From the NCBI GenBank assembly GCA_012103475.1, contig WLWS01000001.1:62001-126000 (forward strand): DNA of 64,000 nt, in the 5' to 3' direction. How positions within the stretch are numbered: the first letter of the stretch is position 1; every line of letters begins with the position of its first letter. The translations under genes were made by a program, and so were the position numbers. Source of the stretch: Gammaproteobacteria bacterium. Its GTDB lineage: Bacteria > Pseudomonadota > Gammaproteobacteria > Eutrophobiales > Eutrophobiaceae. The notes under the pieces were generated by a model. That model was not told the origin of the DNA and did no database searches. It saw nothing but the letters and a program-made list of their open reading frames with translations. This document shows, one piece after another, positions 1-64,000 of the stretch.

Positions 1-135
1 GGATGCGTAAACTCCATAGACCGGTGGCATACCGGCAAGAAATGCATAGGCAATGGATTGTGGTATTAGCACCAGAGCGACGCTGACTCCTGCAATCAGA
101 TCGCCGCTTTGAGGTTTCTCAAAATTACTCAACAT
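1..135 (-). CDS. SulP-family anion permease, N-terminal fragment (runs off window)
   Basis: Not in the ORF track. Reading the minus strand from the ATG at 135 gives 45 open codons to the window edge. The peptide includes LIAGVSVALVLIPQSIAYAF and PPVYGVYAS, which is the first transmembrane segment and signature of SulP sulfate/anion transporters. The start codon directly follows the TAA of the upstream soeC-like gene with no spacer, so the two are probably translationally coupled. Next to a sulfite-oxidising enzyme, a sulfate exporter or exchanger is a sensible role, but direction and substrate are inference. The rest of the protein and any STAS domain lie outside the window. Confidence 0.85.
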   Translation of the reverse strand, partial: MLSNFEKPQSGDLIAGVSVALVLIPQSIAYAFLAGMPPVYGVYAS

Positions 136-1083
136 TTATACCCGGGAACTACCGTAGTAAAGCATTACCGTATGTTTCGCCTCTGCAAAAAACAACCAGC
201 GCTCAGTCAATATCCCGACTGCACAACTTAGTAACGCGATTACAGACAAAACAATGATGCTGATACCGGAATATTTCATCGCCAGAAGCGCAAACAGGAA
301 TGGCAATACAAATCCGCTAATGATGCTGATTCTGCGCAATTTGTCAGCATGTTTGCGCGCTATCTGGTAACCCATTTCTTTCAATAAGTAATTTTCCTGA
401 CTATGCGGGGTCTGAGTCAGGTTCACTTTACCCAGATCGCCAAGGCCCGTAGCCGATTCGGCCGTACTAACTGAACGTGTTGTCTTAATATAATTCCAGT
501 AGGCAAGTTTAATCAGCAGGGCAATACTAATAAAAACAAGCGCAGCATAATTCAGCCAGGCTTGTGCACAGGAAAAAATGAGCGCCAGGGTGTTCAGTAG
601 AATTGCACCTGTCATAAATGACAGCACTAAATATGTGGCCGGAACCCAGTGATTGCACCATGCGTGAACAGTTTTCAGGGAAGCATAGATCATGGAAGTG
701 GCATATACGGTAAGTAGACAACTTATACTCATAAACAAGGCAGCAGTAAATAATAGTGATCCGTTTTGACCAGAGTAATACCAGCCAGCGGCAAAGATCA
801 GCACTGGCACGTAACTCAGGCAGGCAAGTACACCTTCACGACTCAACCAGGAAGAGCGCCACTGGCTAAGCGCGCGCCAGGCACGCTCCGGGCGCCCCAG
901 ATGAAAAGTCGACGAAACTAGCCCGCAACTTATCAGACCTAATGCAACAGCAATGCTCGAAAGTACAAATACGGTTTTGTCAGGAATAATTCCGAGTAGA
1001 AAACCAAGACCAAGAACACTCAGCATGCCATAGCCTGCACCTGAGGCCGTAGTAAAGAAAATGACAGACAATGCAGGATGCAT
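136..1083 (-). CDS. soeC: DmsC/SoeC-like membrane anchor subunit
   Basis: A 315-residue integral membrane protein with about eight hydrophobic segments and the FHLGRPERAWRAL region typical of DmsC-type anchors. DmsC-family subunits hold a molybdopterin oxidoreductase and its iron-sulfur subunit at the inner membrane and exchange electrons with quinone. It is the third gene of a molybdoprotein/FeS/anchor operon: its ATG overlaps the stop of the FeS subunit gene by one base (TAATG). The gene order catalytic-FeS-anchor matches SoeABC, the cytoplasmic membrane-bound sulfite dehydrogenase, and the following SulP gene supports a sulfite-to-sulfate role. A different substrate for the complex cannot be excluded. 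Confidence 0.8.
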   Translation of the reverse strand: MHPALSVIFFTTASGAGYGMLSVLGLGFLLGIIPDKTVFVLSSIAVALGLISCGLVSSTFHLGRPERAWRALSQWRSSWLSREGVLACLSYVPVLIFAAGWYYSGQNGSLLFTAALFMSISCLLTVYATSMIYASLKTVHAWCNHWVPATYLVLSFMTGAILLNTLALIFSCAQAWLNYAALVFISIALLIKLAYWNYIKTTRSVSTAESATGLGDLGKVNLTQTPHSQENYLLKEMGYQIARKHADKLRRISIISGFVLPFLFALLAMKYSGISIIVLSVIALLSCAVGILTERWLFFAEAKHTVMLYYGSSRV

Positions 1084-1826
1084 TAGCGACTCAAGGCTTT
1101 ATCAATCCAGCGCAAGAGTGCATTCTCACTGCTGTCTACCTTGTATTCCAGAAAACCATCTTTCGCCTCGTTTTGTATCTGTTTTTTTCTGGGGGGAAGA
1201 TAACGGTTTACTGGCAAACATTCCTGTTCAGGCATCAGCTCAAAACCATCTCTTTCTTTGACCAGTTTGGATACCCCGGAGTTTTCATCACCGAGATCGC
1301 CAAAATTGCGTGCGCCGGTTGGACAGGCAGACACACAGGCCGGAACACGACTATGTTCCGGCAGGTTTTCATTGTAAATTTTGTCAACGCAAAGCGTACA
1401 TTTTTTCATAATGCCGGCATCGCTATCGTATTCACGAGCACCATAAGGGCAGGCCCAGGAACATAGTTTACAACCAATACAGGTGTCAGCATTGATAAGT
1501 ACAATGCCATCTTCTTCTCGCTTATAAGATGCACCTGTAGGGCAAACAGTCACACAAGGCGCTTTTTCACAATGCAGACAGGAGCGTGGAAAATTAACAC
1601 TGACCGATTCACCAGACTCATTTGTGACTTCAAAACTATGCACCCGGTTAAACCAGACCCCATCCGGATGTTCACCATAGGCGTCGAGATCAGTTAAGGG
1701 TGCCGAATGTCCGCTTGTGTTCCACTCTTTACAACTCGTACTGCAGGCATGACAGCCAACACAAATATCAAGATCAATCACCAGACCCAGTTTTACTCTT
1801 GATTCAGTTTTCGGCAGGCAGGTCAT
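1083..1826 (-). CDS. soeB: 4Fe-4S electron-transfer subunit, SoeB/DmsB-like
   Basis: A 247-residue soluble protein with four ferredoxin-type cysteine clusters: CVGCHACSTSC near the N-terminus, CLHCEKAPCVTVCP, CIGCKLCSWACPYG and a last CTLCVDK...CVSACP set. This is the four-cluster arrangement of DmsB/SoeB subunits, which carry electrons from the molybdenum catalytic subunit to the membrane anchor. No signal peptide is visible, so it should act on the cytoplasmic side. It lies 3 bases after the stop of the catalytic subunit and overlaps the anchor gene by one base. The C-terminal tail of about 50 residues after the last cluster is charged and lacks motifs that I recognise. Confidence 0.88.
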   Translation of the reverse strand: MTCLPKTESRVKLGLVIDLDICVGCHACSTSCKEWNTSGHSAPLTDLDAYGEHPDGVWFNRVHSFEVTNESGESVSVNFPRSCLHCEKAPCVTVCPTGASYKREEDGIVLINADTCIGCKLCSWACPYGAREYDSDAGIMKKCTLCVDKIYNENLPEHSRVPACVSACPTGARNFGDLGDENSGVSKLVKERDGFELMPEQECLPVNRYLPPRKKQIQNEAKDGFLEYKVDSSENALLRWIDKALSR

Positions 1827-1829
1827 CGA

Positions 1830-4784
1830 CTATTCATCAGCCTTATTTTCAGGATGTGTGACAAATTCCCTGTGTTCCTTAAGCGTATTTCCGGAGTCCG
1901 TGCTTGTGGCTTTATCTTTTAGCTCTTCGCCATAACGAAGCACAATCTGCTCAGTTCCTGCTTCTTTCTGTGCAGGCAAAGTGTCAAATTGAGGTTCTGT
2001 TTGACCGCACTCGTCAGCGCGACACTTTTCTAATTTCACCCGCAGGTCAAACCACGCCGCCTGTCCTGTTACCGGATCCGAATTGGAATAACGATAGCCA
2101 TCCGTTCTCGGTGGCAGTAGTTCTGAAATAATGTGATTCAAGAGAAAACCCTGATTTGATTCAGGTGCTTTTTCATCCAGACCCCAGCTACCTTTTCGCT
2201 TTCCAATTGCATTCCAGGTCCACACTGTATCTGGATTGACGCCATGTACACGTTTGATTTGTACTTTTACTCTGGCATGAGAGCTACACAACCAGGCCCA
2301 GTCCTCATCTTCAAGATCCAGAGAAAGCGCCAGATCGTGGTGTATGTGCAGGTAGTTTACGTTGGTAATCTGTCTCAACCAGGCATTTTGCGATCCCCAT
2401 GAGTGATACATGTGCATGGGACGCTGGCTAAGGGCATGCAGTGGATATTCTTCCGTATCATCCTCAGTCGAGGAAAATGGCGGATAGTACAAAGGCAGGG
2501 GGTCAAAATATTTCTTAATTCTTTCCCTATGTTCAAGTGGCGGCGGGTAATACCCGTGCCCTTCAGCGGCAAGTCGAAATCGTTGCATTGGTTCGCTGTA
2601 AAGTTGCAAGACTATTGGCGCGTTGCTGCCGATCCAGCCACTTTTCTGGGCAAAATCGAGATAGTCCCGATTAGCAAACTTGTAATAGCGTTGTGAAGGT
2701 GTCAGTTCATGCCGCCAGAAACAACCATTATCAATATAGTGTTGCAATTGATCGGGGTTGGCAGGACCAGTTAAGTCACTTTCGCCATTGACGCCTCGCC
2801 AGCCGGCCAGTGGTCCAAGGCGATCAGTACGCATATGATTGGCGATATAGTCGGCATAATCAGAAAAGCGTGCTGTGCCATCCTGTCGAACCATTCCGGG
2901 AAGGCCCAAACGCGCACCGAGTTCAAGCAAGACATCCTGAAACGGACGAACATTTCGATCTACTGGCACAACTGGCTGACGTATCGCATCAGCCGCGCCA
3001 TCGGCGTCACAGATTGGTCGGTCGAGCAGTGATATACAGTCCCAACGTTCCAGATAAGTCGTATCCGGTAATATTAAATCAGCATAAGGCACTGTCTCTG
3101 AATAATAGGCATCGGAATAGATTATTCTTGGTATTTTGTACTCACCCGTTTCTTCATTTATGTCAGTCAGGTAACGAATGGTATCCGGCACATTCATGGA
3201 AGAGTTCCAGGCCATGTTTGCCATATACATAAATAATGTATCGATCGGATACGGATCTGCCTTCCAGGCATTATGTATGACCATGTGCATCATGCCGTGA
3301 ATCGATAAGGGATACTCCCAGCTAAATGCCTTGTCTATTCGCTGTGGTGATCCATCTGATCGGGTTCGCAAATCACCTGGCGCGGCGGGAAAGCCCAGCG
3401 GCATTGATCCCAGAGGCGTATTGGTTTTCTCCGTATCGCCCGCGGGTTTTTGTGCCGGCGGGATTGGTTTCGGAAAGGGCGGCTTGTAACGAAAACCACC
3501 TGGTACATCAATACTGCCCAACAATATTTGCAGAAGATGAATTGCCCGGCAGGTGTGAAAGCCATTGGAATGTGCAGAGATACCGCGCATGGCATGCATG
3601 GCAACCGGCCGCCCGATCATTTTATCTTGTTGCCGACCGAAGCTGTCGGTCCATTTCACATCGAGCTCAATCTCTTCTTCGAAAGCGACCCGGGCGAGAT
3701 CGGCTGCAATACCTTTTATCTGCTCTGCAGACACACCGGTCTCATCAGCAACTGCATCAGGAGCATACTCCGCCTGCAGGAATCGTTCAGTAAATAACTG
3801 AAAGGCAGGAACAACCTTTCTACCCTCTGCACTTTCATAGTTGCCTACAAATGCCGGAGTAATATTCATAGAACTGGCATCAACGAGCGATTCTGAAGCA
3901 CTGTCATAACAAAGCGGTCGTGTACTTTCCCTGTCTCTGAGGAATAAACCATGATCACTCGCACCCGGCTCCTGAATGACCAGCCAGTGAGCATTGGTGT
4001 AGCGCACCAGATATTGCCAATCAATCTTTTCTGCTTTGAGAAGTTCGTGAATAAGTGAGAAAACAAAAAGTCCATCTGTACCAGGGCGAATTCCCACCCA
4101 TTCATCGGCAATTGCCGAGTATCCGGTTCTGACCGGATTGACAGAGACAAACCTGGTATTTTCCCGGTTTTTTAACTTACCAAGTCCCATTTTGATCGGA
4201 TTGGAATCATGATCTTCGGCTACACCGAACATCATAAAGTATCTAGTGTGCTCCCAGTCCACCTCACCGAATTCCCAGAACGATCCACCAATGGTATACA
4301 AACCAGCTGCGGCCATATTGACCGAGCAGAATCCTCCATGTGCGGCATGATTGATGGAACCGTATTGTTGTGACCACCAACCGGTAAGCGACTGACTTTG
4401 ATCTCTACCTGTGAAGAAAGCCAGTTGATTAGGGTTAGTGGAACGAACCTTGGCAAGCCAGCCTGTAGCAATCGAGAGTGCCTCCTCCCAACTAATTTCC
4501 TTAAACTTGCCTTCGCCACGCTCACCAACACGCAACAGTGGTGCCGTCAACCTGGCCGGCGAATAATGCTGCATGATGCCGGCGGACCCTTTTGCACATA
4601 ACACACCCTTGTTGATCGGGTGATCGGGGTTACCCTCGATAAAGCGAACCTTACCGTTTTTTAGATAAACACGAATACCGCAACGACAGGCACACATATA
4701 ACAAGTCGAGGTTTTAACTTCGTCAGCAACCTGAGTGCTCGTCGCAACATCTTCTTTGATCGTGGTAAAGGGATTAATAGACAT
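1830..4784 (-). CDS. soeA: Molybdopterin oxidoreductase catalytic subunit, SoeA-like
   Basis: A 984-residue molybdopterin-guanine-dinucleotide enzyme of the DMSO reductase superfamily. Near residue 28 it has the N-terminal 4Fe-4S motif CYMCACRC, with the fourth cysteine in GVLCAKGS. The central body carries cofactor-binding stretches such as GVAEDHDSNP and a C-terminal molydopterin-binding domain. There is no twin-arginine signal, which fits the cytoplasmic SoeA sulfite dehydrogenase rather than periplasmic relatives. Neighbours are the SoeB- and SoeC-like subunits and a SulP permease. The 162-bp AT-rich gap upstream separates it from a divergent acyl-CoA synthetase and should hold both promoters; no clear operator was seen there. 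Thiosulfate, polysulfide or tetrathionate activity is a weaker alternative. Confidence 0.78.
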   Translation of the reverse strand: MSINPFTTIKEDVATSTQVADEVKTSTCYMCACRCGIRVYLKNGKVRFIEGNPDHPINKGVLCAKGSAGIMQHYSPARLTAPLLRVGERGEGKFKEISWEEALSIATGWLAKVRSTNPNQLAFFTGRDQSQSLTGWWSQQYGSINHAAHGGFCSVNMAAAGLYTIGGSFWEFGEVDWEHTRYFMMFGVAEDHDSNPIKMGLGKLKNRENTRFVSVNPVRTGYSAIADEWVGIRPGTDGLFVFSLIHELLKAEKIDWQYLVRYTNAHWLVIQEPGASDHGLFLRDRESTRPLCYDSASESLVDASSMNITPAFVGNYESAEGRKVVPAFQLFTERFLQAEYAPDAVADETGVSAEQIKGIAADLARVAFEEEIELDVKWTDSFGRQQDKMIGRPVAMHAMRGISAHSNGFHTCRAIHLLQILLGSIDVPGGFRYKPPFPKPIPPAQKPAGDTEKTNTPLGSMPLGFPAAPGDLRTRSDGSPQRIDKAFSWEYPLSIHGMMHMVIHNAWKADPYPIDTLFMYMANMAWNSSMNVPDTIRYLTDINEETGEYKIPRIIYSDAYYSETVPYADLILPDTTYLERWDCISLLDRPICDADGAADAIRQPVVPVDRNVRPFQDVLLELGARLGLPGMVRQDGTARFSDYADYIANHMRTDRLGPLAGWRGVNGESDLTGPANPDQLQHYIDNGCFWRHELTPSQRYYKFANRDYLDFAQKSGWIGSNAPIVLQLYSEPMQRFRLAAEGHGYYPPPLEHRERIKKYFDPLPLYYPPFSSTEDDTEEYPLHALSQRPMHMYHSWGSQNAWLRQITNVNYLHIHHDLALSLDLEDEDWAWLCSSHARVKVQIKRVHGVNPDTVWTWNAIGKRKGSWGLDEKAPESNQGFLLNHIISELLPPRTDGYRYSNSDPVTGQAAWFDLRVKLEKCRADECGQTEPQFDTLPAQKEAGTEQIVLRYGEELKDKATSTDSGNTLKEHREFVTHPENKADE

Positions 4785-4946
4785 GAAGCTTATTCTATAA
4801 ATGAATAAGGTTATAAATATAAGTTATATTATAAGTTTGCCCTTTACGAAAGGCAATCCTTAAAGGTAAAGAGACCTGATCTTGGTAATGTAGCTTGTAT
4901 CGATGTGAATTGACGTCATTTAATTACCAAAACGTTATTATTAAGT

Positions 4947-6533
4947 ATGAAAAACAAAAATAAACCCATGCCCGCACTTGTATTGAATCACACACTACAT
5001 GACTGGCTGCAATCGAATGCCGACAAATACGGTGCCGACGCGGCGATCACAGCAAGCGACAGCATACTTTCTCATAGAGATGTTTTCGAACGAGCAACAA
5101 ATCTCTCTGCTGGTTTACGCTCACTTGGGTTGAAACATGGCGATGTTGTTGGCGTACAGTTACCGAATATTCCAGAGTTCATCATAAGCTATCTGGCTAT
5201 ATCCTCCATAGGCGGAATTATGCAGACATTGCATATGCCCTACCGCCACACTGAACTGGAATATCTGTTAAAAGACAGCAATGCCTCGGCAGTAATCTGC
5301 CTGTCTTCGTTTCGGGACAGCTCGCCTGCTGTGATGATGCTGGATATCGCGACTAGCAATAAGATGAACTTTCCTGTCATCAGTCTTGGTGAACCTGTTG
5401 AAACCAGTCACAGCTTTGAAGAATTAATCACTAGCGAGTTTCCAGTTACTCTTACCAAAGCACCTGTGGCTGAGGATCTGTTTGTACTGCTTTATACTTC
5501 AGGCACGACCTCCTCGCCAAAAGGTGTGCCTCACCGCTACAACAGTTTTCTCAGTAATGCCCAACTGTGTTGTCAGACCTATGGCTTCACCAATGAGGAT
5601 CGTCTCCTGAGCCTTGCGCCGATGAGTCATCTGTATGGCCTGTTTACACTCAATATGGCGCTGTCTTGCGGAGCTAACACGATACTACTTCCTGCTTTTA
5701 ATCCTGAAGGTTTCATAAATACGGTTCGCGAACTCCGCCCCACCGCGATTTTCGCGGCACCGGCACATTTTGCCCTGAGTCGACAGCAGGGTCTGTTAAA
5801 GCAGGAAGATTTTTCTTCAGTGAAATTTGTGTGTCTATCAGGCAGTGCAGTCATGCCCGAACTGGCCAGAGAAGTCGATGAGCTACTTATCAATGGTCGC
5901 GTTGGACAACTGTGGGGCATGAGTGAATTACAGGCCGGGGCAATAACCCGTTTAAATGACGATGAACAGACTCGTTTTAATTCCGCTGGCAAGCCCACAC
6001 CCGGGACAGAAATACGAATTGCAGATGGAGATAAGGAATTACCCGCTAATAAGGAAGGAGAACTTCAGGTTAAAGGTATTTCTGTCTTTGACGCTTACCA
6101 CAATAAGCCTGAAGAATCACAAAAGGCTTTTACCAAAGATAAGTGGTTTCGCAGTGGTGACCTCGCCGTCATCAATGATGAGGGGCATCTTACTATTACC
6201 GGCAGAACAAAAAGCCTTATCAACCGTGGTGGTATCAAATTTAATCCGGTAGAAATTGAAGCGTTGATTAGTAAACTTCCTGAAGTTGTCCAGTGCGCCA
6301 TCATTCCACAAGCTGATGAGATTCTTGGCGAGAAGGCCAGTCTTTTCATTGTGACGGGAGAAGGTGACTCGATTAGTCTGGATGAAATCTGCAGAGCGCT
6401 GGAAGAATCTGAAGTCGCCAAGTATAAATGGCCGGAAGAACTCCATATTATCGATGCCATGCCAATGACTCCGACTAACAAGGTAAAACTTGATGAGCTT
6501 GTGCTATATCTTGAAGATTTAAAATCATCGTGA
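4947..6533 (+). CDS. AMP-dependent acyl-CoA synthetase/ligase
   Basis: A 528-residue ANL-superfamily adenylating enzyme. The phosphate-binding loop YTSGTTSSPKGVPH lies near residue 185, RSGDLAV and GRTKSLINRGG mark the hinge, and the C-terminal NKVKL carries the expected catalytic lysine. Such enzymes activate a carboxylic acid to an acyl-adenylate and then usually an acyl-CoA; the substrate is not evident. The region around VGQLWGMSELQ is the acyl-binding A5 motif. The stop codon overlaps the GTG start of the next gene, a sensor kinase (GTGA), so the two are co-translated. It is divergent from soeA. It could be fatty-, aromatic- or cyclohexane-acid specific. Confidence 0.88.
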   Translation: MKNKNKPMPALVLNHTLHDWLQSNADKYGADAAITASDSILSHRDVFERATNLSAGLRSLGLKHGDVVGVQLPNIPEFIISYLAISSIGGIMQTLHMPYRHTELEYLLKDSNASAVICLSSFRDSSPAVMMLDIATSNKMNFPVISLGEPVETSHSFEELITSEFPVTLTKAPVAEDLFVLLYTSGTTSSPKGVPHRYNSFLSNAQLCCQTYGFTNEDRLLSLAPMSHLYGLFTLNMALSCGANTILLPAFNPEGFINTVRELRPTAIFAAPAHFALSRQQGLLKQEDFSSVKFVCLSGSAVMPELAREVDELLINGRVGQLWGMSELQAGAITRLNDDEQTRFNSAGKPTPGTEIRIADGDKELPANKEGELQVKGISVFDAYHNKPEESQKAFTKDKWFRSGDLAVINDEGHLTITGRTKSLINRGGIKFNPVEIEALISKLPEVVQCAIIPQADEILGEKASLFIVTGEGDSISLDEICRALEESEVAKYKWPEELHIIDAMPMTPTNKVKLDELVLYLEDLKSS

Positions 6534-9526
6534 ATAAGACTAACAGGCCCGAAGGAGACAAAGCAGAGATCCGTTCCCAACAAATCAAATTTATTTTTGA
6601 CTATTTACCTCTTGCTTTACTGACCAATACCATCTCTCTGTGTCTGGTTTTTGTCATTTTCAGACCGGTCTCATCGCCAGCATTGCTGTTCGGCTGGTCT
6701 GGCGGCCTTTTCTTTATCACGCTGATTAGAGGAATACTTTGGTGGCAATGGAAGCAGCAAGATATTCAAACTGTCGAAGAACAGGGAAAATGGCTCGCTC
6801 TATTTGGAGTCGGCGTGCTCGCCACTGGCTTAATGTGGGGTCTGACAGTACCGCTTCTCGTTCCTGAGGGATCCATATTTTACCTTGGCTTTCTGGCACT
6901 ATGGGTTTGCGGACTTTGTACCGGAGCTATTACCAGCATCGCTATATATCGTAGCTTTTACTACCTATTCTCACTTAGCGCTCTGCTCCCACTAACAGTT
7001 TTTTTACTTCTTTCCGGTAAGCAGATTGAAATGTTACTAGCATGCGTAGTTACACTATATTTCATTTTCACCAGTGTAAACGCGAATCAGACTCATAAGG
7101 TTCTACTGAAAAATATTTCTTTGGACTCTGATAACAGCAAGCTGCTTGCCACATTGAAAAGTGATATAGAGAAAAACAAGCTTGAATTGTTGAATGAAAT
7201 AAATCAACACCAGCATATAAATGAAAACCTGGATGTTTTTGACGAGATAATTAACGCTTCAAACGACTTCATCGCTTTCATTGACAGAGACTACATTTAT
7301 CGAACAATCAATAGAAAGTTTTCTGAAGAATTCGATATATCAACCTCTAAGATTGTAGGAGAAAAAGTCCCCAACATTATTGGCAAGAAAGTTTTTAATG
7401 AAGAAATTAAGCCTGCTCTGGATGCCTGTTTCATGGGAGAAGAAGTTAAGTTTACTTATTGGGGTGATTTCGAGGGTCGCGGCAATCGTTGTTTCGAATT
7501 ACATTATTATCCTCGACTGACCGCTGATGGAGAAATTAACGGGGTAATCTCTTACAGCAGGGATATTACTGAAACTCAACTCACCAATGACAAACTGAGA
7601 GAGAGCCAACGCTATTACAAACAGGCCGAGCAATTAGGTAAGTTAGGGTACTGGGAATGGGATCATACCCGGGACTGCATGGTCAGTTGTTCAGAATCAT
7701 TTGCCGATTTCTACGAGATGAGTGTTGAAGAGGCACTGAAGTTTTTTTCACACCCAGACTATGAATTAGAGGCCGTTCACCCTGAGGATAGAAAACGCTA
7801 TGCGCAACACATGAACGAATGTGAACGACTCAAACGCGGCCCCGATATTGAGCACAGGATTCTTACACCTTCTGGCGTTGTCCGGCACATACACTTGCTG
7901 GGTGAATATGAACTGGATGAAAAGGGAGAGATTAAGAGTTCTTTTGGTGTTGAACAGGATATTAGTAAACGTAAACTTGATGAAGAAGCGCTTAGAATAA
8001 ATGAAGCACGATTACGCGACTCCCAACGGATGGCCAAGGTAGGCAACTGGCACTGGTTGTATTCGAAAGAAGAGATCACAATCTCGGACGAATTACGACG
8101 TATTAATGGCCTCGAAGGAAGCGATGCTCCATTTACACGTGAAAAATTTCTCGAGATTTTACACCCCGATGACCGTGACAGGCTCAAAAATAATATAGAA
8201 CAAATGCAAGAAACGGGAGTAAGCGATAATTCCGACTACAGAATAATCTGGCCAGATGGAAGTGAACACTATGTTAGCTCACATCGAGAGATTATCTATG
8301 ATGAAAATGGAAACAATACAGGCATAACCGGGACTGTTCAGGAAATCACTGAACGTAAAAAAACCGAACTGGCTCTGAAAACAAGCGAGGAAAGATTTCA
8401 CGCGGCCTTTGACAATACCGCTATTGCAATGAGTATCAATAAACTTGACGGGCCCTACATGATTGTAAATCCGGCAATGTCGAGATTTACCGGCTATACG
8501 GAAACTGAATTACTGTCATTAACCAACCTTAGTATCACTCATCCTGATGATATTGAGCAGACGCAGGCAAACTGCGACTACTTGATTGAAGGACACGCAG
8601 ATCATTTTTTGATGGAAAAACGTTACATCCATAAGAACGGCAAAGAAATATGGGGCTTGTTAAGTGTCGCAATCGTCCGTGATGCTGCCGGAGAACCGCT
8701 CTATTTTGTACCACAGATTCAGGATATTACCGAACGTAAAAAACTGGAGGAGGAATTACTCAAACACCAGTCCCGCCTTGAAACTGAGGTGAAACACCGA
8801 ACCGGAGAATTGGCCAGCGTTAACAAGGAATTGCAGGCTTTTGCTCACTCAGTCTCCCATGATTTGAAAGCGCCTTTGCGCACGATAGAGGGTTACACTG
8901 ATATCCTTAAAGAGGATTACGGCACGCAATTAGACGATGCAGCTCAGGACTATCTTTCCGAAATTGGAGAGGGTGCCGTACGTATGGGTGAAATGGTAGA
9001 TGATTTGCTCTGGCATGCCACGCTGGGACAGGGTTTTGTTGATGTTGAAATGATCGACATGAATACTACTCTGGAAAAAGTAAAACGGAATCTGGCAGGC
9101 GACATCAAGGAAAAGCGTGCCCGTATTTATACCCAGGGTGATCTGGGCGAGATCACAGGCCATAAAGCAACAATTGAAGCCTTGTTACAAAATCTCATAA
9201 GTAATGCCATCAAGTATGTAGAAGATGAAGTTACGCCAGATGTGTTGATAAGCGCCTCTGAAACAGAGACGGAGTTTGTAATATCCGTTAGGGATAACGG
9301 TATTGGCATTGATAAAGATCATCAGAAAAAAATATTCGGTATATTCGAAAGACTACACACACTTGATGAATATCCGGGTACTGGTATTGGTCTGGCTATT
9401 GCCGAGAAAGCAGCCCAACTCCATGGTGGTAGATTGTGGTTAGACTCTGAACCTGGAAAAGGAACAACCTTCTATTTCAGTATAATTAAACAGCACGATA
9501 ATTTATTGGTAAGTGATAATGAATAA
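6530..9526 (+). CDS. Membrane multi-PAS sensor histidine kinase
   Basis: A 998-residue sensor kinase starting at a GTG that overlaps the preceding stop. Residues about 20-190 form six or seven hydrophobic segments. Four PAS/PAC modules follow (about 235-350, 365-485, 495-610 and 620-745), each ending in a PAC-like ISYSRDIT, GVEQDISKRK, GTVQEITERK or PQIQDITERK. A HisKA domain has the H-box FAHSVSHDLKAPLRTIEGY near residue 775, and the ATPase domain has DNGIGID and GTGIGLAIAEKAA. No receiver domain or response-regulator gene is present nearby, so it is an orphan kinase here. Its 3' end overlaps the amidase gene. The bilin-type SHDLKAPLR H-box resembles Cph1-like kinases, but no GAF/PHY domain is seen. 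Confidence 0.93.
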   Translation: MNKTNRPEGDKAEIRSQQIKFIFDYLPLALLTNTISLCLVFVIFRPVSSPALLFGWSGGLFFITLIRGILWWQWKQQDIQTVEEQGKWLALFGVGVLATGLMWGLTVPLLVPEGSIFYLGFLALWVCGLCTGAITSIAIYRSFYYLFSLSALLPLTVFLLLSGKQIEMLLACVVTLYFIFTSVNANQTHKVLLKNISLDSDNSKLLATLKSDIEKNKLELLNEINQHQHINENLDVFDEIINASNDFIAFIDRDYIYRTINRKFSEEFDISTSKIVGEKVPNIIGKKVFNEEIKPALDACFMGEEVKFTYWGDFEGRGNRCFELHYYPRLTADGEINGVISYSRDITETQLTNDKLRESQRYYKQAEQLGKLGYWEWDHTRDCMVSCSESFADFYEMSVEEALKFFSHPDYELEAVHPEDRKRYAQHMNECERLKRGPDIEHRILTPSGVVRHIHLLGEYELDEKGEIKSSFGVEQDISKRKLDEEALRINEARLRDSQRMAKVGNWHWLYSKEEITISDELRRINGLEGSDAPFTREKFLEILHPDDRDRLKNNIEQMQETGVSDNSDYRIIWPDGSEHYVSSHREIIYDENGNNTGITGTVQEITERKKTELALKTSEERFHAAFDNTAIAMSINKLDGPYMIVNPAMSRFTGYTETELLSLTNLSITHPDDIEQTQANCDYLIEGHADHFLMEKRYIHKNGKEIWGLLSVAIVRDAAGEPLYFVPQIQDITERKKLEEELLKHQSRLETEVKHRTGELASVNKELQAFAHSVSHDLKAPLRTIEGYTDILKEDYGTQLDDAAQDYLSEIGEGAVRMGEMVDDLLWHATLGQGFVDVEMIDMNTTLEKVKRNLAGDIKEKRARIYTQGDLGEITGHKATIEALLQNLISNAIKYVEDEVTPDVLISASETETEFVISVRDNGIGIDKDHQKKIFGIFERLHTLDEYPGTGIGLAIAEKAAQLHGGRLWLDSEPGKGTTFYFSIIKQHDNLLVSDNE

Positions 9527-11057
9527 AACTGCGATTGCATTGTTGAGCATTGTTTTGCTGTTCCTGTCGACTACTCTGGTATTCGCTGACTCCGAATCTA
9601 TTCTGGACGCATCAATAAAGGAAATTCAGAATAAACTGGCAAGTGGTGAAATCACATCAGAACAACTCGTTGAAATATATCTGGAAAGAATGGCTGCCTA
9701 CGATAAACAGGGACCGGCACTCAACGCAATCAGCGCGCTCAACCCTGAAGCCCTGAAACGCGCGATGGAACTTGACCGGGAACGACTGAAACGGGGATTG
9801 CGCGGACCCTTGCATGGTATTCCTCTACTTGTGAAAGACAATTATGAAACCAGTGATATGCAAACTGCCCTTGGTTCGTCAGTCTTCGCCGCCTGGATAC
9901 CTCCACATGATGCGACCATCGTAAAACGCCTGCGTGAGGCCGGCGCTATCATACTAGGTAAAGCCAATATGCATGAATTCGCCATGGGTTTTGCCACCCA
10001 CGGTTCGCTGTTCGGACAGACACTAAATCCCTACGCACTTGATCGAATTCCCGGTGGTTCCAGCGGCGGCACCGGTGCTGCGATCGCCGCCAACTTTGCG
10101 ACAGCCGGTTTCGGAAGCGATACCTGCGGTTCTATTCGTATGCCGGCCTCTTTTAATGGCCTCGTTGGTCTGCGCAGTACAGTCGGCCTCAGCAGTCGTC
10201 ACGGTATCGCTCCATTAGCGCATTCCTGGGATACAGGCGGACCGATGACACATAATGTCAGTGATCTCGCCATCATCTACGATGCCATAGCAGGCTACGA
10301 TGAAAACGATCCTGTAACAGCCGCCAGTGCCGGTCACATTCCAAAAACCTACACGGCCTTTCTTAAGACGGATGGCTTGCGCAATCAAAAGCTCGGCATA
10401 CTTCGCAATTTATGGGTCGTTGATCCTGAAGATAAAGAAGTGGCCGAAATCGTCAGTATTGCTGTTGAGGATATGAAAAAAGCCGGTGCCGAAATTGTTG
10501 ATGTGACGATTCCGGGTTTAATGGAACTTATGATGGATGACATTGGAGGTTTCTACGCCATTCTCGCTGAACTCAGAAGCGATTTTAATAATTACCTGAA
10601 TAACCATCCCAGCGCACCGGTGACGTCAGTCACTGATATTATCAAGTCCGATTTACTCAAAGATGAAGAATTACGTTCTAATTTTAAAACAGCAGGTGGG
10701 GTGAAGCCGGGCAGTACACACGAATATTTATCCCTGCAGGAAAAACGTGAACGCATCAGGCAAGTTGTTCTGGTAGCAATGGCACAAGCGAAAGTTGATG
10801 CCCTAATCTATCCGACTGTTCGTCAAAAACCAGTGAGAATTGGAGAAGTGCAATACGGTACAAATTGTCATCTTAGCGGCAACATTAATTTCCCCGCCAT
10901 TTCCGTTCCGGCCGGTTTTACCAAAGACGGTCTTCCGGTAGGTATAGAAATACTGGCGCGTAAATGGCAGGAACCTTTATTGATTCAACTTGCTTATGCC
11001 TATGAACAGGCAACCCAACATCGTCGCTTACCACCTACCACACCAGCTTTACCTTAA
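9519..11057 (+). CDS. Secreted amidase-signature family protein
   Basis: About 512 residues with an N-terminal signal peptide (AIALLSIVLLFLSTTLVFA). The amidase-signature catalytic set is complete: Lys in LLVKDNY, cis-Ser in GGSSGGT and nucleophile Ser in GSDTCGSIRMPA. These enzymes hydrolyse amide bonds by a Ser-cisSer-Lys triad; export suggests a periplasmic or lipoprotein-derived substrate. The track starts at GTG 9513, but the ATG at 9519 has a better-placed purine-rich GGTAAG before it. Either start overlaps the end of the histidine-kinase gene, so the two are coupled. It is convergent with a second, frameshifted amidase; the two sequences are different subfamilies, not a recent duplication. 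Confidence 0.88.
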   Translation: MNKTAIALLSIVLLFLSTTLVFADSESILDASIKEIQNKLASGEITSEQLVEIYLERMAAYDKQGPALNAISALNPEALKRAMELDRERLKRGLRGPLHGIPLLVKDNYETSDMQTALGSSVFAAWIPPHDATIVKRLREAGAIILGKANMHEFAMGFATHGSLFGQTLNPYALDRIPGGSSGGTGAAIAANFATAGFGSDTCGSIRMPASFNGLVGLRSTVGLSSRHGIAPLAHSWDTGGPMTHNVSDLAIIYDAIAGYDENDPVTAASAGHIPKTYTAFLKTDGLRNQKLGILRNLWVVDPEDKEVAEIVSIAVEDMKKAGAEIVDVTIPGLMELMMDDIGGFYAILAELRSDFNNYLNNHPSAPVTSVTDIIKSDLLKDEELRSNFKTAGGVKPGSTHEYLSLQEKRERIRQVVLVAMAQAKVDALIYPTVRQKPVRIGEVQYGTNCHLSGNINFPAISVPAGFTKDGLPVGIEILARKWQEPLLIQLAYAYEQATQHRRLPPTTPALP

Positions 11058-11094
11058 AGCCAATCCGCGGTCTGGTTTACCGGCATTTTCCACT

Positions 11095-12012
11095 TTATTC
11101 TTGTGCCATCGGACATAAGGTCTGGTTTACTTTTAGCGATTGCTCCACTGCATGGGCAATTTGATATAGTCGATCTTCGGCAAACGATCTGCCCATTAAC
11201 TGCAAACCGACCGGCATGCCTGCTTCACCAAACCCGCAGGGCAAACTGATCGCAGGTATACCCGTGATATTAGCCAGGTAGGTATCACGACCCAATACTT
11301 CATCACGGGTCAGGTTCAGATCATACTCGACGCCTTTAATTTTTAATGACTCGGCATCAATACGCGGTGCTATGGCTGGCGAGCTAGGAGATACGATTGT
11401 ATCCACCTCTGCTAACACCTTTGCAAAGCCTTCCTTTATCAAACCTTGTAATTTTCGGGCTTTTATATAGTGATTAGCCGGAATAAACTGACCAGCCAAC
11501 ATACCCAGCACCAACTCTTCACTGATCTGTGAACGTCGCTCACGCAGAAGGTGTTCATGTGTCACCGCGGATTCGACCGCCATCATCAACCAGACGCTAC
11601 GAGAATAATCGAGCCAGGGTAATTCAACCTCCACAAGCTCAGCGCCGAGCTCACTCATCAAATTTATAGCTTCATTAACTCGTTGCTCGACATCGTCGGT
11701 AACAACATCAAAAAAGAAATTTTTTGGAACACCTATTTTTATACCCTCTAAACTCTCACCCATACGTGCTGAAAAATCCGGGACTGGAATTTTTCTACTA
11801 CTTGCATCCAGAGGATCATGACCTGAACAGGCCTGCAACATCAGCGCGGAATCGGCAACGCTCCTGCTTAGTGGACCTACATGGTCGCCATGCCCCCATG
11901 TCAGCAGGGAACCACGCTGACTTACCCTGCCAAAGGTCGCTTTCATTCCAACTACGCCACAACAATGAAGGGAAACGAACCGAACCACCGACATCAGTGC
12001 CAAGAGACGCAA
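11095..12012 (-). pseudogene. Amidase, C-terminal part after frameshift
   Basis: In a different frame from the N-terminal part, this ORF continues the amidase fold from CGVVGMKATFGRVSQ to the end (ISLPCGFGEAGMPVGLQLMG and the C-terminal helix). The first 14 or so residues before CGVVG are out-of-frame noise. Family alignment expects GSVRFPSxxCGVVG; the break falls near 11961-11970, where a net loss of two bases or gain of one separates the halves. The part contains substrate-pocket and dimer regions but none of the three catalytic residues, which are all upstream. It may be a real frameshift mutation or an assembly/sequencing error; no long homopolymer sits at the junction. Confidence 0.8.
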
Positions 12013-12547
12013 AGGTCAGACATGCGGCTACGTTAGCGCCACCACCACCGCTTGATCCACCCGGAATACGATCGGCATCCCATGGGTTTTTTACGGCGCC
12101 ATAATAGGGATTGTTTGAACGCCCGCCAGCGGCGAATTCGTGCATATTTTCCTTACCAATGACAATCGCACCAGCGGCCCGTAAACGCCGTACGGCTTCA
12201 GCATCTGCTTCGGGTATGAAGTCAGCGTTTGCTTTGGCTCCTACGGTCGCTGCTACGCCGGCAACAGCAAGGTTATCTTTAACACCCACCGGAATACCGT
12301 CCAGTGGCCCCAGATATTCATTTTTAGCAATTGCTATTTCACGTTCGGAGGCTACTTCATGCGCCTGTTCAAACATCTCAGTTATAAAACCACACAAGCG
12401 AGGTTGTAAACGTTCAATCCGCGCTACTGAGGCAGTAAGCACTTCTACTGGCGATACCTCTCTGTCACGGATCATCGGTGCCAGTTCCTGAATAGAAAGC
12501 TTGCACAAAGACTCGTCAGTCACGGGAATATTCACCATCGTCGGCAT
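11816..12547 (-). pseudogene. Amidase, N-terminal part before frameshift
   Basis: This ORF holds the N-terminal amidase-signature half: Lys in IPVGVKDN, cis-Ser in GGSSGGGG and nucleophile Ser in GTDVGGSVRFP. After VRFPS the reading frame is lost and the last 50 or so residues are meaningless. Joined to 11095..12012 it would give a cytoplasmic amidase of about 470 residues of the GatA/AtzE type. It follows the GatC-like small gene with an overlap of about 32 bases, as in AtzG-AtzE type pairs, so the two probably formed a complex. A start at the second Met (12538) would shorten the overlap. Confidence 0.82.
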
Positions 12548-12719
12548 GCATTTGTAATGCCGAATCTACGTCGCCGAGATCGAGTTCTGACAACCTGGAG
12601 AATTCCGCTACAAAAGCTTGTACTACCGGTGTGACATCACGCAATTCTCTGTCCGTCATGGGTATACCCCCAAACTCATCGAGTATCGCGCGTAAGGTTT
12701 CTGGCGTTACTTTTTTCAT
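12516..12719 (-). CDS. Small GatC/AtzG-like amidase partner
   Basis: A 67-residue acidic protein with two predicted helices (PETLRAILDEFGGIPMTDREL and VQAFVAEFSRLSELDLGDVD). Length, helix-turn layout and position directly upstream of an amidase gene match GatC-type or AtzG-like small subunits, which wrap around and stabilise GatA-type amidases. The match is by pattern and context; no catalytic residue is expected. It sits 6 bases after the sodium-symporter gene and overlaps the amidase start, so the three form one operon. Because the amidase is frameshifted, this partner may now be an orphan. Confidence 0.65.
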   Translation of the reverse strand: MKKVTPETLRAILDEFGGIPMTDRELRDVTPVVQAFVAEFSRLSELDLGDVDSALQMHADDGEYSRD

Positions 12720-12725
12720 GGTCTT

Positions 12726-14033
12726 TTATAAAACTGCCTCATACACGGTCCCGCTTAACACCACTATTAAAATCAGCGGCACAACCCATTTAATCCAGAC
12801 AAAGTAGAAAGACACAAAAGCCCCTCTTCTGCTTCCAAACACCTGGTTTAAAGTACGTTCCCGGCCGATACCCCAGGTCAGAGCAACAACCGCAAGTAAT
12901 CCGCCAGTAAGCATGGCAAATGAACCAAAAATCAGATCTATGGTAGGAATTAATTCAGGTTTCAAAGTGAATGGAATGAGCAGCAGGGCCTGTATGCTGA
13001 TCATGATGATCAACAACTGTTTACGGCTAAATCTGCTTGTCTTTGAATCACCGAGAACCCCACCAATTACCGCTTCGATAACCGCGACATAAGACAGTAA
13101 TATCACCAGACCAAGAGAGAGCAGCATCAGACTACCGAAAATACGACCTCCGGGCAGAACTTCAAGCAACTTTGGCAGAGTCACAAACAGCAGAGACGGC
13201 CCCGCACTCAGCTCAAGGCCAAAAACCAGTAAGGCGGGAATTAAATACAGCGCTGCAAGCAGAGCGGCACTGGCATCTCCCACACAGGTCATAATGGCCA
13301 GCCGTGGTAACTTAACGTCATCACGTATATACGATCCGTAGATGATGGTCAGCGTCGCACCAAGACCGGTCGAGAAGTAGGCCTGACCCATGGCAGCAAA
13401 CACTTCGGTGAAACCGATCCGGGTAAAATCCGGTTTCAAAAACTGCGCAAAATGATCGCCGGCACCGGGAAGCGTGAAAACTCGAAAAACCAGATAGATA
13501 CTGACAAGGAAGAAAAAAGGTACGCCGATTTTACTGACTGTTTCAATGCCCCTACGCACTCCGAGATAAATAATCAGCATTGAAACAACGAGTACCAGAA
13601 TCGCGATAGTAAACTGTAAAGAATTATTAGCCAGCCCTTGTTCAAATTCAGGAATAGTTTTAGCGTCAAAGCCATTAAAGATGACAAACCAGGTGCTGTA
13701 ATAAATATTACCGATAACCGCCAGATAGTAACCGCCGGCTACGGTGACAGAAAACAGAAGCATATAGCCAACTATCCTGCCTGAGCGAATACCAAAACTG
13801 GCCTGAAATGCACCAATCGTGCCCTGCTTCGTTTCTCTGGCCAAAGCCCACTCCGCCATCAGCGCCGGTAAGGACATGAAAGTAATAAAGATCACGAACA
13901 AAATGAGAAAGGCACTACCACCATAACTTCCCATCATGTAAGGAAAACGCCAGACATTACCAAGTCCAATCGCCAGCCCTGCGGTGGCCATTAAAGAGGC
14001 AAAGAAAGAACTGAATTTTTCAGTCTGTGACAT
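12726..14033 (-). CDS. Neurotransmitter:sodium symporter (NSS/SNF) family transporter
   Basis: A 435-residue protein with about 11-12 transmembrane segments. The N-terminal SLMATAGLAIGLGNVWRFPYM is the unwound TM1 sodium- and substrate-binding signature of the LeuT/NSS family. These inner-membrane transporters import amino acids or related small amines with sodium. It is the first gene of a minus-strand operon with the GatC-like protein and the amidase, suggesting uptake of an amide or amino-acid derivative that is then hydrolysed; that link is inference from operon structure. The 114-bp region upstream, up to the aldo/keto reductase stop, is AT-rich and probably carries the promoter. Confidence 0.93.
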   Translation of the reverse strand: MSQTEKFSSFFASLMATAGLAIGLGNVWRFPYMMGSYGGSAFLILFVIFITFMSLPALMAEWALARETKQGTIGAFQASFGIRSGRIVGYMLLFSVTVAGGYYLAVIGNIYYSTWFVIFNGFDAKTIPEFEQGLANNSLQFTIAILVLVVSMLIIYLGVRRGIETVSKIGVPFFFLVSIYLVFRVFTLPGAGDHFAQFLKPDFTRIGFTEVFAAMGQAYFSTGLGATLTIIYGSYIRDDVKLPRLAIMTCVGDASAALLAALYLIPALLVFGLELSAGPSLLFVTLPKLLEVLPGGRIFGSLMLLSLGLVILLSYVAVIEAVIGGVLGDSKTSRFSRKQLLIIMISIQALLLIPFTLKPELIPTIDLIFGSFAMLTGGLLAVVALTWGIGRERTLNQVFGSRRGAFVSFYFVWIKWVVPLILIVVLSGTVYEAVL

Positions 14034-14147
14034 GCACCCATTCTAACTACTAAATCCTGAATGAGAGAAATATCAGGCACTTATTTTTGGGGTAATGTCC
14101 TAAACAGGTTTAATTTAGAACTGATATTTGAAGAAAAAAAACACTGT

Positions 14148-15290
14148 TCAAGTTTTTAAATGATGCCCATAGGGTTCGGATACCGTTACCTCTTCTCTGG
14201 TTTTTTTCACAAGTTTTCCTTCTTCGACATCAAAGTACTCTGTTTTGGGTTCCTCAAGCGCATCCCGGTTTTCTTCCCGATCGACACTATATATATCGCC
14301 GGCCGGTCCAGTACTTCGACTCAGCACCCCATCCAGCTTTTGATAGTCATTCTCGTCAAGTGAAAAGGTCTGTGTTCGTAAATTTTCCACCAGGTGTTTG
14401 GCATGCCGTGCGCCAATGATGACCGCAGCTACCTGATCACGTTCGAGGATATAACGCACTGCCACATTGCCAATACTCACTGAGTGTTTTTCAGCTATCT
14501 CCTCAAGGATTTGCAGCAGCTCCTGAAACAGGTTCCAGCCGCCAAAATCGTTTACGATTCGATAGTATTTATCCAGTGAGACATTCTCAAAAGCGGGTTT
14601 ACCCGGATCCGGTATGCCAATCCATTTATCACTGAACAGTCCTCCTCCAAGTGCGCCATAGCACAATAACTTCATATCATGTTGAGCACATAAATCCACC
14701 ATGCCATTTTCCGGTCGTCGGTCTGTCAGTGAGTACTGTACTGTATTGGAAACTATATCAATGCCTGCATCCAGCAGCTCTTTTGTCTGCTGGACGTCGT
14801 AATTTGTTACTGCAAGTTTGTCTATTTTTCCAGCCTGCTGCAGCTTCTGTAAATCCAGAGCCATATCGATATGCCCGGGTATTGAAAATTCCCACCAATG
14901 CATTTGCACAAGATCTAAACGTTCTTGCCCCAATCTTTGCAGAGATCGATCTACAATTTTTTCAACATCTTTGAAACTATGATTTCTGAGTTTCTCTTCT
15001 TCGAGAAAGTAAGGTACATAGGTAGTGAAGACTTTTATTTGTCGGGCTGCCTCATCACCGGCTCTTTCTCGATAAAACTGTCGGAATTTACCGAGCTTCT
15101 CTTCAACTCCCGCGTAGATATCGCCGCAGACGTAGGTGTTCATTCCCGCCTCTGCAAAGGCCACCAGGTCTTCCATTAATTCGATTTCATCAAATCTCCG
15201 ATCACTGTGGTCTTCTGCAATCTGCCAGTTACCTTTTAATAGTCGGGGAATAGTAAAACCAGGACGTAATTCTTTTTTCTCTATACTCAT
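14148..15290 (-). CDS. Aldo/keto reductase
   Basis: A 380-residue AKR-superfamily TIM-barrel oxidoreductase. It shows the barrel strands (DLVQMHWWEF, IDKLAVTNYD, VQYSLTDRR) and the NADP-binding C-terminal region VAAVIIGARHAKHLVENL. The family reduces aldehydes and ketones with NAD(P)H. The usual catalytic Tyr is expected in the segment around DIYAGVEEKLG, where DIYAGVE replaces the more common DTSxxYG, so Tyr is retained but its surroundings differ. It is longer than the usual 320-340 residues because of a charged C-terminal tail. It is followed upstream by a small TIGR04076-like gene 24 bases away, possibly in the same operon. Substrate unknown. Confidence 0.87.
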   Translation of the reverse strand: MSIEKKELRPGFTIPRLLKGNWQIAEDHSDRRFDEIELMEDLVAFAEAGMNTYVCGDIYAGVEEKLGKFRQFYRERAGDEAARQIKVFTTYVPYFLEEEKLRNHSFKDVEKIVDRSLQRLGQERLDLVQMHWWEFSIPGHIDMALDLQKLQQAGKIDKLAVTNYDVQQTKELLDAGIDIVSNTVQYSLTDRRPENGMVDLCAQHDMKLLCYGALGGGLFSDKWIGIPDPGKPAFENVSLDKYYRIVNDFGGWNLFQELLQILEEIAEKHSVSIGNVAVRYILERDQVAAVIIGARHAKHLVENLRTQTFSLDENDYQKLDGVLSRSTGPAGDIYSVDREENRDALEEPKTEYFDVEEGKLVKKTREEVTVSEPYGHHLKT

Positions 15291-15314
15291 TGCCTTTGCT
15301 GTTCTGTTAATCAG

Positions 15315-15656
15315 TTATTCCGGAGTTTGAGTTAAGGTATTTTCACTGTGTCGATAGACCTTCTTTTCACCGCGACTGATGTGAAAACGCCCTCCACAAT
15401 TCGGGTCCGGACAGGCGATTACGGCATCTGTACTCATCCAGTCATATTTTGAAGTCTCTCGCTGCTTGGCTGGCAATACGGGCAAAATGGCTGCTAGGGT
15501 AAACATGGGGAAACGTACACCGGGAGGGAATTCGATCAGGTCGTCGTCAGTAACAGTAAAATAATCACCAAGTTTATGATTGCAAACCATCGGTTTACCG
15601 TCGTCACTGGATTTTACTTCAACCTTGAGATCGTAGAGTTCGTAAAAGTCATCCAT
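15315..15656 (-). CDS. Small TIGR04076-like protein, function unknown
   Basis: A 113-residue soluble protein. It begins with YDLKVEVKSSDDGKPMVCNHKLGDYFTV and ends with a CPDPNCGGRFHISR segment. The Cys-x3-Lys-x-Gly-Asp pattern followed by a cysteine-containing region resembles the short uncharacterised TIGR04076 family, although CPDPNCGG could also be a small metal-binding knuckle. I cannot assign a function. It lies 24 bases upstream of the aldo/keto reductase on the same strand and just beyond the hairpin that ends the TonB-receptor gene, so it likely has its own promoter or reads through from upstream. Confidence 0.6.
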   Translation of the reverse strand: MDDFYELYDLKVEVKSSDDGKPMVCNHKLGDYFTVTDDDLIEFPPGVRFPMFTLAAILPVLPAKQRETSKYDWMSTDAVIACPDPNCGGRFHISRGEKKVYRHSENTLTQTPE

Positions 15657-15683
15657 TCGCCATACCCGAGTTTAGTCAGAAAG

Positions 15684-15741
15684 GATAAAAGAAAGTGAAG
15701 CGCGCAATAGCAAACGTTGGGGTTGTGCTACCGCGCGCTTC
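15684..15741 (-). terminator. Probable intrinsic terminator after TonB receptor
   Basis: A 9-bp perfect inverted repeat (GAAGCGCGC / GCGCGCTTC) at 15697-15705 and 15733-15741, with an inner TAGCA/TGCTA pair extending the stem. On the minus strand it follows the stop of the TonB receptor at 15755 and is followed by a T-rich stretch (CTTTCTTTTA). The loop is long and the T-run is interrupted, so efficiency is uncertain. Confidence 0.5.
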
Positions 15742-15754
15742 TCCCCAGGGGGTA

Positions 15755-18034
15755 CTACCAGCTATAACCTACCGTGCCACCAAACCATCTTGGCGAAGCA
15801 ACCGAGTGCTGTGTCACACCCGTAATTCCGGTAATGTCAAAAGCCGTTGGAAAGTACACTTCGTCAGTGAAGTTCTTCACCCAAAGTCTGAGCATCCATT
15901 GATCATTGGCCGAGAGCCACTGAACATTAGCATTCGCCACCGTATAAGAGGCATCACGAATCGCCGGATCATTCACCGCATTAAGCGGCCGATCATCGAC
16001 ATAGTTCATGTCAATCTGAGCGGTCATACGTCCACCAAATGCGGCCCACTCATAGCGACCAAGGGCATTAAAACTGACATCCGGTGCATTGGGCATCTGT
16101 CGGTTAGACACACCACCAGCGCCGGCAAAGTCCTGAATCTCCGCATCAAGTAAGGACAGACCAAACAGGAATTCCCATCCCTCTGCCGGAGCGAGGGTGA
16201 GTTCGATTTCAGAACCCAGAATTTCCGCATCGGTATTAAACACAATCAAACTTGGCCCGCGTTGCGAGAAGGTCTGAAAGCCTTCGTAATCGCTGAAGAA
16301 GACCGAGGCACTGACTCCGGCTTTACCATCAAAATACTCGGATTTATAACCCAACTCATAGGTCAGCGGTGTTTCACTGCCATAGGTGATTTCGTTGGCA
16401 TCAAAGAAAGAGATAATAACGCCGTTAAAGCCACCCGCTTTATGTCCGCGAGAGATTTTACCGTATACCAGCGTATCGTCATTCATACGCCAGTCCAGCT
16501 CAATGTTACCCGACCAGTCTCCTTCTGTGCGTCGCGTCTTGGCCAGACCCGTGCCCTGAATCTGTGGTGCAAAGATAAGACAATCCGTGGAATTCAAACC
16601 ACCGAGAGCGGGTAGAAAGGTACATCGGGGGTTTAATGCAAAGTCTTTCTCATCCTCGGTCCAGCGTAAACCGACAATACCGGTAAAAGCATCGTTGAAG
16701 TCATACTCAACCTGCGAAAAAACAGCGTAAGTAGTTGTTTCCAGTTCCCATAGGTTATCCAGACCTACGCCCAGAGAACCTGTGGCTTCAACGCCGGTAC
16801 GTCCGTTACTATCTATGTTCAGATAATAACCTCCGACCACCCAACGCAATTGTTCAGCCTCACCAGCCAGTCTCAGTTCCTGAGAGAACTGGTTGGAATC
16901 CATGTCCTGAAAAAAGTGGAAGAGTGTCTGTGCTGTACTATCTGAATCTTCGTTATAACGCTTTCTGAAATCCTGCCAGTCAGTGATAGACGTAATGGTG
17001 CCGAAATCCGTTTCGTACTCTATATTACCCGTCACACCAAAGTGATCACGTTCAAAGAAAGTATTGAAATCGGTTTCTGCACGGTAAGGTCCGTCATTAT
17101 TCACACCACCATAACAATCCGTCGCACCTAAGACTGGTGTACCTGGCACCGTACCAAAGCCGGGAAAGACGTTAGTGCAATAGTCAAAATGTGTTGCTGA
17201 GTCGACGTTCTTAATAAAGCCGTCACCCGGTAAGCCAGTAATACCGCCGACATCGGTGACACCTGAACGAACATCGTAGACGTCTGCGTTAGTATCATCT
17301 GTAGCCCAACGACCAAGGACGTGTATGGACAACCTGTCGTTGGGTTCAAAAAGTAGCTGCGCTCTGCCGCTGTAATTACCCACATCACGTGTATCCGGCC
17401 CATTATCAATCTCGATGAAACCATCGGTATCTTCGTAGTACATCGACAAACGCCCTTTCAGGGTATCGGACAAGGGACCGCTGATAGCGCCTTCACCTTT
17501 TATCTGCCCATACTCACCAGCGGTGAATTCGACATACCCTTCGTTTTCATCGGTCGGCTTAGCCGAGATAAGATGCACCAGACCTGCAGTAGCATTACGA
17601 CCAAAAAGCGTGCCTTGTGAGCCGCGTAGTACCTCGACACGTTCTAGATCGTAAAAATTAAAGCCGACTCCGGCCAGATAACTGTTGTAGGCACCATCGA
17701 TATAGACTGCTACCGGTCCTTCCTGTTGATCGTTAAAATCCAGCTGGCCGGCACCGCGAATGGTAAACACCGTCGTCACACCACCACCGTAGTCGCTGAC
17801 AATCAATCCTGGCGTCTGGTTATCAATATCCTGCGAAGAATTCACTCCGAGAGCTCGCATTTGCTGTCCGGAAAAGGCAGTCACTGAAATACCCACGTCG
17901 GACAGACTCTGCTCACGCTTTTGCGCCGTCACCACTACTTCCTCAAGTATCTGGGCATTGGCACCGGAATGAAAAGCAAGAATCAGTGAAAAACTGAGCC
18001 CTAACATCAACTGCGCGTATTTGAGATGTCGCAT
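15755..18034 (-). CDS. TonB-dependent outer-membrane receptor
   Basis: A 759-residue receptor with a signal peptide ending near GANA, the TonB box region EEVVVTAQKREQSL, a plug domain (QTPGLIVSDYGGG, VYIDGAYNS, VEVLRGSQGTLFGRNATAG) and a 22-strand barrel ending in an aromatic-terminated C-terminus (GGTVGYSW). It belongs to the group of TonB receptors common in marine and soil proteobacteria that take up carbohydrates, lipids or aromatics rather than classical siderophores; the substrate is not determinable. It is divergent from the SnoaL/BBE-oxidase/TetR operon, and the 273-bp AT-rich region between them (18035-18307) must carry both promoters. I saw no clear operator in that region. Confidence 0.93.
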   Translation of the reverse strand: MRHLKYAQLMLGLSFSLILAFHSGANAQILEEVVVTAQKREQSLSDVGISVTAFSGQQMRALGVNSSQDIDNQTPGLIVSDYGGGVTTVFTIRGAGQLDFNDQQEGPVAVYIDGAYNSYLAGVGFNFYDLERVEVLRGSQGTLFGRNATAGLVHLISAKPTDENEGYVEFTAGEYGQIKGEGAISGPLSDTLKGRLSMYYEDTDGFIEIDNGPDTRDVGNYSGRAQLLFEPNDRLSIHVLGRWATDDTNADVYDVRSGVTDVGGITGLPGDGFIKNVDSATHFDYCTNVFPGFGTVPGTPVLGATDCYGGVNNDGPYRAETDFNTFFERDHFGVTGNIEYETDFGTITSITDWQDFRKRYNEDSDSTAQTLFHFFQDMDSNQFSQELRLAGEAEQLRWVVGGYYLNIDSNGRTGVEATGSLGVGLDNLWELETTTYAVFSQVEYDFNDAFTGIVGLRWTEDEKDFALNPRCTFLPALGGLNSTDCLIFAPQIQGTGLAKTRRTEGDWSGNIELDWRMNDDTLVYGKISRGHKAGGFNGVIISFFDANEITYGSETPLTYELGYKSEYFDGKAGVSASVFFSDYEGFQTFSQRGPSLIVFNTDAEILGSEIELTLAPAEGWEFLFGLSLLDAEIQDFAGAGGVSNRQMPNAPDVSFNALGRYEWAAFGGRMTAQIDMNYVDDRPLNAVNDPAIRDASYTVANANVQWLSANDQWMLRLWVKNFTDEVYFPTAFDITGITGVTQHSVASPRWFGGTVGYSW

Positions 18035-18307
18035 CTACCCCTCCAATTTATTGATTTATCGCTAATTTCTCGAAGACCTTAAGCATCTAGATCGAAGCAA
18101 AAATCATCTTAACAGAAAAAAGTCAATTGACATAATTTTGTTTTCATGATTATTTATTTACCTGATTTTTTTATCTTTTTAAAAAATTTTGAATCAAATC
18201 TAACTTATATAAAATGTCTACTGTATTTATTTTAATCCTTATCTAACGTAGACTGCTCACCGCGAACTTCAAAACTTTATTAAATCGATTAATAAACAAA
18301 GCGAAAC

Positions 18308-18835
18308 ATGGCTATGAGAAATGACAAGGCGCCCACAATTACTCTATGCAAATGGAGTAAAATCCTAATAAATTCCGTGATGTGCCTGTTTTTTATCTTT
18401 TCATCTGCAGCTTTTAGTAGCGGGGAGAATACAGCGATGGACAATCGTCGAGTGGTAGAAGCTATCTACAAGGGTTTTGAGACTGGTGATATGGACACTA
18501 TTCTGGCCAGCATGAGCGACGATATTGTCTGGTTGCATCCGGGCAAAGCAGATGAGATCCCGTTTGCCGGCAGATTCGAAGGCAAGAAAGGGGTGCAGCG
18601 TTTTTTTAATACAGCCTTTTCGACAATTGATGTACTTGAACAGAAGGTTCATTCGTTCGAGGCCAGCGGCGATAAAGTTATCGTTTTAGGCTTTGAGCAC
18701 ATGCGTGTAAAGGCCACCGGCAAGGAATATCAATCCAACTGGATACACATGTATACGGTTAAAGCTGGTCAAGCTGTAATGTTTGAGGAATTTATTGACA
18801 CCGCAGCTCTGGTTGATGCCTTCTCCTCGAACTAA
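18308..18835 (+). CDS. Secreted SnoaL/NTF2-like protein
   Basis: A 175-residue protein with an N-terminal hydrophobic export signal (SVMCLFFIFSSAAFSSG), followed by an NTF2-like fold: VVEAIYKGFETGDMDTILASMSDDIVWLHPG, then FEGKKGVQRFFNTAF and FEHMRVKATGKEYQSNW. SnoaL-like proteins of this type include cyclases, isomerases and ligand-binding proteins, and the specific activity cannot be deduced. It is the first gene of a plus-strand group with a flavin oxidase 17 bases downstream, so both may act on the same exported or periplasmic substrate. If the signal is not cleaved, it would be a membrane-anchored periplasmic protein. Confidence 0.8.
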   Translation: MAMRNDKAPTITLCKWSKILINSVMCLFFIFSSAAFSSGENTAMDNRRVVEAIYKGFETGDMDTILASMSDDIVWLHPGKADEIPFAGRFEGKKGVQRFFNTAFSTIDVLEQKVHSFEASGDKVIVLGFEHMRVKATGKEYQSNWIHMYTVKAGQAVMFEEFIDTAALVDAFSSN

Positions 18836-18852
18836 GCATGGAATAAAGCAAA

Positions 18853-20307
18853 ATGACCATCTCTCGTAGAAAAATACTTTCAGGGCTTGGCATCACCACA
18901 ACTATCCTGTTATCGCCTCTGCAGCTTTTTGCAACTTCCCTGAAAGAGAAAATTGAGACCTTTAGAGACACTTTAAACGGAAAATTAATTACCAGGAACG
19001 ATAAAAATTACGAGCTCACCCGTTTGAGTTCTGTCTGGCAACAAGTGAAGCCGAAACAGTTTCCTGACTGTATTGTCCAGGCAAAGAACGTCGATGACGT
19101 AGTTGCCGCGGTAAATTTCGCCAGAACTAACCACAAGCAAATCTCCATTCGCTGTGGCGGACACAGCTATTACTCTTCGTTTTTACAAAACGACAAATTG
19201 ATGCTGGACGTCTCATCACTTCGAGAGGTCAGTATTGACACCGGGAAACGCCAGGCTCGAGTGCAAGTTGCCATGCGTTCCGTCGACTTCATGGCAGAGA
19301 TTGCCAAACATGGTTTCAGTTTTCCGGCCGCCCATTGTGGCAATGTCCCTCTTGGTGGTTTTTTGCTGGGCGGGGGTGCCGGATGGAACGGTGAAGCCTG
19401 GGGTGGTATGTCCTGTTTTAATATTAGTGAAGTTGAAGTGGTGACTGCACAAGGACAGCTGATCCGTGCTAATGCAGAGCAAAATTCAGATTATTACTGG
19501 GCAGCCCGGGGTGCGAGACCGAATTTCTTCGGTGTGGTGACCGAGTTTGTGCTCGATCTCTATGCAGAACCCAAGGTTATCCTAACCACAACACTGATCT
19601 GGGAAGTCAGTCGCGCAAAAGACGTGGCCGACTGGCTGGAGGCACATATCCGTTCGATGCCTGAGAATGTAGAAGCCTTGTTTATTCTGACTCAGAATCC
19701 TGATCCTAAACACGAAGCTGGAGAAGAGCGAGTTTGCATTGTTCAGGTTTCTGCTTTTAGCGACACCGAAGCTGAGGCGCGTCAGGCCTTGGCTCCCCTG
19801 TCGAGTTCTGCTATGACGGATGATTGTCTGGCAAAAACTGAGTATGCATCAACGCCCATAGCAAGTTTGTATGAATGGGATGCGATGGCTTACCCTCAAT
19901 GGCGCTGGGATGTCGATCACCTGTGGTCCGATGATAGTGCTGGCGACGTGGTTGAGAAAGTTATCCAGCATACAAGAGACATGCCTTCAACCCGTTCATC
20001 CATTCTGTTATTGTTAAAACCACATACAAAAGAGTTGCCAGATGCGGCCTTTTCTATGATTGGCTCGCTTTATATAGCCTGCTATGCAATCTGGGGAAGT
20101 CCTGATGAAGATATCCCTAATAACAACTGGGTAAAAAAGACGATGACTTTACTGAAAGAAAATACAAAAGGTCATTATGTAAATGAAAGTAACTATGCCG
20201 ACAACCCGGAACGCGCACGCGGTTCTTTTTCGGCTGAGAGTCTGCAGAAGTTGAAACGACTTTCCTCAAAACATGACCCTGAACATTTGTTTCATTCTTA
20301 TTTATAA
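18853..20307 (+). CDS. Tat-exported FAD-linked oxidase, berberine-bridge-enzyme type
   Basis: A 484-residue flavoprotein with a probable twin-arginine signal (SRRKILSGLG, then a hydrophobic stretch). The FAD domain follows: PDCIVQAKNVDDVVAAV, CGGHSYYSSF and LGGGAGW. His104 in GGHSY is the expected covalent FAD attachment site, and Cys164 in AAHCGNVPLGG is a candidate second attachment, as in bicovalent BBE-like enzymes. The C-terminal BBE element NESNYAD is present. Such enzymes oxidise alcohols, sugars or other reduced carbon using oxygen or another acceptor. It is grouped with a secreted SnoaL-like protein and a TetR regulator, opposite a TonB receptor. Substrate unknown. Confidence 0.88.
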   Translation: MTISRRKILSGLGITTTILLSPLQLFATSLKEKIETFRDTLNGKLITRNDKNYELTRLSSVWQQVKPKQFPDCIVQAKNVDDVVAAVNFARTNHKQISIRCGGHSYYSSFLQNDKLMLDVSSLREVSIDTGKRQARVQVAMRSVDFMAEIAKHGFSFPAAHCGNVPLGGFLLGGGAGWNGEAWGGMSCFNISEVEVVTAQGQLIRANAEQNSDYYWAARGARPNFFGVVTEFVLDLYAEPKVILTTTLIWEVSRAKDVADWLEAHIRSMPENVEALFILTQNPDPKHEAGEERVCIVQVSAFSDTEAEARQALAPLSSSAMTDDCLAKTEYASTPIASLYEWDAMAYPQWRWDVDHLWSDDSAGDVVEKVIQHTRDMPSTRSSILLLLKPHTKELPDAAFSMIGSLYIACYAIWGSPDEDIPNNNWVKKTMTLLKENTKGHYVNESNYADNPERARGSFSAESLQKLKRLSSKHDPEHLFHSYL

Positions 20308-20338
20308 TTTTTGTTTTTTCTTATAAGAACTGAAAGGT

Positions 20339-20950
20339 ATGGCCAAGGTACACGCAGGCGCGACAAAACAGGAAAAAAGGCAAGCACGTAAAACGCAAAT
20401 TATCGATGCGGCCCTGAAGATACTGGCTTTCGAAGGTGCTTCAAGTTTTACATTAAGAAATGTTGCTGACAAAACTGGCGTCACTCTGGGGGCAGTACAG
20501 TACTATTTCAAAACCAAAAGCGACCTGCTGCTGGCACTGACAGAATACAAACTACAGCTGGATTATACTGCAACTGAAGAAGCCCGAAATAAATCCACTC
20601 TCTCTGTAGAAGATGAGTTCACCGCAGTCATAAATTTGCTCCTGCGCGACAATAAGAAACCTCTGATCTACGGCCTTGATTTCCAGTTGTTCGCCCTGGC
20701 CTGTTCTGACAGTACTGCGGCAGACTGCGTTGACAAATTTTATCGCACCGTCAGAGAATGGATGGAAAGCCTGATACATGCGCTAAATCCGAAATTATCT
20801 GAATCCGAGTGTCGTCGCAGAACAGTCGTCATTTTAGCCATGCTCGAAGGTCTGATGCAGGTCTTGTACCGTGACAAGCGTAATAAAAAAGACTTCGGCG
20901 AAGTTGAAGAAATGATACGGATAGAAGCACTAAGAATTGCACAATCATAA
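20339..20950 (+). CDS. TetR-family transcriptional regulator
   Basis: A 203-residue regulator. The N-terminal helix-turn-helix domain (TQIIDAALKILAFEGASSFTLRNVADKTGVTLGAVQYYFKTKSDLL) is the TetR signature; the C-terminal region is an all-helical ligand-binding domain with two cysteines (ACSDSTAADC). It begins 31 bases after the BBE-oxidase gene on the same strand, so it probably autoregulates this operon and possibly the divergent TonB receptor. Ligand unknown. It ends 32 bases before the convergent end of the next TonB receptor. Confidence 0.92.
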   Translation: MAKVHAGATKQEKRQARKTQIIDAALKILAFEGASSFTLRNVADKTGVTLGAVQYYFKTKSDLLLALTEYKLQLDYTATEEARNKSTLSVEDEFTAVINLLLRDNKKPLIYGLDFQLFALACSDSTAADCVDKFYRTVREWMESLIHALNPKLSESECRRRTVVILAMLEGLMQVLYRDKRNKKDFGEVEEMIRIEALRIAQS

Positions 20951-20982
20951 GTCCGCCGGAGTTGATGATTGGAAATCAGCGA

Positions 20983-23025
20983 CTAAAACTCGTACTTCGC
21001 AGTAAACCTGAAAGTGCGTTCTTCAAAGGGATGAAAATGAATGTCTTCAACCGGATTTATTTCACCTGCTAATTGCGACTCAAAAAGAAAGGCCACATCA
21101 TCATCCTTGCTATCGAGCAGATTTAGAACATCCAGTCCCAGGCTGAATTTGCCAAAATTCCTGGAGAGTCCAAGATTGAACAAAGTAGAATCGTCTTTCT
21201 TGACTGAGCCGTCTTCAAGCAATGGCGCATCGCCAAAGTGACGCAATCGTAAGCTCGCTGTCCAGCCGTCGTCTATGAGTATCGTTGCGCCGGCACTCGC
21301 GGTTTGACCGTGTGCATCCGGTATTTTGTTCTGCCCGTTTGGCAGACCTTTGAATTCCGCTTCAGTTTTGGTGTAAGTCGCATCTAAGGTTAGCCAGTCG
21401 TTAACAATCCAGAAAGCGGAGAACTCAAGACCATAACGTTGTGTCGCATCATTGGGTTCCGAAGTTCCAGCATCACCGACAAATAAAAGTTCAGAATCCA
21501 GTTCCATCCAGAACCCTGCCAGCGTCAGTATTAAACCTTCTATCCATTCACTGCGAAAACCAATTTCTGCGCCTTCCGCTTTTACCAGAGTATCGACAGG
21601 GTCAACTGCAGCTCCGCTCGCCGGGTCGATGCTAATCACTGAACCACGCACATCGTTGGAATGAAAACCGATGCCATAATTAGCATAAAACTCCAGTTCA
21701 TCATCAAACTGATAGGCTAATCCGACTTTCGGTTGTATCAAGGAATCATTGTCACTGCCCGAATTTTCAGCAAGCAGGGCCTTGACGTCAAAATCGTAAT
21801 AATCCCAGCGCAGACCGACAGTGGCACGCAGTTTCTCAGTAAGTTCCACCTTGCTTTCAGCAAACAAACTCAAACTGAACTCCTCAACTGAGTCCTCTCG
21901 AACCGAGGCGATGCGTGTTCTCGCAAGCGTATTAAACAGATTCACTTCCTGAATATCGTCATAACGCATTTCCATGCCCAGATGGTGGTTTGTTGTAAAC
22001 CCCATAAAAAGGCTCTCAATATCGTAGTCCGCTGTAAGACCATAAATCCAGCGCTGATCCTCTTGCTCAAATTCGTCACCATTCAGCGGATCGTTAAGAA
22101 AATAAGTCGGGTTATTTATCAGATTCATTTCGTAGTAGGAGACATAGGCAGATAAAGTAAGATCGTCCAGGCCCAGGTGCGCAATCAGACTATAACGACT
22201 GGAATCACCGCCGAGATCCGGATCAATAAAGCCAAACCGGTCTATGCTGCCATTCACCACTGCGCGCTGCGGCACCTGATTGGTGGCGTTCCACTCTGAG
22301 TCATATGCCATACCGATAAGCTGGGTCCGAAAACGTCCTATCTGTCCGGTATATTTAAGCAGAGCATTTATTTTCGCCAGATCCTGTTCCAGATCCCAGG
22401 GGCCATCACGCAATTGAATTTCTCCAGCGTAAAGCAAATTCCCGTTGGCGAGTTCAACAGAATTGGCGCCGACGAAGCGATAGTCTTCCTGATTACTCGC
22501 GCTAAACTCAATAAAACCACTGTCAAGACTGTCGTAAGTTTTAAACTTGACTCCGCCGGCCGCTGAAAAGTCGCCCATCTCGGCATAGTAAGGCCCTTTT
22601 CGAAAGGCTACTGTTTCAACGATTTCCGGGATAATGATATTAATATCGAGATAGCCGGAGGCATGTGCGTGAGAACGCATGTCTATCTGCATACCATCCA
22701 CACGTCCGGAAAAATCCGAACCATGATCAAGATTCATACCGCGTAGAAAATACTGGTTGGCTTTTCCGGGTCCGCTATGCTGTGTCGCGATCATTCCCGG
22801 TACAACTTCAACCAGCTCACCCACCCTGAGCAGAGGTCGGGTTGAAAAATCGGCATAACCAACCAGACCCTGAGAAGCGGAATCCGCGTCGCCTATCAAG
22901 TCGAAAGCCCTGCCCCAGACTGTCACTTCCTCAATAGTCTCCGTATCCGCGCAAATCGACGTATTACATAGGGACAGAAGTAGAAATAAAGCGAATCCAA
23001 ACTTATTTTCATTACAGTTCAGCAT
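20983..23025 (-). CDS. TonB-dependent outer-membrane receptor, possibly metal-chelate
   Basis: About 680 residues. I prefer the ATG at 23025, which gives a normal signal peptide (FGFALFLLLSLCNTSICA); the TTG at 23067 in the track adds a polar extension. The plug shows EEVTVWGRAFDLIG, VGELVEVVPGMIATQHSGPGKANQYFLRG and FRKGPYYAEMGDFSAAGG, and the barrel ends EERTFRFTAKYEF. Unlike the other receptors in the window, the plug has a DHGSDFSGRVDGMQIDMRSHAHASGYLD segment that is rich in His and Asp. The gene is divergent from a HupE/UreJ permease, which suggests a joint outer/inner-membrane route for nickel or cobalt; this is inference from gene context and ligand-like residues. Confidence 0.9.
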   Translation of the reverse strand: MLNCNENKFGFALFLLLSLCNTSICADTETIEEVTVWGRAFDLIGDADSASQGLVGYADFSTRPLLRVGELVEVVPGMIATQHSGPGKANQYFLRGMNLDHGSDFSGRVDGMQIDMRSHAHASGYLDINIIIPEIVETVAFRKGPYYAEMGDFSAAGGVKFKTYDSLDSGFIEFSASNQEDYRFVGANSVELANGNLLYAGEIQLRDGPWDLEQDLAKINALLKYTGQIGRFRTQLIGMAYDSEWNATNQVPQRAVVNGSIDRFGFIDPDLGGDSSRYSLIAHLGLDDLTLSAYVSYYEMNLINNPTYFLNDPLNGDEFEQEDQRWIYGLTADYDIESLFMGFTTNHHLGMEMRYDDIQEVNLFNTLARTRIASVREDSVEEFSLSLFAESKVELTEKLRATVGLRWDYYDFDVKALLAENSGSDNDSLIQPKVGLAYQFDDELEFYANYGIGFHSNDVRGSVISIDPASGAAVDPVDTLVKAEGAEIGFRSEWIEGLILTLAGFWMELDSELLFVGDAGTSEPNDATQRYGLEFSAFWIVNDWLTLDATYTKTEAEFKGLPNGQNKIPDAHGQTASAGATILIDDGWTASLRLRHFGDAPLLEDGSVKKDDSTLFNLGLSRNFGKFSLGLDVLNLLDSKDDDVAFLFESQLAGEINPVEDIHFHPFEERTFRFTAKYEF

Positions 23026-23157
23026 TTGCAAATTCGAATATAGCCATTCTCCTGAGGCGTAATACAATACATGAGCAAGCTAGCCAAGTCATTGATCGGA
23101 AACAATGTGCTCGATTCTAAATGCTAATAATTGATTTTAATAAGCAAGGATAAAACT

Positions 23158-23763
23158 ATGCAAAAACACAAACTCTCAAGAATACTATTTGGGCTTACAG
23201 TATCTCTGCTACCCGGTTTGGTTTTTGCCCATCATCCAAATGGCTACCAATTGCCTGCTTCGATGATGGAGGGTCTTTTATCCGGGCTCGGACATCCTGT
23301 GATTGGTCCTGAACATCTGGCTTTTATAATCGGTATTGGCATTCTTGCTCATGCACTGCGTCAGCGGATTCTGATTCCGGCTGTTTTTATCACCAGCGCA
23401 CTTCTTGGAACAATATTACACCTGAACAAGATTAATATTCCTCAGGTCGAAGCAATGATTGCTATATCTGTTGCCCTGCTCGGTTTGATACTATTTTGTA
23501 ACTGGCTTAAGAAACCTGCAGCGATTGCTCTTGCCCTCGGCGGTATCCTGCACGGCTATGCCTATGCAGAATCAATCGTTGGCGCCGAGACTACTCCCCT
23601 TGTCGCTTATCTTACTGGCTCCAGCCTTGTGCAATTATTAATTTGCGGTCTGGTAATCCTGATTTGTCAGGCAATTAATAAATCAAAACGCCTGTCGATA
23701 AACCCGTTATCAAAAGTCTACGGGTTGATTGCTGTGTTTGGTGGAGCTTATTTGCTGGTCTAG
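23158..23763 (+). CDS. HupE/UreJ-family membrane permease (nickel/cobalt type)
   Basis: About 201 residues. The track begins at TTG 23131, but ATG 23158 is preceded by AAGGAT at a normal distance and begins the signal-like MQKHKLSRILFGLTVSLLPGLVFA, so I chose it. HupE/UreJ features are visible: mature N-terminal HHPN, GLGHPVIGPEHLAFIIG (the family HPxxGxDHL motif with Glu for Asp) and the second LHGYAYAES. About six transmembrane segments follow. The family transports nickel or cobalt, often as a secondary permease. Divergent from a His-rich TonB receptor. Its stop overlaps the stop of the convergent alpha/beta hydrolase gene by four bases. Confidence 0.85.
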   Translation: MQKHKLSRILFGLTVSLLPGLVFAHHPNGYQLPASMMEGLLSGLGHPVIGPEHLAFIIGIGILAHALRQRILIPAVFITSALLGTILHLNKINIPQVEAMIAISVALLGLILFCNWLKKPAAIALALGGILHGYAYAESIVGAETTPLVAYLTGSSLVQLLICGLVILICQAINKSKRLSINPLSKVYGLIAVFGGAYLLV

Positions 23764-24572
23764 TTCTGCAGAAATTTTTCTATTACTTCGACCAGAACAG
23801 CTGGTCTGGTATCCATAGCACGATGCCTCTCCCCGGTTAATACCTCGAGTTTCGACGTAGGCATCAGTGAATGTAAGTACTGTGCACTGATTTGAAAGGG
23901 TTCTGGAGAGGCTCCACCGAGAAGAATAAGACAGGGGAGAGAGAGCTCTCCCAGGCCTTTCTCAACGATTCGATATTCAAAGGCTGCCCGCAGCTCACGT
24001 CCCAGGGTTGAGGCCGCTGCGACGCGTTCCTGCCAGATCGAGGATTTTTTTAGTTCCGTTATCTCTTTTTCACTGACTCTTGGAAATCGTCGCAGGAAAA
24101 ATTCGGTTGCGGCTTCGTTTCCACCGTGTCCAAGAATTTTTTCCATTTCATCAACATCAGCTATGTCGATAAACTCACATTGACCTGTGACTGATAAAGG
24201 CGCCTCGTAAAGGATCAGATGGTCAATAGAATTACTGTGCTTTGTCAGAGTTGCCAGTGCAATTAGTGCCCCGTATGAATGCGCGACAAGATCTACCGCT
24301 TTGCCCTTGCCGAAATGATTCAGAATACTATGAAGGTCTTCTATTTCATTTTGCAGTGAATAGAGATCAGCGTCAGTGCTTTTGCCTCTGCCGCGTCTGT
24401 CATATTCTATAACCTGCCTGTCTGCGACAAAAGCATCCGCTACTTTGCCCCAGCGTCTCGCCGAAGCTGCTGTACCATGCATAAAAATGATAGGCTTACC
24501 GCTGCCTCTTGAGACTACGTTTATCGAGACTTGTTTTGAAGATTGAATATTTACTGCTGATGCGTGTTCCAT
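23760..24572 (-). CDS. Alpha/beta-fold hydrolase
   Basis: A 270-residue cytoplasmic alpha/beta hydrolase. The oxyanion element HGTAAS, the family turn DRRGRGKS, nucleophile Ser in VAHSYGAL and a likely catalytic His in GERHRAMDTRP are all visible. Such enzymes cleave esters, lactones, epoxides or C-C bonds; which one is not clear. It is the last gene of a five-gene minus-strand operon that starts with hyuA and includes a StyA-like monooxygenase and an ABM protein, so it probably acts on an oxygenated intermediate of the same pathway. The gap to the preceding ABM gene is 45 bases. Confidence 0.88.
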   Translation of the reverse strand: MEHASAVNIQSSKQVSINVVSRGSGKPIIFMHGTAASARRWGKVADAFVADRQVIEYDRRGRGKSTDADLYSLQNEIEDLHSILNHFGKGKAVDLVAHSYGALIALATLTKHSNSIDHLILYEAPLSVTGQCEFIDIADVDEMEKILGHGGNEAATEFFLRRFPRVSEKEITELKKSSIWQERVAAASTLGRELRAAFEYRIVEKGLGELSLPCLILLGGASPEPFQISAQYLHSLMPTSKLEVLTGERHRAMDTRPAVLVEVIEKFLQN

Positions 24573-24617
24573 GCCCTCAATGTAAACAGGCTGGCGCGCT
24601 ATTACAACAGTTTAAGT

Positions 24618-24905
24618 TTAAACACGTTCGAAGAAACGAATGGTGGGTTCAGCGGCAGCAAGACTCATTAGTTTTTCCATATCACCACGTTCACCACGCC
24701 AGGCCAGGTATTTCTCATAGGCAGATTTTGATGCCCATTCTTCTATCATAAATACGGTATTCTGGATTTCGGCTTCAGTATGGAGATCAACCCGAATACA
24801 ACCCTCAAAGGCGCGTGTATCTGCCAGAGTCTCGGTAAACAAAGCAAGCAAATCGTTCTTTTTTCCTTCTTTTGCCTGTACGTCAAAGGTAATTACTATG
24901 CTCAT
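24618..24905 (-). CDS. ABM-domain (YgiN-like) small protein
   Basis: A 95-residue single-domain protein of the antibiotic-biosynthesis monooxygenase fold (dimeric alpha-beta barrel): KEGKKNDLLALFTETLADTRAFEGCIRVDLH, then FMIEEWASKSAYEKYLAW. Family members are cofactor-free quinone-forming monooxygenases or small accessory proteins. Encoded between a StyA-like monooxygenase and an alpha/beta hydrolase, it could handle an oxygenated aromatic product, but this is inference. The spacing (29 bases after styA, 45 before the hydrolase) supports one operon. Confidence 0.85.
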   Translation of the reverse strand: MSIVITFDVQAKEGKKNDLLALFTETLADTRAFEGCIRVDLHTEAEIQNTVFMIEEWASKSAYEKYLAWRGERGDMEKLMSLAAAEPTIRFFERV

Positions 24906-24934
24906 ATTTCCATTCTGCTCTATTCGATAAATAG

Positions 24935-26191
24935 TTACACGCTAAATTCAGCAATAAGTTTGTCCGCCTCTTTGTCATCCCAGTACCAGGGATGAAACTT
25001 GTAAGCTTCGCCAATGCAGTTTACAAACTTTTTCGCCAGGCTTTGATTCTGACTCGCGGCCTGCATTAGCTTCTGCTGTACCGGGCCGGGTCCATCAAGT
25101 GCTGTTGAGGTAAATTTGAGATTGTACTGTGCGGTTTCCCAGTACTCATCAAAACAGCTCTGCATCCATTCGGCACTGAACTCTTTCTCGCCATGCGCGA
25201 CAATTTGATCAAATAATAAACCCATCCATTTTGATGCTCCGTTAAGACCCTGAGCAACAATCGGATCGTTTACTATCGCAGCGTCCGCAACCGCGTAAAC
25301 AGGTTTACCACTTGGTAATGTGCCAACCGGTTTACGCACTGTCGGTGGAATTCTGCCGCATACCCATTCTTTTTCAGGCGTGGTTTCAGAATCTTCAATG
25401 AGTTCATATATCAATGGTTGATTCTGCCGAATCCACTCCTTGCCCATCGCATATTGCTCAGCGACATCGGCCTTATTGTCGAACATATCCATGCCTGCAC
25501 CCGGTACAGCTTCAAACTGCACATAATGATGTTCTTCATCGGACTTGCTGAGAAAGGGTGCTTTTATGACTTCACCAACTCCGGCGATGACACTGTAGCG
25601 ACTCAATTGCTTATCACGAATGCCCGGCATATCATCGAGCTGACGATACATATCGCAGCCCTGCGTGTAGAACATCGCTACCTGTCTTTGTGGCTCACTA
25701 TAGCTTGTTTTGCTTTGGTCTTTTTCAAACATTTCCATGAACTGGCCACGACCTGCGGCAACGATCACCAGATCATGAGTTGTCGCCATGTTCTCCAGGG
25801 AATCTGTATCACATTTTTCGATCACCAGGCGACCACCACGTTTCTCAAACTCATCCAGCCATTGACCAAACTTCATGCGTAAGTCGATACATTGCGCCGG
25901 CTTGTCAAACTCACCGTCGATTACCATTAGCTTCTCGCCCTGCGGAGAAAAAACCGAAAAAAACACGTGTTGTATTTCACTGTAGCGACTGTGTTTCCAA
26001 AAACGCAATTCCAGATCGTCTTCAAAACTGACCGAGGGCCCGAATTGAATCGTCACCGGCCGCCCGGGACCGTTGGTAATTTGCTCAGCTGTCATATCAG
26101 AATACAGCGTCGGCTCGTAACCAGCGCGCAGAAGTGCGAATCCGAGTTGTAATCCGGCCTGACCTGCGCCAACAATTGCGATTTTTCTCAT
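24935..26191 (-). CDS. StyA-like FAD-dependent monooxygenase
   Basis: A 418-residue two-component flavin monooxygenase related to styrene/indole monooxygenase. It begins MRKIAIVGAGQAGLQLGFALLRAG (GxGxxG Rossmann motif), continues with AEQITNGPGRP and QFGPSVSFEDDLE (substrate/flavin region of StyA), and has VADAAIVNDPIVAQGLNGASKW, the second FAD contact. There is no NAD(P)H-binding motif, so a separate flavin reductase should supply reduced FAD; the reductase-MarR fusion at 36.1-37.1 kb is the obvious candidate. StyA enzymes epoxidise aryl alkenes or oxygenate indole. The third gene of the hyuA-hyuB operon. The true substrate is unknown. Confidence 0.88.
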   Translation of the reverse strand: MRKIAIVGAGQAGLQLGFALLRAGYEPTLYSDMTAEQITNGPGRPVTIQFGPSVSFEDDLELRFWKHSRYSEIQHVFFSVFSPQGEKLMVIDGEFDKPAQCIDLRMKFGQWLDEFEKRGGRLVIEKCDTDSLENMATTHDLVIVAAGRGQFMEMFEKDQSKTSYSEPQRQVAMFYTQGCDMYRQLDDMPGIRDKQLSRYSVIAGVGEVIKAPFLSKSDEEHHYVQFEAVPGAGMDMFDNKADVAEQYAMGKEWIRQNQPLIYELIEDSETTPEKEWVCGRIPPTVRKPVGTLPSGKPVYAVADAAIVNDPIVAQGLNGASKWMGLLFDQIVAHGEKEFSAEWMQSCFDEYWETAQYNLKFTSTALDGPGPVQQKLMQAASQNQSLAKKFVNCIGEAYKFHPWYWDDKEADKLIAEFSV

Positions 26192-26201
26192 AACTTTGTA
26201 C

Positions 26202-28280
26202 CTATCCCAGGTTGCTCAATAACTCCGGATAATCCTTGCGAGCATTATAATGACTGATATCGGGCGCTGTTTTCAGCGCACGAATGCGCATTTCATCTGC
26301 ATCGTCGAACTTAAGTGCCAATTGCGCCAATGGTCCAAGATCAACAGTACCAGCTTTCACACTTTTTGAAATCTTTACCCAGCTGCGTAAAGGTGCACCG
26401 ATTGCCGGCACGAATTCCAGCATGTCATCTTCCTTCAAATTCAGGCGTTTCGCGTCAGCCGGATTCAGGCTCGTCAGACGACAGCCACGATGGTCGTAAA
26501 CATCTTCCTTCGCCAGCGATATTTTAATCGTTTCTCTTGTTGCAGCCAGTTCCTTACGTCTGTTTTCAGTCGCTGCAGTATCGATACCACCATTTTTTAC
26601 AATCACACCGTATACATCACGGGCACGTGCTTCACTTACGTATTTCAGTGAGACATCTTGCAAGACACGTTCCGGATCTCTTTGCAGTGGATCGCCAACA
26701 CCACCACCGGCGGTCGCACGCATGATCACCAGATCATCACGCTGGAGCGGAAAAGACCGAACCTTGCCTGGCAAAGAGGAAGGCTCGACTGATTTGCCAT
26801 TGCGAATCACGCCGCAGGCGTTGAACCCGCCTTCAGCTGCGCCGGCGACACCCCAGTGTGGTATCACTGAAGCATCGGACATCACATTAAGCTGACTATT
26901 ATCGCTTAATACCCGTATACGCTGGGTGATGCCAAAACCACTGCGAAACTCACCGGCTCCTTCTCCATCACAAGTCACTTCGGTGCTTTCGATACGTAAG
27001 GGCTGTCGCTGCTCTGAACTTTCTACCGGATATATGCTGGGTACATCCCCGCCATCATAGGATGGACTGCCAGTGGTGCCATCGCTTCGACTGGTAGCGG
27101 GAAATCCGCCCTGCGGGTATTCATAAAGAATATGATGGCGGGCAGCAACTGGATCGTAACTGGTTATGTAAATGTGATTAATCGTTTCCATTGCACCACC
27201 ACCGGCATTTTCTGCTTGTACCTGACTGAAGATGCCGGAGACTGCTGACTGAATTTTCCGGTAAAGCTCCCAGACGCCGGCTACCGCACGTGGTGGATTA
27301 CAATTAACAACACTGCCTTCCGGTAGAATGAAATCTATCGGTCTGAAAGTACCACCATTTACCGGTGTATCTGGATCCAGCCAGGCCTTAACAACCACAA
27401 ATGCACCAGCCTGAGTGACCGCTGGACCTATATTCATCGGACCTTCGAATTCATCGGCGCTACCGGTAAAGTCAAAAGACAAAGTATCGTCTTTCACCGT
27501 CATACGAATACGCAGCGCTACCGGATCTGGCGTAATGCCGGTGCTATCGCAATAGTGCTCGACATAATACTCACCCGGTTCGAGCTTTTTTATTTCGTCT
27601 TTCAAGGTTTGTTCAGCCCGATCCAGTAAGGTATCGCGGCACAACTCAACCACATCAGTGCCATACTTGTCACATAATTCATTAATCTGCGCATCACCGA
27701 CACGCACACTATCGAGCATGGCCAGTGCGTTGCCTTCCTGCTCATCGGCGATACGAACGTTGGCAAAAAGAATATCCCAGAGATCCTGGTTTAACTCACC
27801 CTGATTTACCAGCTTTACCGGTGGAATGCGGACGCCCTCCTGATAAATCTCAGTGTCCTGCCCGGAAAAACTACCCGGGTTTGCACCACCCACATCAGAC
27901 CAGTGTGCACGCACAGTCTCAAACAAAATGATCTCACCGTCGATAAAATGTGGCTTATAAAATGCAATATCGTTCAGATGAGTACCACCAGTGTAAGGAT
28001 CGTTAAACATATACACATCACCGGGTTTCATTCTTCCACCGAACTTTTGCAATATCGGCGTCAAGCCAACCTGCAGGGAAAATACGTGCCCTGAAAAATC
28101 GCCTTCAGACATGGCGACCAGCTCGCCTGTCGGACTCAACAAAGCACAGGACAAATCCCGCGTGTCGTAAAGAATCGGTGCGAATGAAGTGCGGATCAGT
28201 GTTGCCCGCATATTGCGTACGGTGGTGATAAAGGAACCCTGTACAACTTCTACGGTAATTGGATCAGGTGTCGTGCTCAT
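26202..28280 (-). CDS. hyuB: Hydantoinase B/oxoprolinase-type subunit with C-terminal extension
   Basis: A 692-residue HyuB-family protein (VEVVQGSFITTVRNMRATLIRTSFAPI at the start, then DVYMFNDPYTGGTHLNDI). HyuB pairs with HyuA in ATP-dependent hydrolases (N-methylhydantoinase, 5-oxoprolinase) and in acetone/acetophenone carboxylases. The protein is longer than the usual 550-590 residues: after the conserved core the last 90-100 residues form LTSLNPADAKRLNLKEDDML and WVKISKSVKAGTVDLGP, reminiscent of a double-psi beta-barrel. The gene follows hyuA by four bases and precedes the StyA gene by ten. The combination with a flavin monooxygenase suggests hydrolysis or carboxylation of an oxidised intermediate (inference). 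Confidence 0.88.
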   Translation of the reverse strand: MSTTPDPITVEVVQGSFITTVRNMRATLIRTSFAPILYDTRDLSCALLSPTGELVAMSEGDFSGHVFSLQVGLTPILQKFGGRMKPGDVYMFNDPYTGGTHLNDIAFYKPHFIDGEIILFETVRAHWSDVGGANPGSFSGQDTEIYQEGVRIPPVKLVNQGELNQDLWDILFANVRIADEQEGNALAMLDSVRVGDAQINELCDKYGTDVVELCRDTLLDRAEQTLKDEIKKLEPGEYYVEHYCDSTGITPDPVALRIRMTVKDDTLSFDFTGSADEFEGPMNIGPAVTQAGAFVVVKAWLDPDTPVNGGTFRPIDFILPEGSVVNCNPPRAVAGVWELYRKIQSAVSGIFSQVQAENAGGGAMETINHIYITSYDPVAARHHILYEYPQGGFPATSRSDGTTGSPSYDGGDVPSIYPVESSEQRQPLRIESTEVTCDGEGAGEFRSGFGITQRIRVLSDNSQLNVMSDASVIPHWGVAGAAEGGFNACGVIRNGKSVEPSSLPGKVRSFPLQRDDLVIMRATAGGGVGDPLQRDPERVLQDVSLKYVSEARARDVYGVIVKNGGIDTAATENRRKELAATRETIKISLAKEDVYDHRGCRLTSLNPADAKRLNLKEDDMLEFVPAIGAPLRSWVKISKSVKAGTVDLGPLAQLALKFDDADEMRIRALKTAPDISHYNARKDYPELLSNLG

Positions 28281-28284
28281 AAAC

Positions 28285-30309
28285 TTATTCCTGTATGCGT
28301 CTGATGTGTAGATTTCCGAATTTATCAGTTGCTGCCTGCCAGCCAGGAGACAACACGGTCGTGGAACCGTACTCCTGAATAACGGCCGGACCTAAGACAT
28401 CGGAATCTGTTGTTAGTTGTGCCCGCTGATAAACGCTGCACTTATGAAAGCTGCCGTCAAAATAAATTTCTCGTGAATCGCCGGATTCGTCTTCACCGTC
28501 GCTCACGGGTGCCGGTACCGGTTTGTCCACAATGCCGGATGCGATAACACGCAGGTAGACCAGCTCAATCGGCTTCTCTCTGCGGTTATAGCCATAGACA
28601 TTTTCGTAACGTTCGTTGAATCTGCTTTCCAGATCTTTCAGGCTGACGTTCTCATCAATCGGTACCTCCAGCTGGAAAGACTGCCCTGAATAACGCATGT
28701 CTGCGCTGCAGCGAATGTCAATACGATCCTCTGCCAGCCCTTCATCACGCAATTGCTGTCTGCCTTCGACTTCCATTTCTTTTATCAGTTTGTGGATGAC
28801 GTTTATATCCGCATCCTCAAACTCAGTGACATAAGTACGTACATGATCATGCTGTAGATCGGTGGTGAGCAAGCCGGTCGCACAGGCGTTACCTGGATTG
28901 GCCGGAATCAAAATGTGATCAATGCCAAGTTCTTCAGCAACCGAGACCACGTGCATAGGCCCGGCACCACCCATCGGCATCAGGGCAAAGTCACGAGGAT
29001 CTAAGCCGCGCTCTACTGAAACCGTACGTACAGCACCGGCCATATTGTTGTTGCAAATTTTCAATATGCCTTCGGCGACTCGATAAGGATCATCAATACC
29101 AATTTTCCTGCCCAAACCCTTAATTGCTTTTTCCGCGAGTTTCTTATCAAACTGCATCGCGCCACCCAGCGCGGAAGACTCTCCTATGCGTCCAAGCAAG
29201 AGGTTCGCATCGGTGACGGTTGGTTCCGTGCCACCGCGCTGATAGCAGGCGGGTCCTGGCATGGCACCGGCGCTACGAGGCCCCACTTTGAGACTGCTGT
29301 CCTTATCTATCCAGGCAACACTGCCACCACCTGCACCAATCGCAATAATGTCCAGCTGCGGAGTCTTGATCACGGTACCTGCAAACTGACGCTCGTGGGT
29401 AACAATCGGGTTTAAATCCTGAATCAAACTGATATCAGTACTGGTTCCACCCATGTCGTAGGTAATAACATTGTTTACTTTTGCGTAATTACCTATGTGT
29501 ACTGCAGCGCGTATGCCTGCCGCCGGCCCGGAAAGTAAAAAACGTACCGGTTGTGACGGTGCTGCAGCTTCGGTGAGAATGCCTCCGTTGGACGTCATAT
29601 AAAACAATTCACCGGCGTAACCTGCATCGCGCAGCGTTTTGCTGAGTTTCACCAGATAACGGCTGACGGAAGAATCTACATAGGCATTCAATACAGTAGT
29701 TGCCCAGCGTTCAAACTCACGAAACTCCGGCGATACTTTCATCGATTCGGAAACACCTACATTGGGCAGCGCCTTTTTGATGCGTTCGCCGATGTAATGT
29801 TCGTGTTCCGCATTGGCGTATGAATTCAACAAGCAAACCGCCACCGACTCAATCCCGTCTGCCTTGATTTTTCCAATAATGGAATCGAGCTCCTCATCAT
29901 CAACGGCAACCAGAGTTTCACCATTCGGACCGATACGCTCAGTAATTTCGTAACGTAGATTACGTGGAATAAAAGGCGCCGGTCGCTGATAGTGACGATT
30001 AAAAATAACGTTGTCGGCGTAGACTCTCAATTGACCGATTTCAACAATATCGCGGTGTCCTTTTGTTACGACCACTGCGGCACTATTACTACCTCTTTCC
30101 AACACCGCATTGGTAGCGATGGTTGTGCCATGTACTATTCGGGAAACTTTTGTCAGATCTACATTGAGTTCCTGCAGACCGTTCATGAATGCTCTGGTCG
30201 GATCGTCCGGCGTTGATGCCGTCTTTGCGACTTGCAGGGCATTATTGTCATCATCGAACACTACGAAGTCGGTGAAGGTCCCACCTGTGTCTACGCCTAT
30301 ATTAAGCAT
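28285..30309 (-). CDS. hyuA: Hydantoinase A/oxoprolinase-type ATPase subunit
   Basis: A 674-residue HyuA-family protein with the actin-like ATPase motifs: MLNIGVDTGGTFTDFVVFD (phosphate-1), GTTIATNAVLERG, ITYDMGGTSTDISLI (phosphate-2) and GGAGPMHVVSVAEELG. HyuA subunits activate a carbonyl group at the cost of ATP for hydrolysis or carboxylation by HyuB. It is the first gene of a five-gene minus-strand operon (hyuA, hyuB, StyA-like, ABM, hydrolase). Upstream, 98 bases before its start, lies a CGGATAG-type direct repeat that probably binds the nearby AraC regulator. Whether the complex is a hydantoinase, an oxoprolinase or an acetophenone-carboxylase-like enzyme cannot be told from sequence. 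Confidence 0.9.
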   Translation of the reverse strand: MLNIGVDTGGTFTDFVVFDDDNNALQVAKTASTPDDPTRAFMNGLQELNVDLTKVSRIVHGTTIATNAVLERGSNSAAVVVTKGHRDIVEIGQLRVYADNVIFNRHYQRPAPFIPRNLRYEITERIGPNGETLVAVDDEELDSIIGKIKADGIESVAVCLLNSYANAEHEHYIGERIKKALPNVGVSESMKVSPEFREFERWATTVLNAYVDSSVSRYLVKLSKTLRDAGYAGELFYMTSNGGILTEAAAPSQPVRFLLSGPAAGIRAAVHIGNYAKVNNVITYDMGGTSTDISLIQDLNPIVTHERQFAGTVIKTPQLDIIAIGAGGGSVAWIDKDSSLKVGPRSAGAMPGPACYQRGGTEPTVTDANLLLGRIGESSALGGAMQFDKKLAEKAIKGLGRKIGIDDPYRVAEGILKICNNNMAGAVRTVSVERGLDPRDFALMPMGGAGPMHVVSVAEELGIDHILIPANPGNACATGLLTTDLQHDHVRTYVTEFEDADINVIHKLIKEMEVEGRQQLRDEGLAEDRIDIRCSADMRYSGQSFQLEVPIDENVSLKDLESRFNERYENVYGYNRREKPIELVYLRVIASGIVDKPVPAPVSDGEDESGDSREIYFDGSFHKCSVYQRAQLTTDSDVLGPAVIQEYGSTTVLSPGWQAATDKFGNLHIRRIQE

Positions 30310-30406
30310 GACTTCTCCTGTAAATACTGCTCATGTTTGTGATATTGAGCCTGCACGGTTCCTGAGCCGACTCGAGTAATATTCTGTCGCTTAAATGTAG
30401 CTGCGA

Positions 30407-30436
30407 CTATCCGCCAGCGGGGTCTTTACTAGCCGA
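30407..30436 (-). promoter_or_regulatory. Direct-repeat operator upstream of hyuA
   Basis: On the minus strand, two half-sites CGGCTAG and CGGATAG (plus-strand CTATCCG at 30407 and CTAGCCG at 30429) lie 22 bp apart, 98 bases before hyuA. The same arrangement lies before the TonB receptor (33529), and related 21-bp repeats before the AhpD paralogue (34875) and the flavin reductase (37143). Direct repeats of about two helical turns are typical of AraC-family sites. Confidence 0.5.
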
Positions 30437-30457
30437 AATTTCCAGACTCAAATCAAC

Positions 30458-31060
30458 CTAGCTAGTAGCGTCGTGCTTACCGAGTTGCCAACCACTGTCT
30501 TTGAGTACCGTCTCACCGGTTTGCCTGGGTGGTCGTTCAAGCTCGGTACCCATGGTGTCGTTCCAGCGGTTAAAAAAACCCATCATTGAGACAAGCGAAA
30601 TAATCTGCACAATCTGGTTTTCGTTATAATGCTGTTTTAATTCTTCAAACTGTGCATCGCTAACATCACTCGGACATCTGCCCGCGCCAACAGCAACCCG
30701 TAATGCGGCACGCTCTGCTTCAGAAAAATGCTCGGAACTTTCAAAGTCCTTTATCGCCTGAAGTTTCTCGTCCGGTACGCCAAAACGACCTGCCGTAAAG
30801 GCAGTATGCGCAACGCAGTATTGACAACCGTAAGAACGTGAACAGGCATAGCAAACTAGCCAACGTAAATGCTCACCCACCTCCTTTGAGCTCTCCAGAA
30901 CCGAATTACATAAGTCCAGTGCAGCAGTCATGATCGGCGGTACTCTGGCCATGGTCAGCCAGTCATTACATTCGAATCCAAGCAGTTCATTGAGTTTTTC
31001 AATCAACTCCTGATGTTCAGGTGCGAGCACTTCAATTGATAATGGTTCAAGCCGGGGCAT
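30458..31060 (-). CDS. AhpD/carboxymuconolactone-decarboxylase-fold protein (paralogue 1)
   Basis: A 200-residue all-helical AhpD-like protein with the redox or catalytic motif GCQYCVAHT (CxxC plus His) near residue 77. CMD-fold members are peroxidase partners (AhpD) or lactone decarboxylases. It shares LGF, LTMAR.P, FNRWN and a C-terminal WQLGKH with two more copies at 33.6 and 34.2 kb, so the three are diverged paralogues of one local family. It lies 64 bases downstream of the frameshifted TonB receptor on the same strand. Function in this pathway is unknown; peroxide or organic-hydroperoxide protection during flavin monooxygenase activity is one possibility. Confidence 0.85.
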   Translation of the reverse strand: MPRLEPLSIEVLAPEHQELIEKLNELLGFECNDWLTMARVPPIMTAALDLCNSVLESSKEVGEHLRWLVCYACSRSYGCQYCVAHTAFTAGRFGVPDEKLQAIKDFESSEHFSEAERAALRVAVGAGRCPSDVSDAQFEELKQHYNENQIVQIISLVSMMGFFNRWNDTMGTELERPPRQTGETVLKDSGWQLGKHDATS

Positions 31061-31124
31061 AAACGTGAATCTCCTTTGTTAGCTTCTTACATTTAAGTGG
31101 GGTGGATTTGGCTTGGTTGTACGT

Positions 31125-32651
31125 TCAGAAAAATGAACGTCTTAAATTCAAGCTCCACTCTCTACCGCGGTCGCGAATCACTTCAGAGATGCCAAGATTT
31201 GCAGTGGGGCCATTCTGCTCTGAGTATCCCGCTGAAATATAGCGTTCATTAGTCAGGTTTCGACCTTGCGCTGAAAACATCCACTTACCGTCGTTACTTT
31301 CAAACGTGACTCCGAGATTAACCAGAGAAAAAGCATCCTGCGCTGTGGTACTGGAATTAATTGCGTTACTGAAGTAGGAAGCGCGATAGGTCAGGTCCAC
31401 TCTGGGCGTGATGGTGCCGATATCCGCCCAGTCCCAGGTATAGGCCAGAGCCGCAGTACCAGACCATTCAGGTGTCTTCACCAGCTTATTGTTAATACCT
31501 AAACCGGTTCCCGGATCAACTTCTGTGTATTCACCATCAATGTAACCAACGCCACCTTCAATCAGCCAGTTTTCCGCTGGCACTGCCTGCAGGTCGAGTT
31601 CAAACCCCTTTACTTCGGCGGCGCCCGCATTTTGCACCAATGGTGCAACGGAGTTTGCCTGAGATACTATCTGCAAATCTTCATAGTCACTGAAAAAGAA
31701 AGCACCGTTTAAACGTACACGGTTATCAAAGCCCTGCCATTTGAAACCCGCTTCGTAGACCGTAACAAACTCAGGTTGAAATGAGGGTGCAGCTGCCAAT
31801 GGCGGGAAGACTCGTTGGGTAAAGCCACCGCTCTTGAAACCTTCTGAATAGGTAAAATAAGTGAGCAGGTCTTCAGTCCACTGATAACCGATGCTGGCCA
31901 TCGGATCGAGTTCCTGAACAGAGATTTTCGCTTCGGTATTGGGAAGCAGCAGAAATCCGGGTGGTGGTATCGGTGGTACCAGACCGGGGCCGAATCCAAG
32001 CAGGAAGGGAGGTACCGAAGCATTGTTATTGGCAATGATAAATTGATCCGGCGTAAAACGCTTGGTGTCGTCGGTATAACGTAAACCAAGGGTAATGCTC
32101 AATTTATCATTAAAGTCATAAGTACCCTGAGCAAAGAATGCCAGACTGTCGTTTTCTACCGCGCCGCCTGACTGAAAATCGACTGGTGAAAAAGTCACAC
32201 GCTCAAGATAAGCACCCTCTTCTTCAAAATAATAAGCTCCCAGTATCCAGTTCAATTTGTCATCAAAGGAAGTCCCCAGCAACTGAATTTCCTGAGTGAA
32301 TTGCTCATGCGTCGAATCAGATAAGACCTGCGCAATCGTCAGTGGTGAATGGTCTTCGTCAAGACTGAATTCACTGTCTGTATCTCGATAAGAGGTAATT
32401 GATTTAACCGTGAGATTACTATTCACTTCCCACTCAATAGTTCCGGCCAGACCCAACACATCAAGCTCATCCTTGGCTGGCACTGTGCCAAATTCAGTAT
32501 CTCTGTCAGACGGTACCCATTGTCCATTGAAGCAAGCGGGGTTGGTACTGTCGGTGCTACCGGTACCAAATGGCGGTGGTACGAAGCAACCATCAGTCGG
32601 TGGTCTGAGAAAAGCATTGTGAAACTGTGGAAAAGCTGCATTGGCTTGCAC
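31125..32651 (-). pseudogene. TonB receptor, barrel part after frameshift
   Basis: In a second frame this ORF continues the receptor from about QANAAFPQFHNAF through the barrel (TSYRDTDSEFSLDEDHSPL, FFAQGTYDFNDKLSITLGLRYTDD, FTYSEGFKSGG) to the aromatic end WSLNLRRSFF. The in-frame sequence extends upstream of the listed Met as DTNGAPFTQVDV, so the break with the plug part is near 32690. The expected sequence VDVTRSDTN is restored by adding one C to ACCGC, so a single-base deletion, real or a sequencing error in a short C run, explains the break. Confidence 0.85.
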
Positions 32652-33445
32652 ATCAACCTGTGTAAACGGCGCGCCATTGGTATCACTGCGGTAACATCGA
32701 CGGCGAAATCGACGGTAACAGAATCAGACACTAACCAACGTAAAGCGACATTACCCGCCAGCATATCGTCATCACCAAGATCAGTGCCGTCCGGTCGAAT
32801 CACATATCCATCGCGGTTTTTTGAGATTACCGTTCCCTTGGCAAAAAGATTTTCTGTTATGCCACCGTTCAACGTAAACTTGCCGTTTATCATGTCGTCG
32901 GAACCGTAAGTCAGACTGGCATCAGCACGAAACTCTTCATTCGGCTTTTTGGTTGTAATATTGATGGCGCCGCCAATCGTATTGCGACCAAACAGCGTGC
33001 CCTGTGGTCCGCGCAATACTTCTATTCGTTCGACATCCACCAGATCCAGTGAACCACCCACAGAGCGGGCCAGATACACGCCATCTACATAGGTACCGAC
33101 ACCCAGATCAATGGTTGGGATCGCAGCATCCTGTCCAATACCTCGTATATAAACAATCGCAGCATTGTTGCTACCGCCGATAGTGGCTGCCTTATCAAAG
33201 GTCATATTCGGAGTGAAGCTACCAATCTCAGAGAGATTATCGATTCCCCTTTTTTCCAGACCATCAGCTGTGAAGGCCTGTATGGATATTGGCGTGTCCT
33301 GCAGGCTTTCCTCTCGCTTTCGAGCGGTAACGATGATTTCTTCGATAACTTGTGCCTGTACGCTAACAAATGGTATTGGACACATGGCTATGCTCATGCA
33401 GACCCAGATAATTCGGCTAAATTTAGTATGTAATGGATTCGCCAT
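32423..33445 (-). pseudogene. TonB receptor, plug and first strands before frameshift
   Basis: The N-terminal part of a TonB-dependent receptor. It has a signal peptide ending near VSVQA, the TonB box EEIIVTARKREESLQDTP, and a plug with IRGIGQDAAIPTIDLGVGTYVDGVY and VEVLRGPQGTLFGRNTIGGAI-like motifs. True homology runs to about AVDVT at 32690, after which the last 80 or so residues are out of frame. Together with 31125..32651 it would make a receptor of about 770 residues. It sits in the first catabolic island between AhpD-like genes, and a 22-bp direct-repeat operator lies 84 bases upstream, so it was probably the uptake receptor for this pathway. Confidence 0.88.
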
Positions 33446-33528
33446 TGTCAGATTCCCCTGTGGCTAGTGATAAATGATGCAGAAATTCTATTTGCAACTG
33501 TCTTTTTATAACGCCGGGCAAAAAGCGG

Positions 33529-33558
33529 CTATCCGCCTTTGCCACTGGAAGTAGCCGT
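33529..33558 (-). promoter_or_regulatory. Direct-repeat operator upstream of TonB receptor
   Basis: Minus-strand half-sites CGGCTAC and CGGATAG, 22 bp apart, 84 bases before the receptor start. The geometry and half-sites match the hyuA site. A TATAAA-like box lies about 25 bases further towards the gene. The AraC-type gene 1.4 kb away is the likely binder. Confidence 0.5.
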
Positions 33559-33587
33559 TTTTTCCGTTGCTCAGATTATTGAGTACT

Positions 33588-34190
33588 TCAGGCGTCGTGC
33601 TTGCCAGCCTGCCAGTTATCTTCAGACAGGTAGCTTTTACATAAAGCCAGGGGAGTCGGTTCGATGGTTGCCGCAACTGCACTATTGAAACGATTAAAAA
33701 CGCCAAACTGACAAATGATGAAGAGTGCTTCTGTGATTTCTTCCTCGCTGAAATGCTTTCTCATCTCGGTGTAATCATCGGCTTCGACAGCGCTGGGCGT
33801 CTGTCCTGCCTTAAATGCAAAAGAAAGCGCTGCGCGTTCACTCGGCTCAAAAAGAGGGTTTGTTTCAAACTCCCAGACCGCTGCTATTTTTTCACCGCTT
33901 ATGCCCAAATCGTGAGCACGGTTAACGTTATGTGAGGCGCAATACTCACAGCCTGCGGCAGAACTGGTAATCAAACCGATAAGGTAAAGCAAAGGTTCTG
34001 GCAGTAAAGGCCTGGCATAGAGCGTTTTCACAAAATCAATCAGGGCCTTGGTCGAACGCGGTTTGCGGGCCATAGTCAATTCAGTATTCGGAACGAAACC
34101 GAGGAAATTGATTAAATCCTGATAGGTTGGTTCCAGCTCAGGCGTGTCTTCGCGCTTCAGCGGTTTTAAGTAAGGTCCTTTCTTTAGCAT
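33588..34190 (-). CDS. AhpD/CMD-fold protein (paralogue 2)
   Basis: A 200-residue helical protein with GCEYCASHN (CxxC plus His) near residue 84. It shares the layout LGFxPN, LTMARKP, EREALxFAF, FNRFN and the C-terminal DNWQAGKHDA with paralogues 1 and 3. It is closest to paralogue 3, 23 bases upstream on the same strand, so the pair likely arose by local duplication and is co-transcribed. Reductase-coupled peroxidase activity is possible because the CxxC is intact. Substrate unknown. Confidence 0.85.
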   Translation of the reverse strand: MLKKGPYLKPLKREDTPELEPTYQDLINFLGFVPNTELTMARKPRSTKALIDFVKTLYARPLLPEPLLYLIGLITSSAAGCEYCASHNVNRAHDLGISGEKIAAVWEFETNPLFEPSERAALSFAFKAGQTPSAVEADDYTEMRKHFSEEEITEALFIICQFGVFNRFNSAVAATIEPTPLALCKSYLSEDNWQAGKHDA

Positions 34191-34213
34191 TTTTCTTTCC
34201 TCTGGCAGAATTT

Positions 34214-34813
34214 TCAGGTGTGTTTGCCAATCTGCCAGTGTTGCTCCGGCAGTGTTACTTCTGAAAAGGCACGTGGTTTTTGTTCAAGCTGAGTGGCAAC
34301 GCTATCGTTCCAACGATTGAAGAATCCCATTTGACAAACCACCAGCAGAATTTCGCAGACTTCAGTCTCACTAAAATGCTTTTGCATATGGTCGTAGTCA
34401 CTCTGCTCTAAAGCGCTCGGGCTTTGTGCTGCCTTAAAGGCGAAATCCAGAGCAGCGCGTTCTTTCTCATCAAACAAAGGACTACTCGCATAGTCCCAGA
34501 CCGCCGCAATCTTCTGTGTATCAATGCCGGCATCATTACAGTTATTCGCGCTGTGTGCGGTACAGTATCGACAGCCGGACACCGCGCTGGCGACCACAGT
34601 TATAAGTTGAATCAATTGTGTTGAAATCGTTGCTTCCTGAATTACCGTAATGGCAAATTCGATGTAGGCTTTTGTTGCCTGCGGCAGGCGCGCCATAGTC
34701 AGGACATCATTTGCTGAAAAACCGAGATACTCTTCCGTCACTTGAAAGATTGATTCCAGTTCCGGTACGTCTTCTCGTTTCAGGGGCGTAAGGTATGGTC
34801 CATTAGTTGTCAT
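34214..34813 (-). CDS. AhpD/CMD-fold protein (paralogue 3)
   Basis: A 199-residue helical protein with GCRYCTAHS (CxxC plus His) and the same blocks as its two paralogues: YLGFSAND, LTMARLPQATKA, FNRWNDSV and the C-terminal HWQIGKH. It is the first gene of a run of two AhpD genes followed by the TonB receptor and paralogue 1. Sixty-two bases upstream is the best copy of the local direct repeat (CTATCCGA twice, 21 bp apart), so this is probably a directly AraC-controlled promoter. Confidence 0.85.
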   Translation of the reverse strand: MTTNGPYLTPLKREDVPELESIFQVTEEYLGFSANDVLTMARLPQATKAYIEFAITVIQEATISTQLIQLITVVASAVSGCRYCTAHSANNCNDAGIDTQKIAAVWDYASSPLFDEKERAALDFAFKAAQSPSALEQSDYDHMQKHFSETEVCEILLVVCQMGFFNRWNDSVATQLEQKPRAFSEVTLPEQHWQIGKHT

Positions 34814-34874
34814 CTGCTATTCAGCTCTGCCAGGAAATTATCTGCCAATTCTGAATGCGACAGTGTTTACACGG

Positions 34875-34903
34875 CTATCCGAGAATACCGTTCATCTATC
34901 CGA
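34875..34903 (-). promoter_or_regulatory. Perfect 8-bp direct repeat, AraC-type operator
   Basis: CTATCCGA occurs at 34875-34882 and again at 34896-34903, exactly 21 bp (two helical turns) apart, in the gap between an AhpD gene and the AraC gene. On the minus strand the half-site reads TCGGATAG. It is the cleanest of four related repeats in the island. Confidence 0.6.
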
Positions 34904-34949
34904 TAATTCCATATAAGAAGAGAATTTGCCGAAGGCCGGCGAACTCTGT

Positions 34950-35978
34950 TTATTGAATCTTACGCGCTAAGGTTTCTGAAGGGAGTTCGCCATACTGGTT
35001 TTTGTAATAGCTAGCGAAACGGCTGAAGTGATTAAAACCACAGTCCATGGCGACAGTTGTCACCGAGACAGATGTTAATTTTGCTGTGCTAAGAATATCG
35101 TGGGCCAGACGCAGGCGTTCCTGCCTCAGGTATTCCATAGGTGTTACCCCATAGTGCTTTTTGAACTCGGTATAAAGTGAGGTTCGCGCCATACCGGAGG
35201 CACCCACCACGTCTTCAAGACAAATATCTTCCCTGGCATGCTGTTTTAGGAAATTGGCGGTTTGCTTACAGGCTGCTGAGGGTCGGGCATCCGATTCCTC
35301 GGAGAGCAAAGCACTGTAATTGTTCGGCACACGCAATAACACCATCGATGCCAGCAAGGTTTCAAGCTCACGACCAACCGCATCGAAAGTGATGTGCGTA
35401 GCATGTTGCTGGCATTCACCCCAGAGCTGCATCACCAGATTACGCACAGGTTCAGAACCGCCTGTCAAAGCCTGAGGGTGCGGCTCAAAAGTCACCGGAG
35501 CATGCGGAATTCTGCCAAGATGATTCGCAAGCGCACTGTCTATAGCACTTTTCGTCAGACTGACGCTGATATTGCGATAGTCACTGGATGCTTCCAGCGT
35601 CACCGGGCGATTAGGGTTAATAATGGTGACCGTATCCCGATCTCCTTCAATTCGACGAGCATCCGAGGTAATTGCGTAGTCACCACCAAGCGGAAACATG
35701 ACACAGTAATTGCCTGCAGCAAATTCACCAATATCGTTACGCAGCTCCGCGCCATAGGCGAGTTCATTAATACAAATGTCCCGCAACCAGACGAAGCTGT
35801 GTTCAAAGGAAATCTCGCGACGCGTACTGTTTGGCACGATCTGATGCGGCCCGAATAAACTGGAGATACGCTTGATGGCGACATCTACGTTAGTAGTTCT
35901 AAAGTGTGTAATACCGCCAGAACGACTCATGGTCTCGGAAGTACTGGCCATATTATTTGACGCCATGCTTATCGACAT
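34950..35978 (-). CDS. AraC-family transcriptional regulator 1
   Basis: A 342-residue regulator. The N-terminal half is an AraC-binding-like sensor (ITHFRTTNVDVAIKRISSLFGPH, then FVWLRDICINELAYGAEL and YCVMFPLGGDYAI). The C-terminal double HTH has LEDVVGASGMARTSLYTEFKKHYGVTPMEYLRQERLRLAHDIL and VTTVAMDCGFNHFSRFASYYKNQYGELPSE, which is the AraC signature. It is surrounded by the AhpD, TonB receptor, hyu and flavin-reductase genes and by four direct-repeat sites that fit AraC-type binding, so it is the probable activator of the first island. It lies downstream of the flavin-reductase gene and may be co-transcribed with it. Confidence 0.92.
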   Translation of the reverse strand: MSISMASNNMASTSETMSRSGGITHFRTTNVDVAIKRISSLFGPHQIVPNSTRREISFEHSFVWLRDICINELAYGAELRNDIGEFAAGNYCVMFPLGGDYAITSDARRIEGDRDTVTIINPNRPVTLEASSDYRNISVSLTKSAIDSALANHLGRIPHAPVTFEPHPQALTGGSEPVRNLVMQLWGECQQHATHITFDAVGRELETLLASMVLLRVPNNYSALLSEESDARPSAACKQTANFLKQHAREDICLEDVVGASGMARTSLYTEFKKHYGVTPMEYLRQERLRLAHDILSTAKLTSVSVTTVAMDCGFNHFSRFASYYKNQYGELPSETLARKIQ

Positions 35979-36130
35979 AATTACCTACCAATGCGGCTTG
36001 CTGTTGCTTTGCTGACTCGACTTTGAGTCTGCGCGCGCCAAATCCCGAAGTCAAGCTGTTACAGATCAATTAGAACACCCTAAGTGTCTGTATCTATAGA
36101 CTTTATTCGCCCCATTTTGGTGCTCATTCA

Positions 36131-37111
36131 TCAACTGGAGCCTGATTCCACTACTTTGAACAAAGGCTCGTTAATGCGTCTGAGCATATTGCGCAGCATG
36201 TCCTTTAATTGTCGGCGCTCAGCAGCCGAATAATCCACCATCACACTGGCTTCATGTGCAGTCGCTGCTGCCATCAAAGGAATCAGTTTATTCATGCCAG
36301 TCTCTTCGACAAACAACTTCACGGCTTTCACATGATCTGATTCGATTCGAATCCAGCCTTTGTTCTGCATCTCCGACACAATTTCTTCAAGCTTAGTACG
36401 ATCAACAAGAGTCAATGTTGATAGCTCTTCGTAATCCACAGCAACATATTCACTTACGCAGCTAAGTATGCGCCACTCAAAGCGACTCACCTTTTGCTTA
36501 TCCAGCTCCGCCTGAAACTGTTTTTCAAAGGCGTTAGCTGTCTGTGATAAAAGATAATCCAGATAGTCCTGGACAAAGGATTTGCTTGTAGTCTCAGCAC
36601 TATCCGCTTTTGCCGCAGGGTGACGTTCAGATACTGCGTATTGCCCCTGATGATAGAGCAAACCGCTACGATCTGTTGTCTGAAAATCAACTACTTCACC
36701 GACAAATATCAAATGATCACCACCTTCGTAAGTGAAACGTTTTTGACATTGAAAATACGCAGCGCAATCCGGAATCAGGGGAATACTGCCGACGCCTGTA
36801 TCGCAATTCAAATCAGCAAATTTATTCTCCACCCCAGGTCTGGCAAAATGATTTGAGAGTTCAATCTGATCGTCAGCAAGAATATTCACAATGAAGTAAT
36901 CACTGTTTTCATAGGTCGATAAGGTACCGCTATTGCGATTCAGGCTCCACAGTATCAGAGGTGGGTTCAAAGAAACGGAGTTGAAACTGTTTGCTGTTAC
37001 GCCGACACAGCCTTCGTTCTTATCGGCTGCGGTGATGATTGTCACCCCGGTGGCAAAGTGTCCGAGTGCGTGGCGGAAGGCCGTGGCATCAAAAGCTTTT
37101 TCAGTGTCCAT
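36131..37111 (-). CDS. Flavin reductase fused to MarR-like domain
   Basis: A 326-residue protein. Residues 1-165 are an HpaC/StyB-type short-chain flavin reductase (FRHALGHFATGVTIIT, GVTANSFNSVSLNPPLILWSL, VGEVVDFQT). Residues 185-325 form a MarR-like winged-helix domain (FEWRILSCVSEYVAVDYEELSTLTLVDRTKLEEIVSEMQNKGW). The same architecture is known in the reductase component C1 of Acinetobacter 4-hydroxyphenylacetate hydroxylase, where the MarR-like part is an autoinhibitory substrate-sensing module. It is the best partner here for the StyA-like monooxygenase at 25 kb, which lacks an NAD(P)H site. A direct-repeat operator lies just upstream. Confidence 0.88.
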   Translation of the reverse strand: MDTEKAFDATAFRHALGHFATGVTIITAADKNEGCVGVTANSFNSVSLNPPLILWSLNRNSGTLSTYENSDYFIVNILADDQIELSNHFARPGVENKFADLNCDTGVGSIPLIPDCAAYFQCQKRFTYEGGDHLIFVGEVVDFQTTDRSGLLYHQGQYAVSERHPAAKADSAETTSKSFVQDYLDYLLSQTANAFEKQFQAELDKQKVSRFEWRILSCVSEYVAVDYEELSTLTLVDRTKLEEIVSEMQNKGWIRIESDHVKAVKLFVEETGMNKLIPLMAAATAHEASVMVDYSAAERRQLKDMLRNMLRRINEPLFKVVESGSS

Positions 37112-37142
37112 CTAATTATTATATGGAGCACCTCAGGCAGCT

Positions 37143-37171
37143 CTATCCACCTCTGCCAGACGACTATCCGT
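37143..37171 (-). promoter_or_regulatory. Direct-repeat operator upstream of flavin reductase
   Basis: CTATCCA at 37143 and CTATCCG at 37164 are 21 bp apart. The near half-site lies only 32 bases before the reductase ATG, so it would overlap the promoter, and a TATAAT lies right at the start codon. This weaker site belongs to the family seen at 30.4, 33.5 and 34.9 kb. Confidence 0.4.
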
Positions 37172-37208
37172 TTTTTCCGCAAAGACCGGAACGCTGCCGA
37201 TTCAGAAT

Positions 37209-38387
37209 CTACTTGAATATATGATGCTGAGTCTGATTGGCGTCGATAAAATCCCAATCGTAAGTAACGCCGAGACCGGGGCCTTCTGGTACCGGCAAAT
37301 AACCATCAGCAGGCAGATCTTCCACCTGATCGGAATAGCCACAAGCGTAAACCGGCGGCACCATATTGGGCATATCCGGTCCGACCAGCGCCATTTCATA
37401 CATCAGAGAGTTACGCATCGCAGACAGGCACAGGCGATGCGCCGGGCCGACAGCATGCAATTGTAAATCGAGCCCTAATCCTTCACAAAAATGCGCAATT
37501 TTCATCACTCCGGTAATACCCATATCGTACTCAGGGTCGGCGTGTATCATGTCGCAGCCACCGTTAACCAGAAAAGAGGCTTTTTGTTCAAGACCACGAA
37601 CATGTTCACTGATCAGTAAGGGCGTTTTCAATTTTTCCCGTAGGCGCTGATGGCCGTACGCGGAAACAGAAAGATCTCGATAAGGATCTTCGTACCACAG
37701 GCAATTAACCTCATCTGCCACCTTGCCCAGAGACAGTGCATCCATCCAGGTTCGCAACATGCAGGCCGGATCGATCATCAAGGCATAATCATCACCTATT
37801 CTTTCTCGTATACCGCGAAGGTTTTCTGCTTCACGACGAACATTGCCATCCTTCCAGCCATGTATTTTAAAACCATGAAAACCAATACGTTTACATTCCT
37901 CGGCATAGTCGGCGTAGTCCGCCGCAGTATTCAAACCACCTTTGCTCTCCTGCCCACCATAAGTACTGGCATAAGTCGGTAAGGTGTCACGGTAACCACC
38001 AAGCATACTTTTCACCGATACATCATGCATTCGACCGCACAGATCCCAGATAGCGATGTCGAGAGAACCGTGGCCCATGTGGTCATAGGCACGAATTTCC
38101 CTTTTCAGCGTGTCATAGATTTCTTCACGCCGTTCCGGATCGTGTCCAAGTAATAATGGCGCCAGCATGCAGGCCTGGCCAAAGGAGGATGGCGTGCCCA
38201 CCCAGTTTGTGACGTAGCCACCCATTATCCCTTCGTCATTATGAATACGCACGGCCCAGCGCTTCGGGCTGAATGTTGAGCCTTTTACATAAGCCATATT
38301 GCCAACACCGGCCGCAGCCGTTTCAAGACCAATGTTATCAACGCTAAAACTGAATTCGGTCAGTTCAACGGAAGTAATTTTACTCAT
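37209..38387 (-). CDS. Enolase-superfamily dehydratase, mandelate-racemase type (KxH)
   Basis: A 392-residue TIM-barrel enzyme of the mandelate racemase/muconate lactonizing group. The second-strand motif is FKIHGWK (Lys174-x-His176); metal ligands are expected at MIDPAC, WYEDP and ISEH; the His general acid/base in LQLHAVGP is present. Such enzymes abstract the alpha proton of a carboxylate and dehydrate or racemise sugar acids or aryl hydroxy acids. The N-terminal capping domain contains SFSVDNIGLETAAAG. It is the last gene of a minus-strand operon with an alcohol dehydrogenase, an MFS transporter and an MBL-fold hydrolase. Substrate unknown. Confidence 0.88.
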   Translation of the reverse strand: MSKITSVELTEFSFSVDNIGLETAAAGVGNMAYVKGSTFSPKRWAVRIHNDEGIMGGYVTNWVGTPSSFGQACMLAPLLLGHDPERREEIYDTLKREIRAYDHMGHGSLDIAIWDLCGRMHDVSVKSMLGGYRDTLPTYASTYGGQESKGGLNTAADYADYAEECKRIGFHGFKIHGWKDGNVRREAENLRGIRERIGDDYALMIDPACMLRTWMDALSLGKVADEVNCLWYEDPYRDLSVSAYGHQRLREKLKTPLLISEHVRGLEQKASFLVNGGCDMIHADPEYDMGITGVMKIAHFCEGLGLDLQLHAVGPAHRLCLSAMRNSLMYEMALVGPDMPNMVPPVYACGYSDQVEDLPADGYLPVPEGPGLGVTYDWDFIDANQTQHHIFK

Positions 38388-38411
38388 GATAATTATCCTG
38401 TGAAAAAACTC

Positions 38412-39317
38412 TTAAGAAGATTTGCTGTCCAGCCAGTAATTGTCCTCCCCCGCAAGGCGTCTGATGTAACCCGCCGTGGGCGTGGAAAAATGTGTGCCGA
38501 TAATCAGCACATCACTGTCAACATACATTGAAAATATTTTGTTACGTGTCTGTAAGCCCTTTTCCTGATCACTGTCCGCAGAGCTACACCAATGCGGCCG
38601 CGAAAACTGTACCGGATGATGCACAAAATCACCGGTAATCACAGCTTCCTTACCCTCGGAACTGATATGCACACTGACATGCCCCGGCGTATGACCCGGT
38701 GTCGGTATCAGTTTCACGCCCTCACAAACTTGATGTTCGCAATCAACCAGCTCCACCAGGTTTGCCTCGACTATCGGGCGAATAGACTGCTGCAAAACCG
38801 GACCGATTTCTATCTCATCTTCATTCGCATCCCAGTGCTCCCACTCTTCCTTTGCAAACAGATAACGGGCTTCAGTGAAAGTAGGTACCCATTCATCATT
38901 AACCAGCATAGTATTCCAGCCAACATGGTCAACGTGCAGATGTGTACATAGGACAGTATCGATACTGTCTTTCGCATAACCTGCCTGTTCAAGATCGCTC
39001 AGGAAAGTCGTTTGCATCTTGTCCCAATCCGGCACCGCGAGTTGTTTATCGTTACCGATGCAGGTATCAACAATGATTCGTCTTTCGCCCGTATCGATAA
39101 TGAGAGCGTGCACACTGAAAATCAGATCGCCATCGTCATTCATGAAATGTGGATTCATCCAGTCCAGTGTTTTACATAGTTCATTCTCGGCATCCGGCAG
39201 GACGAAGGCATTATTTCCCCAGACTACAAGTTCAACGATGCGGGTAATTTTGATCTCGCCGATCTGCCATTGCAAACTGATGTCCCGTTCCGTATTACAT
39301 TCTTTAAATGCCATCAT
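38412..39317 (-). CDS. Metallo-beta-lactamase-fold hydrolase
   Basis: A 301-residue zinc-dependent MBL-fold protein. The metal motif HLHVDHVG (HxHxDH) is near residue 122, followed by TPGHTPGHVSVH, GDFVHHPVQF and GTHFSTPTAG for the remaining ligands. There is no signal peptide. MBL members of this size include lactonases, ester hydrolases and thioesterases. Between an MFS transporter and an enolase-superfamily dehydratase, a lactone or ester step is a fair guess. Spacing of 22-24 bases to both neighbours supports one operon. Confidence 0.88.
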   Translation of the reverse strand: MMAFKECNTERDISLQWQIGEIKITRIVELVVWGNNAFVLPDAENELCKTLDWMNPHFMNDDGDLIFSVHALIIDTGERRIIVDTCIGNDKQLAVPDWDKMQTTFLSDLEQAGYAKDSIDTVLCTHLHVDHVGWNTMLVNDEWVPTFTEARYLFAKEEWEHWDANEDEIEIGPVLQQSIRPIVEANLVELVDCEHQVCEGVKLIPTPGHTPGHVSVHISSEGKEAVITGDFVHHPVQFSRPHWCSSADSDQEKGLQTRNKIFSMYVDSDVLIIGTHFSTPTAGYIRRLAGEDNYWLDSKSS

Positions 39318-39339
39318 AATGTTTCTCCTGCTCTGTCAA

Positions 39340-40620
39340 CTAATCAAACAAACGTTTGCCCGAGGCAAACACTAGATAAAATACCAGACCGAATAAATAA
39401 ACAGCTGCGGCTACCTGAAAAACCAGAGTCCATGAGTCCGTCCAGCTAAGAATCAAGCCACTGACATAGACGCCGATGATTCCGGGTATGGTGCCGGCAG
39501 TGTTTGACAGACCCATCAGAACACCAGCATAACGTGGCGCAATATCCAGATGATTAACGATGAAACCACCGGCGGAAAAAGCGATGAAAATATTGGCGAG
39601 CGTCATCAATGCGATTGCGGCTGAAGCACTTTCAACGTAACCAACAAAGAGTAATATTAAGGCCGGGCCACCAAAGCCGATGCTTTGCATGGTTTTGCGA
39701 ATCTTTGTTGTTTGCCAGCCGCGCATGCTTAGCTTGTCAGCAATGAAACCGGCAATATTGAAAAACAAAAACGCGGCTATGTAGGGAAACATGGAGAAAA
39801 TACCGACCGAGGCAAAATCCACATTCAAACCTTTGTTAACGTAAGTAGGTAACCAGGCCAGCAAGACATAGGTACCCCAGTTTGAACAAAAGTGACCGAC
39901 TATAATCGCCCAGACTGCTGGCGAACTGAGTAATATGCGCCAGGGTGGTGATTCCGTTGCTTCCTTTGGCGCTGCATCTTTTTTAATCAGAGCGAGTTCA
40001 CTTTCACTTATGCTCGGATGGGTATCAGGATAGGAAGTCGCCAGTCTTTGCCAGATGACAAACCAGACAAGGCCAAACAAACCAAAAGAATAGAAGGCCC
40101 ACTGCCAACCATAATTGAGAACAATCCATGGTGTCACCAGCAAGCCGAATACAATGCCAAGGGGTATCGCGGAGAAAGTTGCGCCGATAGCCCGCGCCGC
40201 TTCATTGCGTGGCAACCAACGACCATACAAACTATAAATGGCCGGCAGAGCGACACCCTCTCCTGCACCCATACCAATACGGGCCAGAATCAACCCTGCG
40301 AATCCGGCATAGGCTGCAAAGGGCGTAATAAAGGTAAACAGCGACCAGACTAAAACGGCGATGCCGAGTAGTAATTTGCCACCGAAACGATCCGCAAGCC
40401 GACCACACAGTACCTGGGTCAGGAGATAGCCGATAAAGAATGAAGACAGGACCATGCCCTGAACATCCGGACTCCAGTCGAGTTCCTTCGACATCGGAAT
40501 GATGGCAATGGAAATATTAACCCGGTCCATGTAGCAGACGAACATGGCAGCGACAGACAAACCGGCCACGGTGTAACGTCTTGGCCAGTATTCGCGCAAG
40601 GACAAACTCGCTTGATTCAT
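39340..40620 (-). CDS. MFS transporter, anion:cation symporter (ACS) type
   Basis: A 426-residue major-facilitator permease with 12 predicted transmembrane segments. The loop 2-3 motif GRLADRFGGKLLLG and the N-terminal MFVCYMDRVNISIAIIPMSKEL are typical of the ACS subfamily, which imports carboxylates such as hexuronates, galactonate or aromatic acids by proton symport. It lies between the alcohol dehydrogenase and the MBL-fold hydrolase in a minus-strand operon driven from the AraC-type operator at 41.9 kb. An organic-acid substrate fits the dehydratases of the island. Confidence 0.9.
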   Translation of the reverse strand: MNQASLSLREYWPRRYTVAGLSVAAMFVCYMDRVNISIAIIPMSKELDWSPDVQGMVLSSFFIGYLLTQVLCGRLADRFGGKLLLGIAVLVWSLFTFITPFAAYAGFAGLILARIGMGAGEGVALPAIYSLYGRWLPRNEAARAIGATFSAIPLGIVFGLLVTPWIVLNYGWQWAFYSFGLFGLVWFVIWQRLATSYPDTHPSISESELALIKKDAAPKEATESPPWRILLSSPAVWAIIVGHFCSNWGTYVLLAWLPTYVNKGLNVDFASVGIFSMFPYIAAFLFFNIAGFIADKLSMRGWQTTKIRKTMQSIGFGGPALILLFVGYVESASAAIALMTLANIFIAFSAGGFIVNHLDIAPRYAGVLMGLSNTAGTIPGIIGVYVSGLILSWTDSWTLVFQVAAAVYLFGLVFYLVFASGKRLFD

Positions 40621-40668
40621 ATTAACTGTCTTTTATCATTTAGTGACAGCAACAACACTGCCGGGAAT

Positions 40669-41778
40669 TTATTCAGGCATGCGCAGAATAGGTTTAATGA
40701 CCTCACCGGTAACGGCACTGTCGTATACGGCCTGATTGATATCAGCAAAATCATAAAATTTGACGAAGCGATCGTAGGGCAGATGTCCCTGACGAAACAG
40801 TTCAGCAAGATAAGGCACAAAATTCTGGACATTGGCTTCGCCCATGACGACGCCGCGAATACCACGTCCGAATACGACCTGATCCATTTCCAGTGGCACC
40901 GTGATTGCAGAAGGTGTGACACCGACCTGTGCGCACCAGCCGGGTGGCGTTAAACAATTAACTGCCTGTAAAACCACAGTCGGAACACCTGTGCATTCCA
41001 TGGAATAATTGGCACCCCCAGCGGTCAGAGATAGAATTTTCTCCACAACATCACCTTGCTCAGGGTTAATCACATCTGTCGCACCAATCTCGAGCGCCAT
41101 CTGCAATCGCGCCTGATTAATATCAACAACGATTATCTTGCTACAGCCGCTTAATTTCGCACCCATAACTCCGGCAAGACCTACTGTACCGGCGCCAAAT
41201 ATAGCAATGCTGGAACCCGGTTCCGGTTTGAGCGCATTCATTACGGTGCCAACACCGGTAGTCAGGCCGCAACCCAGGGGACCCATCAATTCCAGTGGTA
41301 AATCTGAGGGAACTTTGATGACACCACGAGTTGAGGCAATCACATGAGTGGAAAAGGAGGATTGGGCAACGAAACGACCTCGCATAGCTTCGCCATCACA
41401 AACCAGACAGGTGCTGCCGTCGACACGTTCGCCACTGAGATTCCTTTGCGCAAATTCAACACAGTAAAATGGCAGGCCACTGTGACAGTTTCGACAATGT
41501 CCACAGGAATCCCCGCAGAGTACAACATGATCACCAACCTTCACGTGAGTGACTGACTCGCCTACCTGTTCGACCACACCTGCCCCTTCGTGCCCAAGCA
41601 CCATTGGTAGCGGCAATGCGAATGCCTGTTCCTTAACGGCAATATCCGTATGGCAAATTCCGGTTGCCTTGATTTTGACCTGAACTTCGTCGCTGCGGGG
41701 TGGCAGTAACTCCATCTCGCGCAATTCAAATGGTTTTTCAGGCGAAAGTGCAATCGCTGCCAATGTTTGTGCTGACAT
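40669..41778 (-). CDS. Zinc alcohol dehydrogenase, aryl-alcohol type
   Basis: A 369-residue medium-chain dehydrogenase. Catalytic-zinc ligands appear in GICHTDIAV and GHEGAGVVEQVG; the structural zinc loop CGDSCGHCRNCHSGLPFYC is intact; the NAD-binding motif is GAGTVGLAGV with Asp in VVDINQARL, indicating NAD preference. The GCGLTTGVGTV stretch is shared by XylB-type aryl-alcohol and class III dehydrogenases. It is the first gene of a five-kilobase minus-strand operon (ADH, MFS, MBL, dehydratase). A TATACT box at 41866-41871 with an AraC-type operator 19 bp further upstream forms its promoter. Probably oxidises a primary or aryl alcohol. Confidence 0.9.
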   Translation of the reverse strand: MSAQTLAAIALSPEKPFELREMELLPPRSDEVQVKIKATGICHTDIAVKEQAFALPLPMVLGHEGAGVVEQVGESVTHVKVGDHVVLCGDSCGHCRNCHSGLPFYCVEFAQRNLSGERVDGSTCLVCDGEAMRGRFVAQSSFSTHVIASTRGVIKVPSDLPLELMGPLGCGLTTGVGTVMNALKPEPGSSIAIFGAGTVGLAGVMGAKLSGCSKIIVVDINQARLQMALEIGATDVINPEQGDVVEKILSLTAGGANYSMECTGVPTVVLQAVNCLTPPGWCAQVGVTPSAITVPLEMDQVVFGRGIRGVVMGEANVQNFVPYLAELFRQGHLPYDRFVKFYDFADINQAVYDSAVTGEVIKPILRMPE

Positions 41779-41865
41779 AGCTCCTCCTGTTAATGAATCA
41801 AGTTTAGCTGTTCGACAAGCCGGACCGCATCATCTTTAGTACGAGTTTCGCTCTATAAGCGAAAA

Positions 41866-41931
41866 AGTATAGAGAAGTCATGCTCGCCGGCTTTTGCAGT
41901 GGATGCCAGCTTTTTATCTTTTGGTGCCAAA
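41866..41931 (-). promoter_or_regulatory. AraC-type operator and promoter A (ADH operon)
   Basis: The operator (41891-41931) has half-sites GATGCCA (41902) and GGTGCCA (41923) on the plus strand, 21 bp apart. Read towards the ADH gene on the minus strand, it ends in ACTGCAAAAG, then 19 bp, then the -10 box TATACT (41871-41866). There is no good -35 box, as expected when an activator replaces it. Sites B and C repeat this layout. The site also lies 23 bases before the start of AraC regulator 2 and may control it. Confidence 0.75.
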
Positions 41932-41952
41932 GCTGCTATTATTGAAATCACT

Positions 41953-42996
41953 ATGTCCACCTATTCACTAACAAATAGCTGGCTGTCCGCACTGGTAAGA
42001 GCGGTAGAGACCTACAACATCGATCCTCACGATCTGCTTGTTGGCGAACTGCAGACCGATGACCTGTCCAAGCCCGTCAACGCCAGAATTGATCACGATG
42101 CCATGACTAGAATGTGGAGACGCGCGTCTGTAATAACCAACGACCCCGCCATCGGCCTGGTAGCCGCCGGTTTCGTCGGCCCCGCCACTTTTGGATCGGT
42201 CTCATTTGCCATGAACGCGAGTGACTGTACCTCAACAGCATTGAGGGCATTGGTACGATATTCTGTACTTGGTTCCAACGCCGCCACATGGACCTTCAGA
42301 CAGGATGAGAAATATGTGGAGCTCACTCAAAAAATGCGCGGGCCGATCGGTGCTTCAGAGCAAAAGGACGCCAATGCTGCCGGCATTTTGCATATATGCC
42401 GAAGCCTGGGCGATCCGCGTCTGCGTTACGAAAAACTGGTGATTGGCAGACCAGCTCCGAAAGACATCTCACGCTGGCGTGAACATTTTTCTCTGGTACC
42501 TGAGTTTCAGGATAACGGCATCAGCTTTATGCGTTTTTCCCGCGAGGCTGTCGATGAGCGCTGGCCCAACTATGAACCGGAATTATTTGAACTGAGTATT
42601 TCCATACTCGAAAGAAAATTGAAACAAGTAGGCAAGTCCTCCTTCCTTGCTCAGGTTAAGGGGCAAATAATTGAAGGACTGGAACAGGGTAATATTCATA
42701 TTGATCTGGTTGCGGATAAACTGGGGATCAGCCGACGTACCCTGCAAAGACGTCTGTGGACGGAAAGCCACTACACTTACAGCAATCTTTTTCAAGCTGT
42801 CAGACGTTCTCTCGCCAATCGTTACCTGCTCAGTTCATCGCGCTCGGTGGAAGAAATAAGCGATCTTCTCGGCTATTCAAATGTCTCAAGTTTTAGCAGA
42901 AGCTTTCGCCAGGGCTTTGGTACGACACCAACAGAATATCGTCGTCAAACCAGCAGTTCAGATACCGAAATTCTGGAATCGATCGGTCCCTTGTAG
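41953..42996 (+). CDS. AraC-family transcriptional regulator 2 (OruR-like)
   Basis: About 347 residues. The track starts at 41899, but that start lies inside the conserved operator, so I use ATG 41953 (MSTYSLTNSWL). The N-terminal part resembles the Arabinose_bd-type sensor of OruR/ArgR-like AraC proteins (YNIDPHDLL, DHDAMTRMWRRASVITNDPAIGLVAAG). The C-terminal HTH_18 domain has VADKLGISRRTLQRRL and EISDLLGYSNVSSFSRSFRQGFGTTPTEYRR. It is divergent from the ADH operon, and site A lies between them. Sites B and C in front of the PQQ dehydrogenase and a TonB receptor carry the same sequence, making this gene the best candidate activator of the second island. Confidence 0.9.
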   Translation: MSTYSLTNSWLSALVRAVETYNIDPHDLLVGELQTDDLSKPVNARIDHDAMTRMWRRASVITNDPAIGLVAAGFVGPATFGSVSFAMNASDCTSTALRALVRYSVLGSNAATWTFRQDEKYVELTQKMRGPIGASEQKDANAAGILHICRSLGDPRLRYEKLVIGRPAPKDISRWREHFSLVPEFQDNGISFMRFSREAVDERWPNYEPELFELSISILERKLKQVGKSSFLAQVKGQIIEGLEQGNIHIDLVADKLGISRRTLQRRLWTESHYTYSNLFQAVRRSLANRYLLSSSRSVEEISDLLGYSNVSSFSRSFRQGFGTTPTEYRRQTSSSDTEILESIGPL

Positions 42997-42998
42997 CT

Positions 42999-44012
42999 TT
43001 ATGGACTTAGCTGAACCTTAATCGAATTGCTGTGCTTGTCTTCCGCTACCGCGAAGGCCTCGGCGACCTGATCAAGTTTAAAGCGGTGAGTGTTTAAGAC
43101 CTCCAGTTGCCCGGCATACTTTCTCACCAAATCCGCGGCAAGCATCAGATCGGATCTGACACCTTCCTGACCGTGACAATTCGACGCAACCAGAGTCAAC
43201 TCATTAGTCATAAAACGCAAAGCAGGAATAGACGGATTATTTTTGAAGGCTCCAAGCAGCAGGATTGTGCCACCGGTCCTTGCCAATAAAACAGCATCAC
43301 TTAATGTGTTAGCAATACCGCCAACTGTTTCTATAACAACATCGATATACTGATCGCCAAGTTCCTCAAGCAGACTCTCTGAGTCCTTAAAAACAGCACT
43401 CGCACCGAAGTGTCTCGCGACTTCCTGTTGATGCTTATGCCGGGCACTGACAAAAACTTCTTCAGCGCCGGCAGCGTAGGCACTCAAAATAGAAAGCAAA
43501 CCAATTGAACCTGCTCCCAAAATCGCCACCCGTTTACCCAACTGGATATTCGCTCGCCGGGCCCCGCGCACACATATGCCCATAGGTTCAATCAGGGCTG
43601 TAATATTAGGCGGGATGTCGCTGCCAGTGAGAACAATTATTGACTCTGGCACTTGTATAAATTCTGCCAGACCACCCGGTAAGGTATGACCGAAGAATTC
43701 CTTGCTGGCACAACGATTAGGGTTACCACTTCTGCAATGTTCGCAAGTCCCACAACCCAGCACGGGTTCAACCATTACTGAGGTGCCAGTTTTAAGTTCG
43801 ACATTATCACCAGTACTGTCAATCACAGCAGCTATTTCATGACCGGGGCGAATACCGGCAGGAGAACCAAGAATACCTGTCTTGATGTGCAAATCCGTAC
43901 CGCAAATACCAACTGCTGTCACAGCCAATTGGCACCAGCCAGGTTGTAATTCGGGAATGTCGACGCGCTGAATGCTTATGCTTCCATCTTCCGCAAACAC
44001 CGCCGCTTTCAT
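42999..44012 (-). CDS. Zinc-dependent dehydrogenase, sorbitol/threonine dehydrogenase type
   Basis: A 337-residue medium-chain dehydrogenase. Catalytic zinc: GICGTDLHI and GHEIAAVID; structural zinc loop CGTCEHCRSGNPNRC; NAD(P)-binding GAGSIGLLSI with SARHKHQ after the second strand, which tolerates NADP. It belongs to the polyol/threonine dehydrogenase branch rather than the aryl-alcohol branch of the other ADH, so the two probably act on different intermediates. It is the last gene of the PQQ-dehydrogenase/enolase-family operon, 5 bases after the dehydratase stop. Its stop lies 2 bases from the convergent AraC regulator 2. Confidence 0.88.
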   Translation of the reverse strand: MKAAVFAEDGSISIQRVDIPELQPGWCQLAVTAVGICGTDLHIKTGILGSPAGIRPGHEIAAVIDSTGDNVELKTGTSVMVEPVLGCGTCEHCRSGNPNRCASKEFFGHTLPGGLAEFIQVPESIIVLTGSDIPPNITALIEPMGICVRGARRANIQLGKRVAILGAGSIGLLSILSAYAAGAEEVFVSARHKHQQEVARHFGASAVFKDSESLLEELGDQYIDVVIETVGGIANTLSDAVLLARTGGTILLLGAFKNNPSIPALRFMTNELTLVASNCHGQEGVRSDLMLAADLVRKYAGQLEVLNTHRFKLDQVAEAFAVAEDKHSNSIKVQLSP

Positions 44013-44017
44013 CTTGC

Positions 44018-45142
44018 TTAATCTTCTATTATGAACTCAGGATTAATTTCCACACCCAGACCGGGAGATTTTGGCAAGGCCAGATAACCTTCTTCATCAA
44101 CAGCAGGTGGCTTGTTCAGTATGGCGAGGAAATTCTGATAAGCACCAATGGGAGGATCATTCACTAACTCGAGATAAGGTGCGTGTGACCAACTCGCCAC
44201 CATATGCATATGCGCAATCAGGCCGAGTTTGACGTAACCATTGTGCGGTACGATCTGCTTATTATATTGCCGGGCAATTTCTCCAACCTTTAAAGTCTCA
44301 GTAATACCAGTCAATACCAGACATTCCGGTTGCAGAATACTATAGCTATTTCGTTTACACATTTCCTCAAATTCGAACAGGACACTACTGTTTTCTCCGC
44401 CGGCAATCGGTATTTCCAGTGCCTCACCCAGCTTTGTCAGTTCATCAAAGGCGTAGCGTGGTCTGGGTTCTTCGAGCCAGCTGCAACCAAGGTTCTGTAA
44501 TTCGAGACCAGTTTCGTAAGCCCTTTTGTAATCCCAACGTACACCCGGCTGCCAGCTACCTTTCGACTGGGCCTGATTGGCATCCGCCATGATTTTCATA
44601 TCATCCCCTACCGCTTCTCGCACACAGGAGACTGTGCGCAGATCTTCCTTCATGCTTTCATGATGCAAACGTAACTTAATGGCCTGCCAACCCTCCTCCT
44701 TCAGCTTCAATGCCATATCCGCCCGTTCTTCGGGTTCGGAGAGCAGAACCATAGCCGCATAAGGAACAATTTTGTCTTTTTTACCACCCCATAATTTGTA
44801 AAGCGGCTGATTTTTGGCTTTGCCAACAATATCCCACAAGGCGATATCGACACCGGCAACGTGTTGATAGTGGGTTCCGAATTGCAGATAGTATTCGAGC
44901 ATTGCACTGAGCTGTTCGACCTGTAATGGATCTTTTCCCACAAGAAGTTTTTCAAGTGTCGGCAGGAAGCGTTCATCTATTTCAGGACCGATGCCCTTAA
45001 GGCCTTCATCGGTTTCAATTTCAACGTAAGAACCGCCACCGATTTGTACTGGTAAGTAATCGCCCGGGCTCCAGGCCAGTTCAAGTGCGCCCAGTTCTTC
45101 AAGGACACGTAATCGACGAAGCCGTATTTTACTTATTTTCAT
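44018..45142 (-). CDS. Enolase-superfamily dehydratase/racemase (KxR type)
   Basis: A 374-residue mandelate-racemase-type enzyme. Second-strand motif IKLRLHH (Lys156-x-Arg158), metal ligand strands MADANQA, WLEEP and GGEN, and the His motif VPHNGYVKLG are all visible. The N-terminal cap has LELAWSPGDYLPVQIGGGSYVEIETDEG. Its catalytic residues differ from those of the other two family members here, so it probably acts on a different acid. It follows the PQQ dehydrogenase by 22 bases and precedes the zinc dehydrogenase by 5. Regulated from operator B if transcription passes the PQQ gene. Confidence 0.88.
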   Translation of the reverse strand: MKISKIRLRRLRVLEELGALELAWSPGDYLPVQIGGGSYVEIETDEGLKGIGPEIDERFLPTLEKLLVGKDPLQVEQLSAMLEYYLQFGTHYQHVAGVDIALWDIVGKAKNQPLYKLWGGKKDKIVPYAAMVLLSEPEERADMALKLKEEGWQAIKLRLHHESMKEDLRTVSCVREAVGDDMKIMADANQAQSKGSWQPGVRWDYKRAYETGLELQNLGCSWLEEPRPRYAFDELTKLGEALEIPIAGGENSSVLFEFEEMCKRNSYSILQPECLVLTGITETLKVGEIARQYNKQIVPHNGYVKLGLIAHMHMVASWSHAPYLELVNDPPIGAYQNFLAILNKPPAVDEEGYLALPKSPGLGVEINPEFIIED

Positions 45143-45164
45143 TGTTTGTCTTTACCTGTTTTTG

Positions 45165-46187
45165 TTATCTGCTTTGCTTGTCAGAAAGCCAGGTTAGCTG
45201 CGCGCTTTCCTTAATTCCCAGTACCACTTGTCTGTCTTCCCACGCCCGGGCTTTTACATAGTGCTGAATTTTCTCTACCTGTGCTTTCTTGAGCACATCG
45301 TTGAATGCTGCCATACCGTTCGCTGCCAGAATGCCTTCCAGAACGATGCGATCGAAAATTTCGTGTCGCTCTGCCGGCAGCAAACGCAGATCAGGAATTG
45401 ATCCGCCAGATCGCGCTAGTAATCCGTGACACATAGCACAATAATTATTATAGAGTCCCTCACCTTCGCCCAGTACAGCACTTTCTACCGCAATTCTGGT
45501 TTGCTCCGGGATAATTTTATCCACGACGCTGGCGGGAGGTAATTCTTCTTTTCCACCCAGTGCAAAAGTCAGCAGGCGTCCGAAGTTGCCATACTTTGTT
45601 GAGGCCGTATCGGTCTCGCCACCGAACAAGTCTGCGCCTCCGCCACCGGTAAGAACAGAAAGGTATTGTCTGTTATTAAATTCGAATGTGACCGGTGGCG
45701 CCAATATTGAGGTATAGGTATTGAACTGCCATAAGAGTTCCCCGTTCTCCTTATCATAGGCACTCAATTGACCTGCTGCATCTCCCTGAAAAACCAGACC
45801 ACCAGCGCTTGCCAGTACACCACCATTCCAGTAATAAGGGTTTCGTACACTCCACTTTGTTTCTCCAGTGAGTGGATCAAAAGCTTTCAGAGCACCACCA
45901 GGTGTCGGTTGTTCAGCAACATTGTCTATAAACAATTGCGCCAGCCGACCCATTTCCAGTCCAATGTTCCAACGACCCGGATCGCGACGATAAGATCCGA
46001 ATTGCTTCCATTCGTCGGCAATGGAAAAAATAAGCGGACTTTCCTGGGTAGGGATGTAAACCAGCCCGGCATCGACATCAACTGACATCGCCTGCCAGTT
46101 ATGAGCCCCGGCAGACCCCGGTAACACCCATTTTTCTTTTTCGAGGTAGTCCAGTTCGGAATTTTCGACCGGCCGCCCAGTCTCCAT
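45165..46187 (-). pseudogene. PQQ alcohol dehydrogenase, C-terminal part with cytochrome c
   Basis: The continuation, in the same frame, of the PQQ dehydrogenase after its internal TAG. It has the end of the beta-propeller (GGALKAFDPLTGETKWSVRN, SAYDKENGELLWQFNT, ILAPPVTFEFNNRQYLSVL) and a C-terminal cytochrome c domain with haem motif CAMCH and a downstream Met region (AANGMAAFND). The listed Met is internal; no ribosome site fits, so separate translation is unlikely. The expected residue at the break is Trp (VT-W-ASHVD-METGRP). Confidence 0.88.
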
Positions 46188-46202
46188 ATCAACATGACTG
46201 GC

Positions 46203-47375
46203 CTAGGTAACGAGGCTATAAGGGTGAGCTCTCAACAACTCACCATCACTACGATCCAGAACATAGAAAAAGCCGTTCTTGGGAGCCTGCATCAGCACCT
46301 TGCGTAGCTGACCATCTACTTTCATTTCGGCCAGAGCAATGTCCTGTACCGCGGTATAATCCCAATTGTCTCCCGGAGTTGTCTGGTAGTACCACCTCAT
46401 CTCACCAGTGTCCGCATCAAGCGCAACAATGGATGAAAGAAAAAGATTATCACCACCTTCTGGTGAGCGAATCGCACGCGCCCAGGGAGAACCGTTACCA
46501 ACTCCTATATAAAGATGATTAAATTCCGGATCGTAAACAATGCTGTTCCAGACAGTGCCACCACCACCGTGCTTCCACCATTGATCTCCCGTCCAGGTGC
46601 TCGCGGCATGTTCCAGTTCTTTATGTTCAAAGGGTAAAGAGGGATCACCGGGAACTGTAAAGAATCGCCATAGCTGCTCACCGTTTTGCGCATCATAAGC
46701 CGTAACATAACCACGTACACCGAATTCAGCTCCGCCATTACCAATAAAAACTTTTCCACGTGCGACCCGTGGTGCACCGGTAATGGTGTAAAAGCGCTCG
46801 CGATCGATCAGCGTATCGACCTGCCATAGTTCTTCACCATTTGAAGCATCAAGTGCGATTAGCCGACCATCGAGTGTGCCTACGTAGACGCGCCCTTTAT
46901 AAATGGCCACGCCTCGATTAACCGCATCACAACAGGCTCGTCGCGACCAGTCCCTGGGAACCTGCGGATCAAACTGCCAAAGTACTTCACCGCTATCCGC
47001 CTCGATCGCAAACACCCGACTCCATGCGCTGCTGACATACATGATGCCATCGATAACTAAAGGGGTAGCTTCCTGAGCACGATTGGTGCCCATATCCAGA
47101 TGCCAGGCCAGGCCGAGCTCAGAGATTGAATCGCGATTGATATCCTTCAGCGGTGAAAAGCGACGTTCGTGATAACCCAGACCATAAGCCAGCCAGTTTC
47201 CCTCCTCGCTGGCATGATTGATGATGCGTTGATCGTCCACATCAGCAACTGTTGCTTTCAGGACAGGTATCTTAGCCGGATTCGATTCAGCTGACTCCGG
47301 TGGCGTCGACTCGCTACAGGCTGCTAACAGCAAGAAAGTTACTGACGCAAAATATTTATATGCACTGAGATTCAT
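46203..47375 (-). pseudogene. PQQ-dependent alcohol dehydrogenase, N-terminal part
   Basis: A 390-residue fragment of a quinohaemoprotein alcohol dehydrogenase. It begins with a lipoprotein signal (FLLLAACSE), then has the eight-bladed propeller repeats GEVLWQFDPQVPRDW and RLIALDASNGEELWQVDT, the vicinal cysteines ACCDAVNRG and DALDADTGEMRW-like blades typical of PQQ-ADH. At 46203-46205 the frame ends in TAG where relatives have TGG (Trp), a single G-to-A change; reading on is fully in frame with 45165..46187. The whole protein would be about 736 residues. Operator B lies about 105 bases upstream. Confidence 0.9.
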
Positions 47376-47447
47376 AAAAGCATATTTCTCATAAGCGTAA
47401 CGAACTTATAAATATTTCTCTTAAGGTTCATCGATAGCATACGCTTG

Positions 47448-47512
47448 ATAATAGAGAACAGTATTCCAGGTGGGTGTTCAGTCGATGCCAGCTTTTTAGC
47501 ATTAGGTGTCAG
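47448..47512 (-). promoter_or_regulatory. AraC-type operator and promoter B (PQQ dehydrogenase)
   Basis: Plus-strand half-sites GATGCCA (47484) and GGTGTCA (47505) are 21 bp apart, as in sites A and C. On the minus strand, 19 bp beyond the operator lies TATTAT (47453-47448), followed about 70 bases later by the PQQ dehydrogenase ATG. It is slightly more diverged than A and C. Confidence 0.68.
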
Positions 47513-47553
47513 AATCCATAATCGCAAATTTCGCCTTGCTTTGACATTCAGGC

Positions 47554-49659
47554 TCATGACTGAATTGATTCCAGTTGCTTGAGTCGCTTAGTGTCACGTG
47601 CCCCGCCCTCTGATGCAGAAGTCGCCAGCAATCCGTATATTCGTAAGGCATTTGAAACCTTTCGCGGTCGACGAGCTTGCCAGGCCTGGTCCCCGCGTGC
47701 GTTCTCCTCCTCTCGTCGTTGTTCAATTTCCTTTTTTGACAGGTCCAGATGAATGGAACGTTGGTCTACATCGATTTGAATCGAATCACCATCACGAACC
47801 AGAGCAATTAATCCTCCCGCCGCCGCTTCAGGTGAAATGTGGCCAATCGACAAACCCGAAGTCGCTCCGGAAAAACGTCCATCGGTTAATAAGGCACAGA
47901 CCTTGCCCAGACCATGCGCTTTCAACATACCTGTTGGCGCTATCATTTCCTGCATGCCCGGACCACCGCGTGGACCTTCATAGCGTATAACGACAACGTG
48001 TCCGGCTTTGACATCACCGTTTTTTATAGCTTCAACACAATCGTCCTTGCTTTCGAATACCAGAGCCCTGCCATTGAGTTTGAAACAGGAAGCATCGACT
48101 GCTGCGGTTTTTAGCACACAACCTTTCTCGGCCAGATTTCCATAGAGTACGGCGATGCCACCGGAGTCTAAAAAGGCATGCTCACAACTTCGTATCACGC
48201 CTTTGACTCGGTCTCTGTCGATACTGTCGAAACGCTCTGACTGGCTGAAGGCAGAGAGACTGAATTTTCCACCCGGAGCTGCACGATATAAATTCATCGC
48301 CGCCTCGTCTTCAGAAACAGTGATGTCCCATTTCGCCAGTACCTTTTCTATCGATTCCCCGTGTACAGTATTTACATTTGTGCTCACAAGATCGGCTCGA
48401 TTCAATTCGCCGAGAACACTCATCACTCCGCCCGCCCGATGCAAATCTTCAATAAAAACCTGCTCTGCTGCCGGCGTCACCTGACACAAATACGGGGTCT
48501 CTTCGGCAATTCTTGCAATATCCTTAAGCGTAAAATCGACTTCTGCTTCACGCGCGATGGCGAGCACGTGCAGTATCGTATTGGTCGAACCACCCATAGC
48601 TATAGACAAACGCATGGCGTTCTCAAGTGCGTCAAAGCTGGCAATGGAACGCGGCAATATAGAGTCATCTTCATCACGATAACGGCTATAGGCCATCTCT
48701 ACGATACGCCTGCCGGCATTTCGAAAAAGTAATTCACGGTCTTTATGCGTTGCCAGCAAAGTACCGTTACCCGGCAAGGCCATCCCCAGTGCCTCGCAGA
48801 GGCAATTCATGGAATTTGCAGTACCCATTAAAGCGCAGGAACCACAGGTTGGGCAGGCAGAACGTTCAACATCGAGGATTTCATCGGCTGTAGAGTCAGG
48901 GTTGTTGCCTATGACCAGAGTATCAATCACATCAATCTTGATTTTTTTACCTCGATGCGTCACTCGACCTGATTCCATTGGTCCACCGGAAACAAAAATC
49001 GCAGGTATATTTAAACGCATGGCTGCCATGAGCATGCCAGGAGTTATTTTGTCACAGTTGGAAATACAAATAAGAGCATCGGCGCAATGTGCGTTGACCA
49101 TGTACTCGACCGAATCTGCAATTAAATCCCGCGACGGCAGCGAATACAACATACCGTCATGATTCATGGCAATTCCATCATCCACGGCAATTGTATTGAA
49201 TTCCTTTGGAACACCACCCGCAGTTAATATCTCTTCAGCGACCAGCCTGCCCAGATCTCTCAGATGCACATGACCCGGCACAAATTCAGTGAAGGAATTT
49301 GCAATCGCAATGATAGGTTTACCAAAATCTTCTTCCCGGGTTCCGGTGGCTCGCCACAGTGCTCTGGCTGATGTGCCAAGACTGCCTTCTGTTGTGGTAC
49401 TTGCCTCAAGTACGCGCAGGTAGTAGAATGCCGATTGTCCCGGGTCGAATTCGGGATCCTGCCAATAGCAGAAAAACTCTACAGCACCTCCATCAGACAC
49501 GGCAATATCATAGATTCTTTCGTGGGTTTGCCCGCTTGCGTCAAGCCAGCCCTTTATCATTTGAACACGTTCAAGATCGACGCTATGTGGATCTTTTAAT
49601 GCTCTCAGTATGAATTCAGGTGATTGGCCAGCCGGAGGTCTGGACAAACTACTCCCCAT
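47554..49659 (-). CDS. ilvD: IlvD-type dihydroxy-acid dehydratase fused to DUF3604 tail
   Basis: A 701-residue ORF. Residues about 88-690 are a complete IlvD: TTTEG...ARALWRATG start, [10 protein letters not shown] and ACPTCGSC with Fe-S cysteines, GGSTNTILH, and [11 protein letters not shown]. The first 85 or so residues are not Ilv[27 protein letters not shown] and FYYLRVLE are the end of a DUF3604 protein, and they are in the same frame as the DUF3604 gene upstream. No start codon exists at the normal IlvD N-terminus. IlvD makes 2-keto acids from 2,3-dihydroxy acids in branched-chain synthesis; among sugar-acid dehydratases it may be catabolic here. It ends 40 bases before operator B. Confidence 0.88.
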
Positions 49660-49770
49660 CGCTACGCCCTTTTTGTATCCCAGAGATGCAAACTGTCTGT
49701 GTTCGGCATCGTTCTCAGCAAAATCCCAACCGGCGAAAACTTGTACATTTATTCTCGGACCGGTACTGGC

Positions 49771-51051
49771 TTAGACTTCCTTACGCTTCATTGCTGCAAA
49801 CAAGGCTTCGCGGGTATTTTCTTTCGCCCATACTGCGATATAGCCGGAGGCTGAAATTTCGTAAGCCCAAAGATCATAGGCTTTGTTAAATTTTCCTTTT
49901 ACTACCGGTTGGTCATTAAGTCGATGCAAGCCGGGTTCATAGATTGAAAATTTTCCCCAGAAATTGTCTTCATCGGCGGTGGCAAAACCGGTATGAGCAT
50001 CGGTGCTGCCAATCAGGCCAAACTGATAAGGATTCGTGCCGACCTGCTTTTCCAGCTTCAAACCGAGCTTAAGTGCAGAACGTGCGTATTCGTGTTTTAA
50101 CATAGAGTCCTGCTTGGTGGCAGTGGCAGTCAGGTTACCTTTATCCCAGTTTTCAAAGTCCGCAAAAACATCATTGGGAGAGAGTGTAGGATGCGCTTCA
50201 CCATCGCCTTTAATTTGAGTCACTTCGTAAAGCGGTTCCCAACGTGCTCGTTTACTGGCGTAATCGCTGTCGATTGCTTCACCTGAAAAGTCTGTTGTTT
50301 GAAACATCAGACCATTACTCATATTACCGTTATGCGGTATGGCCAGTACCTCACCACCAGTGTCGGTTTCATACTGCAGGAGAAACTCCCATAATTTTTC
50401 AGGGTCTTCGCTATCAAAAGAGGAAAAAGGCAGTACTTGCGCGGCTTTATCGGCAGCATCTTTAAATATCACTACCCGATGAAGGTTGTTACCGGCCGGC
50501 ATGGATGTCCATTCGTAACCGATAAAAGCGGTAAACTTGCCCGGCTGGTTATTGCGGTCGGCAGCGGCGGTAACGTAGTCCCAGGCGGAAGTCATGATGC
50601 TGGTATCGGTAAAACTGGGTTTATTCACCTGTATGTCATTCAACACTTCGAACATTGCCTTCCAGGTGTTGTCCTTATCACCGGTGGCAATCAATTCACC
50701 CCAGCGACGGGTAATCGGATTTTGCATTACCAGAGGATCTTTACTGCGTATCTTTGGCAATAAGCCCAGATACTCCGCGTGATCGGCCACCACCAGAAAA
50801 TCCAGCGGTCGTTTAAGCTGTGCTTGCCCTGCGCTGTGACTTTTGATTGCTTCACCTCTTGCAAAGCGGAACGCTTCTTCCGGTCCTATTTGTGTATTTC
50901 CATTTAGGGAGGCATCCGGGGAATAAGAAGTGTGCAAATGCGTGTCACCCCAGAAGAGCCGAGTCACCGGCAACTCTGTGGTTTCTGCTGCTGCGTATTC
51001 AACGACAGACAGACAAATACAAAAGATAAAGTGCATGACCCTGAAAGACAT
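49771..51051 (-). pseudogene. DUF3604 metal-dependent phosphoesterase-like protein, truncated
   Basis: A 426-residue N-terminal part of a secreted DUF3604 (PHP-like) protein. It has a signal peptide (FIFCICLSVVEYAAA), FWGDTHLHTSYSPDASLNG, VVADHAEYLG and GSTDAHTGF with the expected metal-binding His/Asp. It stops at TAA 49771-49773 after MKRKEV, where relatives have Tyr-Ala-x-x-Gly-Pro-Arg. Reading through gives [17 protein letters not shown], the normal continuation, and then the tail that is fused to IlvD. One base change (Tyr codon to TAA) explains the stop. Its transcript begins below the terminator at 51108-51136, so it is separate from the TonB receptor. Confidence 0.88.
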
Positions 51052-51107
51052 GCTGACTCCTTATATTCGAGTTACGCTACCGACTGAAAGGTAACTTATT
51101 TACACGG

Positions 51108-51136
51108 AAAAAAAGAGGCGCTTGAAAAAGCGCCTC
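51108..51136 (-). terminator. Intrinsic terminator after TonB receptor
   Basis: A perfect 9-bp stem GAGGCGCTT / AAGCGCCTC with a 4-base loop. On the minus strand it is followed directly by seven Ts. It lies 36 bases after the TonB-receptor stop and 57 bases before the DUF3604 start, so it should end the receptor transcript. Confidence 0.85.
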
Positions 51137-51171
51137 CTGATTTTATTGATGATTCCTAAACATAAGCTGGT

Positions 51172-53448
51172 TTAGAAATTGACTTCAGCTTGCAAAGAAA
51201 CCATCCGAGGTGGATCAGAGAAAGCGGAACCGCCTTTGCCACCAAAGAAACTTGCCAAGGGTATATCGTTTTTCTGATGAGAGGTCTGTTCATCATTCAG
51301 GTTTTTACCAACAACTGAAAAGCGGTATTTACCATCAGGTGAAGTCGCGCTAAGTGTTGCATTAAACTTGGCATAGCTTGGTTGTACGTAATCTGGATCC
51401 AGATCACCAGCCAGGAAGAACTTGTCTGAATAGGTCAGGTCTCCTGTCAGGCCCATTTGCCAGCCATTGTAAACTTCCCAGTTGTATTCAGCATAGATGT
51501 TGGCTTCAAAATCTGGCGCATACTGTAAAGGTTGTCCGGTCAAGTCACAAGATCCGGGAGGGGCATTACCTGTACTATCCAGTATGCACGGACCAGTAGC
51601 ATAGGAATCGTACTCTGCATCCAGCACAACAAAGGCACCACCGACACTGAATTGGTCGCTAACCTGCCAGCGTGCGTCAACATCAAGTCCCTGGGACGTC
51701 GCTGCTGCTGCGTTACCAACCAGGAAGCTCGCTACTGAGAAAGTCGATACCTGCAGGTTCGTGTATTCTGAATGGAAATACTCGGCATTAATGTAAGCTG
51801 CACCATCAAGGAGCGACCATTTCGCGCCGAAGGCAAAGGCTTTCACACCTTCATCTTCAAATTCGAAATCAGCTAATACGCCAGAGGTAAAATCCTCTTC
51901 AAAACCACCTGCCTTGAAACCTTCCTTGTAGTAGCCATAAAGCATCAGGCCTTCCATTGCGTCCCACTCACCAGTAATGGCGAAAGGTACATCATCGGTT
52001 TTACGTTTGACTCCGAGCAGGTTGTGTTCTGTACCGAATACAAAGTTGTAAGCGCCTCTGACTGTTGCATCCGGAATCGCGTTATCGAGTGTTGAAATAT
52101 CAGAATACCAGAGTCGCTTATTGGTTGATTTACGATCCTCCGTGTAGCGAACACCCAGTATCAATCTCAGGTCTTCGGTAAAGTTTAGAGTAGCCTGACC
52201 GAATATAGCCCAGGTTTCTCCTCTTTGGGTGGTCGACTGATTTCTTCCAAGACGGTCCGTACCAAATGCTCCTGCCAATACTGACTGGCTCAGGTCGACG
52301 GAAGCCTGCAGACGTGTCTTATATTTATCATCTGCATAATAGAAACCGGCAATGTACTCAAGGAACTGATCCGAAGTTGAGGCAATACGGAATTCCTGTG
52401 ACATGGTTTGTGAATCCTGACGCTGTGGTCCGGCAACGACCTGCAGATTAGTGTGATCGTTATTAGTCAGAGCTTCGAAATCGAAAGCGACATAACTGCT
52501 AACAGAAGTGATTTGATGATTCCCCACATCCCAGTCGAGGGTGAGAGTCATGTTTTGTGTGTTGGTGTTGTTAAACAATCCGTCAAATAAAGGATCCGAT
52601 CCAACTGGCGAAGGAACTGATACATTAAAATCAAAATTGGCTTCGGCATTAGGGTCATTGACCTGCGTCAGTGCCAGATGGGCGGGAGATAGAAAGCCCG
52701 GCTGAGTTGCGTAACCACCTTTGATGTCATATTCACTTATTTCAGTTTTGAATGTGGCGGTTAAATTGGAGGTAATGTCCCAGTCTATGGTGCCGCGCAC
52801 CTGATACTGCTCACGCGCATATGGGTCTGGTGCACCCGGTAGTGAGTTTTCGAGGTAACCATCAATGTCAGAATATCTTGCAGCGACACGTATCCCTACA
52901 TTGTCCGAAACAGGTCCGGAGACAACGCCGGAGAATTCCTTACCATCAAACTCTGGAGTATAAGCGGCAGTAATTGAATTTTCCCACTCTTCCGTAGGTC
53001 CTCGGGAGGTGACATTGAAGGCACCACTGACGACGTTTTTGCCAAAAAGTACAGTTTGCGGTCCTTTTAATACTTCAACTCGTTCAACATCAAAGAAGGG
53101 GTTGCGGTAGGCACGACTCCGGCTGAAATAAGCACCGTCAATAAACATACCAACAGATTGCTCGAAGCCATAGTTCTGACCTGAACCAACTCCACGGATA
53201 AATATATTGGTAGCAGCCTGTGCTTCAGACATCATGATTGAAGGCATACGCAATGTTAACTCTTGAAGATTATTTATAGATCCATTGTCCAGCGTTACCC
53301 CGCTTATAACAGAAACTGCCACAGGTACTTCCAGCAGGCTTTCTTCGCGCTTGGTTGCAGTAACAATGATTTCTTCAATGACAGCAGCGTGTATGCTGGC
53401 ACTGGAAACTAGAATTAGAAGATACAAAAACTGTTTGAAAAATTTCAT
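51172..53448 (-). CDS. TonB-dependent outer-membrane receptor (second island)
   Basis: A 758-residue intact receptor. A signal peptide ends at SIHA; the TonB box is EEIIVTATKREESLLEVP; the plug has IRGVGSGQNYGFEQSVGMFIDGAYFS and VEVLKGPQTVLFGKNVVSGAF; the barrel ends in RMVSLQAEVNF. It is the probable uptake protein of the second island. Operator C with its TATACT box lies about 35-95 bases upstream, so it should be an AraC-2 target. It is divergent from an enolase-superfamily/aldolase pair and ends in a strong terminator. The substrate is unknown; the neighbours suggest a small oxygenated molecule or its oligomer. Confidence 0.93.
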   Translation of the reverse strand: MKFFKQFLYLLILVSSASIHAAVIEEIIVTATKREESLLEVPVAVSVISGVTLDNGSINNLQELTLRMPSIMMSEAQAATNIFIRGVGSGQNYGFEQSVGMFIDGAYFSRSRAYRNPFFDVERVEVLKGPQTVLFGKNVVSGAFNVTSRGPTEEWENSITAAYTPEFDGKEFSGVVSGPVSDNVGIRVAARYSDIDGYLENSLPGAPDPYAREQYQVRGTIDWDITSNLTATFKTEISEYDIKGGYATQPGFLSPAHLALTQVNDPNAEANFDFNVSVPSPVGSDPLFDGLFNNTNTQNMTLTLDWDVGNHQITSVSSYVAFDFEALTNNDHTNLQVVAGPQRQDSQTMSQEFRIASTSDQFLEYIAGFYYADDKYKTRLQASVDLSQSVLAGAFGTDRLGRNQSTTQRGETWAIFGQATLNFTEDLRLILGVRYTEDRKSTNKRLWYSDISTLDNAIPDATVRGAYNFVFGTEHNLLGVKRKTDDVPFAITGEWDAMEGLMLYGYYKEGFKAGGFEEDFTSGVLADFEFEDEGVKAFAFGAKWSLLDGAAYINAEYFHSEYTNLQVSTFSVASFLVGNAAAATSQGLDVDARWQVSDQFSVGGAFVVLDAEYDSYATGPCILDSTGNAPPGSCDLTGQPLQYAPDFEANIYAEYNWEVYNGWQMGLTGDLTYSDKFFLAGDLDPDYVQPSYAKFNATLSATSPDGKYRFSVVGKNLNDEQTSHQKNDIPLASFFGGKGGSAFSDPPRMVSLQAEVNF

Positions 53449-53480
53449 ATAAGCTACTCCCCCGATTTAACAGTCTGCAA

Positions 53481-53546
53481 AGTATAGTAGGAAGGGTATC
53501 AAGTACTTTTGCAGTGGATGCCAGCTTTTTATCATTTGGTGCCAAA
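53481..53546 (-). promoter_or_regulatory. AraC-type operator and promoter C (TonB receptor)
   Basis: The operator (53506-53546) differs from site A at only a few bases: half-sites GATGCCA (53517) and GGTGCCA (53538) are 21 bp apart. On the minus strand there are then 19 bp and TATACT (53486-53481), followed 32 bases later by the receptor ATG. No -35 box is recognisable. It also lies about 110 bases before the divergent dehydratase gene. Confidence 0.75.
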
Positions 53547-53655
53547 TAACGCAGGCAGCAGTGTGGCATTGAAGAGACAATATATAGTAACTTTGAACGT
53601 CGTAAGAGCGAATAAGTAGCGTTAATCATTATCTATAAGGGAGGCCCACTTACCC

Positions 53656-54867
53656 ATGAGTGACACAATTATTACCGGCATTGAGACACTGCGCTTAAGC
53701 TCATACGGCAACCTGCTATGGGTGAAGGTCCATACGGATGCTGGTCAATACGGTCTCGGTGAGACTTTTCTCGGACCGGAATCGGTCGAAGCGCACATAC
53801 ACGAAACCATTGCGCCTTACCTGCTTGGAAAAAACCCATTGCAGCGCGATCTGCACTGGAAACAGTTGCGCGGTTATCTTGGTTTTCGAAGCTCCGGCGC
53901 AGAAATGCGTGCCCTCTCGGCAATCGACATTGCGCTCTGGGATTTGTGGGGCAAAATGAGTGACACGCCACTTTATAATCTACTAGGCGGAAAGTCTCGA
54001 GATTCGATTCGCGTTTACAATACTTGTGCCGGATATACCTATATAAGGAATAGAGAAGGTCAGAAGACTTCTAACTGGGGTATTAACAAAGATGAACCAC
54101 AAGGTCCTTATGAAGATCTGGATGCCTTTTTGAATCGAGCGGATGAACTCGCGCACAGTCTGCTTGATGAAGGCATCACCGCCATGAAAATCTGGCCTTT
54201 TGATTTCGCCGCAGAACGATCTCTGGGTAACGACATTACCGCAGAGGAACTTAATACAGCTCTTTTACCTTTTGAAAAAATTCGCAAAGCAGTCGGTGAT
54301 AAAATTGACATCATGGTCGAGTGTCATTCCCTCTGGAATTTGAACGCGGCGATAAAAATTTCGCGCGCCCTCGAGCAATTCTCTCCTTATTTTATTGAAG
54401 ATCCTATCAAGGCCGACAGCCTGGAGAATCTCGCCGAGTTTCGCTCCCGAACCTCTATCCCTGTTTGTGCCAGCGAGACACTGGCAACGCGTTGGGGTTA
54501 TCGGGACCTGCTGGAAGCACGGGCTGCAGATATAGCAATGCCTGATCTTGGCTGGGTTGGTGGCGTATCGGAAGCCAAAAAAATCGCCAGCATGGCTGAA
54601 GCCTTCGGCGTACCGGTGGCACCTCATGACTGCACCGGGCCCGTGGTCTGGGCGGCATCTGTGCATTTGTCCCTGAATGCGGTGAATGCGGTATTTCAGG
54701 AGTCGGTAAGAGCTCTATATACGGGCTGGTACACCGATGTAGTAACCAATTTGCCGGTAGTGGAAAATGGCATGGTATCGGTTGCAGATAAGCCAGGTCT
54801 CGGTATTGAGTTACTGCCCGATATTGATAAGCGCGATGATGCAGTAGTCAGAATTTCCAGCGTTTAA
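53656..54867 (+). CDS. Enolase-superfamily sugar-acid dehydratase-like (KxW type)
   Basis: A 403-residue mandelate-racemase-type enzyme. Second-strand motif MKIWPFD (Lys178-x-Trp180), metal strands VECHSLWN, FIEDPI and CASETL, and VAPHDCTGP with the His base. The Trp in place of a second basic residue is found in some sugar-acid dehydratases of the group. GGGAGG-like GGGAGGCC lies before the ATG. The next gene encodes an HpcH/HpaI aldolase, giving a dehydratase plus 2-keto-3-deoxy acid aldolase pair, the classical way to cleave a dehydrated sugar acid to pyruvate and an aldehyde. The pair is the only plus-strand operon of the island and faces operator C. Confidence 0.87.
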   Translation: MSDTIITGIETLRLSSYGNLLWVKVHTDAGQYGLGETFLGPESVEAHIHETIAPYLLGKNPLQRDLHWKQLRGYLGFRSSGAEMRALSAIDIALWDLWGKMSDTPLYNLLGGKSRDSIRVYNTCAGYTYIRNREGQKTSNWGINKDEPQGPYEDLDAFLNRADELAHSLLDEGITAMKIWPFDFAAERSLGNDITAEELNTALLPFEKIRKAVGDKIDIMVECHSLWNLNAAIKISRALEQFSPYFIEDPIKADSLENLAEFRSRTSIPVCASETLATRWGYRDLLEARAADIAMPDLGWVGGVSEAKKIASMAEAFGVPVAPHDCTGPVVWAASVHLSLNAVNAVFQESVRALYTGWYTDVVTNLPVVENGMVSVADKPGLGIELLPDIDKRDDAVVRISSV

Positions 54868-54895
54868 GAAACAGACTTTAACCGGACTTTAAAAA

Positions 54896-55657
54896 ATGAC
54901 TTCAAATAGTAAATCGTTTGCACAGCGTATTCGCGATGCTGAACTGATGCTCGGTACAGTAGTAGGTATAGGTTCTTCTGAAATCAGTGAATTACTCGCA
55001 GCATGTGGTTACGACTGGTTATTCATTGATGCCGAACATGGCGGCTTTGATCCCTATGGCGCGCTGCCGCTTATTCAGGGAGCAGGCTCCTGCCCATGTC
55101 TGATACGCGTGCCAGCACATGACGAGATCTGGTTGAAAAAAGCTCTGGATACCGGACCGGCCGGCATCATCGTTCCTCAGGTTAACTCCGCCGAACAGGC
55201 CGCAAGAATTATTGAGCTCTGTAAATACCCACCGCTTGGTTCACGTGGTATGGGACTATCAAGAGCCTCAAAGTATGGTCTCAATCTTGCTGAATACATT
55301 GGCACGGCAAATTCCGACATTGCCGTCGTGCTTCAGGCTGAACATAAAGACGCCGCTGAAAATATTGAGGACATTGTGCAGGTGAAAGACATTGACGCCA
55401 TCCTGGTCGGACCCTTCGATATGTCAGCCAGTTTTGGTAAACCAGGTCAGGTCTCGGACCCGGACGTTGTTGCAGCGATAGATCATGTGACCGAAGTCTG
55501 CATCGCAGCTGGTATTACTCTTGCCACCGCGGTTGCCGGCGATGATGATGCAAGCAACTATATAGCGAAAGGCTATACACTGGTATCGGCTGGCGCCGAC
55601 TCCCTACATCTTATAAACAGCGCAAAAAAATCACTGGCGGCCCTGAAAGGCATTTAG
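54896..55657 (+). CDS. HpcH/HpaI-family aldolase
   Basis: A 253-residue class II pyruvate aldolase. FIDAEHGGFDP holds the catalytic Asp/His region, PAHDEIWLKKALDTGPAGIIVPQVNSAEQA the substrate loop, GSRGMGLSRAS the family loop and QAEHKDAAENIEDI the metal Glu. Such enzymes split 2-keto-3-deoxy or 4-hydroxy-2-keto acids to pyruvate and an aldehyde. It is 28 bases after the dehydratase on the same strand, so product and substrate should match. Its stop is one base from the convergent stop of the cyclase gene at 55659. Confidence 0.9.
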   Translation: MTSNSKSFAQRIRDAELMLGTVVGIGSSEISELLAACGYDWLFIDAEHGGFDPYGALPLIQGAGSCPCLIRVPAHDEIWLKKALDTGPAGIIVPQVNSAEQAARIIELCKYPPLGSRGMGLSRASKYGLNLAEYIGTANSDIAVVLQAEHKDAAENIEDIVQVKDIDAILVGPFDMSASFGKPGQVSDPDVVAAIDHVTEVCIAAGITLATAVAGDDDASNYIAKGYTLVSAGADSLHLINSAKKSLAALKGI

Positions 55658-55658
55658 T

Positions 55659-56588
55659 TTATTTATCGGTATCTAAACTCAATACTTCGTAGAGACCATG
55701 TCTCCCCTGCTTACCTTTTAATTCAGTAGAGCAGGTTAAACCTGTTTCAAGCTTGTCCTTCAGCGATTCGTAGACCGACTCTGAGACAAGCAGGCGGGAA
55801 CCCAGACGTTTGTTTTCAGATTCAACCCGACTGGCAAAATTGACCGAATCACCGATCACCATCTTTTTATCATTACAGGCATCATCAATAGAACCAATCA
55901 CCACATCGCCTGCGTGAATGCCTATGCCTATTTCCAGGCTCTGTCCGTAAGTACGTTCAAGATAACTTTGCATTTTGTCCATTGAGTCCAGCATCTGCAG
56001 AGCGGCTCCAACACTATTTGCTTTGGACACATTGCAGTCGTCTGCATCAAACAACGCCAGTAAGCCGTCTCCCATATAATTGAATATCTCACCATGATTG
56101 TGTTCGATGATTTGCCGCATTCGATAAAAATAGCGGTTCAACATATGGATCACGTCATAAGGTAATTGTATTTCAGAAAATGAAGTGAAGTCACGAATGT
56201 CTGCGAATAATATCGCAACACTTTTTTCTATACCGGTTGAAGAAAAACTTTCACCTTCTTCGGTTATATTCAGTAAGGTAATATCAACATCTTCATCATC
56301 AATCACCAGCCTGCGGGTCTTAACATCGCCAGTGACCTTTGCCTGACAGGCAAGCCTGATATTTGAGGAAAACCCGAATTTATCCGCGAGTAATTTTTCT
56401 CTATCACACCGGGGCGATAAGTGCCCATCAGTATCATCAATAATCAACACCCTGCAGGTTGTGCAACGGGCCTTGCCGCCGCAGACATGGGTGTGCGAAA
56501 TACCTGCTCGCAGGGCGGCCTGAAGAATCGACTCGCCTTGCTCAGCGTCGATTTTTTTATTGTCAGATAAGAATTCTATAGAAGGCAT
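55659..56588 (-). CDS. 2Fe-2S ferredoxin domain fused to class III adenylate cyclase
   Basis: A 309-residue protein. Residues 1-95 are a plant-type 2Fe-2S ferredoxin (HVCGGKARCTTCRVL and LACQ hold the four cysteines). Residues 120-300 are a class III nucleotide cyclase (VAILFADIRDFTSFSE, NYMGDGLLALFD with metal Asp, GIHAGDVVIGSID, GDSVNFASRVE). The order fits cyclases controlled by redox state, but the signal is unknown. It is soluble. It is the last gene of purK-purE-SDR-cyclase, 5 bases after the SDR stop, so it is probably co-transcribed with purine genes. Confidence 0.9.
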   Translation of the reverse strand: MPSIEFLSDNKKIDAEQGESILQAALRAGISHTHVCGGKARCTTCRVLIIDDTDGHLSPRCDREKLLADKFGFSSNIRLACQAKVTGDVKTRRLVIDDEDVDITLLNITEEGESFSSTGIEKSVAILFADIRDFTSFSEIQLPYDVIHMLNRYFYRMRQIIEHNHGEIFNYMGDGLLALFDADDCNVSKANSVGAALQMLDSMDKMQSYLERTYGQSLEIGIGIHAGDVVIGSIDDACNDKKMVIGDSVNFASRVESENKRLGSRLLVSESVYESLKDKLETGLTCSTELKGKQGRHGLYEVLSLDTDK

Positions 56589-56593
56589 ATTAT

Positions 56594-57403
56594 TCAGGCC
56601 GTCTCACCACCGTCTACCACCAACTCCGAGCCATTCATAAAAGAACTGTCATCGCTGGCAAGAAAGAGTACTGCTTTGGCAATTTCTACAGGCTCGGCGA
56701 AACGGCCCAGCGGGTTATAGGCTTTCAAAGCTTCGATCACTTTCTCCGCTGTGTTTTCTCCAAAGGCACCATAACTGGCCATTTGCCCGGCCTCCTGCTC
56801 CACCATGGGCGTCTCAACCAGACCCGGGTGAATTGAATTTACGCGGACCGGATAATTCAGCTGTGCAAACTCCAGGGCGGCAGACTTAGTTAGTAGACGT
56901 ATCGCACCTTTGCTCATACTGTATGTGGCACCGAAAGGATAGCCCTTGATACCCATCGCAGAAGAGAAATTGATTATCGAAGAACTGGTCTTGTCCGTTT
57001 TCGCTGCAGCCTTTAACAATGGTAAGGATTTCTGAATACCGAAATAGGTTCCGAATATATTGATTCGGGCAATTTTTTCGAGCTCATTACTTGTCGTCTC
57101 TTCAATCGGTTTGACAATGACGATACCTGCATTGTTTATCAGCACATTCAATTTGCCAAACTCTTCATCGACTTTTAACAGGGCTTCCTGCCAGGATGAC
57201 TCATCGGATATGTCGAGCGTATAAGCTCTTGCTTGTCCCCCGCTGTTCTGTATTTCCTCACAGACACTCCGAGCGCTGGCAGCATCAATGTCCGTCACAA
57301 TTACCGTGGCTCCGGCGGCGGCCAGAGTCTTTGCCGTCGCAGCGCCGATTCCACGACCAGCCCCGGTGATCAGTGCTACTTTATCAATCAGGGCTTTATT
57401 CAC
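56594..57403 (-). CDS. Short-chain dehydrogenase/reductase
   Basis: A 269-residue classical SDR. The NAD-binding motif is TGAGRGIGAAT, with Asp in TDID for NAD preference; NNAGIV follows; the catalytic Ser is in INFSSAMG and Tyr/Lys in ATYSMSKGAIRL. The family oxidises secondary alcohols or reduces ketones. It lies between purE (7 bases) and the cyclase gene (5 bases), so it is transcribed with purine genes even though an SDR is not part of that pathway; it may instead serve the neighbouring catabolic island. Confidence 0.9.
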   Translation of the reverse strand: MNKALIDKVALITGAGRGIGAATAKTLAAAGATVIVTDIDAASARSVCEEIQNSGGQARAYTLDISDESSWQEALLKVDEEFGKLNVLINNAGIVIVKPIEETTSNELEKIARINIFGTYFGIQKSLPLLKAAAKTDKTSSSIINFSSAMGIKGYPFGATYSMSKGAIRLLTKSAALEFAQLNYPVRVNSIHPGLVETPMVEQEAGQMASYGAFGENTAEKVIEALKAYNPLGRFAEPVEIAKAVLFLASDDSSFMNGSELVVDGGETA

Positions 57404-57410
57404 TGAAGAA

Positions 57411-57911
57411 TCAAACCTTGTGGTTTTCGGACTCTATCTTTGCCACTTTGCTCATTACTTTGTCTTCCAGTGCTTTCTTGTACTCACCAATTCGAACCCG
57501 AAGCCCGGCATCCGCAGTGCCCAGTATTTGAGTGGCCAGAATCCCCGCATTAGTGGAGTTATCAATGGCAACTGTCGCAACTGGCACACCCGCAGGCATC
57601 TGTACTATAGAAAGTAAAGAATCGTTACCAGCCAGGCAGGTAGCACTAACAGGTACACCGATAACAGGTAAATTTGAAAGTGAGGCAATCATGCCTGGTA
57701 AGTGTGCAGCGCCACCAGCGCCGGCAATGACTACCCGTAATCCGCGTGTCTCTGCGGACCTGGCGTAATCGAACAGTCGGTCCGGCGTACGATGCGCACT
57801 GACTATGGTCAATTCGTATTCAATATTAAAGGAATCCAGTATATCGGCGGCCGCCTGCATTACCGGTAAATCCGAATCACTTCCCATTACGATGCCAACT
57901 AATGCACTCAA
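57411..57911 (-). CDS. purE: N5-carboxyaminoimidazole ribonucleotide mutase
   Basis: A 166-residue class I PurE. GSDSDLPV, SAHRTPDR, AGAGGAAHLPGM and GVPVSATCLAGNDSLLSIVQMPAGVPVATVAI are the family landmarks. The enzyme moves the carboxyl of N5-CAIR to C4 to make CAIR in purine synthesis. Its start overlaps the purK stop by four bases (ATGA), so the two are coupled. Gene order purK-purE is the reverse of Escherichia coli. An SDR and a cyclase follow. Confidence 0.97.
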   Translation of the reverse strand: MSALVGIVMGSDSDLPVMQAAADILDSFNIEYELTIVSAHRTPDRLFDYARSAETRGLRVVIAGAGGAAHLPGMIASLSNLPVIGVPVSATCLAGNDSLLSIVQMPAGVPVATVAIDNSTNAGILATQILGTADAGLRVRIGEYKKALEDKVMSKVAKIESENHKV

Positions 57912-59080
57912 ACCGTTTCTCCTCTCATTACTTCGGCACTGTCTTCCAGAAATTGTTGTACACGTCGCTTGCTTTCATCAGGATTCGCACACAGACAGGT
58001 AACATGCCCCATTTTACGCCCCATCCTTGCTTCCTTCTTCCCATACCAGTGCAAAAACACATCGCCATCATTAGAAGAAATCATGCCACTGGCGTTGTTC
58101 ATTAAAAATTCCAGTTTTTCAGTGTACAACAAGTTTCGCATAACCGCTGCCGAAGATGCCGGCCCGGGCTCGACCAGAGGCAGATCACAAACAGCACGAA
58201 CATGCTGTTCGAACTGCGAGACATTACTGGTTTGCAGAGTGTGATGTCCCGAATTATGAACTCGCGGTGATATTTCATTTACCAGAATCTGTTTGTCAGG
58301 CAACAGGAACATCTCCACTGCGAATACGCCTACACCTTCAAGCCTGTCGATTACTGTACGGGCCAGTTCAACAGCCTCAGTATTGATCACAGAATCAAGG
58401 CCTGTTGGCAAAACCACAGCATCCAGGACATTTTGTTCAGCGACGAAATCCATTCGAACAGCTTCGTAATTCAGTAATTCGCCTGAAGCAGAACGCGCAA
58501 CGACTACACCAAGTTCAAGTGGTTGTGGGGCATAACGTTCTATCATGCTGGGTACGTCCCACAAATTCTGCAAATCCGACTCACTTTCAATGATCTGAAC
58601 ACCATAGCCATCGTAACCACCCGTTTGTACTTTCTGAACGAATGGCAAACCAAAATCGAGCAAGAGCTGAGGTTCTGCGAGAGGTCGCTCAACAATAATA
58701 AAAGGCAAGCTCGGAAAATTGTTTTCTCTGAGCCAGAGTTTCTGACTAGCTTTGTTTTTTAGCAGCTTTAGCGTACCGGTGGCCGGTCTTACCTGAATAG
58801 TGCCTTTGTCCTGCTCACGCTGAAGTTCATTCAATAATTTTTCAGGCACGTCTTCAAGTTCATAGGTTACAATATCCGCAAGACTGGCAATGTCTGCCGC
58901 CAGATCATTGCTGTCAAACTCGGCCACGATACCGTGATCGGCTTTTACCAGAGCAGGGCCTGAGGGATCAGGTGAGATTATGATGGTATATATGTTCAGC
59001 CCATTCGCAGCCTCGCAAAGAAACATACCTAGCTGACCACCACCAATAATGGCCAGACGAAGCGTGCTGTTGTCGTTCAT
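57908..59080 (-). CDS. purK: N5-carboxyaminoimidazole ribonucleotide synthase
   Basis: A 390-residue ATP-grasp enzyme. It opens with LAIIGGGQLGMFLCEAANGL and has KNKASQKLWLREN, VQKVQTGGYDGYGV-like ATP-grasp glycine loop (FVQKVQTGGYDGYGVQ), VNEISPRVHNSGHHT and the C-terminal MGRKMGHVTCL. PurK carboxylates AIR with ATP and bicarbonate. First gene of the four-gene purK-purE-SDR-cyclase unit. The promoter should be in the 75 bases upstream (59081-59155); nothing distinctive was seen there. Confidence 0.97.
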   Translation of the reverse strand: MNDNSTLRLAIIGGGQLGMFLCEAANGLNIYTIIISPDPSGPALVKADHGIVAEFDSNDLAADIASLADIVTYELEDVPEKLLNELQREQDKGTIQVRPATGTLKLLKNKASQKLWLRENNFPSLPFIIVERPLAEPQLLLDFGLPFVQKVQTGGYDGYGVQIIESESDLQNLWDVPSMIERYAPQPLELGVVVARSASGELLNYEAVRMDFVAEQNVLDAVVLPTGLDSVINTEAVELARTVIDRLEGVGVFAVEMFLLPDKQILVNEISPRVHNSGHHTLQTSNVSQFEQHVRAVCDLPLVEPGPASSAAVMRNLLYTEKLEFLMNNASGMISSNDGDVFLHWYGKKEARMGRKMGHVTCLCANPDESKRRVQQFLEDSAEVMRGETV

Positions 59081-59155
59081 CGTAGATTCTACTCAGGAAA
59101 AGAGAAGATTTTATCTGATATGAAAACTCTATAAAACTTAAATCTCCATGGCGCA

Positions 59156-59407
59156 CTAAAATCGATCGTTTTGATATTGAGCTCGTCTAAGATCGGCAAC
59201 TCTAAAACCAAGCGGATGAAAACCAATAGCAGGCCAGATACCGATATGGGCATTAGCTTTTTCAATATCCCTGCTTGCGAGTTTGATAGGGACATTATCA
59301 ACAACAATGCTCCGCCCAGGTGTTGGCCAACTCAGGAAAACAAGAGTGGCAAGCGAAAGACTGACCATGATTACAATGGTCAGTCGATGCCCTTTCAACC
59401 AATACAC
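59156..59407 (-). CDS. Small single-pass membrane protein, unknown
   Basis: An 83-residue protein with one hydrophobic segment (TIVIMVSLSLATLVFLSW) followed by a polar C-terminal region (GRSIVVDNVPIKLASRDIEKANAHIGIW). It starts 13 bases after the stop of the next small secreted gene on the same strand, which supports a real two-gene unit. No family recognised. The alternative frame at 59089..59307 overlaps and lacks such a signal, so I treat it as a shadow. Confidence 0.45.
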   Translation of the reverse strand: MYWLKGHRLTIVIMVSLSLATLVFLSWPTPGRSIVVDNVPIKLASRDIEKANAHIGIWPAIGFHPLGFRVADLRRAQYQNDRF

Positions 59408-59420
59408 TTAATGCGTTGAA

Positions 59421-59663
59421 TCAAGAACGATGCGCTGGTAATTCCGGATGAAAGGACACTTTGAGAATTTCGGTCTGGATTTCTGCACTCAGACGTTTTT
59501 CTGCTCTAAAATGAGTTCCCCGCTTACCCGGATCAATACTGGCCTCGATTCGCTCCTGCAAAATACGATTTATCTCCTCGCTGCGCTCTTCATAATCCGC
59601 TGCAATACTACTTACTGAAAATGTCATCAGGCCGCTAATTAGTAATGTGTTCAATATTTTCAT
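59421..59663 (-). CDS. Small secreted charged protein, unknown
   Basis: An 80-residue protein with a clear signal peptide (MKILNTLLISGLMTFSVSSIAA) and a charged, probably helical mature part (YEERSEEINRILQERIEASIDPGKRGTHFRAEKRLSAEIQTEIL). GGAGAG-like GAAAGGAGAG precedes the ATG. No known domain recognised; a periplasmic location is likely. Next gene on the strand is the single-pass membrane protein. Confidence 0.6.
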   Translation of the reverse strand: MKILNTLLISGLMTFSVSSIAADYEERSEEINRILQERIEASIDPGKRGTHFRAEKRLSAEIQTEILKVSFHPELPAHRS

Positions 59664-59818
59664 TTTGCTGCTCTCCTTTCGTAAATTGATGTATTACCAA
59701 CTTAGATGCACAGAGAGCACGTTTTGGATGCAAACAATTGAAAATATTTTTACTGAGGTAATTTTGACTGGCAATAATTAGCGGTTTTGCTGGTTCTCAG
59801 GCCGGGAAAGTGTGTTGA

Positions 59819-60754
59819 TTACCTGGTTTTGGAAAGCTTATTTACCTTGCGGATGGCTTCAATAACAGCTTCAGGGTTATCCAGATGTATATTATGACTA
59901 CTTCCTTCGACTATCTCCTGCCATCCCTGCGAGCTCGATTTTGCCAGGTCCCTTTGCAGTTCACGCCAGACATCCTCCATCGAATGTTCATTTTTCATTG
60001 TTGGTAACAAGCGCTGATCCCGGGTTAAAACAGCGACAGGTATATCTGGCATATCCCCGGCAGCGAGCACTTCGCTTTCACTTTGACGGAAATACTTGAG
60101 CTCCTCCATCTGTGCGAATACCGCTTTGCGCTTTGAATTCAAAATAAGCCATTGTTTACGCCATGGATCGCTTTCCACGAATTCATAAGACTGACGGCCT
60201 GCAACCATCTTCCTCTCACCAGAGGATAAGCTATCGAGATCATCCAGCATTTCACTCTGGCGCGGATGCGATGATTCAACCAGCACAATACCTGCCGTAT
60301 CCACGGGGTAGCGTTTTGCAAAAAGCTGTGCGGTAAACCCACCGAAAGACTGTCCGACAATGAGATAGGGTCCTGGAATACCGACCGTTTTCATCATGAG
60401 ATATATTTCTTCGACAATCTGGCTTGTCGAGCGCGGTCCGGGGCCCGGATCACTCATACCGTAACCCGCCCGATCATAGAGGCAGACTCGCATATCAGTG
60501 GCAAGCTCTGATTGAATGGATAACCAGTTGGCCGACGCGTCTCCAATACCACCATCTATAATGACGGTTGGCGTATTTTCGCCTTCACAGTGATAATACA
60601 AACGGTAATTTCCGAATAGCACATGTTTGCCTTTGGGCATTAACCATTCGTCGGCGACGATCGTCCCTGCCTGCAGGGCGAGAACCAAGAATAGATATTT
60701 TATAGTTTTATTCCGCAATGTTTTTCGCAGAGGCCAGTTTTGTTGAAGTTTCAT
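59819..60754 (-). CDS. Secreted alpha/beta hydrolase
   Basis: A 311-residue protein with an N-terminal hydrophobic export segment (YLFLVLALQAGTIVA) and an alpha/beta hydrolase fold: oxyanion DGGIGDAS, DRAGYGMSDPGPGPR, nucleophile Ser in VGQSFGGF and His in EGSSHNIHLDNP. The start at 60754 overlaps the preceding gene by 47 bases; the in-frame TTG 36 bases downstream would leave a shorter overlap and is an alternative. Transcribed after the CFA-type lipid cluster. An esterase or lipase-like role on membrane lipids is possible. Confidence 0.82.
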   Translation of the reverse strand: MKLQQNWPLRKTLRNKTIKYLFLVLALQAGTIVADEWLMPKGKHVLFGNYRLYYHCEGENTPTVIIDGGIGDASANWLSIQSELATDMRVCLYDRAGYGMSDPGPGPRSTSQIVEEIYLMMKTVGIPGPYLIVGQSFGGFTAQLFAKRYPVDTAGIVLVESSHPRQSEMLDDLDSLSSGERKMVAGRQSYEFVESDPWRKQWLILNSKRKAVFAQMEELKYFRQSESEVLAAGDMPDIPVAVLTRDQRLLPTMKNEHSMEDVWRELQRDLAKSSSQGWQEIVEGSSHNIHLDNPEAVIEAIRKVNKLSKTR

Positions 60755-61448
60755 ATTTAATCAAAACTGTGTAATTCTTTCCTTCCGCATCGCGCATATT
60801 GGAAATACCTTCAAAGCGCTTCAGTTCAGGTTTGTCAAATGCGTAATAGAGTCGGCTGGCACGGGTAAACTGACGGATAAGAAAACTGTCAGGTTCAATA
60901 ACCAGCACCCGGTATTTTTCTCCAGCTTCCTCAGCTATTTCTTTCTGGTAAATTCTGAATTTAAAAAAACGCAACATGCCAGGAATCAGAAAGTCCCGGG
61001 TAAACTGTTCTCCACTGATTATCTGCTGCCAATGACTCATGACGAAATTATCAAATCCTGCATCGCTAATCGCATCTTCTGAATAGTTGAGTAACTTTTC
61101 TTTCAGTTTGTCATTCACTTTCTCCAGAAAACGAACTTTGTATTCATTCTTGATGTAGGCAGTTGATTCAAGATGACCAGTAGCTTCGTTCATTAACTTG
61201 AATTCCGGTAAAAAAGGCCTGATTTCAAAGTTTACTTTTTTCTCGGCAAACACTTCCCCTTTGCTGTCCTTATAAATAACACTGGATTGACGAACCAGAT
61301 CCTGATTTATACTTTCATAGTGATATTCACTATACAAAAGTCCTTTATCTTCCAGATCGTAGGCATAACCCACTCGCGTCAGATCGTTCTCGGCAAAAGT
61401 GGCTTGATATGAAAGTATCGAAATCAATACAAGAAGGTTTCTAAACAT
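60708..61448 (-). CDS. Periplasmic protein of unknown function
   Basis: About 246 residues. The track adds an N-terminal extension; I use the ATG at 61448, which begins the signal peptide MFRNLLVLISILSYQATFA. The mature part is mostly beta-strand and charged (VNFEIRPFLPEF, FRIYQKEIAEEAGEKYRVLVIEP, RASRLYYAFDKPELKRFEGISNM) and recalls DUF-type lipid-binding proteins. Function unknown. It overlaps the four-TM protein gene by 8 bases and the alpha/beta hydrolase by 47 bases, so the cluster is one tightly packed operon. Confidence 0.7.
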   Translation of the reverse strand: MFRNLLVLISILSYQATFAENDLTRVGYAYDLEDKGLLYSEYHYESINQDLVRQSSVIYKDSKGEVFAEKKVNFEIRPFLPEFKLMNEATGHLESTAYIKNEYKVRFLEKVNDKLKEKLLNYSEDAISDAGFDNFVMSHWQQIISGEQFTRDFLIPGMLRFFKFRIYQKEIAEEAGEKYRVLVIEPDSFLIRQFTRASRLYYAFDKPELKRFEGISNMRDAEGKNYTVLIKYETSTKLASAKNIAE

Positions 61449-61812
61449 CAGATCTGTTTTCTCCACTGTTTTTTCCCAGCCAGAATCGTTGGGCGCTACC
61501 CTGAGATTCAAGAACAACTTTAAGAATATATAAACATGACAGCAGATTACCCAGACTCAGTACCAATAAGACCCAGACTATAGCGCTAAGACTGTTTTGC
61601 TCACGCCACATTACCCAGACGGAAAACAAGAGCAGGCCCAGATAAATGTCCACCAGAGACACAATACCCCAGGGCATTGCCATTAATTGCGCACCTTCGA
61701 TGGGTAAATCACCATTCAAGATGGCATAAATAATTGATCCGAACATCAGGACGAAGCCGATACCAGCGAATATCGCGAGGAGTCGAATCGTCAAGGTCTG
61801 GTTGTTTATCAT
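61441..61812 (-). CDS. Small four-TM membrane protein, possibly DUF1475-like
   Basis: A 123-residue protein with four hydrophobic segments (LLAIFAGIGFVLMFGSIIYAIL, WGIVSLVDIYLGLLLFSVW, AIVWVLLVLSLGNLLSCLYIL and part of the second). A charged C-terminus follows. It resembles the small DUF1475-type proteins found with DUF1295/DUF2878 genes; the family match is low-confidence. It lies 6 bases after the DUF1295 gene and overlaps the next signal-peptide protein. Confidence 0.65.
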   Translation of the reverse strand: MINNQTLTIRLLAIFAGIGFVLMFGSIIYAILNGDLPIEGAQLMAMPWGIVSLVDIYLGLLLFSVWVMWREQNSLSAIVWVLLVLSLGNLLSCLYILKVVLESQGSAQRFWLGKNSGENRSDV

Positions 61813-61818
61813 GAATAT

Positions 61819-62646
61819 TTACGTGCTCGGTCGCCCGTTGGAAGACTGGAAATCTTTACTCACAAGTTTTTTCGGTGGCATTGGAATAAAACTGCTGGTT
61901 GTTCGCTGATAAGCCCGATAGGCATCTCCTTTGCTACGCAGTGATTGCTGCTCAACATAGGGCACACCTGTTATGCGGGTTATAAATACATACATAACCA
62001 GTAAACCGCTCCAGCTTAGAATCCAGTAATCACTGCCATAACCAATCAATACGTAAGCCCACCAATGTAACCACTCAAAAAAGTAATTCGGGTGTCTTGA
62101 GTAACGCCAGAGTCCTTCCTGACACACCAGAGAACGATCTCTGCTCTTTTTCTTGAAATTAGCCAGCTGTCTGTCACTCATCCACTCCCCGGTCAGAGCG
62201 ATGATCCAGACAGTTATGCCTGCGTAATCAAGCCAGCTCAATGAGGTAGCTGCATTGCGTGAGGCAGCCCAGAAAGGTAAGGCAAACAGTAAAGTCCATG
62301 TCGCCTGAAACTGGAAAAATACGAACATGGCCGGTTGCGCATACTTTCCGCAATATTCGCGCATATAGCGATAACGTCCGTCCTCGATTTCACTGCTGAC
62401 ACGCTTATGCAGATAGAGACCAAGACGAATGCCCCAGGCCAGAGCAATCAGGATGATAATGTACTGTCTTGCACCGTTCTCAATATCATCAGCAAGTATG
62501 AGCCAGCAGCCGACCAGCGGAGTCAGGAAAGACCAGGCCACATCGACAACACCGGCATTGCTCGTACGGACTTGCTGCAACCATAACAGAAACATAAGCA
62601 GTCCCGAGGCCGCCCAGGCCAGCAGGAATATTGTAGATATACTCAT
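61819..62646 (-). CDS. DUF1295 family membrane protein (steroid 5-alpha-reductase-like)
   Basis: A 275-residue membrane protein. VDVAWSF near residue 35 and the C-terminal LWRYSRHPNYFFEWLHWW, GVPYVEQQSLRSKGDAYRAYQRTTSSFIP are the landmarks of the DUF1295/isoprenylcysteine methyltransferase-like fold. Family members reduce or methylate lipids. It is in the operon CFA synthase-DUF2878-DUF1295, typical of gammaproteobacteria and thought to modify membrane fatty acids. Specific activity unknown. Confidence 0.87.
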   Translation of the reverse strand: MSISTIFLLAWAASGLLMFLLWLQQVRTSNAGVVDVAWSFLTPLVGCWLILADDIENGARQYIIILIALAWGIRLGLYLHKRVSSEIEDGRYRYMREYCGKYAQPAMFVFFQFQATWTLLFALPFWAASRNAATSLSWLDYAGITVWIIALTGEWMSDRQLANFKKKSRDRSLVCQEGLWRYSRHPNYFFEWLHWWAYVLIGYGSDYWILSWSGLLVMYVFITRITGVPYVEQQSLRSKGDAYRAYQRTTSSFIPMPPKKLVSKDFQSSNGRPST

Positions 62647-62649
62647 AGC

Positions 62650-63198
62650 CTATTTATTCTCTGAATTACCTGAAGTTAATGGAGCTCGATTTACCCACGG
62701 TTGGGCGGCAGCAAACCAAACCAGCAGCGGTGTGGCGATGAGCCACTGTATGGCTATCATTATCAGGGCCGGTTTTCCCTTAATTTCGATTGCCCCGAGA
62801 CGACTGCCAGCATAGTAAGCAAAGGAACCTGCAATCGCGCCCAGCAAAGCAGCCAGAAACAGATGCCCATGAAGCCACTTCATTGAGTAGTTAAGAGTCG
62901 CTGCAAAATTTACCCACAAGGCCACCATCCACAATGGAGACGGGCCACCAAGTTGAGTCTGTAGAGGAAAAGACAGGCTGCCCGAAAGTACCTGCATAGA
63001 ATCGATAAGGTAGCCGATAACCGCTGCTGTCAACAAAAGATGCAGTTCGGCAAGTCTATGGGTACCAGCTGCATATAGATGACAGAATATCCAGATTAAG
63101 GTGATTAAGACACCTACGTAAGGTCGCCCGATCGCAGCAAAATATACTGTCGTTATCCAGGCAAACTGGAAGGTAAAAAAATTGACTATGTTTAGCAT
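62650..63198 (-). CDS. DUF2878 family membrane protein
   Basis: About 182 residues. The track ORF starts too far upstream inside the CFA-synthase gene; the ATG at 63198 lies 7 bases after the CFA stop and gives MLNIVNFFTFQFAWITTVYFAA. Five or six membrane segments and GPSPLWMVALWVNFAATLNYSMKWLHG are DUF2878 hallmarks. Function unknown; always seen with CFA synthase and DUF1295 in such clusters. Spacing to DUF1295 is 3 bases. Confidence 0.85.
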   Translation of the reverse strand: MLNIVNFFTFQFAWITTVYFAAIGRPYVGVLITLIWIFCHLYAAGTHRLAELHLLLTAAVIGYLIDSMQVLSGSLSFPLQTQLGGPSPLWMVALWVNFAATLNYSMKWLHGHLFLAALLGAIAGSFAYYAGSRLGAIEIKGKPALIMIAIQWLIATPLLVWFAAAQPWVNRAPLTSGNSENK

Positions 63199-63205
63199 GC
63201 GCTTA

Positions 63206-64000
63206 TCAGCGTTTAAGCGCTTCCCGTGAATGAGCTGGCTTGTCAAGAACCACTTGTACCAGACCCGTATAGCGTTCTCTGAAGCCCGCCTCACAATAAC
63301 AAAGATAGTATTCCCATAAGCGGGTGAAATCTTCGCCGTAACCCAGTTCACGTACAGCGTTTAGATTACTTCTGAATTGTCTATGCCATTCGTCAAGTGT
63401 TCGGGCATAGTGCAAACCAAAATCCTCAAGACTGGTAATACGCATATCAGAACCTTCCGTGATGGCATTCTGCATGGCGCATAAAGAGGGTACGCAACTA
63501 CCCGGGAAAATAAACTGTTGAATGAAGTCGCTGGTTTCCAAATATTGGGAATAACGTTGATCGGGCATTGTAATTGCCTGGATACAGGCCTGTCCGTTTT
63601 CCTTAAGAAGTTGCGAACACTTTGAAAAATAGCCTGGCAGGAATTGATTACCTACAGCTTCGATCATTTCGATTGACACCAACTTGTCGTACTGACCAGT
63701 CAAATCCCGATAATCAGATAACTGAATATCAATTTTGTCCTGCAAACCATGCTTTCTGATGCGCTGATTCGCAAGTTTAAACTGCTCTCTTGAAATTGTT
63801 GTAGTCGTCACACGACAACCGTAGTAACTCGCAGCATGAATGGCGAAACTGCCCCAGCCGGTGCCGATTTCAATCACATGATCGTTTGCCTTTAGATCAA
63901 GCTTACGACAAATTCGATCCAGTTTCTCAATAGACGCCTCTTCCATACTGGAATCCGCGTTTTGAAAAAAACCGGAAGAATAAGTCATGGTCGGATCAAG
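63206..64000 (-). CDS. Cyclopropane-fatty-acyl-phospholipid synthase, C-terminal part
   Basis: The track starts at an internal Met (63988); the frame stays open to the window edge and begins LDPTMTYSSGFF, the CFA-synthase lipid-site motif, so the gene is cut by the window. SAM-binding IEIGTGWGSFAIHAA, VSIEMIEAVG, IFPGSCVPSL and CYCEAGFRERYTGLVQVV are visible. The enzyme adds methylene from S-adenosylmethionine to unsaturated acyl chains of membrane phospholipids. It heads the DUF2878-DUF1295 operon in the window. Confidence 0.93.
   Translation of the reverse strand, partial: LDPTMTYSSGFFQNADSSMEEASIEKLDRICRKLDLKANDHVIEIGTGWGSFAIHAASYYGCRVTTTTISREQFKLANQRIRKHGLQDKIDIQLSDYRDLTGQYDKLVSIEMIEAVGNQFLPGYFSKCSQLLKENGQACIQAITMPDQRYSQYLETSDFIQQFIFPGSCVPSLCAMQNAITEGSDMRITSLEDFGLHYARTLDEWHRQFRSNLNAVRELGYGEDFTRLWEYYLCYCEAGFRERYTGLVQVVLDKPAHSREALKR

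Follow-up and report, generated by a model that had tools for sequence, protein, structure and literature searches.

The stretch of DNA analysed here (the window) comprises 64,000 nucleotides, positions 62001-126000 of a 1.17 Mb contig, from a marine bacterium whose 4.2 Mb genome is assembled in 17 contigs and estimated to be ~87% complete. The ORF listing places five ORFs, all intact, on the minus strand at 23760-30309, with intergenic gaps of 4, 10, 29 and 45 bases, as the initial annotation had described. The enzyme classes proposed there (HyuA, HyuB, a StyA-like monooxygenase, an ABM protein and a hydrolase) were borne out by Pfam and NCBIfam matches, and the flavin reductase, AhpD paralogues and receptor that it had noted nearby are present. 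The genes of the cluster and its surroundings are:

28285-30309, minus strand: HyuA, ATP-dependent lactamase/hydantoinase ATPase subunit, 674 aa (Pfam PF01968/PF05378/PF19278, motifs, tree)
26202-28280, minus strand: HyuB, metal-dependent hydrolase subunit, 692 aa (PF02538, metal ligands matching CapB)
24935-26191, minus strand: group E flavin monooxygenase of a distinct clade, 418 aa (Smoa_sbd, PDB relatives, fingerprint, tree)
24618-24905, minus strand: ABM-domain small protein, 95 aa (PF03992, E 2e-12)
23760-24572, minus strand: alpha/beta hydrolase with AHSYG serine motif, 270 aa (PF12697)
30458-31060, minus strand: AhpD/CMD protein next to the receptor (PF02627)
31125-33445, minus strand: TonB-dependent receptor (Plug domain; read in two frames as the overlapping ORFs 32423-33445 and 31125-32651)
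33588-34190, minus strand: AhpD/CMD protein 2 (PF02627)
34214-34813, minus strand: AhpD/CMD protein 3 (PF02627)
34950-35978, minus strand: AraC/XylS-type regulator nearest AndR (AndR model 139.7 bits, cut-off 350)
36131-37111, minus strand: flavin reductase (PF01613; NF045919 257.7 bits; StyB 98 bits)

The receptor gene is frameshifted in the present assembly; a PQQ dehydrogenase and a DUF3604 gene near the intact five-gene set are also split. The AhpD/CMD gene at 30458-31060 sits 65 bases behind the receptor and thus probably belongs to its transcription unit. Base composition is even throughout the cluster. Among the NCBIfam models the flavin reductase is nearest to the reductase of p-hydroxyphenylacetate hydroxylase, and it is the likely partner of the monooxygenase.

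The monooxygenase has the Smoa_sbd domain (Pfam E 2e-16), but scores only 159 bits against the NCBIfam StyA model, far under the cut-off of 550, and is thus a relative of StyA rather than StyA itself. Its top relatives in the PDB are 9lrq (E 2.4e-78) and 7z4x (1.8e-74); a far greater distance separates it from 3ihm (6e-24), whose label is styrene monooxygenase A. All three matches are full-length, and together with the family domain this similarity to solved members places the protein in the group E two-component flavoprotein monooxygenases. Entry 7z4x, whose PDB label is merely 'putative dehydrogenase/oxygenase subunit', we take to be the Variovorax indole monooxygenase VpIndA1. The nearest sequences overall are indole monooxygenases, at ~37% identity. 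Styrene enzymes carry the fingerprint N46-V48-H50-Y73-H76-S96 and indole enzymes S46-Q48-M50-V/I73-I76-A96 (PMC13101512); the present enzyme reads P46-T48-Q50-I73-V76-A96. The styrene fingerprint is therefore absent from residues 46-96, and the indole fingerprint is matched only at I73 and A96. The P-T-Q triplet recurs in a paralogue from the same genome (63% identical) and in a Plesiocystis pacifica protein (55% identical). In a maximum-likelihood tree of 34 sequences these three form a single clade (support 100/99), set apart from the enzymes for indole and styrene as well as from an Acinetobacter enzyme whose gene context is like that of skatole clusters. Genes for StyC and StyD were not seen next to the monooxygenase. 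Fingerprint, tree and the missing StyC and StyD led us to reject a styrene pathway, so that of the two substrates first suggested, an aryl-alkene or an indole-like compound, the former is not supported; indole itself is doubtful because its fingerprint is absent.

HyuA has the complete architecture Hydant_A_N, Hydantoinase_A and Hydant_A_C, and HyuB matches Hydantoinase_B at E 1.8e-143. HyuA contains the motifs DTGGT at 7, DMGGTSTD at 285 and GAMPGP at 348, and residues D42, H101, D104 and H126 of HyuB correspond to the Asp-His-Asp-His metal ligands of CapB. The pair thus has the DxGGT, DMGGT and GxxPGP motifs and the metal site of ATP-dependent lactamases/hydantoinases. The ATP/phosphate and metal-site residues of caprolactamase were found by mutation to be important (PMC8453981); every known ATP- and metal-binding residue of that enzyme is kept in HyuA/HyuB, and by sequence the catalytic residues are intact. 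The bit scores of HyuA are higher against N-methylhydantoinase (456) and caprolactamase (383; 6yra, labelled 5-oxoprolinase) than against acetophenone carboxylase (263) and acetone carboxylase (216). In a tree of this HyuA, four solved references and twelve paralogues from the same genome, it falls on the hydrolase side with caprolactamase and N-methylhydantoinase, apart from the acetone and acetophenone carboxylases (support 100/99). The cluster holds a single A subunit and no additional carboxylase subunit. Of the carbonyl hydrolysis or carboxylation envisaged in the initial annotation, hydrolysis is thus favoured on sequence grounds, and carboxylation is disfavoured by the HyuA tree and the subunit count. 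It should be noted that HyuA and HyuB reach 561 and 235 bits against the caprolactamase models, which have cut-offs of 1000 bits. HyuB also has a C-terminal extension of ~115 residues (about 578-692), apparently lacking in its paralogues in this genome, which end near residue 560-590; against domain models the extension gave just a weak Molydop_binding match (E 0.013).

Solved relatives of the ABM protein are all uncharacterised, and it is possibly a cofactor-less monooxygenase. The alpha/beta hydrolase (Pfam E 8e-16) has its AHSYG serine motif at residues 97-101, and 3r0v is its closest solved relative.

Comparison of promoter regions revealed a predicted tandem operator, GGMTAS-N15/16-GGATAG (GGMTA-N16/17-GGATA), that precedes hyuA, the TonB receptor, the AhpD pair and the flavin reductase, and also the second monooxygenase elsewhere in the genome. 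The sites in the window are:

30407-30434, minus strand: predicted operator of hyuA, GGCTAG-N16-GGATAG, 97 bp before the ATG
33529-33556, minus strand: predicted operator of the TonB receptor, GGCTAC-N16-GGATAG, 83 bp before the ATG
34875-34901, minus strand: predicted operator of the AhpD pair, GGATAG-N15-GGATAG, 61 bp before the ATG
37143-37169, minus strand: predicted operator of the flavin reductase, GGATAG-N15-GGATAG, 31 bp before the ATG, followed by a perfect TATAAT

A scan of the 4.2 Mb genome found seven matches, compared with one for the reversed control. Five of the seven lie at the four units and the paralogous monooxygenase; the remaining two are inside unrelated coding genes, for an M28 peptidase and a multihaem cytochrome. 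The motif was absent from the other intergenic regions of the window that were checked. As four of the sites counted served to define it, independent support comes only from the site at the paralogue and from genome-wide scarcity. The shared operator is the strongest new evidence from this analysis. At all five sites the half-sites have the form four bases-N6-GGNTA and are arranged in tandem with a period of 21-22 bp. Operators of the XylS/CphR type likewise consist of two direct repeats, with TGCA-N6-GGNTA half-sites and a period near 21 (PMC6205950, PMC1360089), placed directly ahead of the -35 element, but their outer sub-motif is TGCA, whereas here it is mostly YGGN (7 of 10 half-sites; for a YGG background of 0.036, nominal P 8e-9, calculated post hoc). 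Hexamers resembling a -10 box, with 4-6 matches, lie 17-21 bp downstream of the operators, but 4 matches are also attained at 30% of random positions; the TATAAT before the flavin reductase is perfect, and those at the other operators are fair at best. The AraC protein at 34950-35978 is 54% identical to the AraC protein beside the second monooxygenase, and both are nearest to AndR, the regulator of anthranilate dioxygenase. From family and layout we infer that the AraC protein at 34950-35978 binds the predicted operator, and it is likely to be the activator of the genes that carry it. Because they have this operator in common, the operon, flavin reductase and receptor probably form one regulon. 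The distribution of the operator ties the reductase, the receptor and the AhpD genes, which had been linked to the operon by proximity, to a unit with limits at ~23760-37169.

The paralogous monooxygenase, at contig position 295825-297072, lies in a sister module with the same kind of enzyme and operator, but without HyuAB. A RidA gene is located upstream of the monooxygenase, with the predicted operator between the two; an AndR-like AraC gene is present, and a nitrile hydratase, whose alpha subunit carries a CTLCSC metal motif, is encoded on the opposite strand. Since carbon-nitrogen groups are the targets of nitrile hydratase, RidA and HyuAB alike, the shared class of substrate would most simply be a nitrogen heterocycle or a nitrile side-chain derivative of one.

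Parts of the cluster resemble several known systems. Indole-degradation operons (iif, and Providencia GS-ABCD) also combine AraC, a group E monooxygenase and a flavin reductase (PMC9871250), but their monooxygenases carry the indole fingerprint, and in place of HyuAB they have a short-chain dehydrogenase (SDR) and a PF04199 cyclase-family or other hydrolase. The cluster genes include no SDR and no PF04199 cyclase; six PF04199 matches occur elsewhere in the genome. The skatole monooxygenase (ska) is a group E enzyme that, like the present one, lacks both the styrene and the indole fingerprint (PMC13101512). However, it is paired in ska clusters with a Rieske ring-hydroxylating oxygenase rather than HyuAB, and the Acinetobacter enzyme with a ska-like gene context does not group with the enzyme described here. 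CapAB and N-methylhydantoinase share with HyuAB the ATP and metal residues and hydrolase-side phylogeny, but differ in that HyuAB falls below the caprolactamase cut-offs, has the extra HyuB C-terminus and stands in another operon context. The ring opening envisaged here resembles the proposed step of IaaCE, an enzyme of HyuAB type in the anaerobic indoleacetate pathway. It is proposed to open 2-oxoindoleacetate, an oxidised indole lactam, by ATP-dependent hydrolysis of the N-heterocyclic ring (PMC8453981); here, in contrast, an oxygen-dependent flavin monooxygenase lies in the HyuAB operon.

Conservation of the five-gene order, the lack of which the initial annotation had named as one of two results that would speak against its proposal, was seen in no other genome examined, the genome-wide scan being limited to patterns; the set may thus be lineage-specific. 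No relatives of the monooxygenase were found in 53 genomes of the same order, and samples of the class and phylum (369 and 399 genomes) yielded, within the E-value limits, only enzymes of 31-38% identity to it. A contig scan with both monooxygenases, using two short peptide patterns and not exhaustive, gave seven loci, none of which has HyuA, HyuB, ABM or hydrolase at E<=1e-5. At the Plesiocystis locus there was no match to HyuA, HyuB, ABM or AraC within 10 kb of the 55% identical enzyme. Plasmid searches reached identities of only ~37% for StyA, 33% for HyuB and 42% for HyuA. The view that this gene set has no described pathway held up in the literature searched, where none was found that combines such enzymes. 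Hydantoinase, indole and styrene monooxygenase were never placed in one pathway there, and their sole co-occurrence was in a review of amino-acid cascades. The gene set is apparently unique, although each enzyme is from a known family and the frame of regulator, monooxygenase and reductase is already known from indole operons.

Our main reading, to which we assign a probability of about 0.5, is that the five genes supply the core enzymes of a substrate-inducible regulon (~23760-37169) for an indole-like N-heterocycle. The AndR/XylS-type activator would bind the tandem operators and switch on four units: the receptor with its AhpD gene, the two further AhpD genes, the flavin reductase, and hyuA-hyuB-styA-ABM-hydrolase. 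After uptake, the monooxygenase would oxygenate the N-heterocycle to give a lactam, which HyuA would activate using ATP, with or without bicarbonate, and which the metal site of HyuB would then hydrolyse to an amino acid. Oxidised or ester-type intermediates may be the substrates of the ABM protein and the alpha/beta hydrolase, and further breakdown would follow ring opening. Gene content, catalytic residues, phylogeny and the common operator can be read from the sequence, whereas the substrate, the reactions and their order are our inference. Somewhat short of even odds, we would extend this to an aerobic route, not described so far, for the catabolism of a marine N-heterocycle, from the new-clade monooxygenase through a lactam to opening by HyuAB, with the operator-sharing sister module serving a related nitrogenous compound. 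In favour of the main reading are the tight gene order, the indole type of the best solved relatives of the monooxygenase and its separate clade, the hydrolase-side position of HyuA with the conserved caprolactamase residues, the IaaCE precedent, the common operator, the AndR-like regulators of both modules and the frame shared with known indole operons, with the carbon-nitrogen chemistry of the sister module as further support. Against it stand the unmatched indole fingerprint, the absence from the cluster of the SDR and cyclase of known indole operons, the lack of the five-gene order in any other genome examined, the receptor frameshift and the fact that the operator motif was defined on four of the sites counted in its support.

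The leading rival reverses the order of the steps. HyuAB would spend ATP to open an imported natural product (a lactam, hydantoin or diketopiperazine-like compound), and the StyA-like enzyme would then oxygenate the aromatic or vinyl compound so released. Import of a larger molecule would suit the presence of the TonB receptor among the regulon genes, hyuA and hyuB head the operon, and relatives of HyuAB accept lactams of many kinds (PMC8453981). In the sister module, however, a similar monooxygenase and operator occur where HyuAB is missing; in general, then, this type of monooxygenase can do without a HyuAB product, and we regard this order as rather unlikely. An ordinary operon for the degradation of indole or skatole, carrying accessory genes of an unusual kind, is an improbable reading: indole enzymes are the nearest relatives of the monooxygenase that have been characterised, and the AraC and reductase frame is common, but the fingerprint differs, the clade lies apart from the indole and skatole-like enzymes, and SDR and cyclase are absent.

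That HyuAB carboxylates a ketone produced by the monooxygenase branch, in the manner of acetophenone degradation, seems very improbable. Acetone and acetophenone carboxylases are indeed among the relatives of HyuAB, but HyuA is split from them in the tree and scores better against the hydrolases, and the cluster lacks the further subunit. Least probable of all is that HyuAB and the monooxygenase belong to unrelated pathways and were recently joined by chance. That the combination occurs in no other examined genome would agree with this; the even base composition across the cluster would not, and the 4- and 10-base gaps, with a single operator ahead of all five genes, imply their co-transcription.

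With two modules under one operator, the inducer of the proposed indole-like N-heterocycle regulon is directly accessible by reporter. If the proposal is true, HyuAB enzymes with activity on aryl lactams would be of use in catalysis. In the literature examined, ATP-driven lactam opening is linked to oxidised indoles only in the anaerobic pathway; the present cluster, if correctly interpreted, would join it to oxygenase chemistry and would extend the natural roles of group E flavin monooxygenases beyond styrene, indole and skatole.

Two loci outside the window were also noted:

L012:6808-11238, elsewhere in the same genome, sister module of a group E monooxygenase, RidA, a nitrile hydratase (CTLCSC motif) and an AndR-like AraC regulator
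L048:6001-9254, Agrobacterium vitis plasmid, a distantly related group E monooxygenase with a flavin reductase, adjoining a dihydropyrimidinase and a nucleoside hydrolase

The sister module has its operator, a tandem and putatively XylS/AraC-type sequence, in common with the regulon around hyuA-hyuB, and we know of no described pathway that combines its four components. In the plasmid locus the group E monooxygenase family is again paired with cyclic-amide hydrolysis, there through the dihydropyrimidinase, a hydrolase of an unrelated type.

Within the window, the following features were noted:

26202-26558, minus strand, C-terminal extension of HyuB, about 115 aa
31125-33445, minus strand, TonB receptor of the regulon, split by a frameshift into overlapping ORFs in different frames (32423-33445 and 31125-32651)
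45165-47375 and 47554-51051, split PQQ dehydrogenase and split DUF3604 gene

The HyuB extension, which appears to be absent from the HyuB paralogues of its own genome, weakly matches a molybdopterin-dinucleotide-binding barrel (E 0.013). The receptor frameshift may be an assembly indel or may mark a gene in decay. Several of the genome's HyuA/HyuB copies are likewise split or have an internal TGA; together with the split PQQ dehydrogenase and DUF3604 genes, this suggests either sequencing indels or widespread decay.

Lactamase-type and aromatic-oxidising enzymes are unusually numerous in the 4.2 Mb genome: HyuA and HyuB occur there as roughly 16 to 18 pairs, and ring-hydroxylating oxygenases are encoded by about 17 genes.
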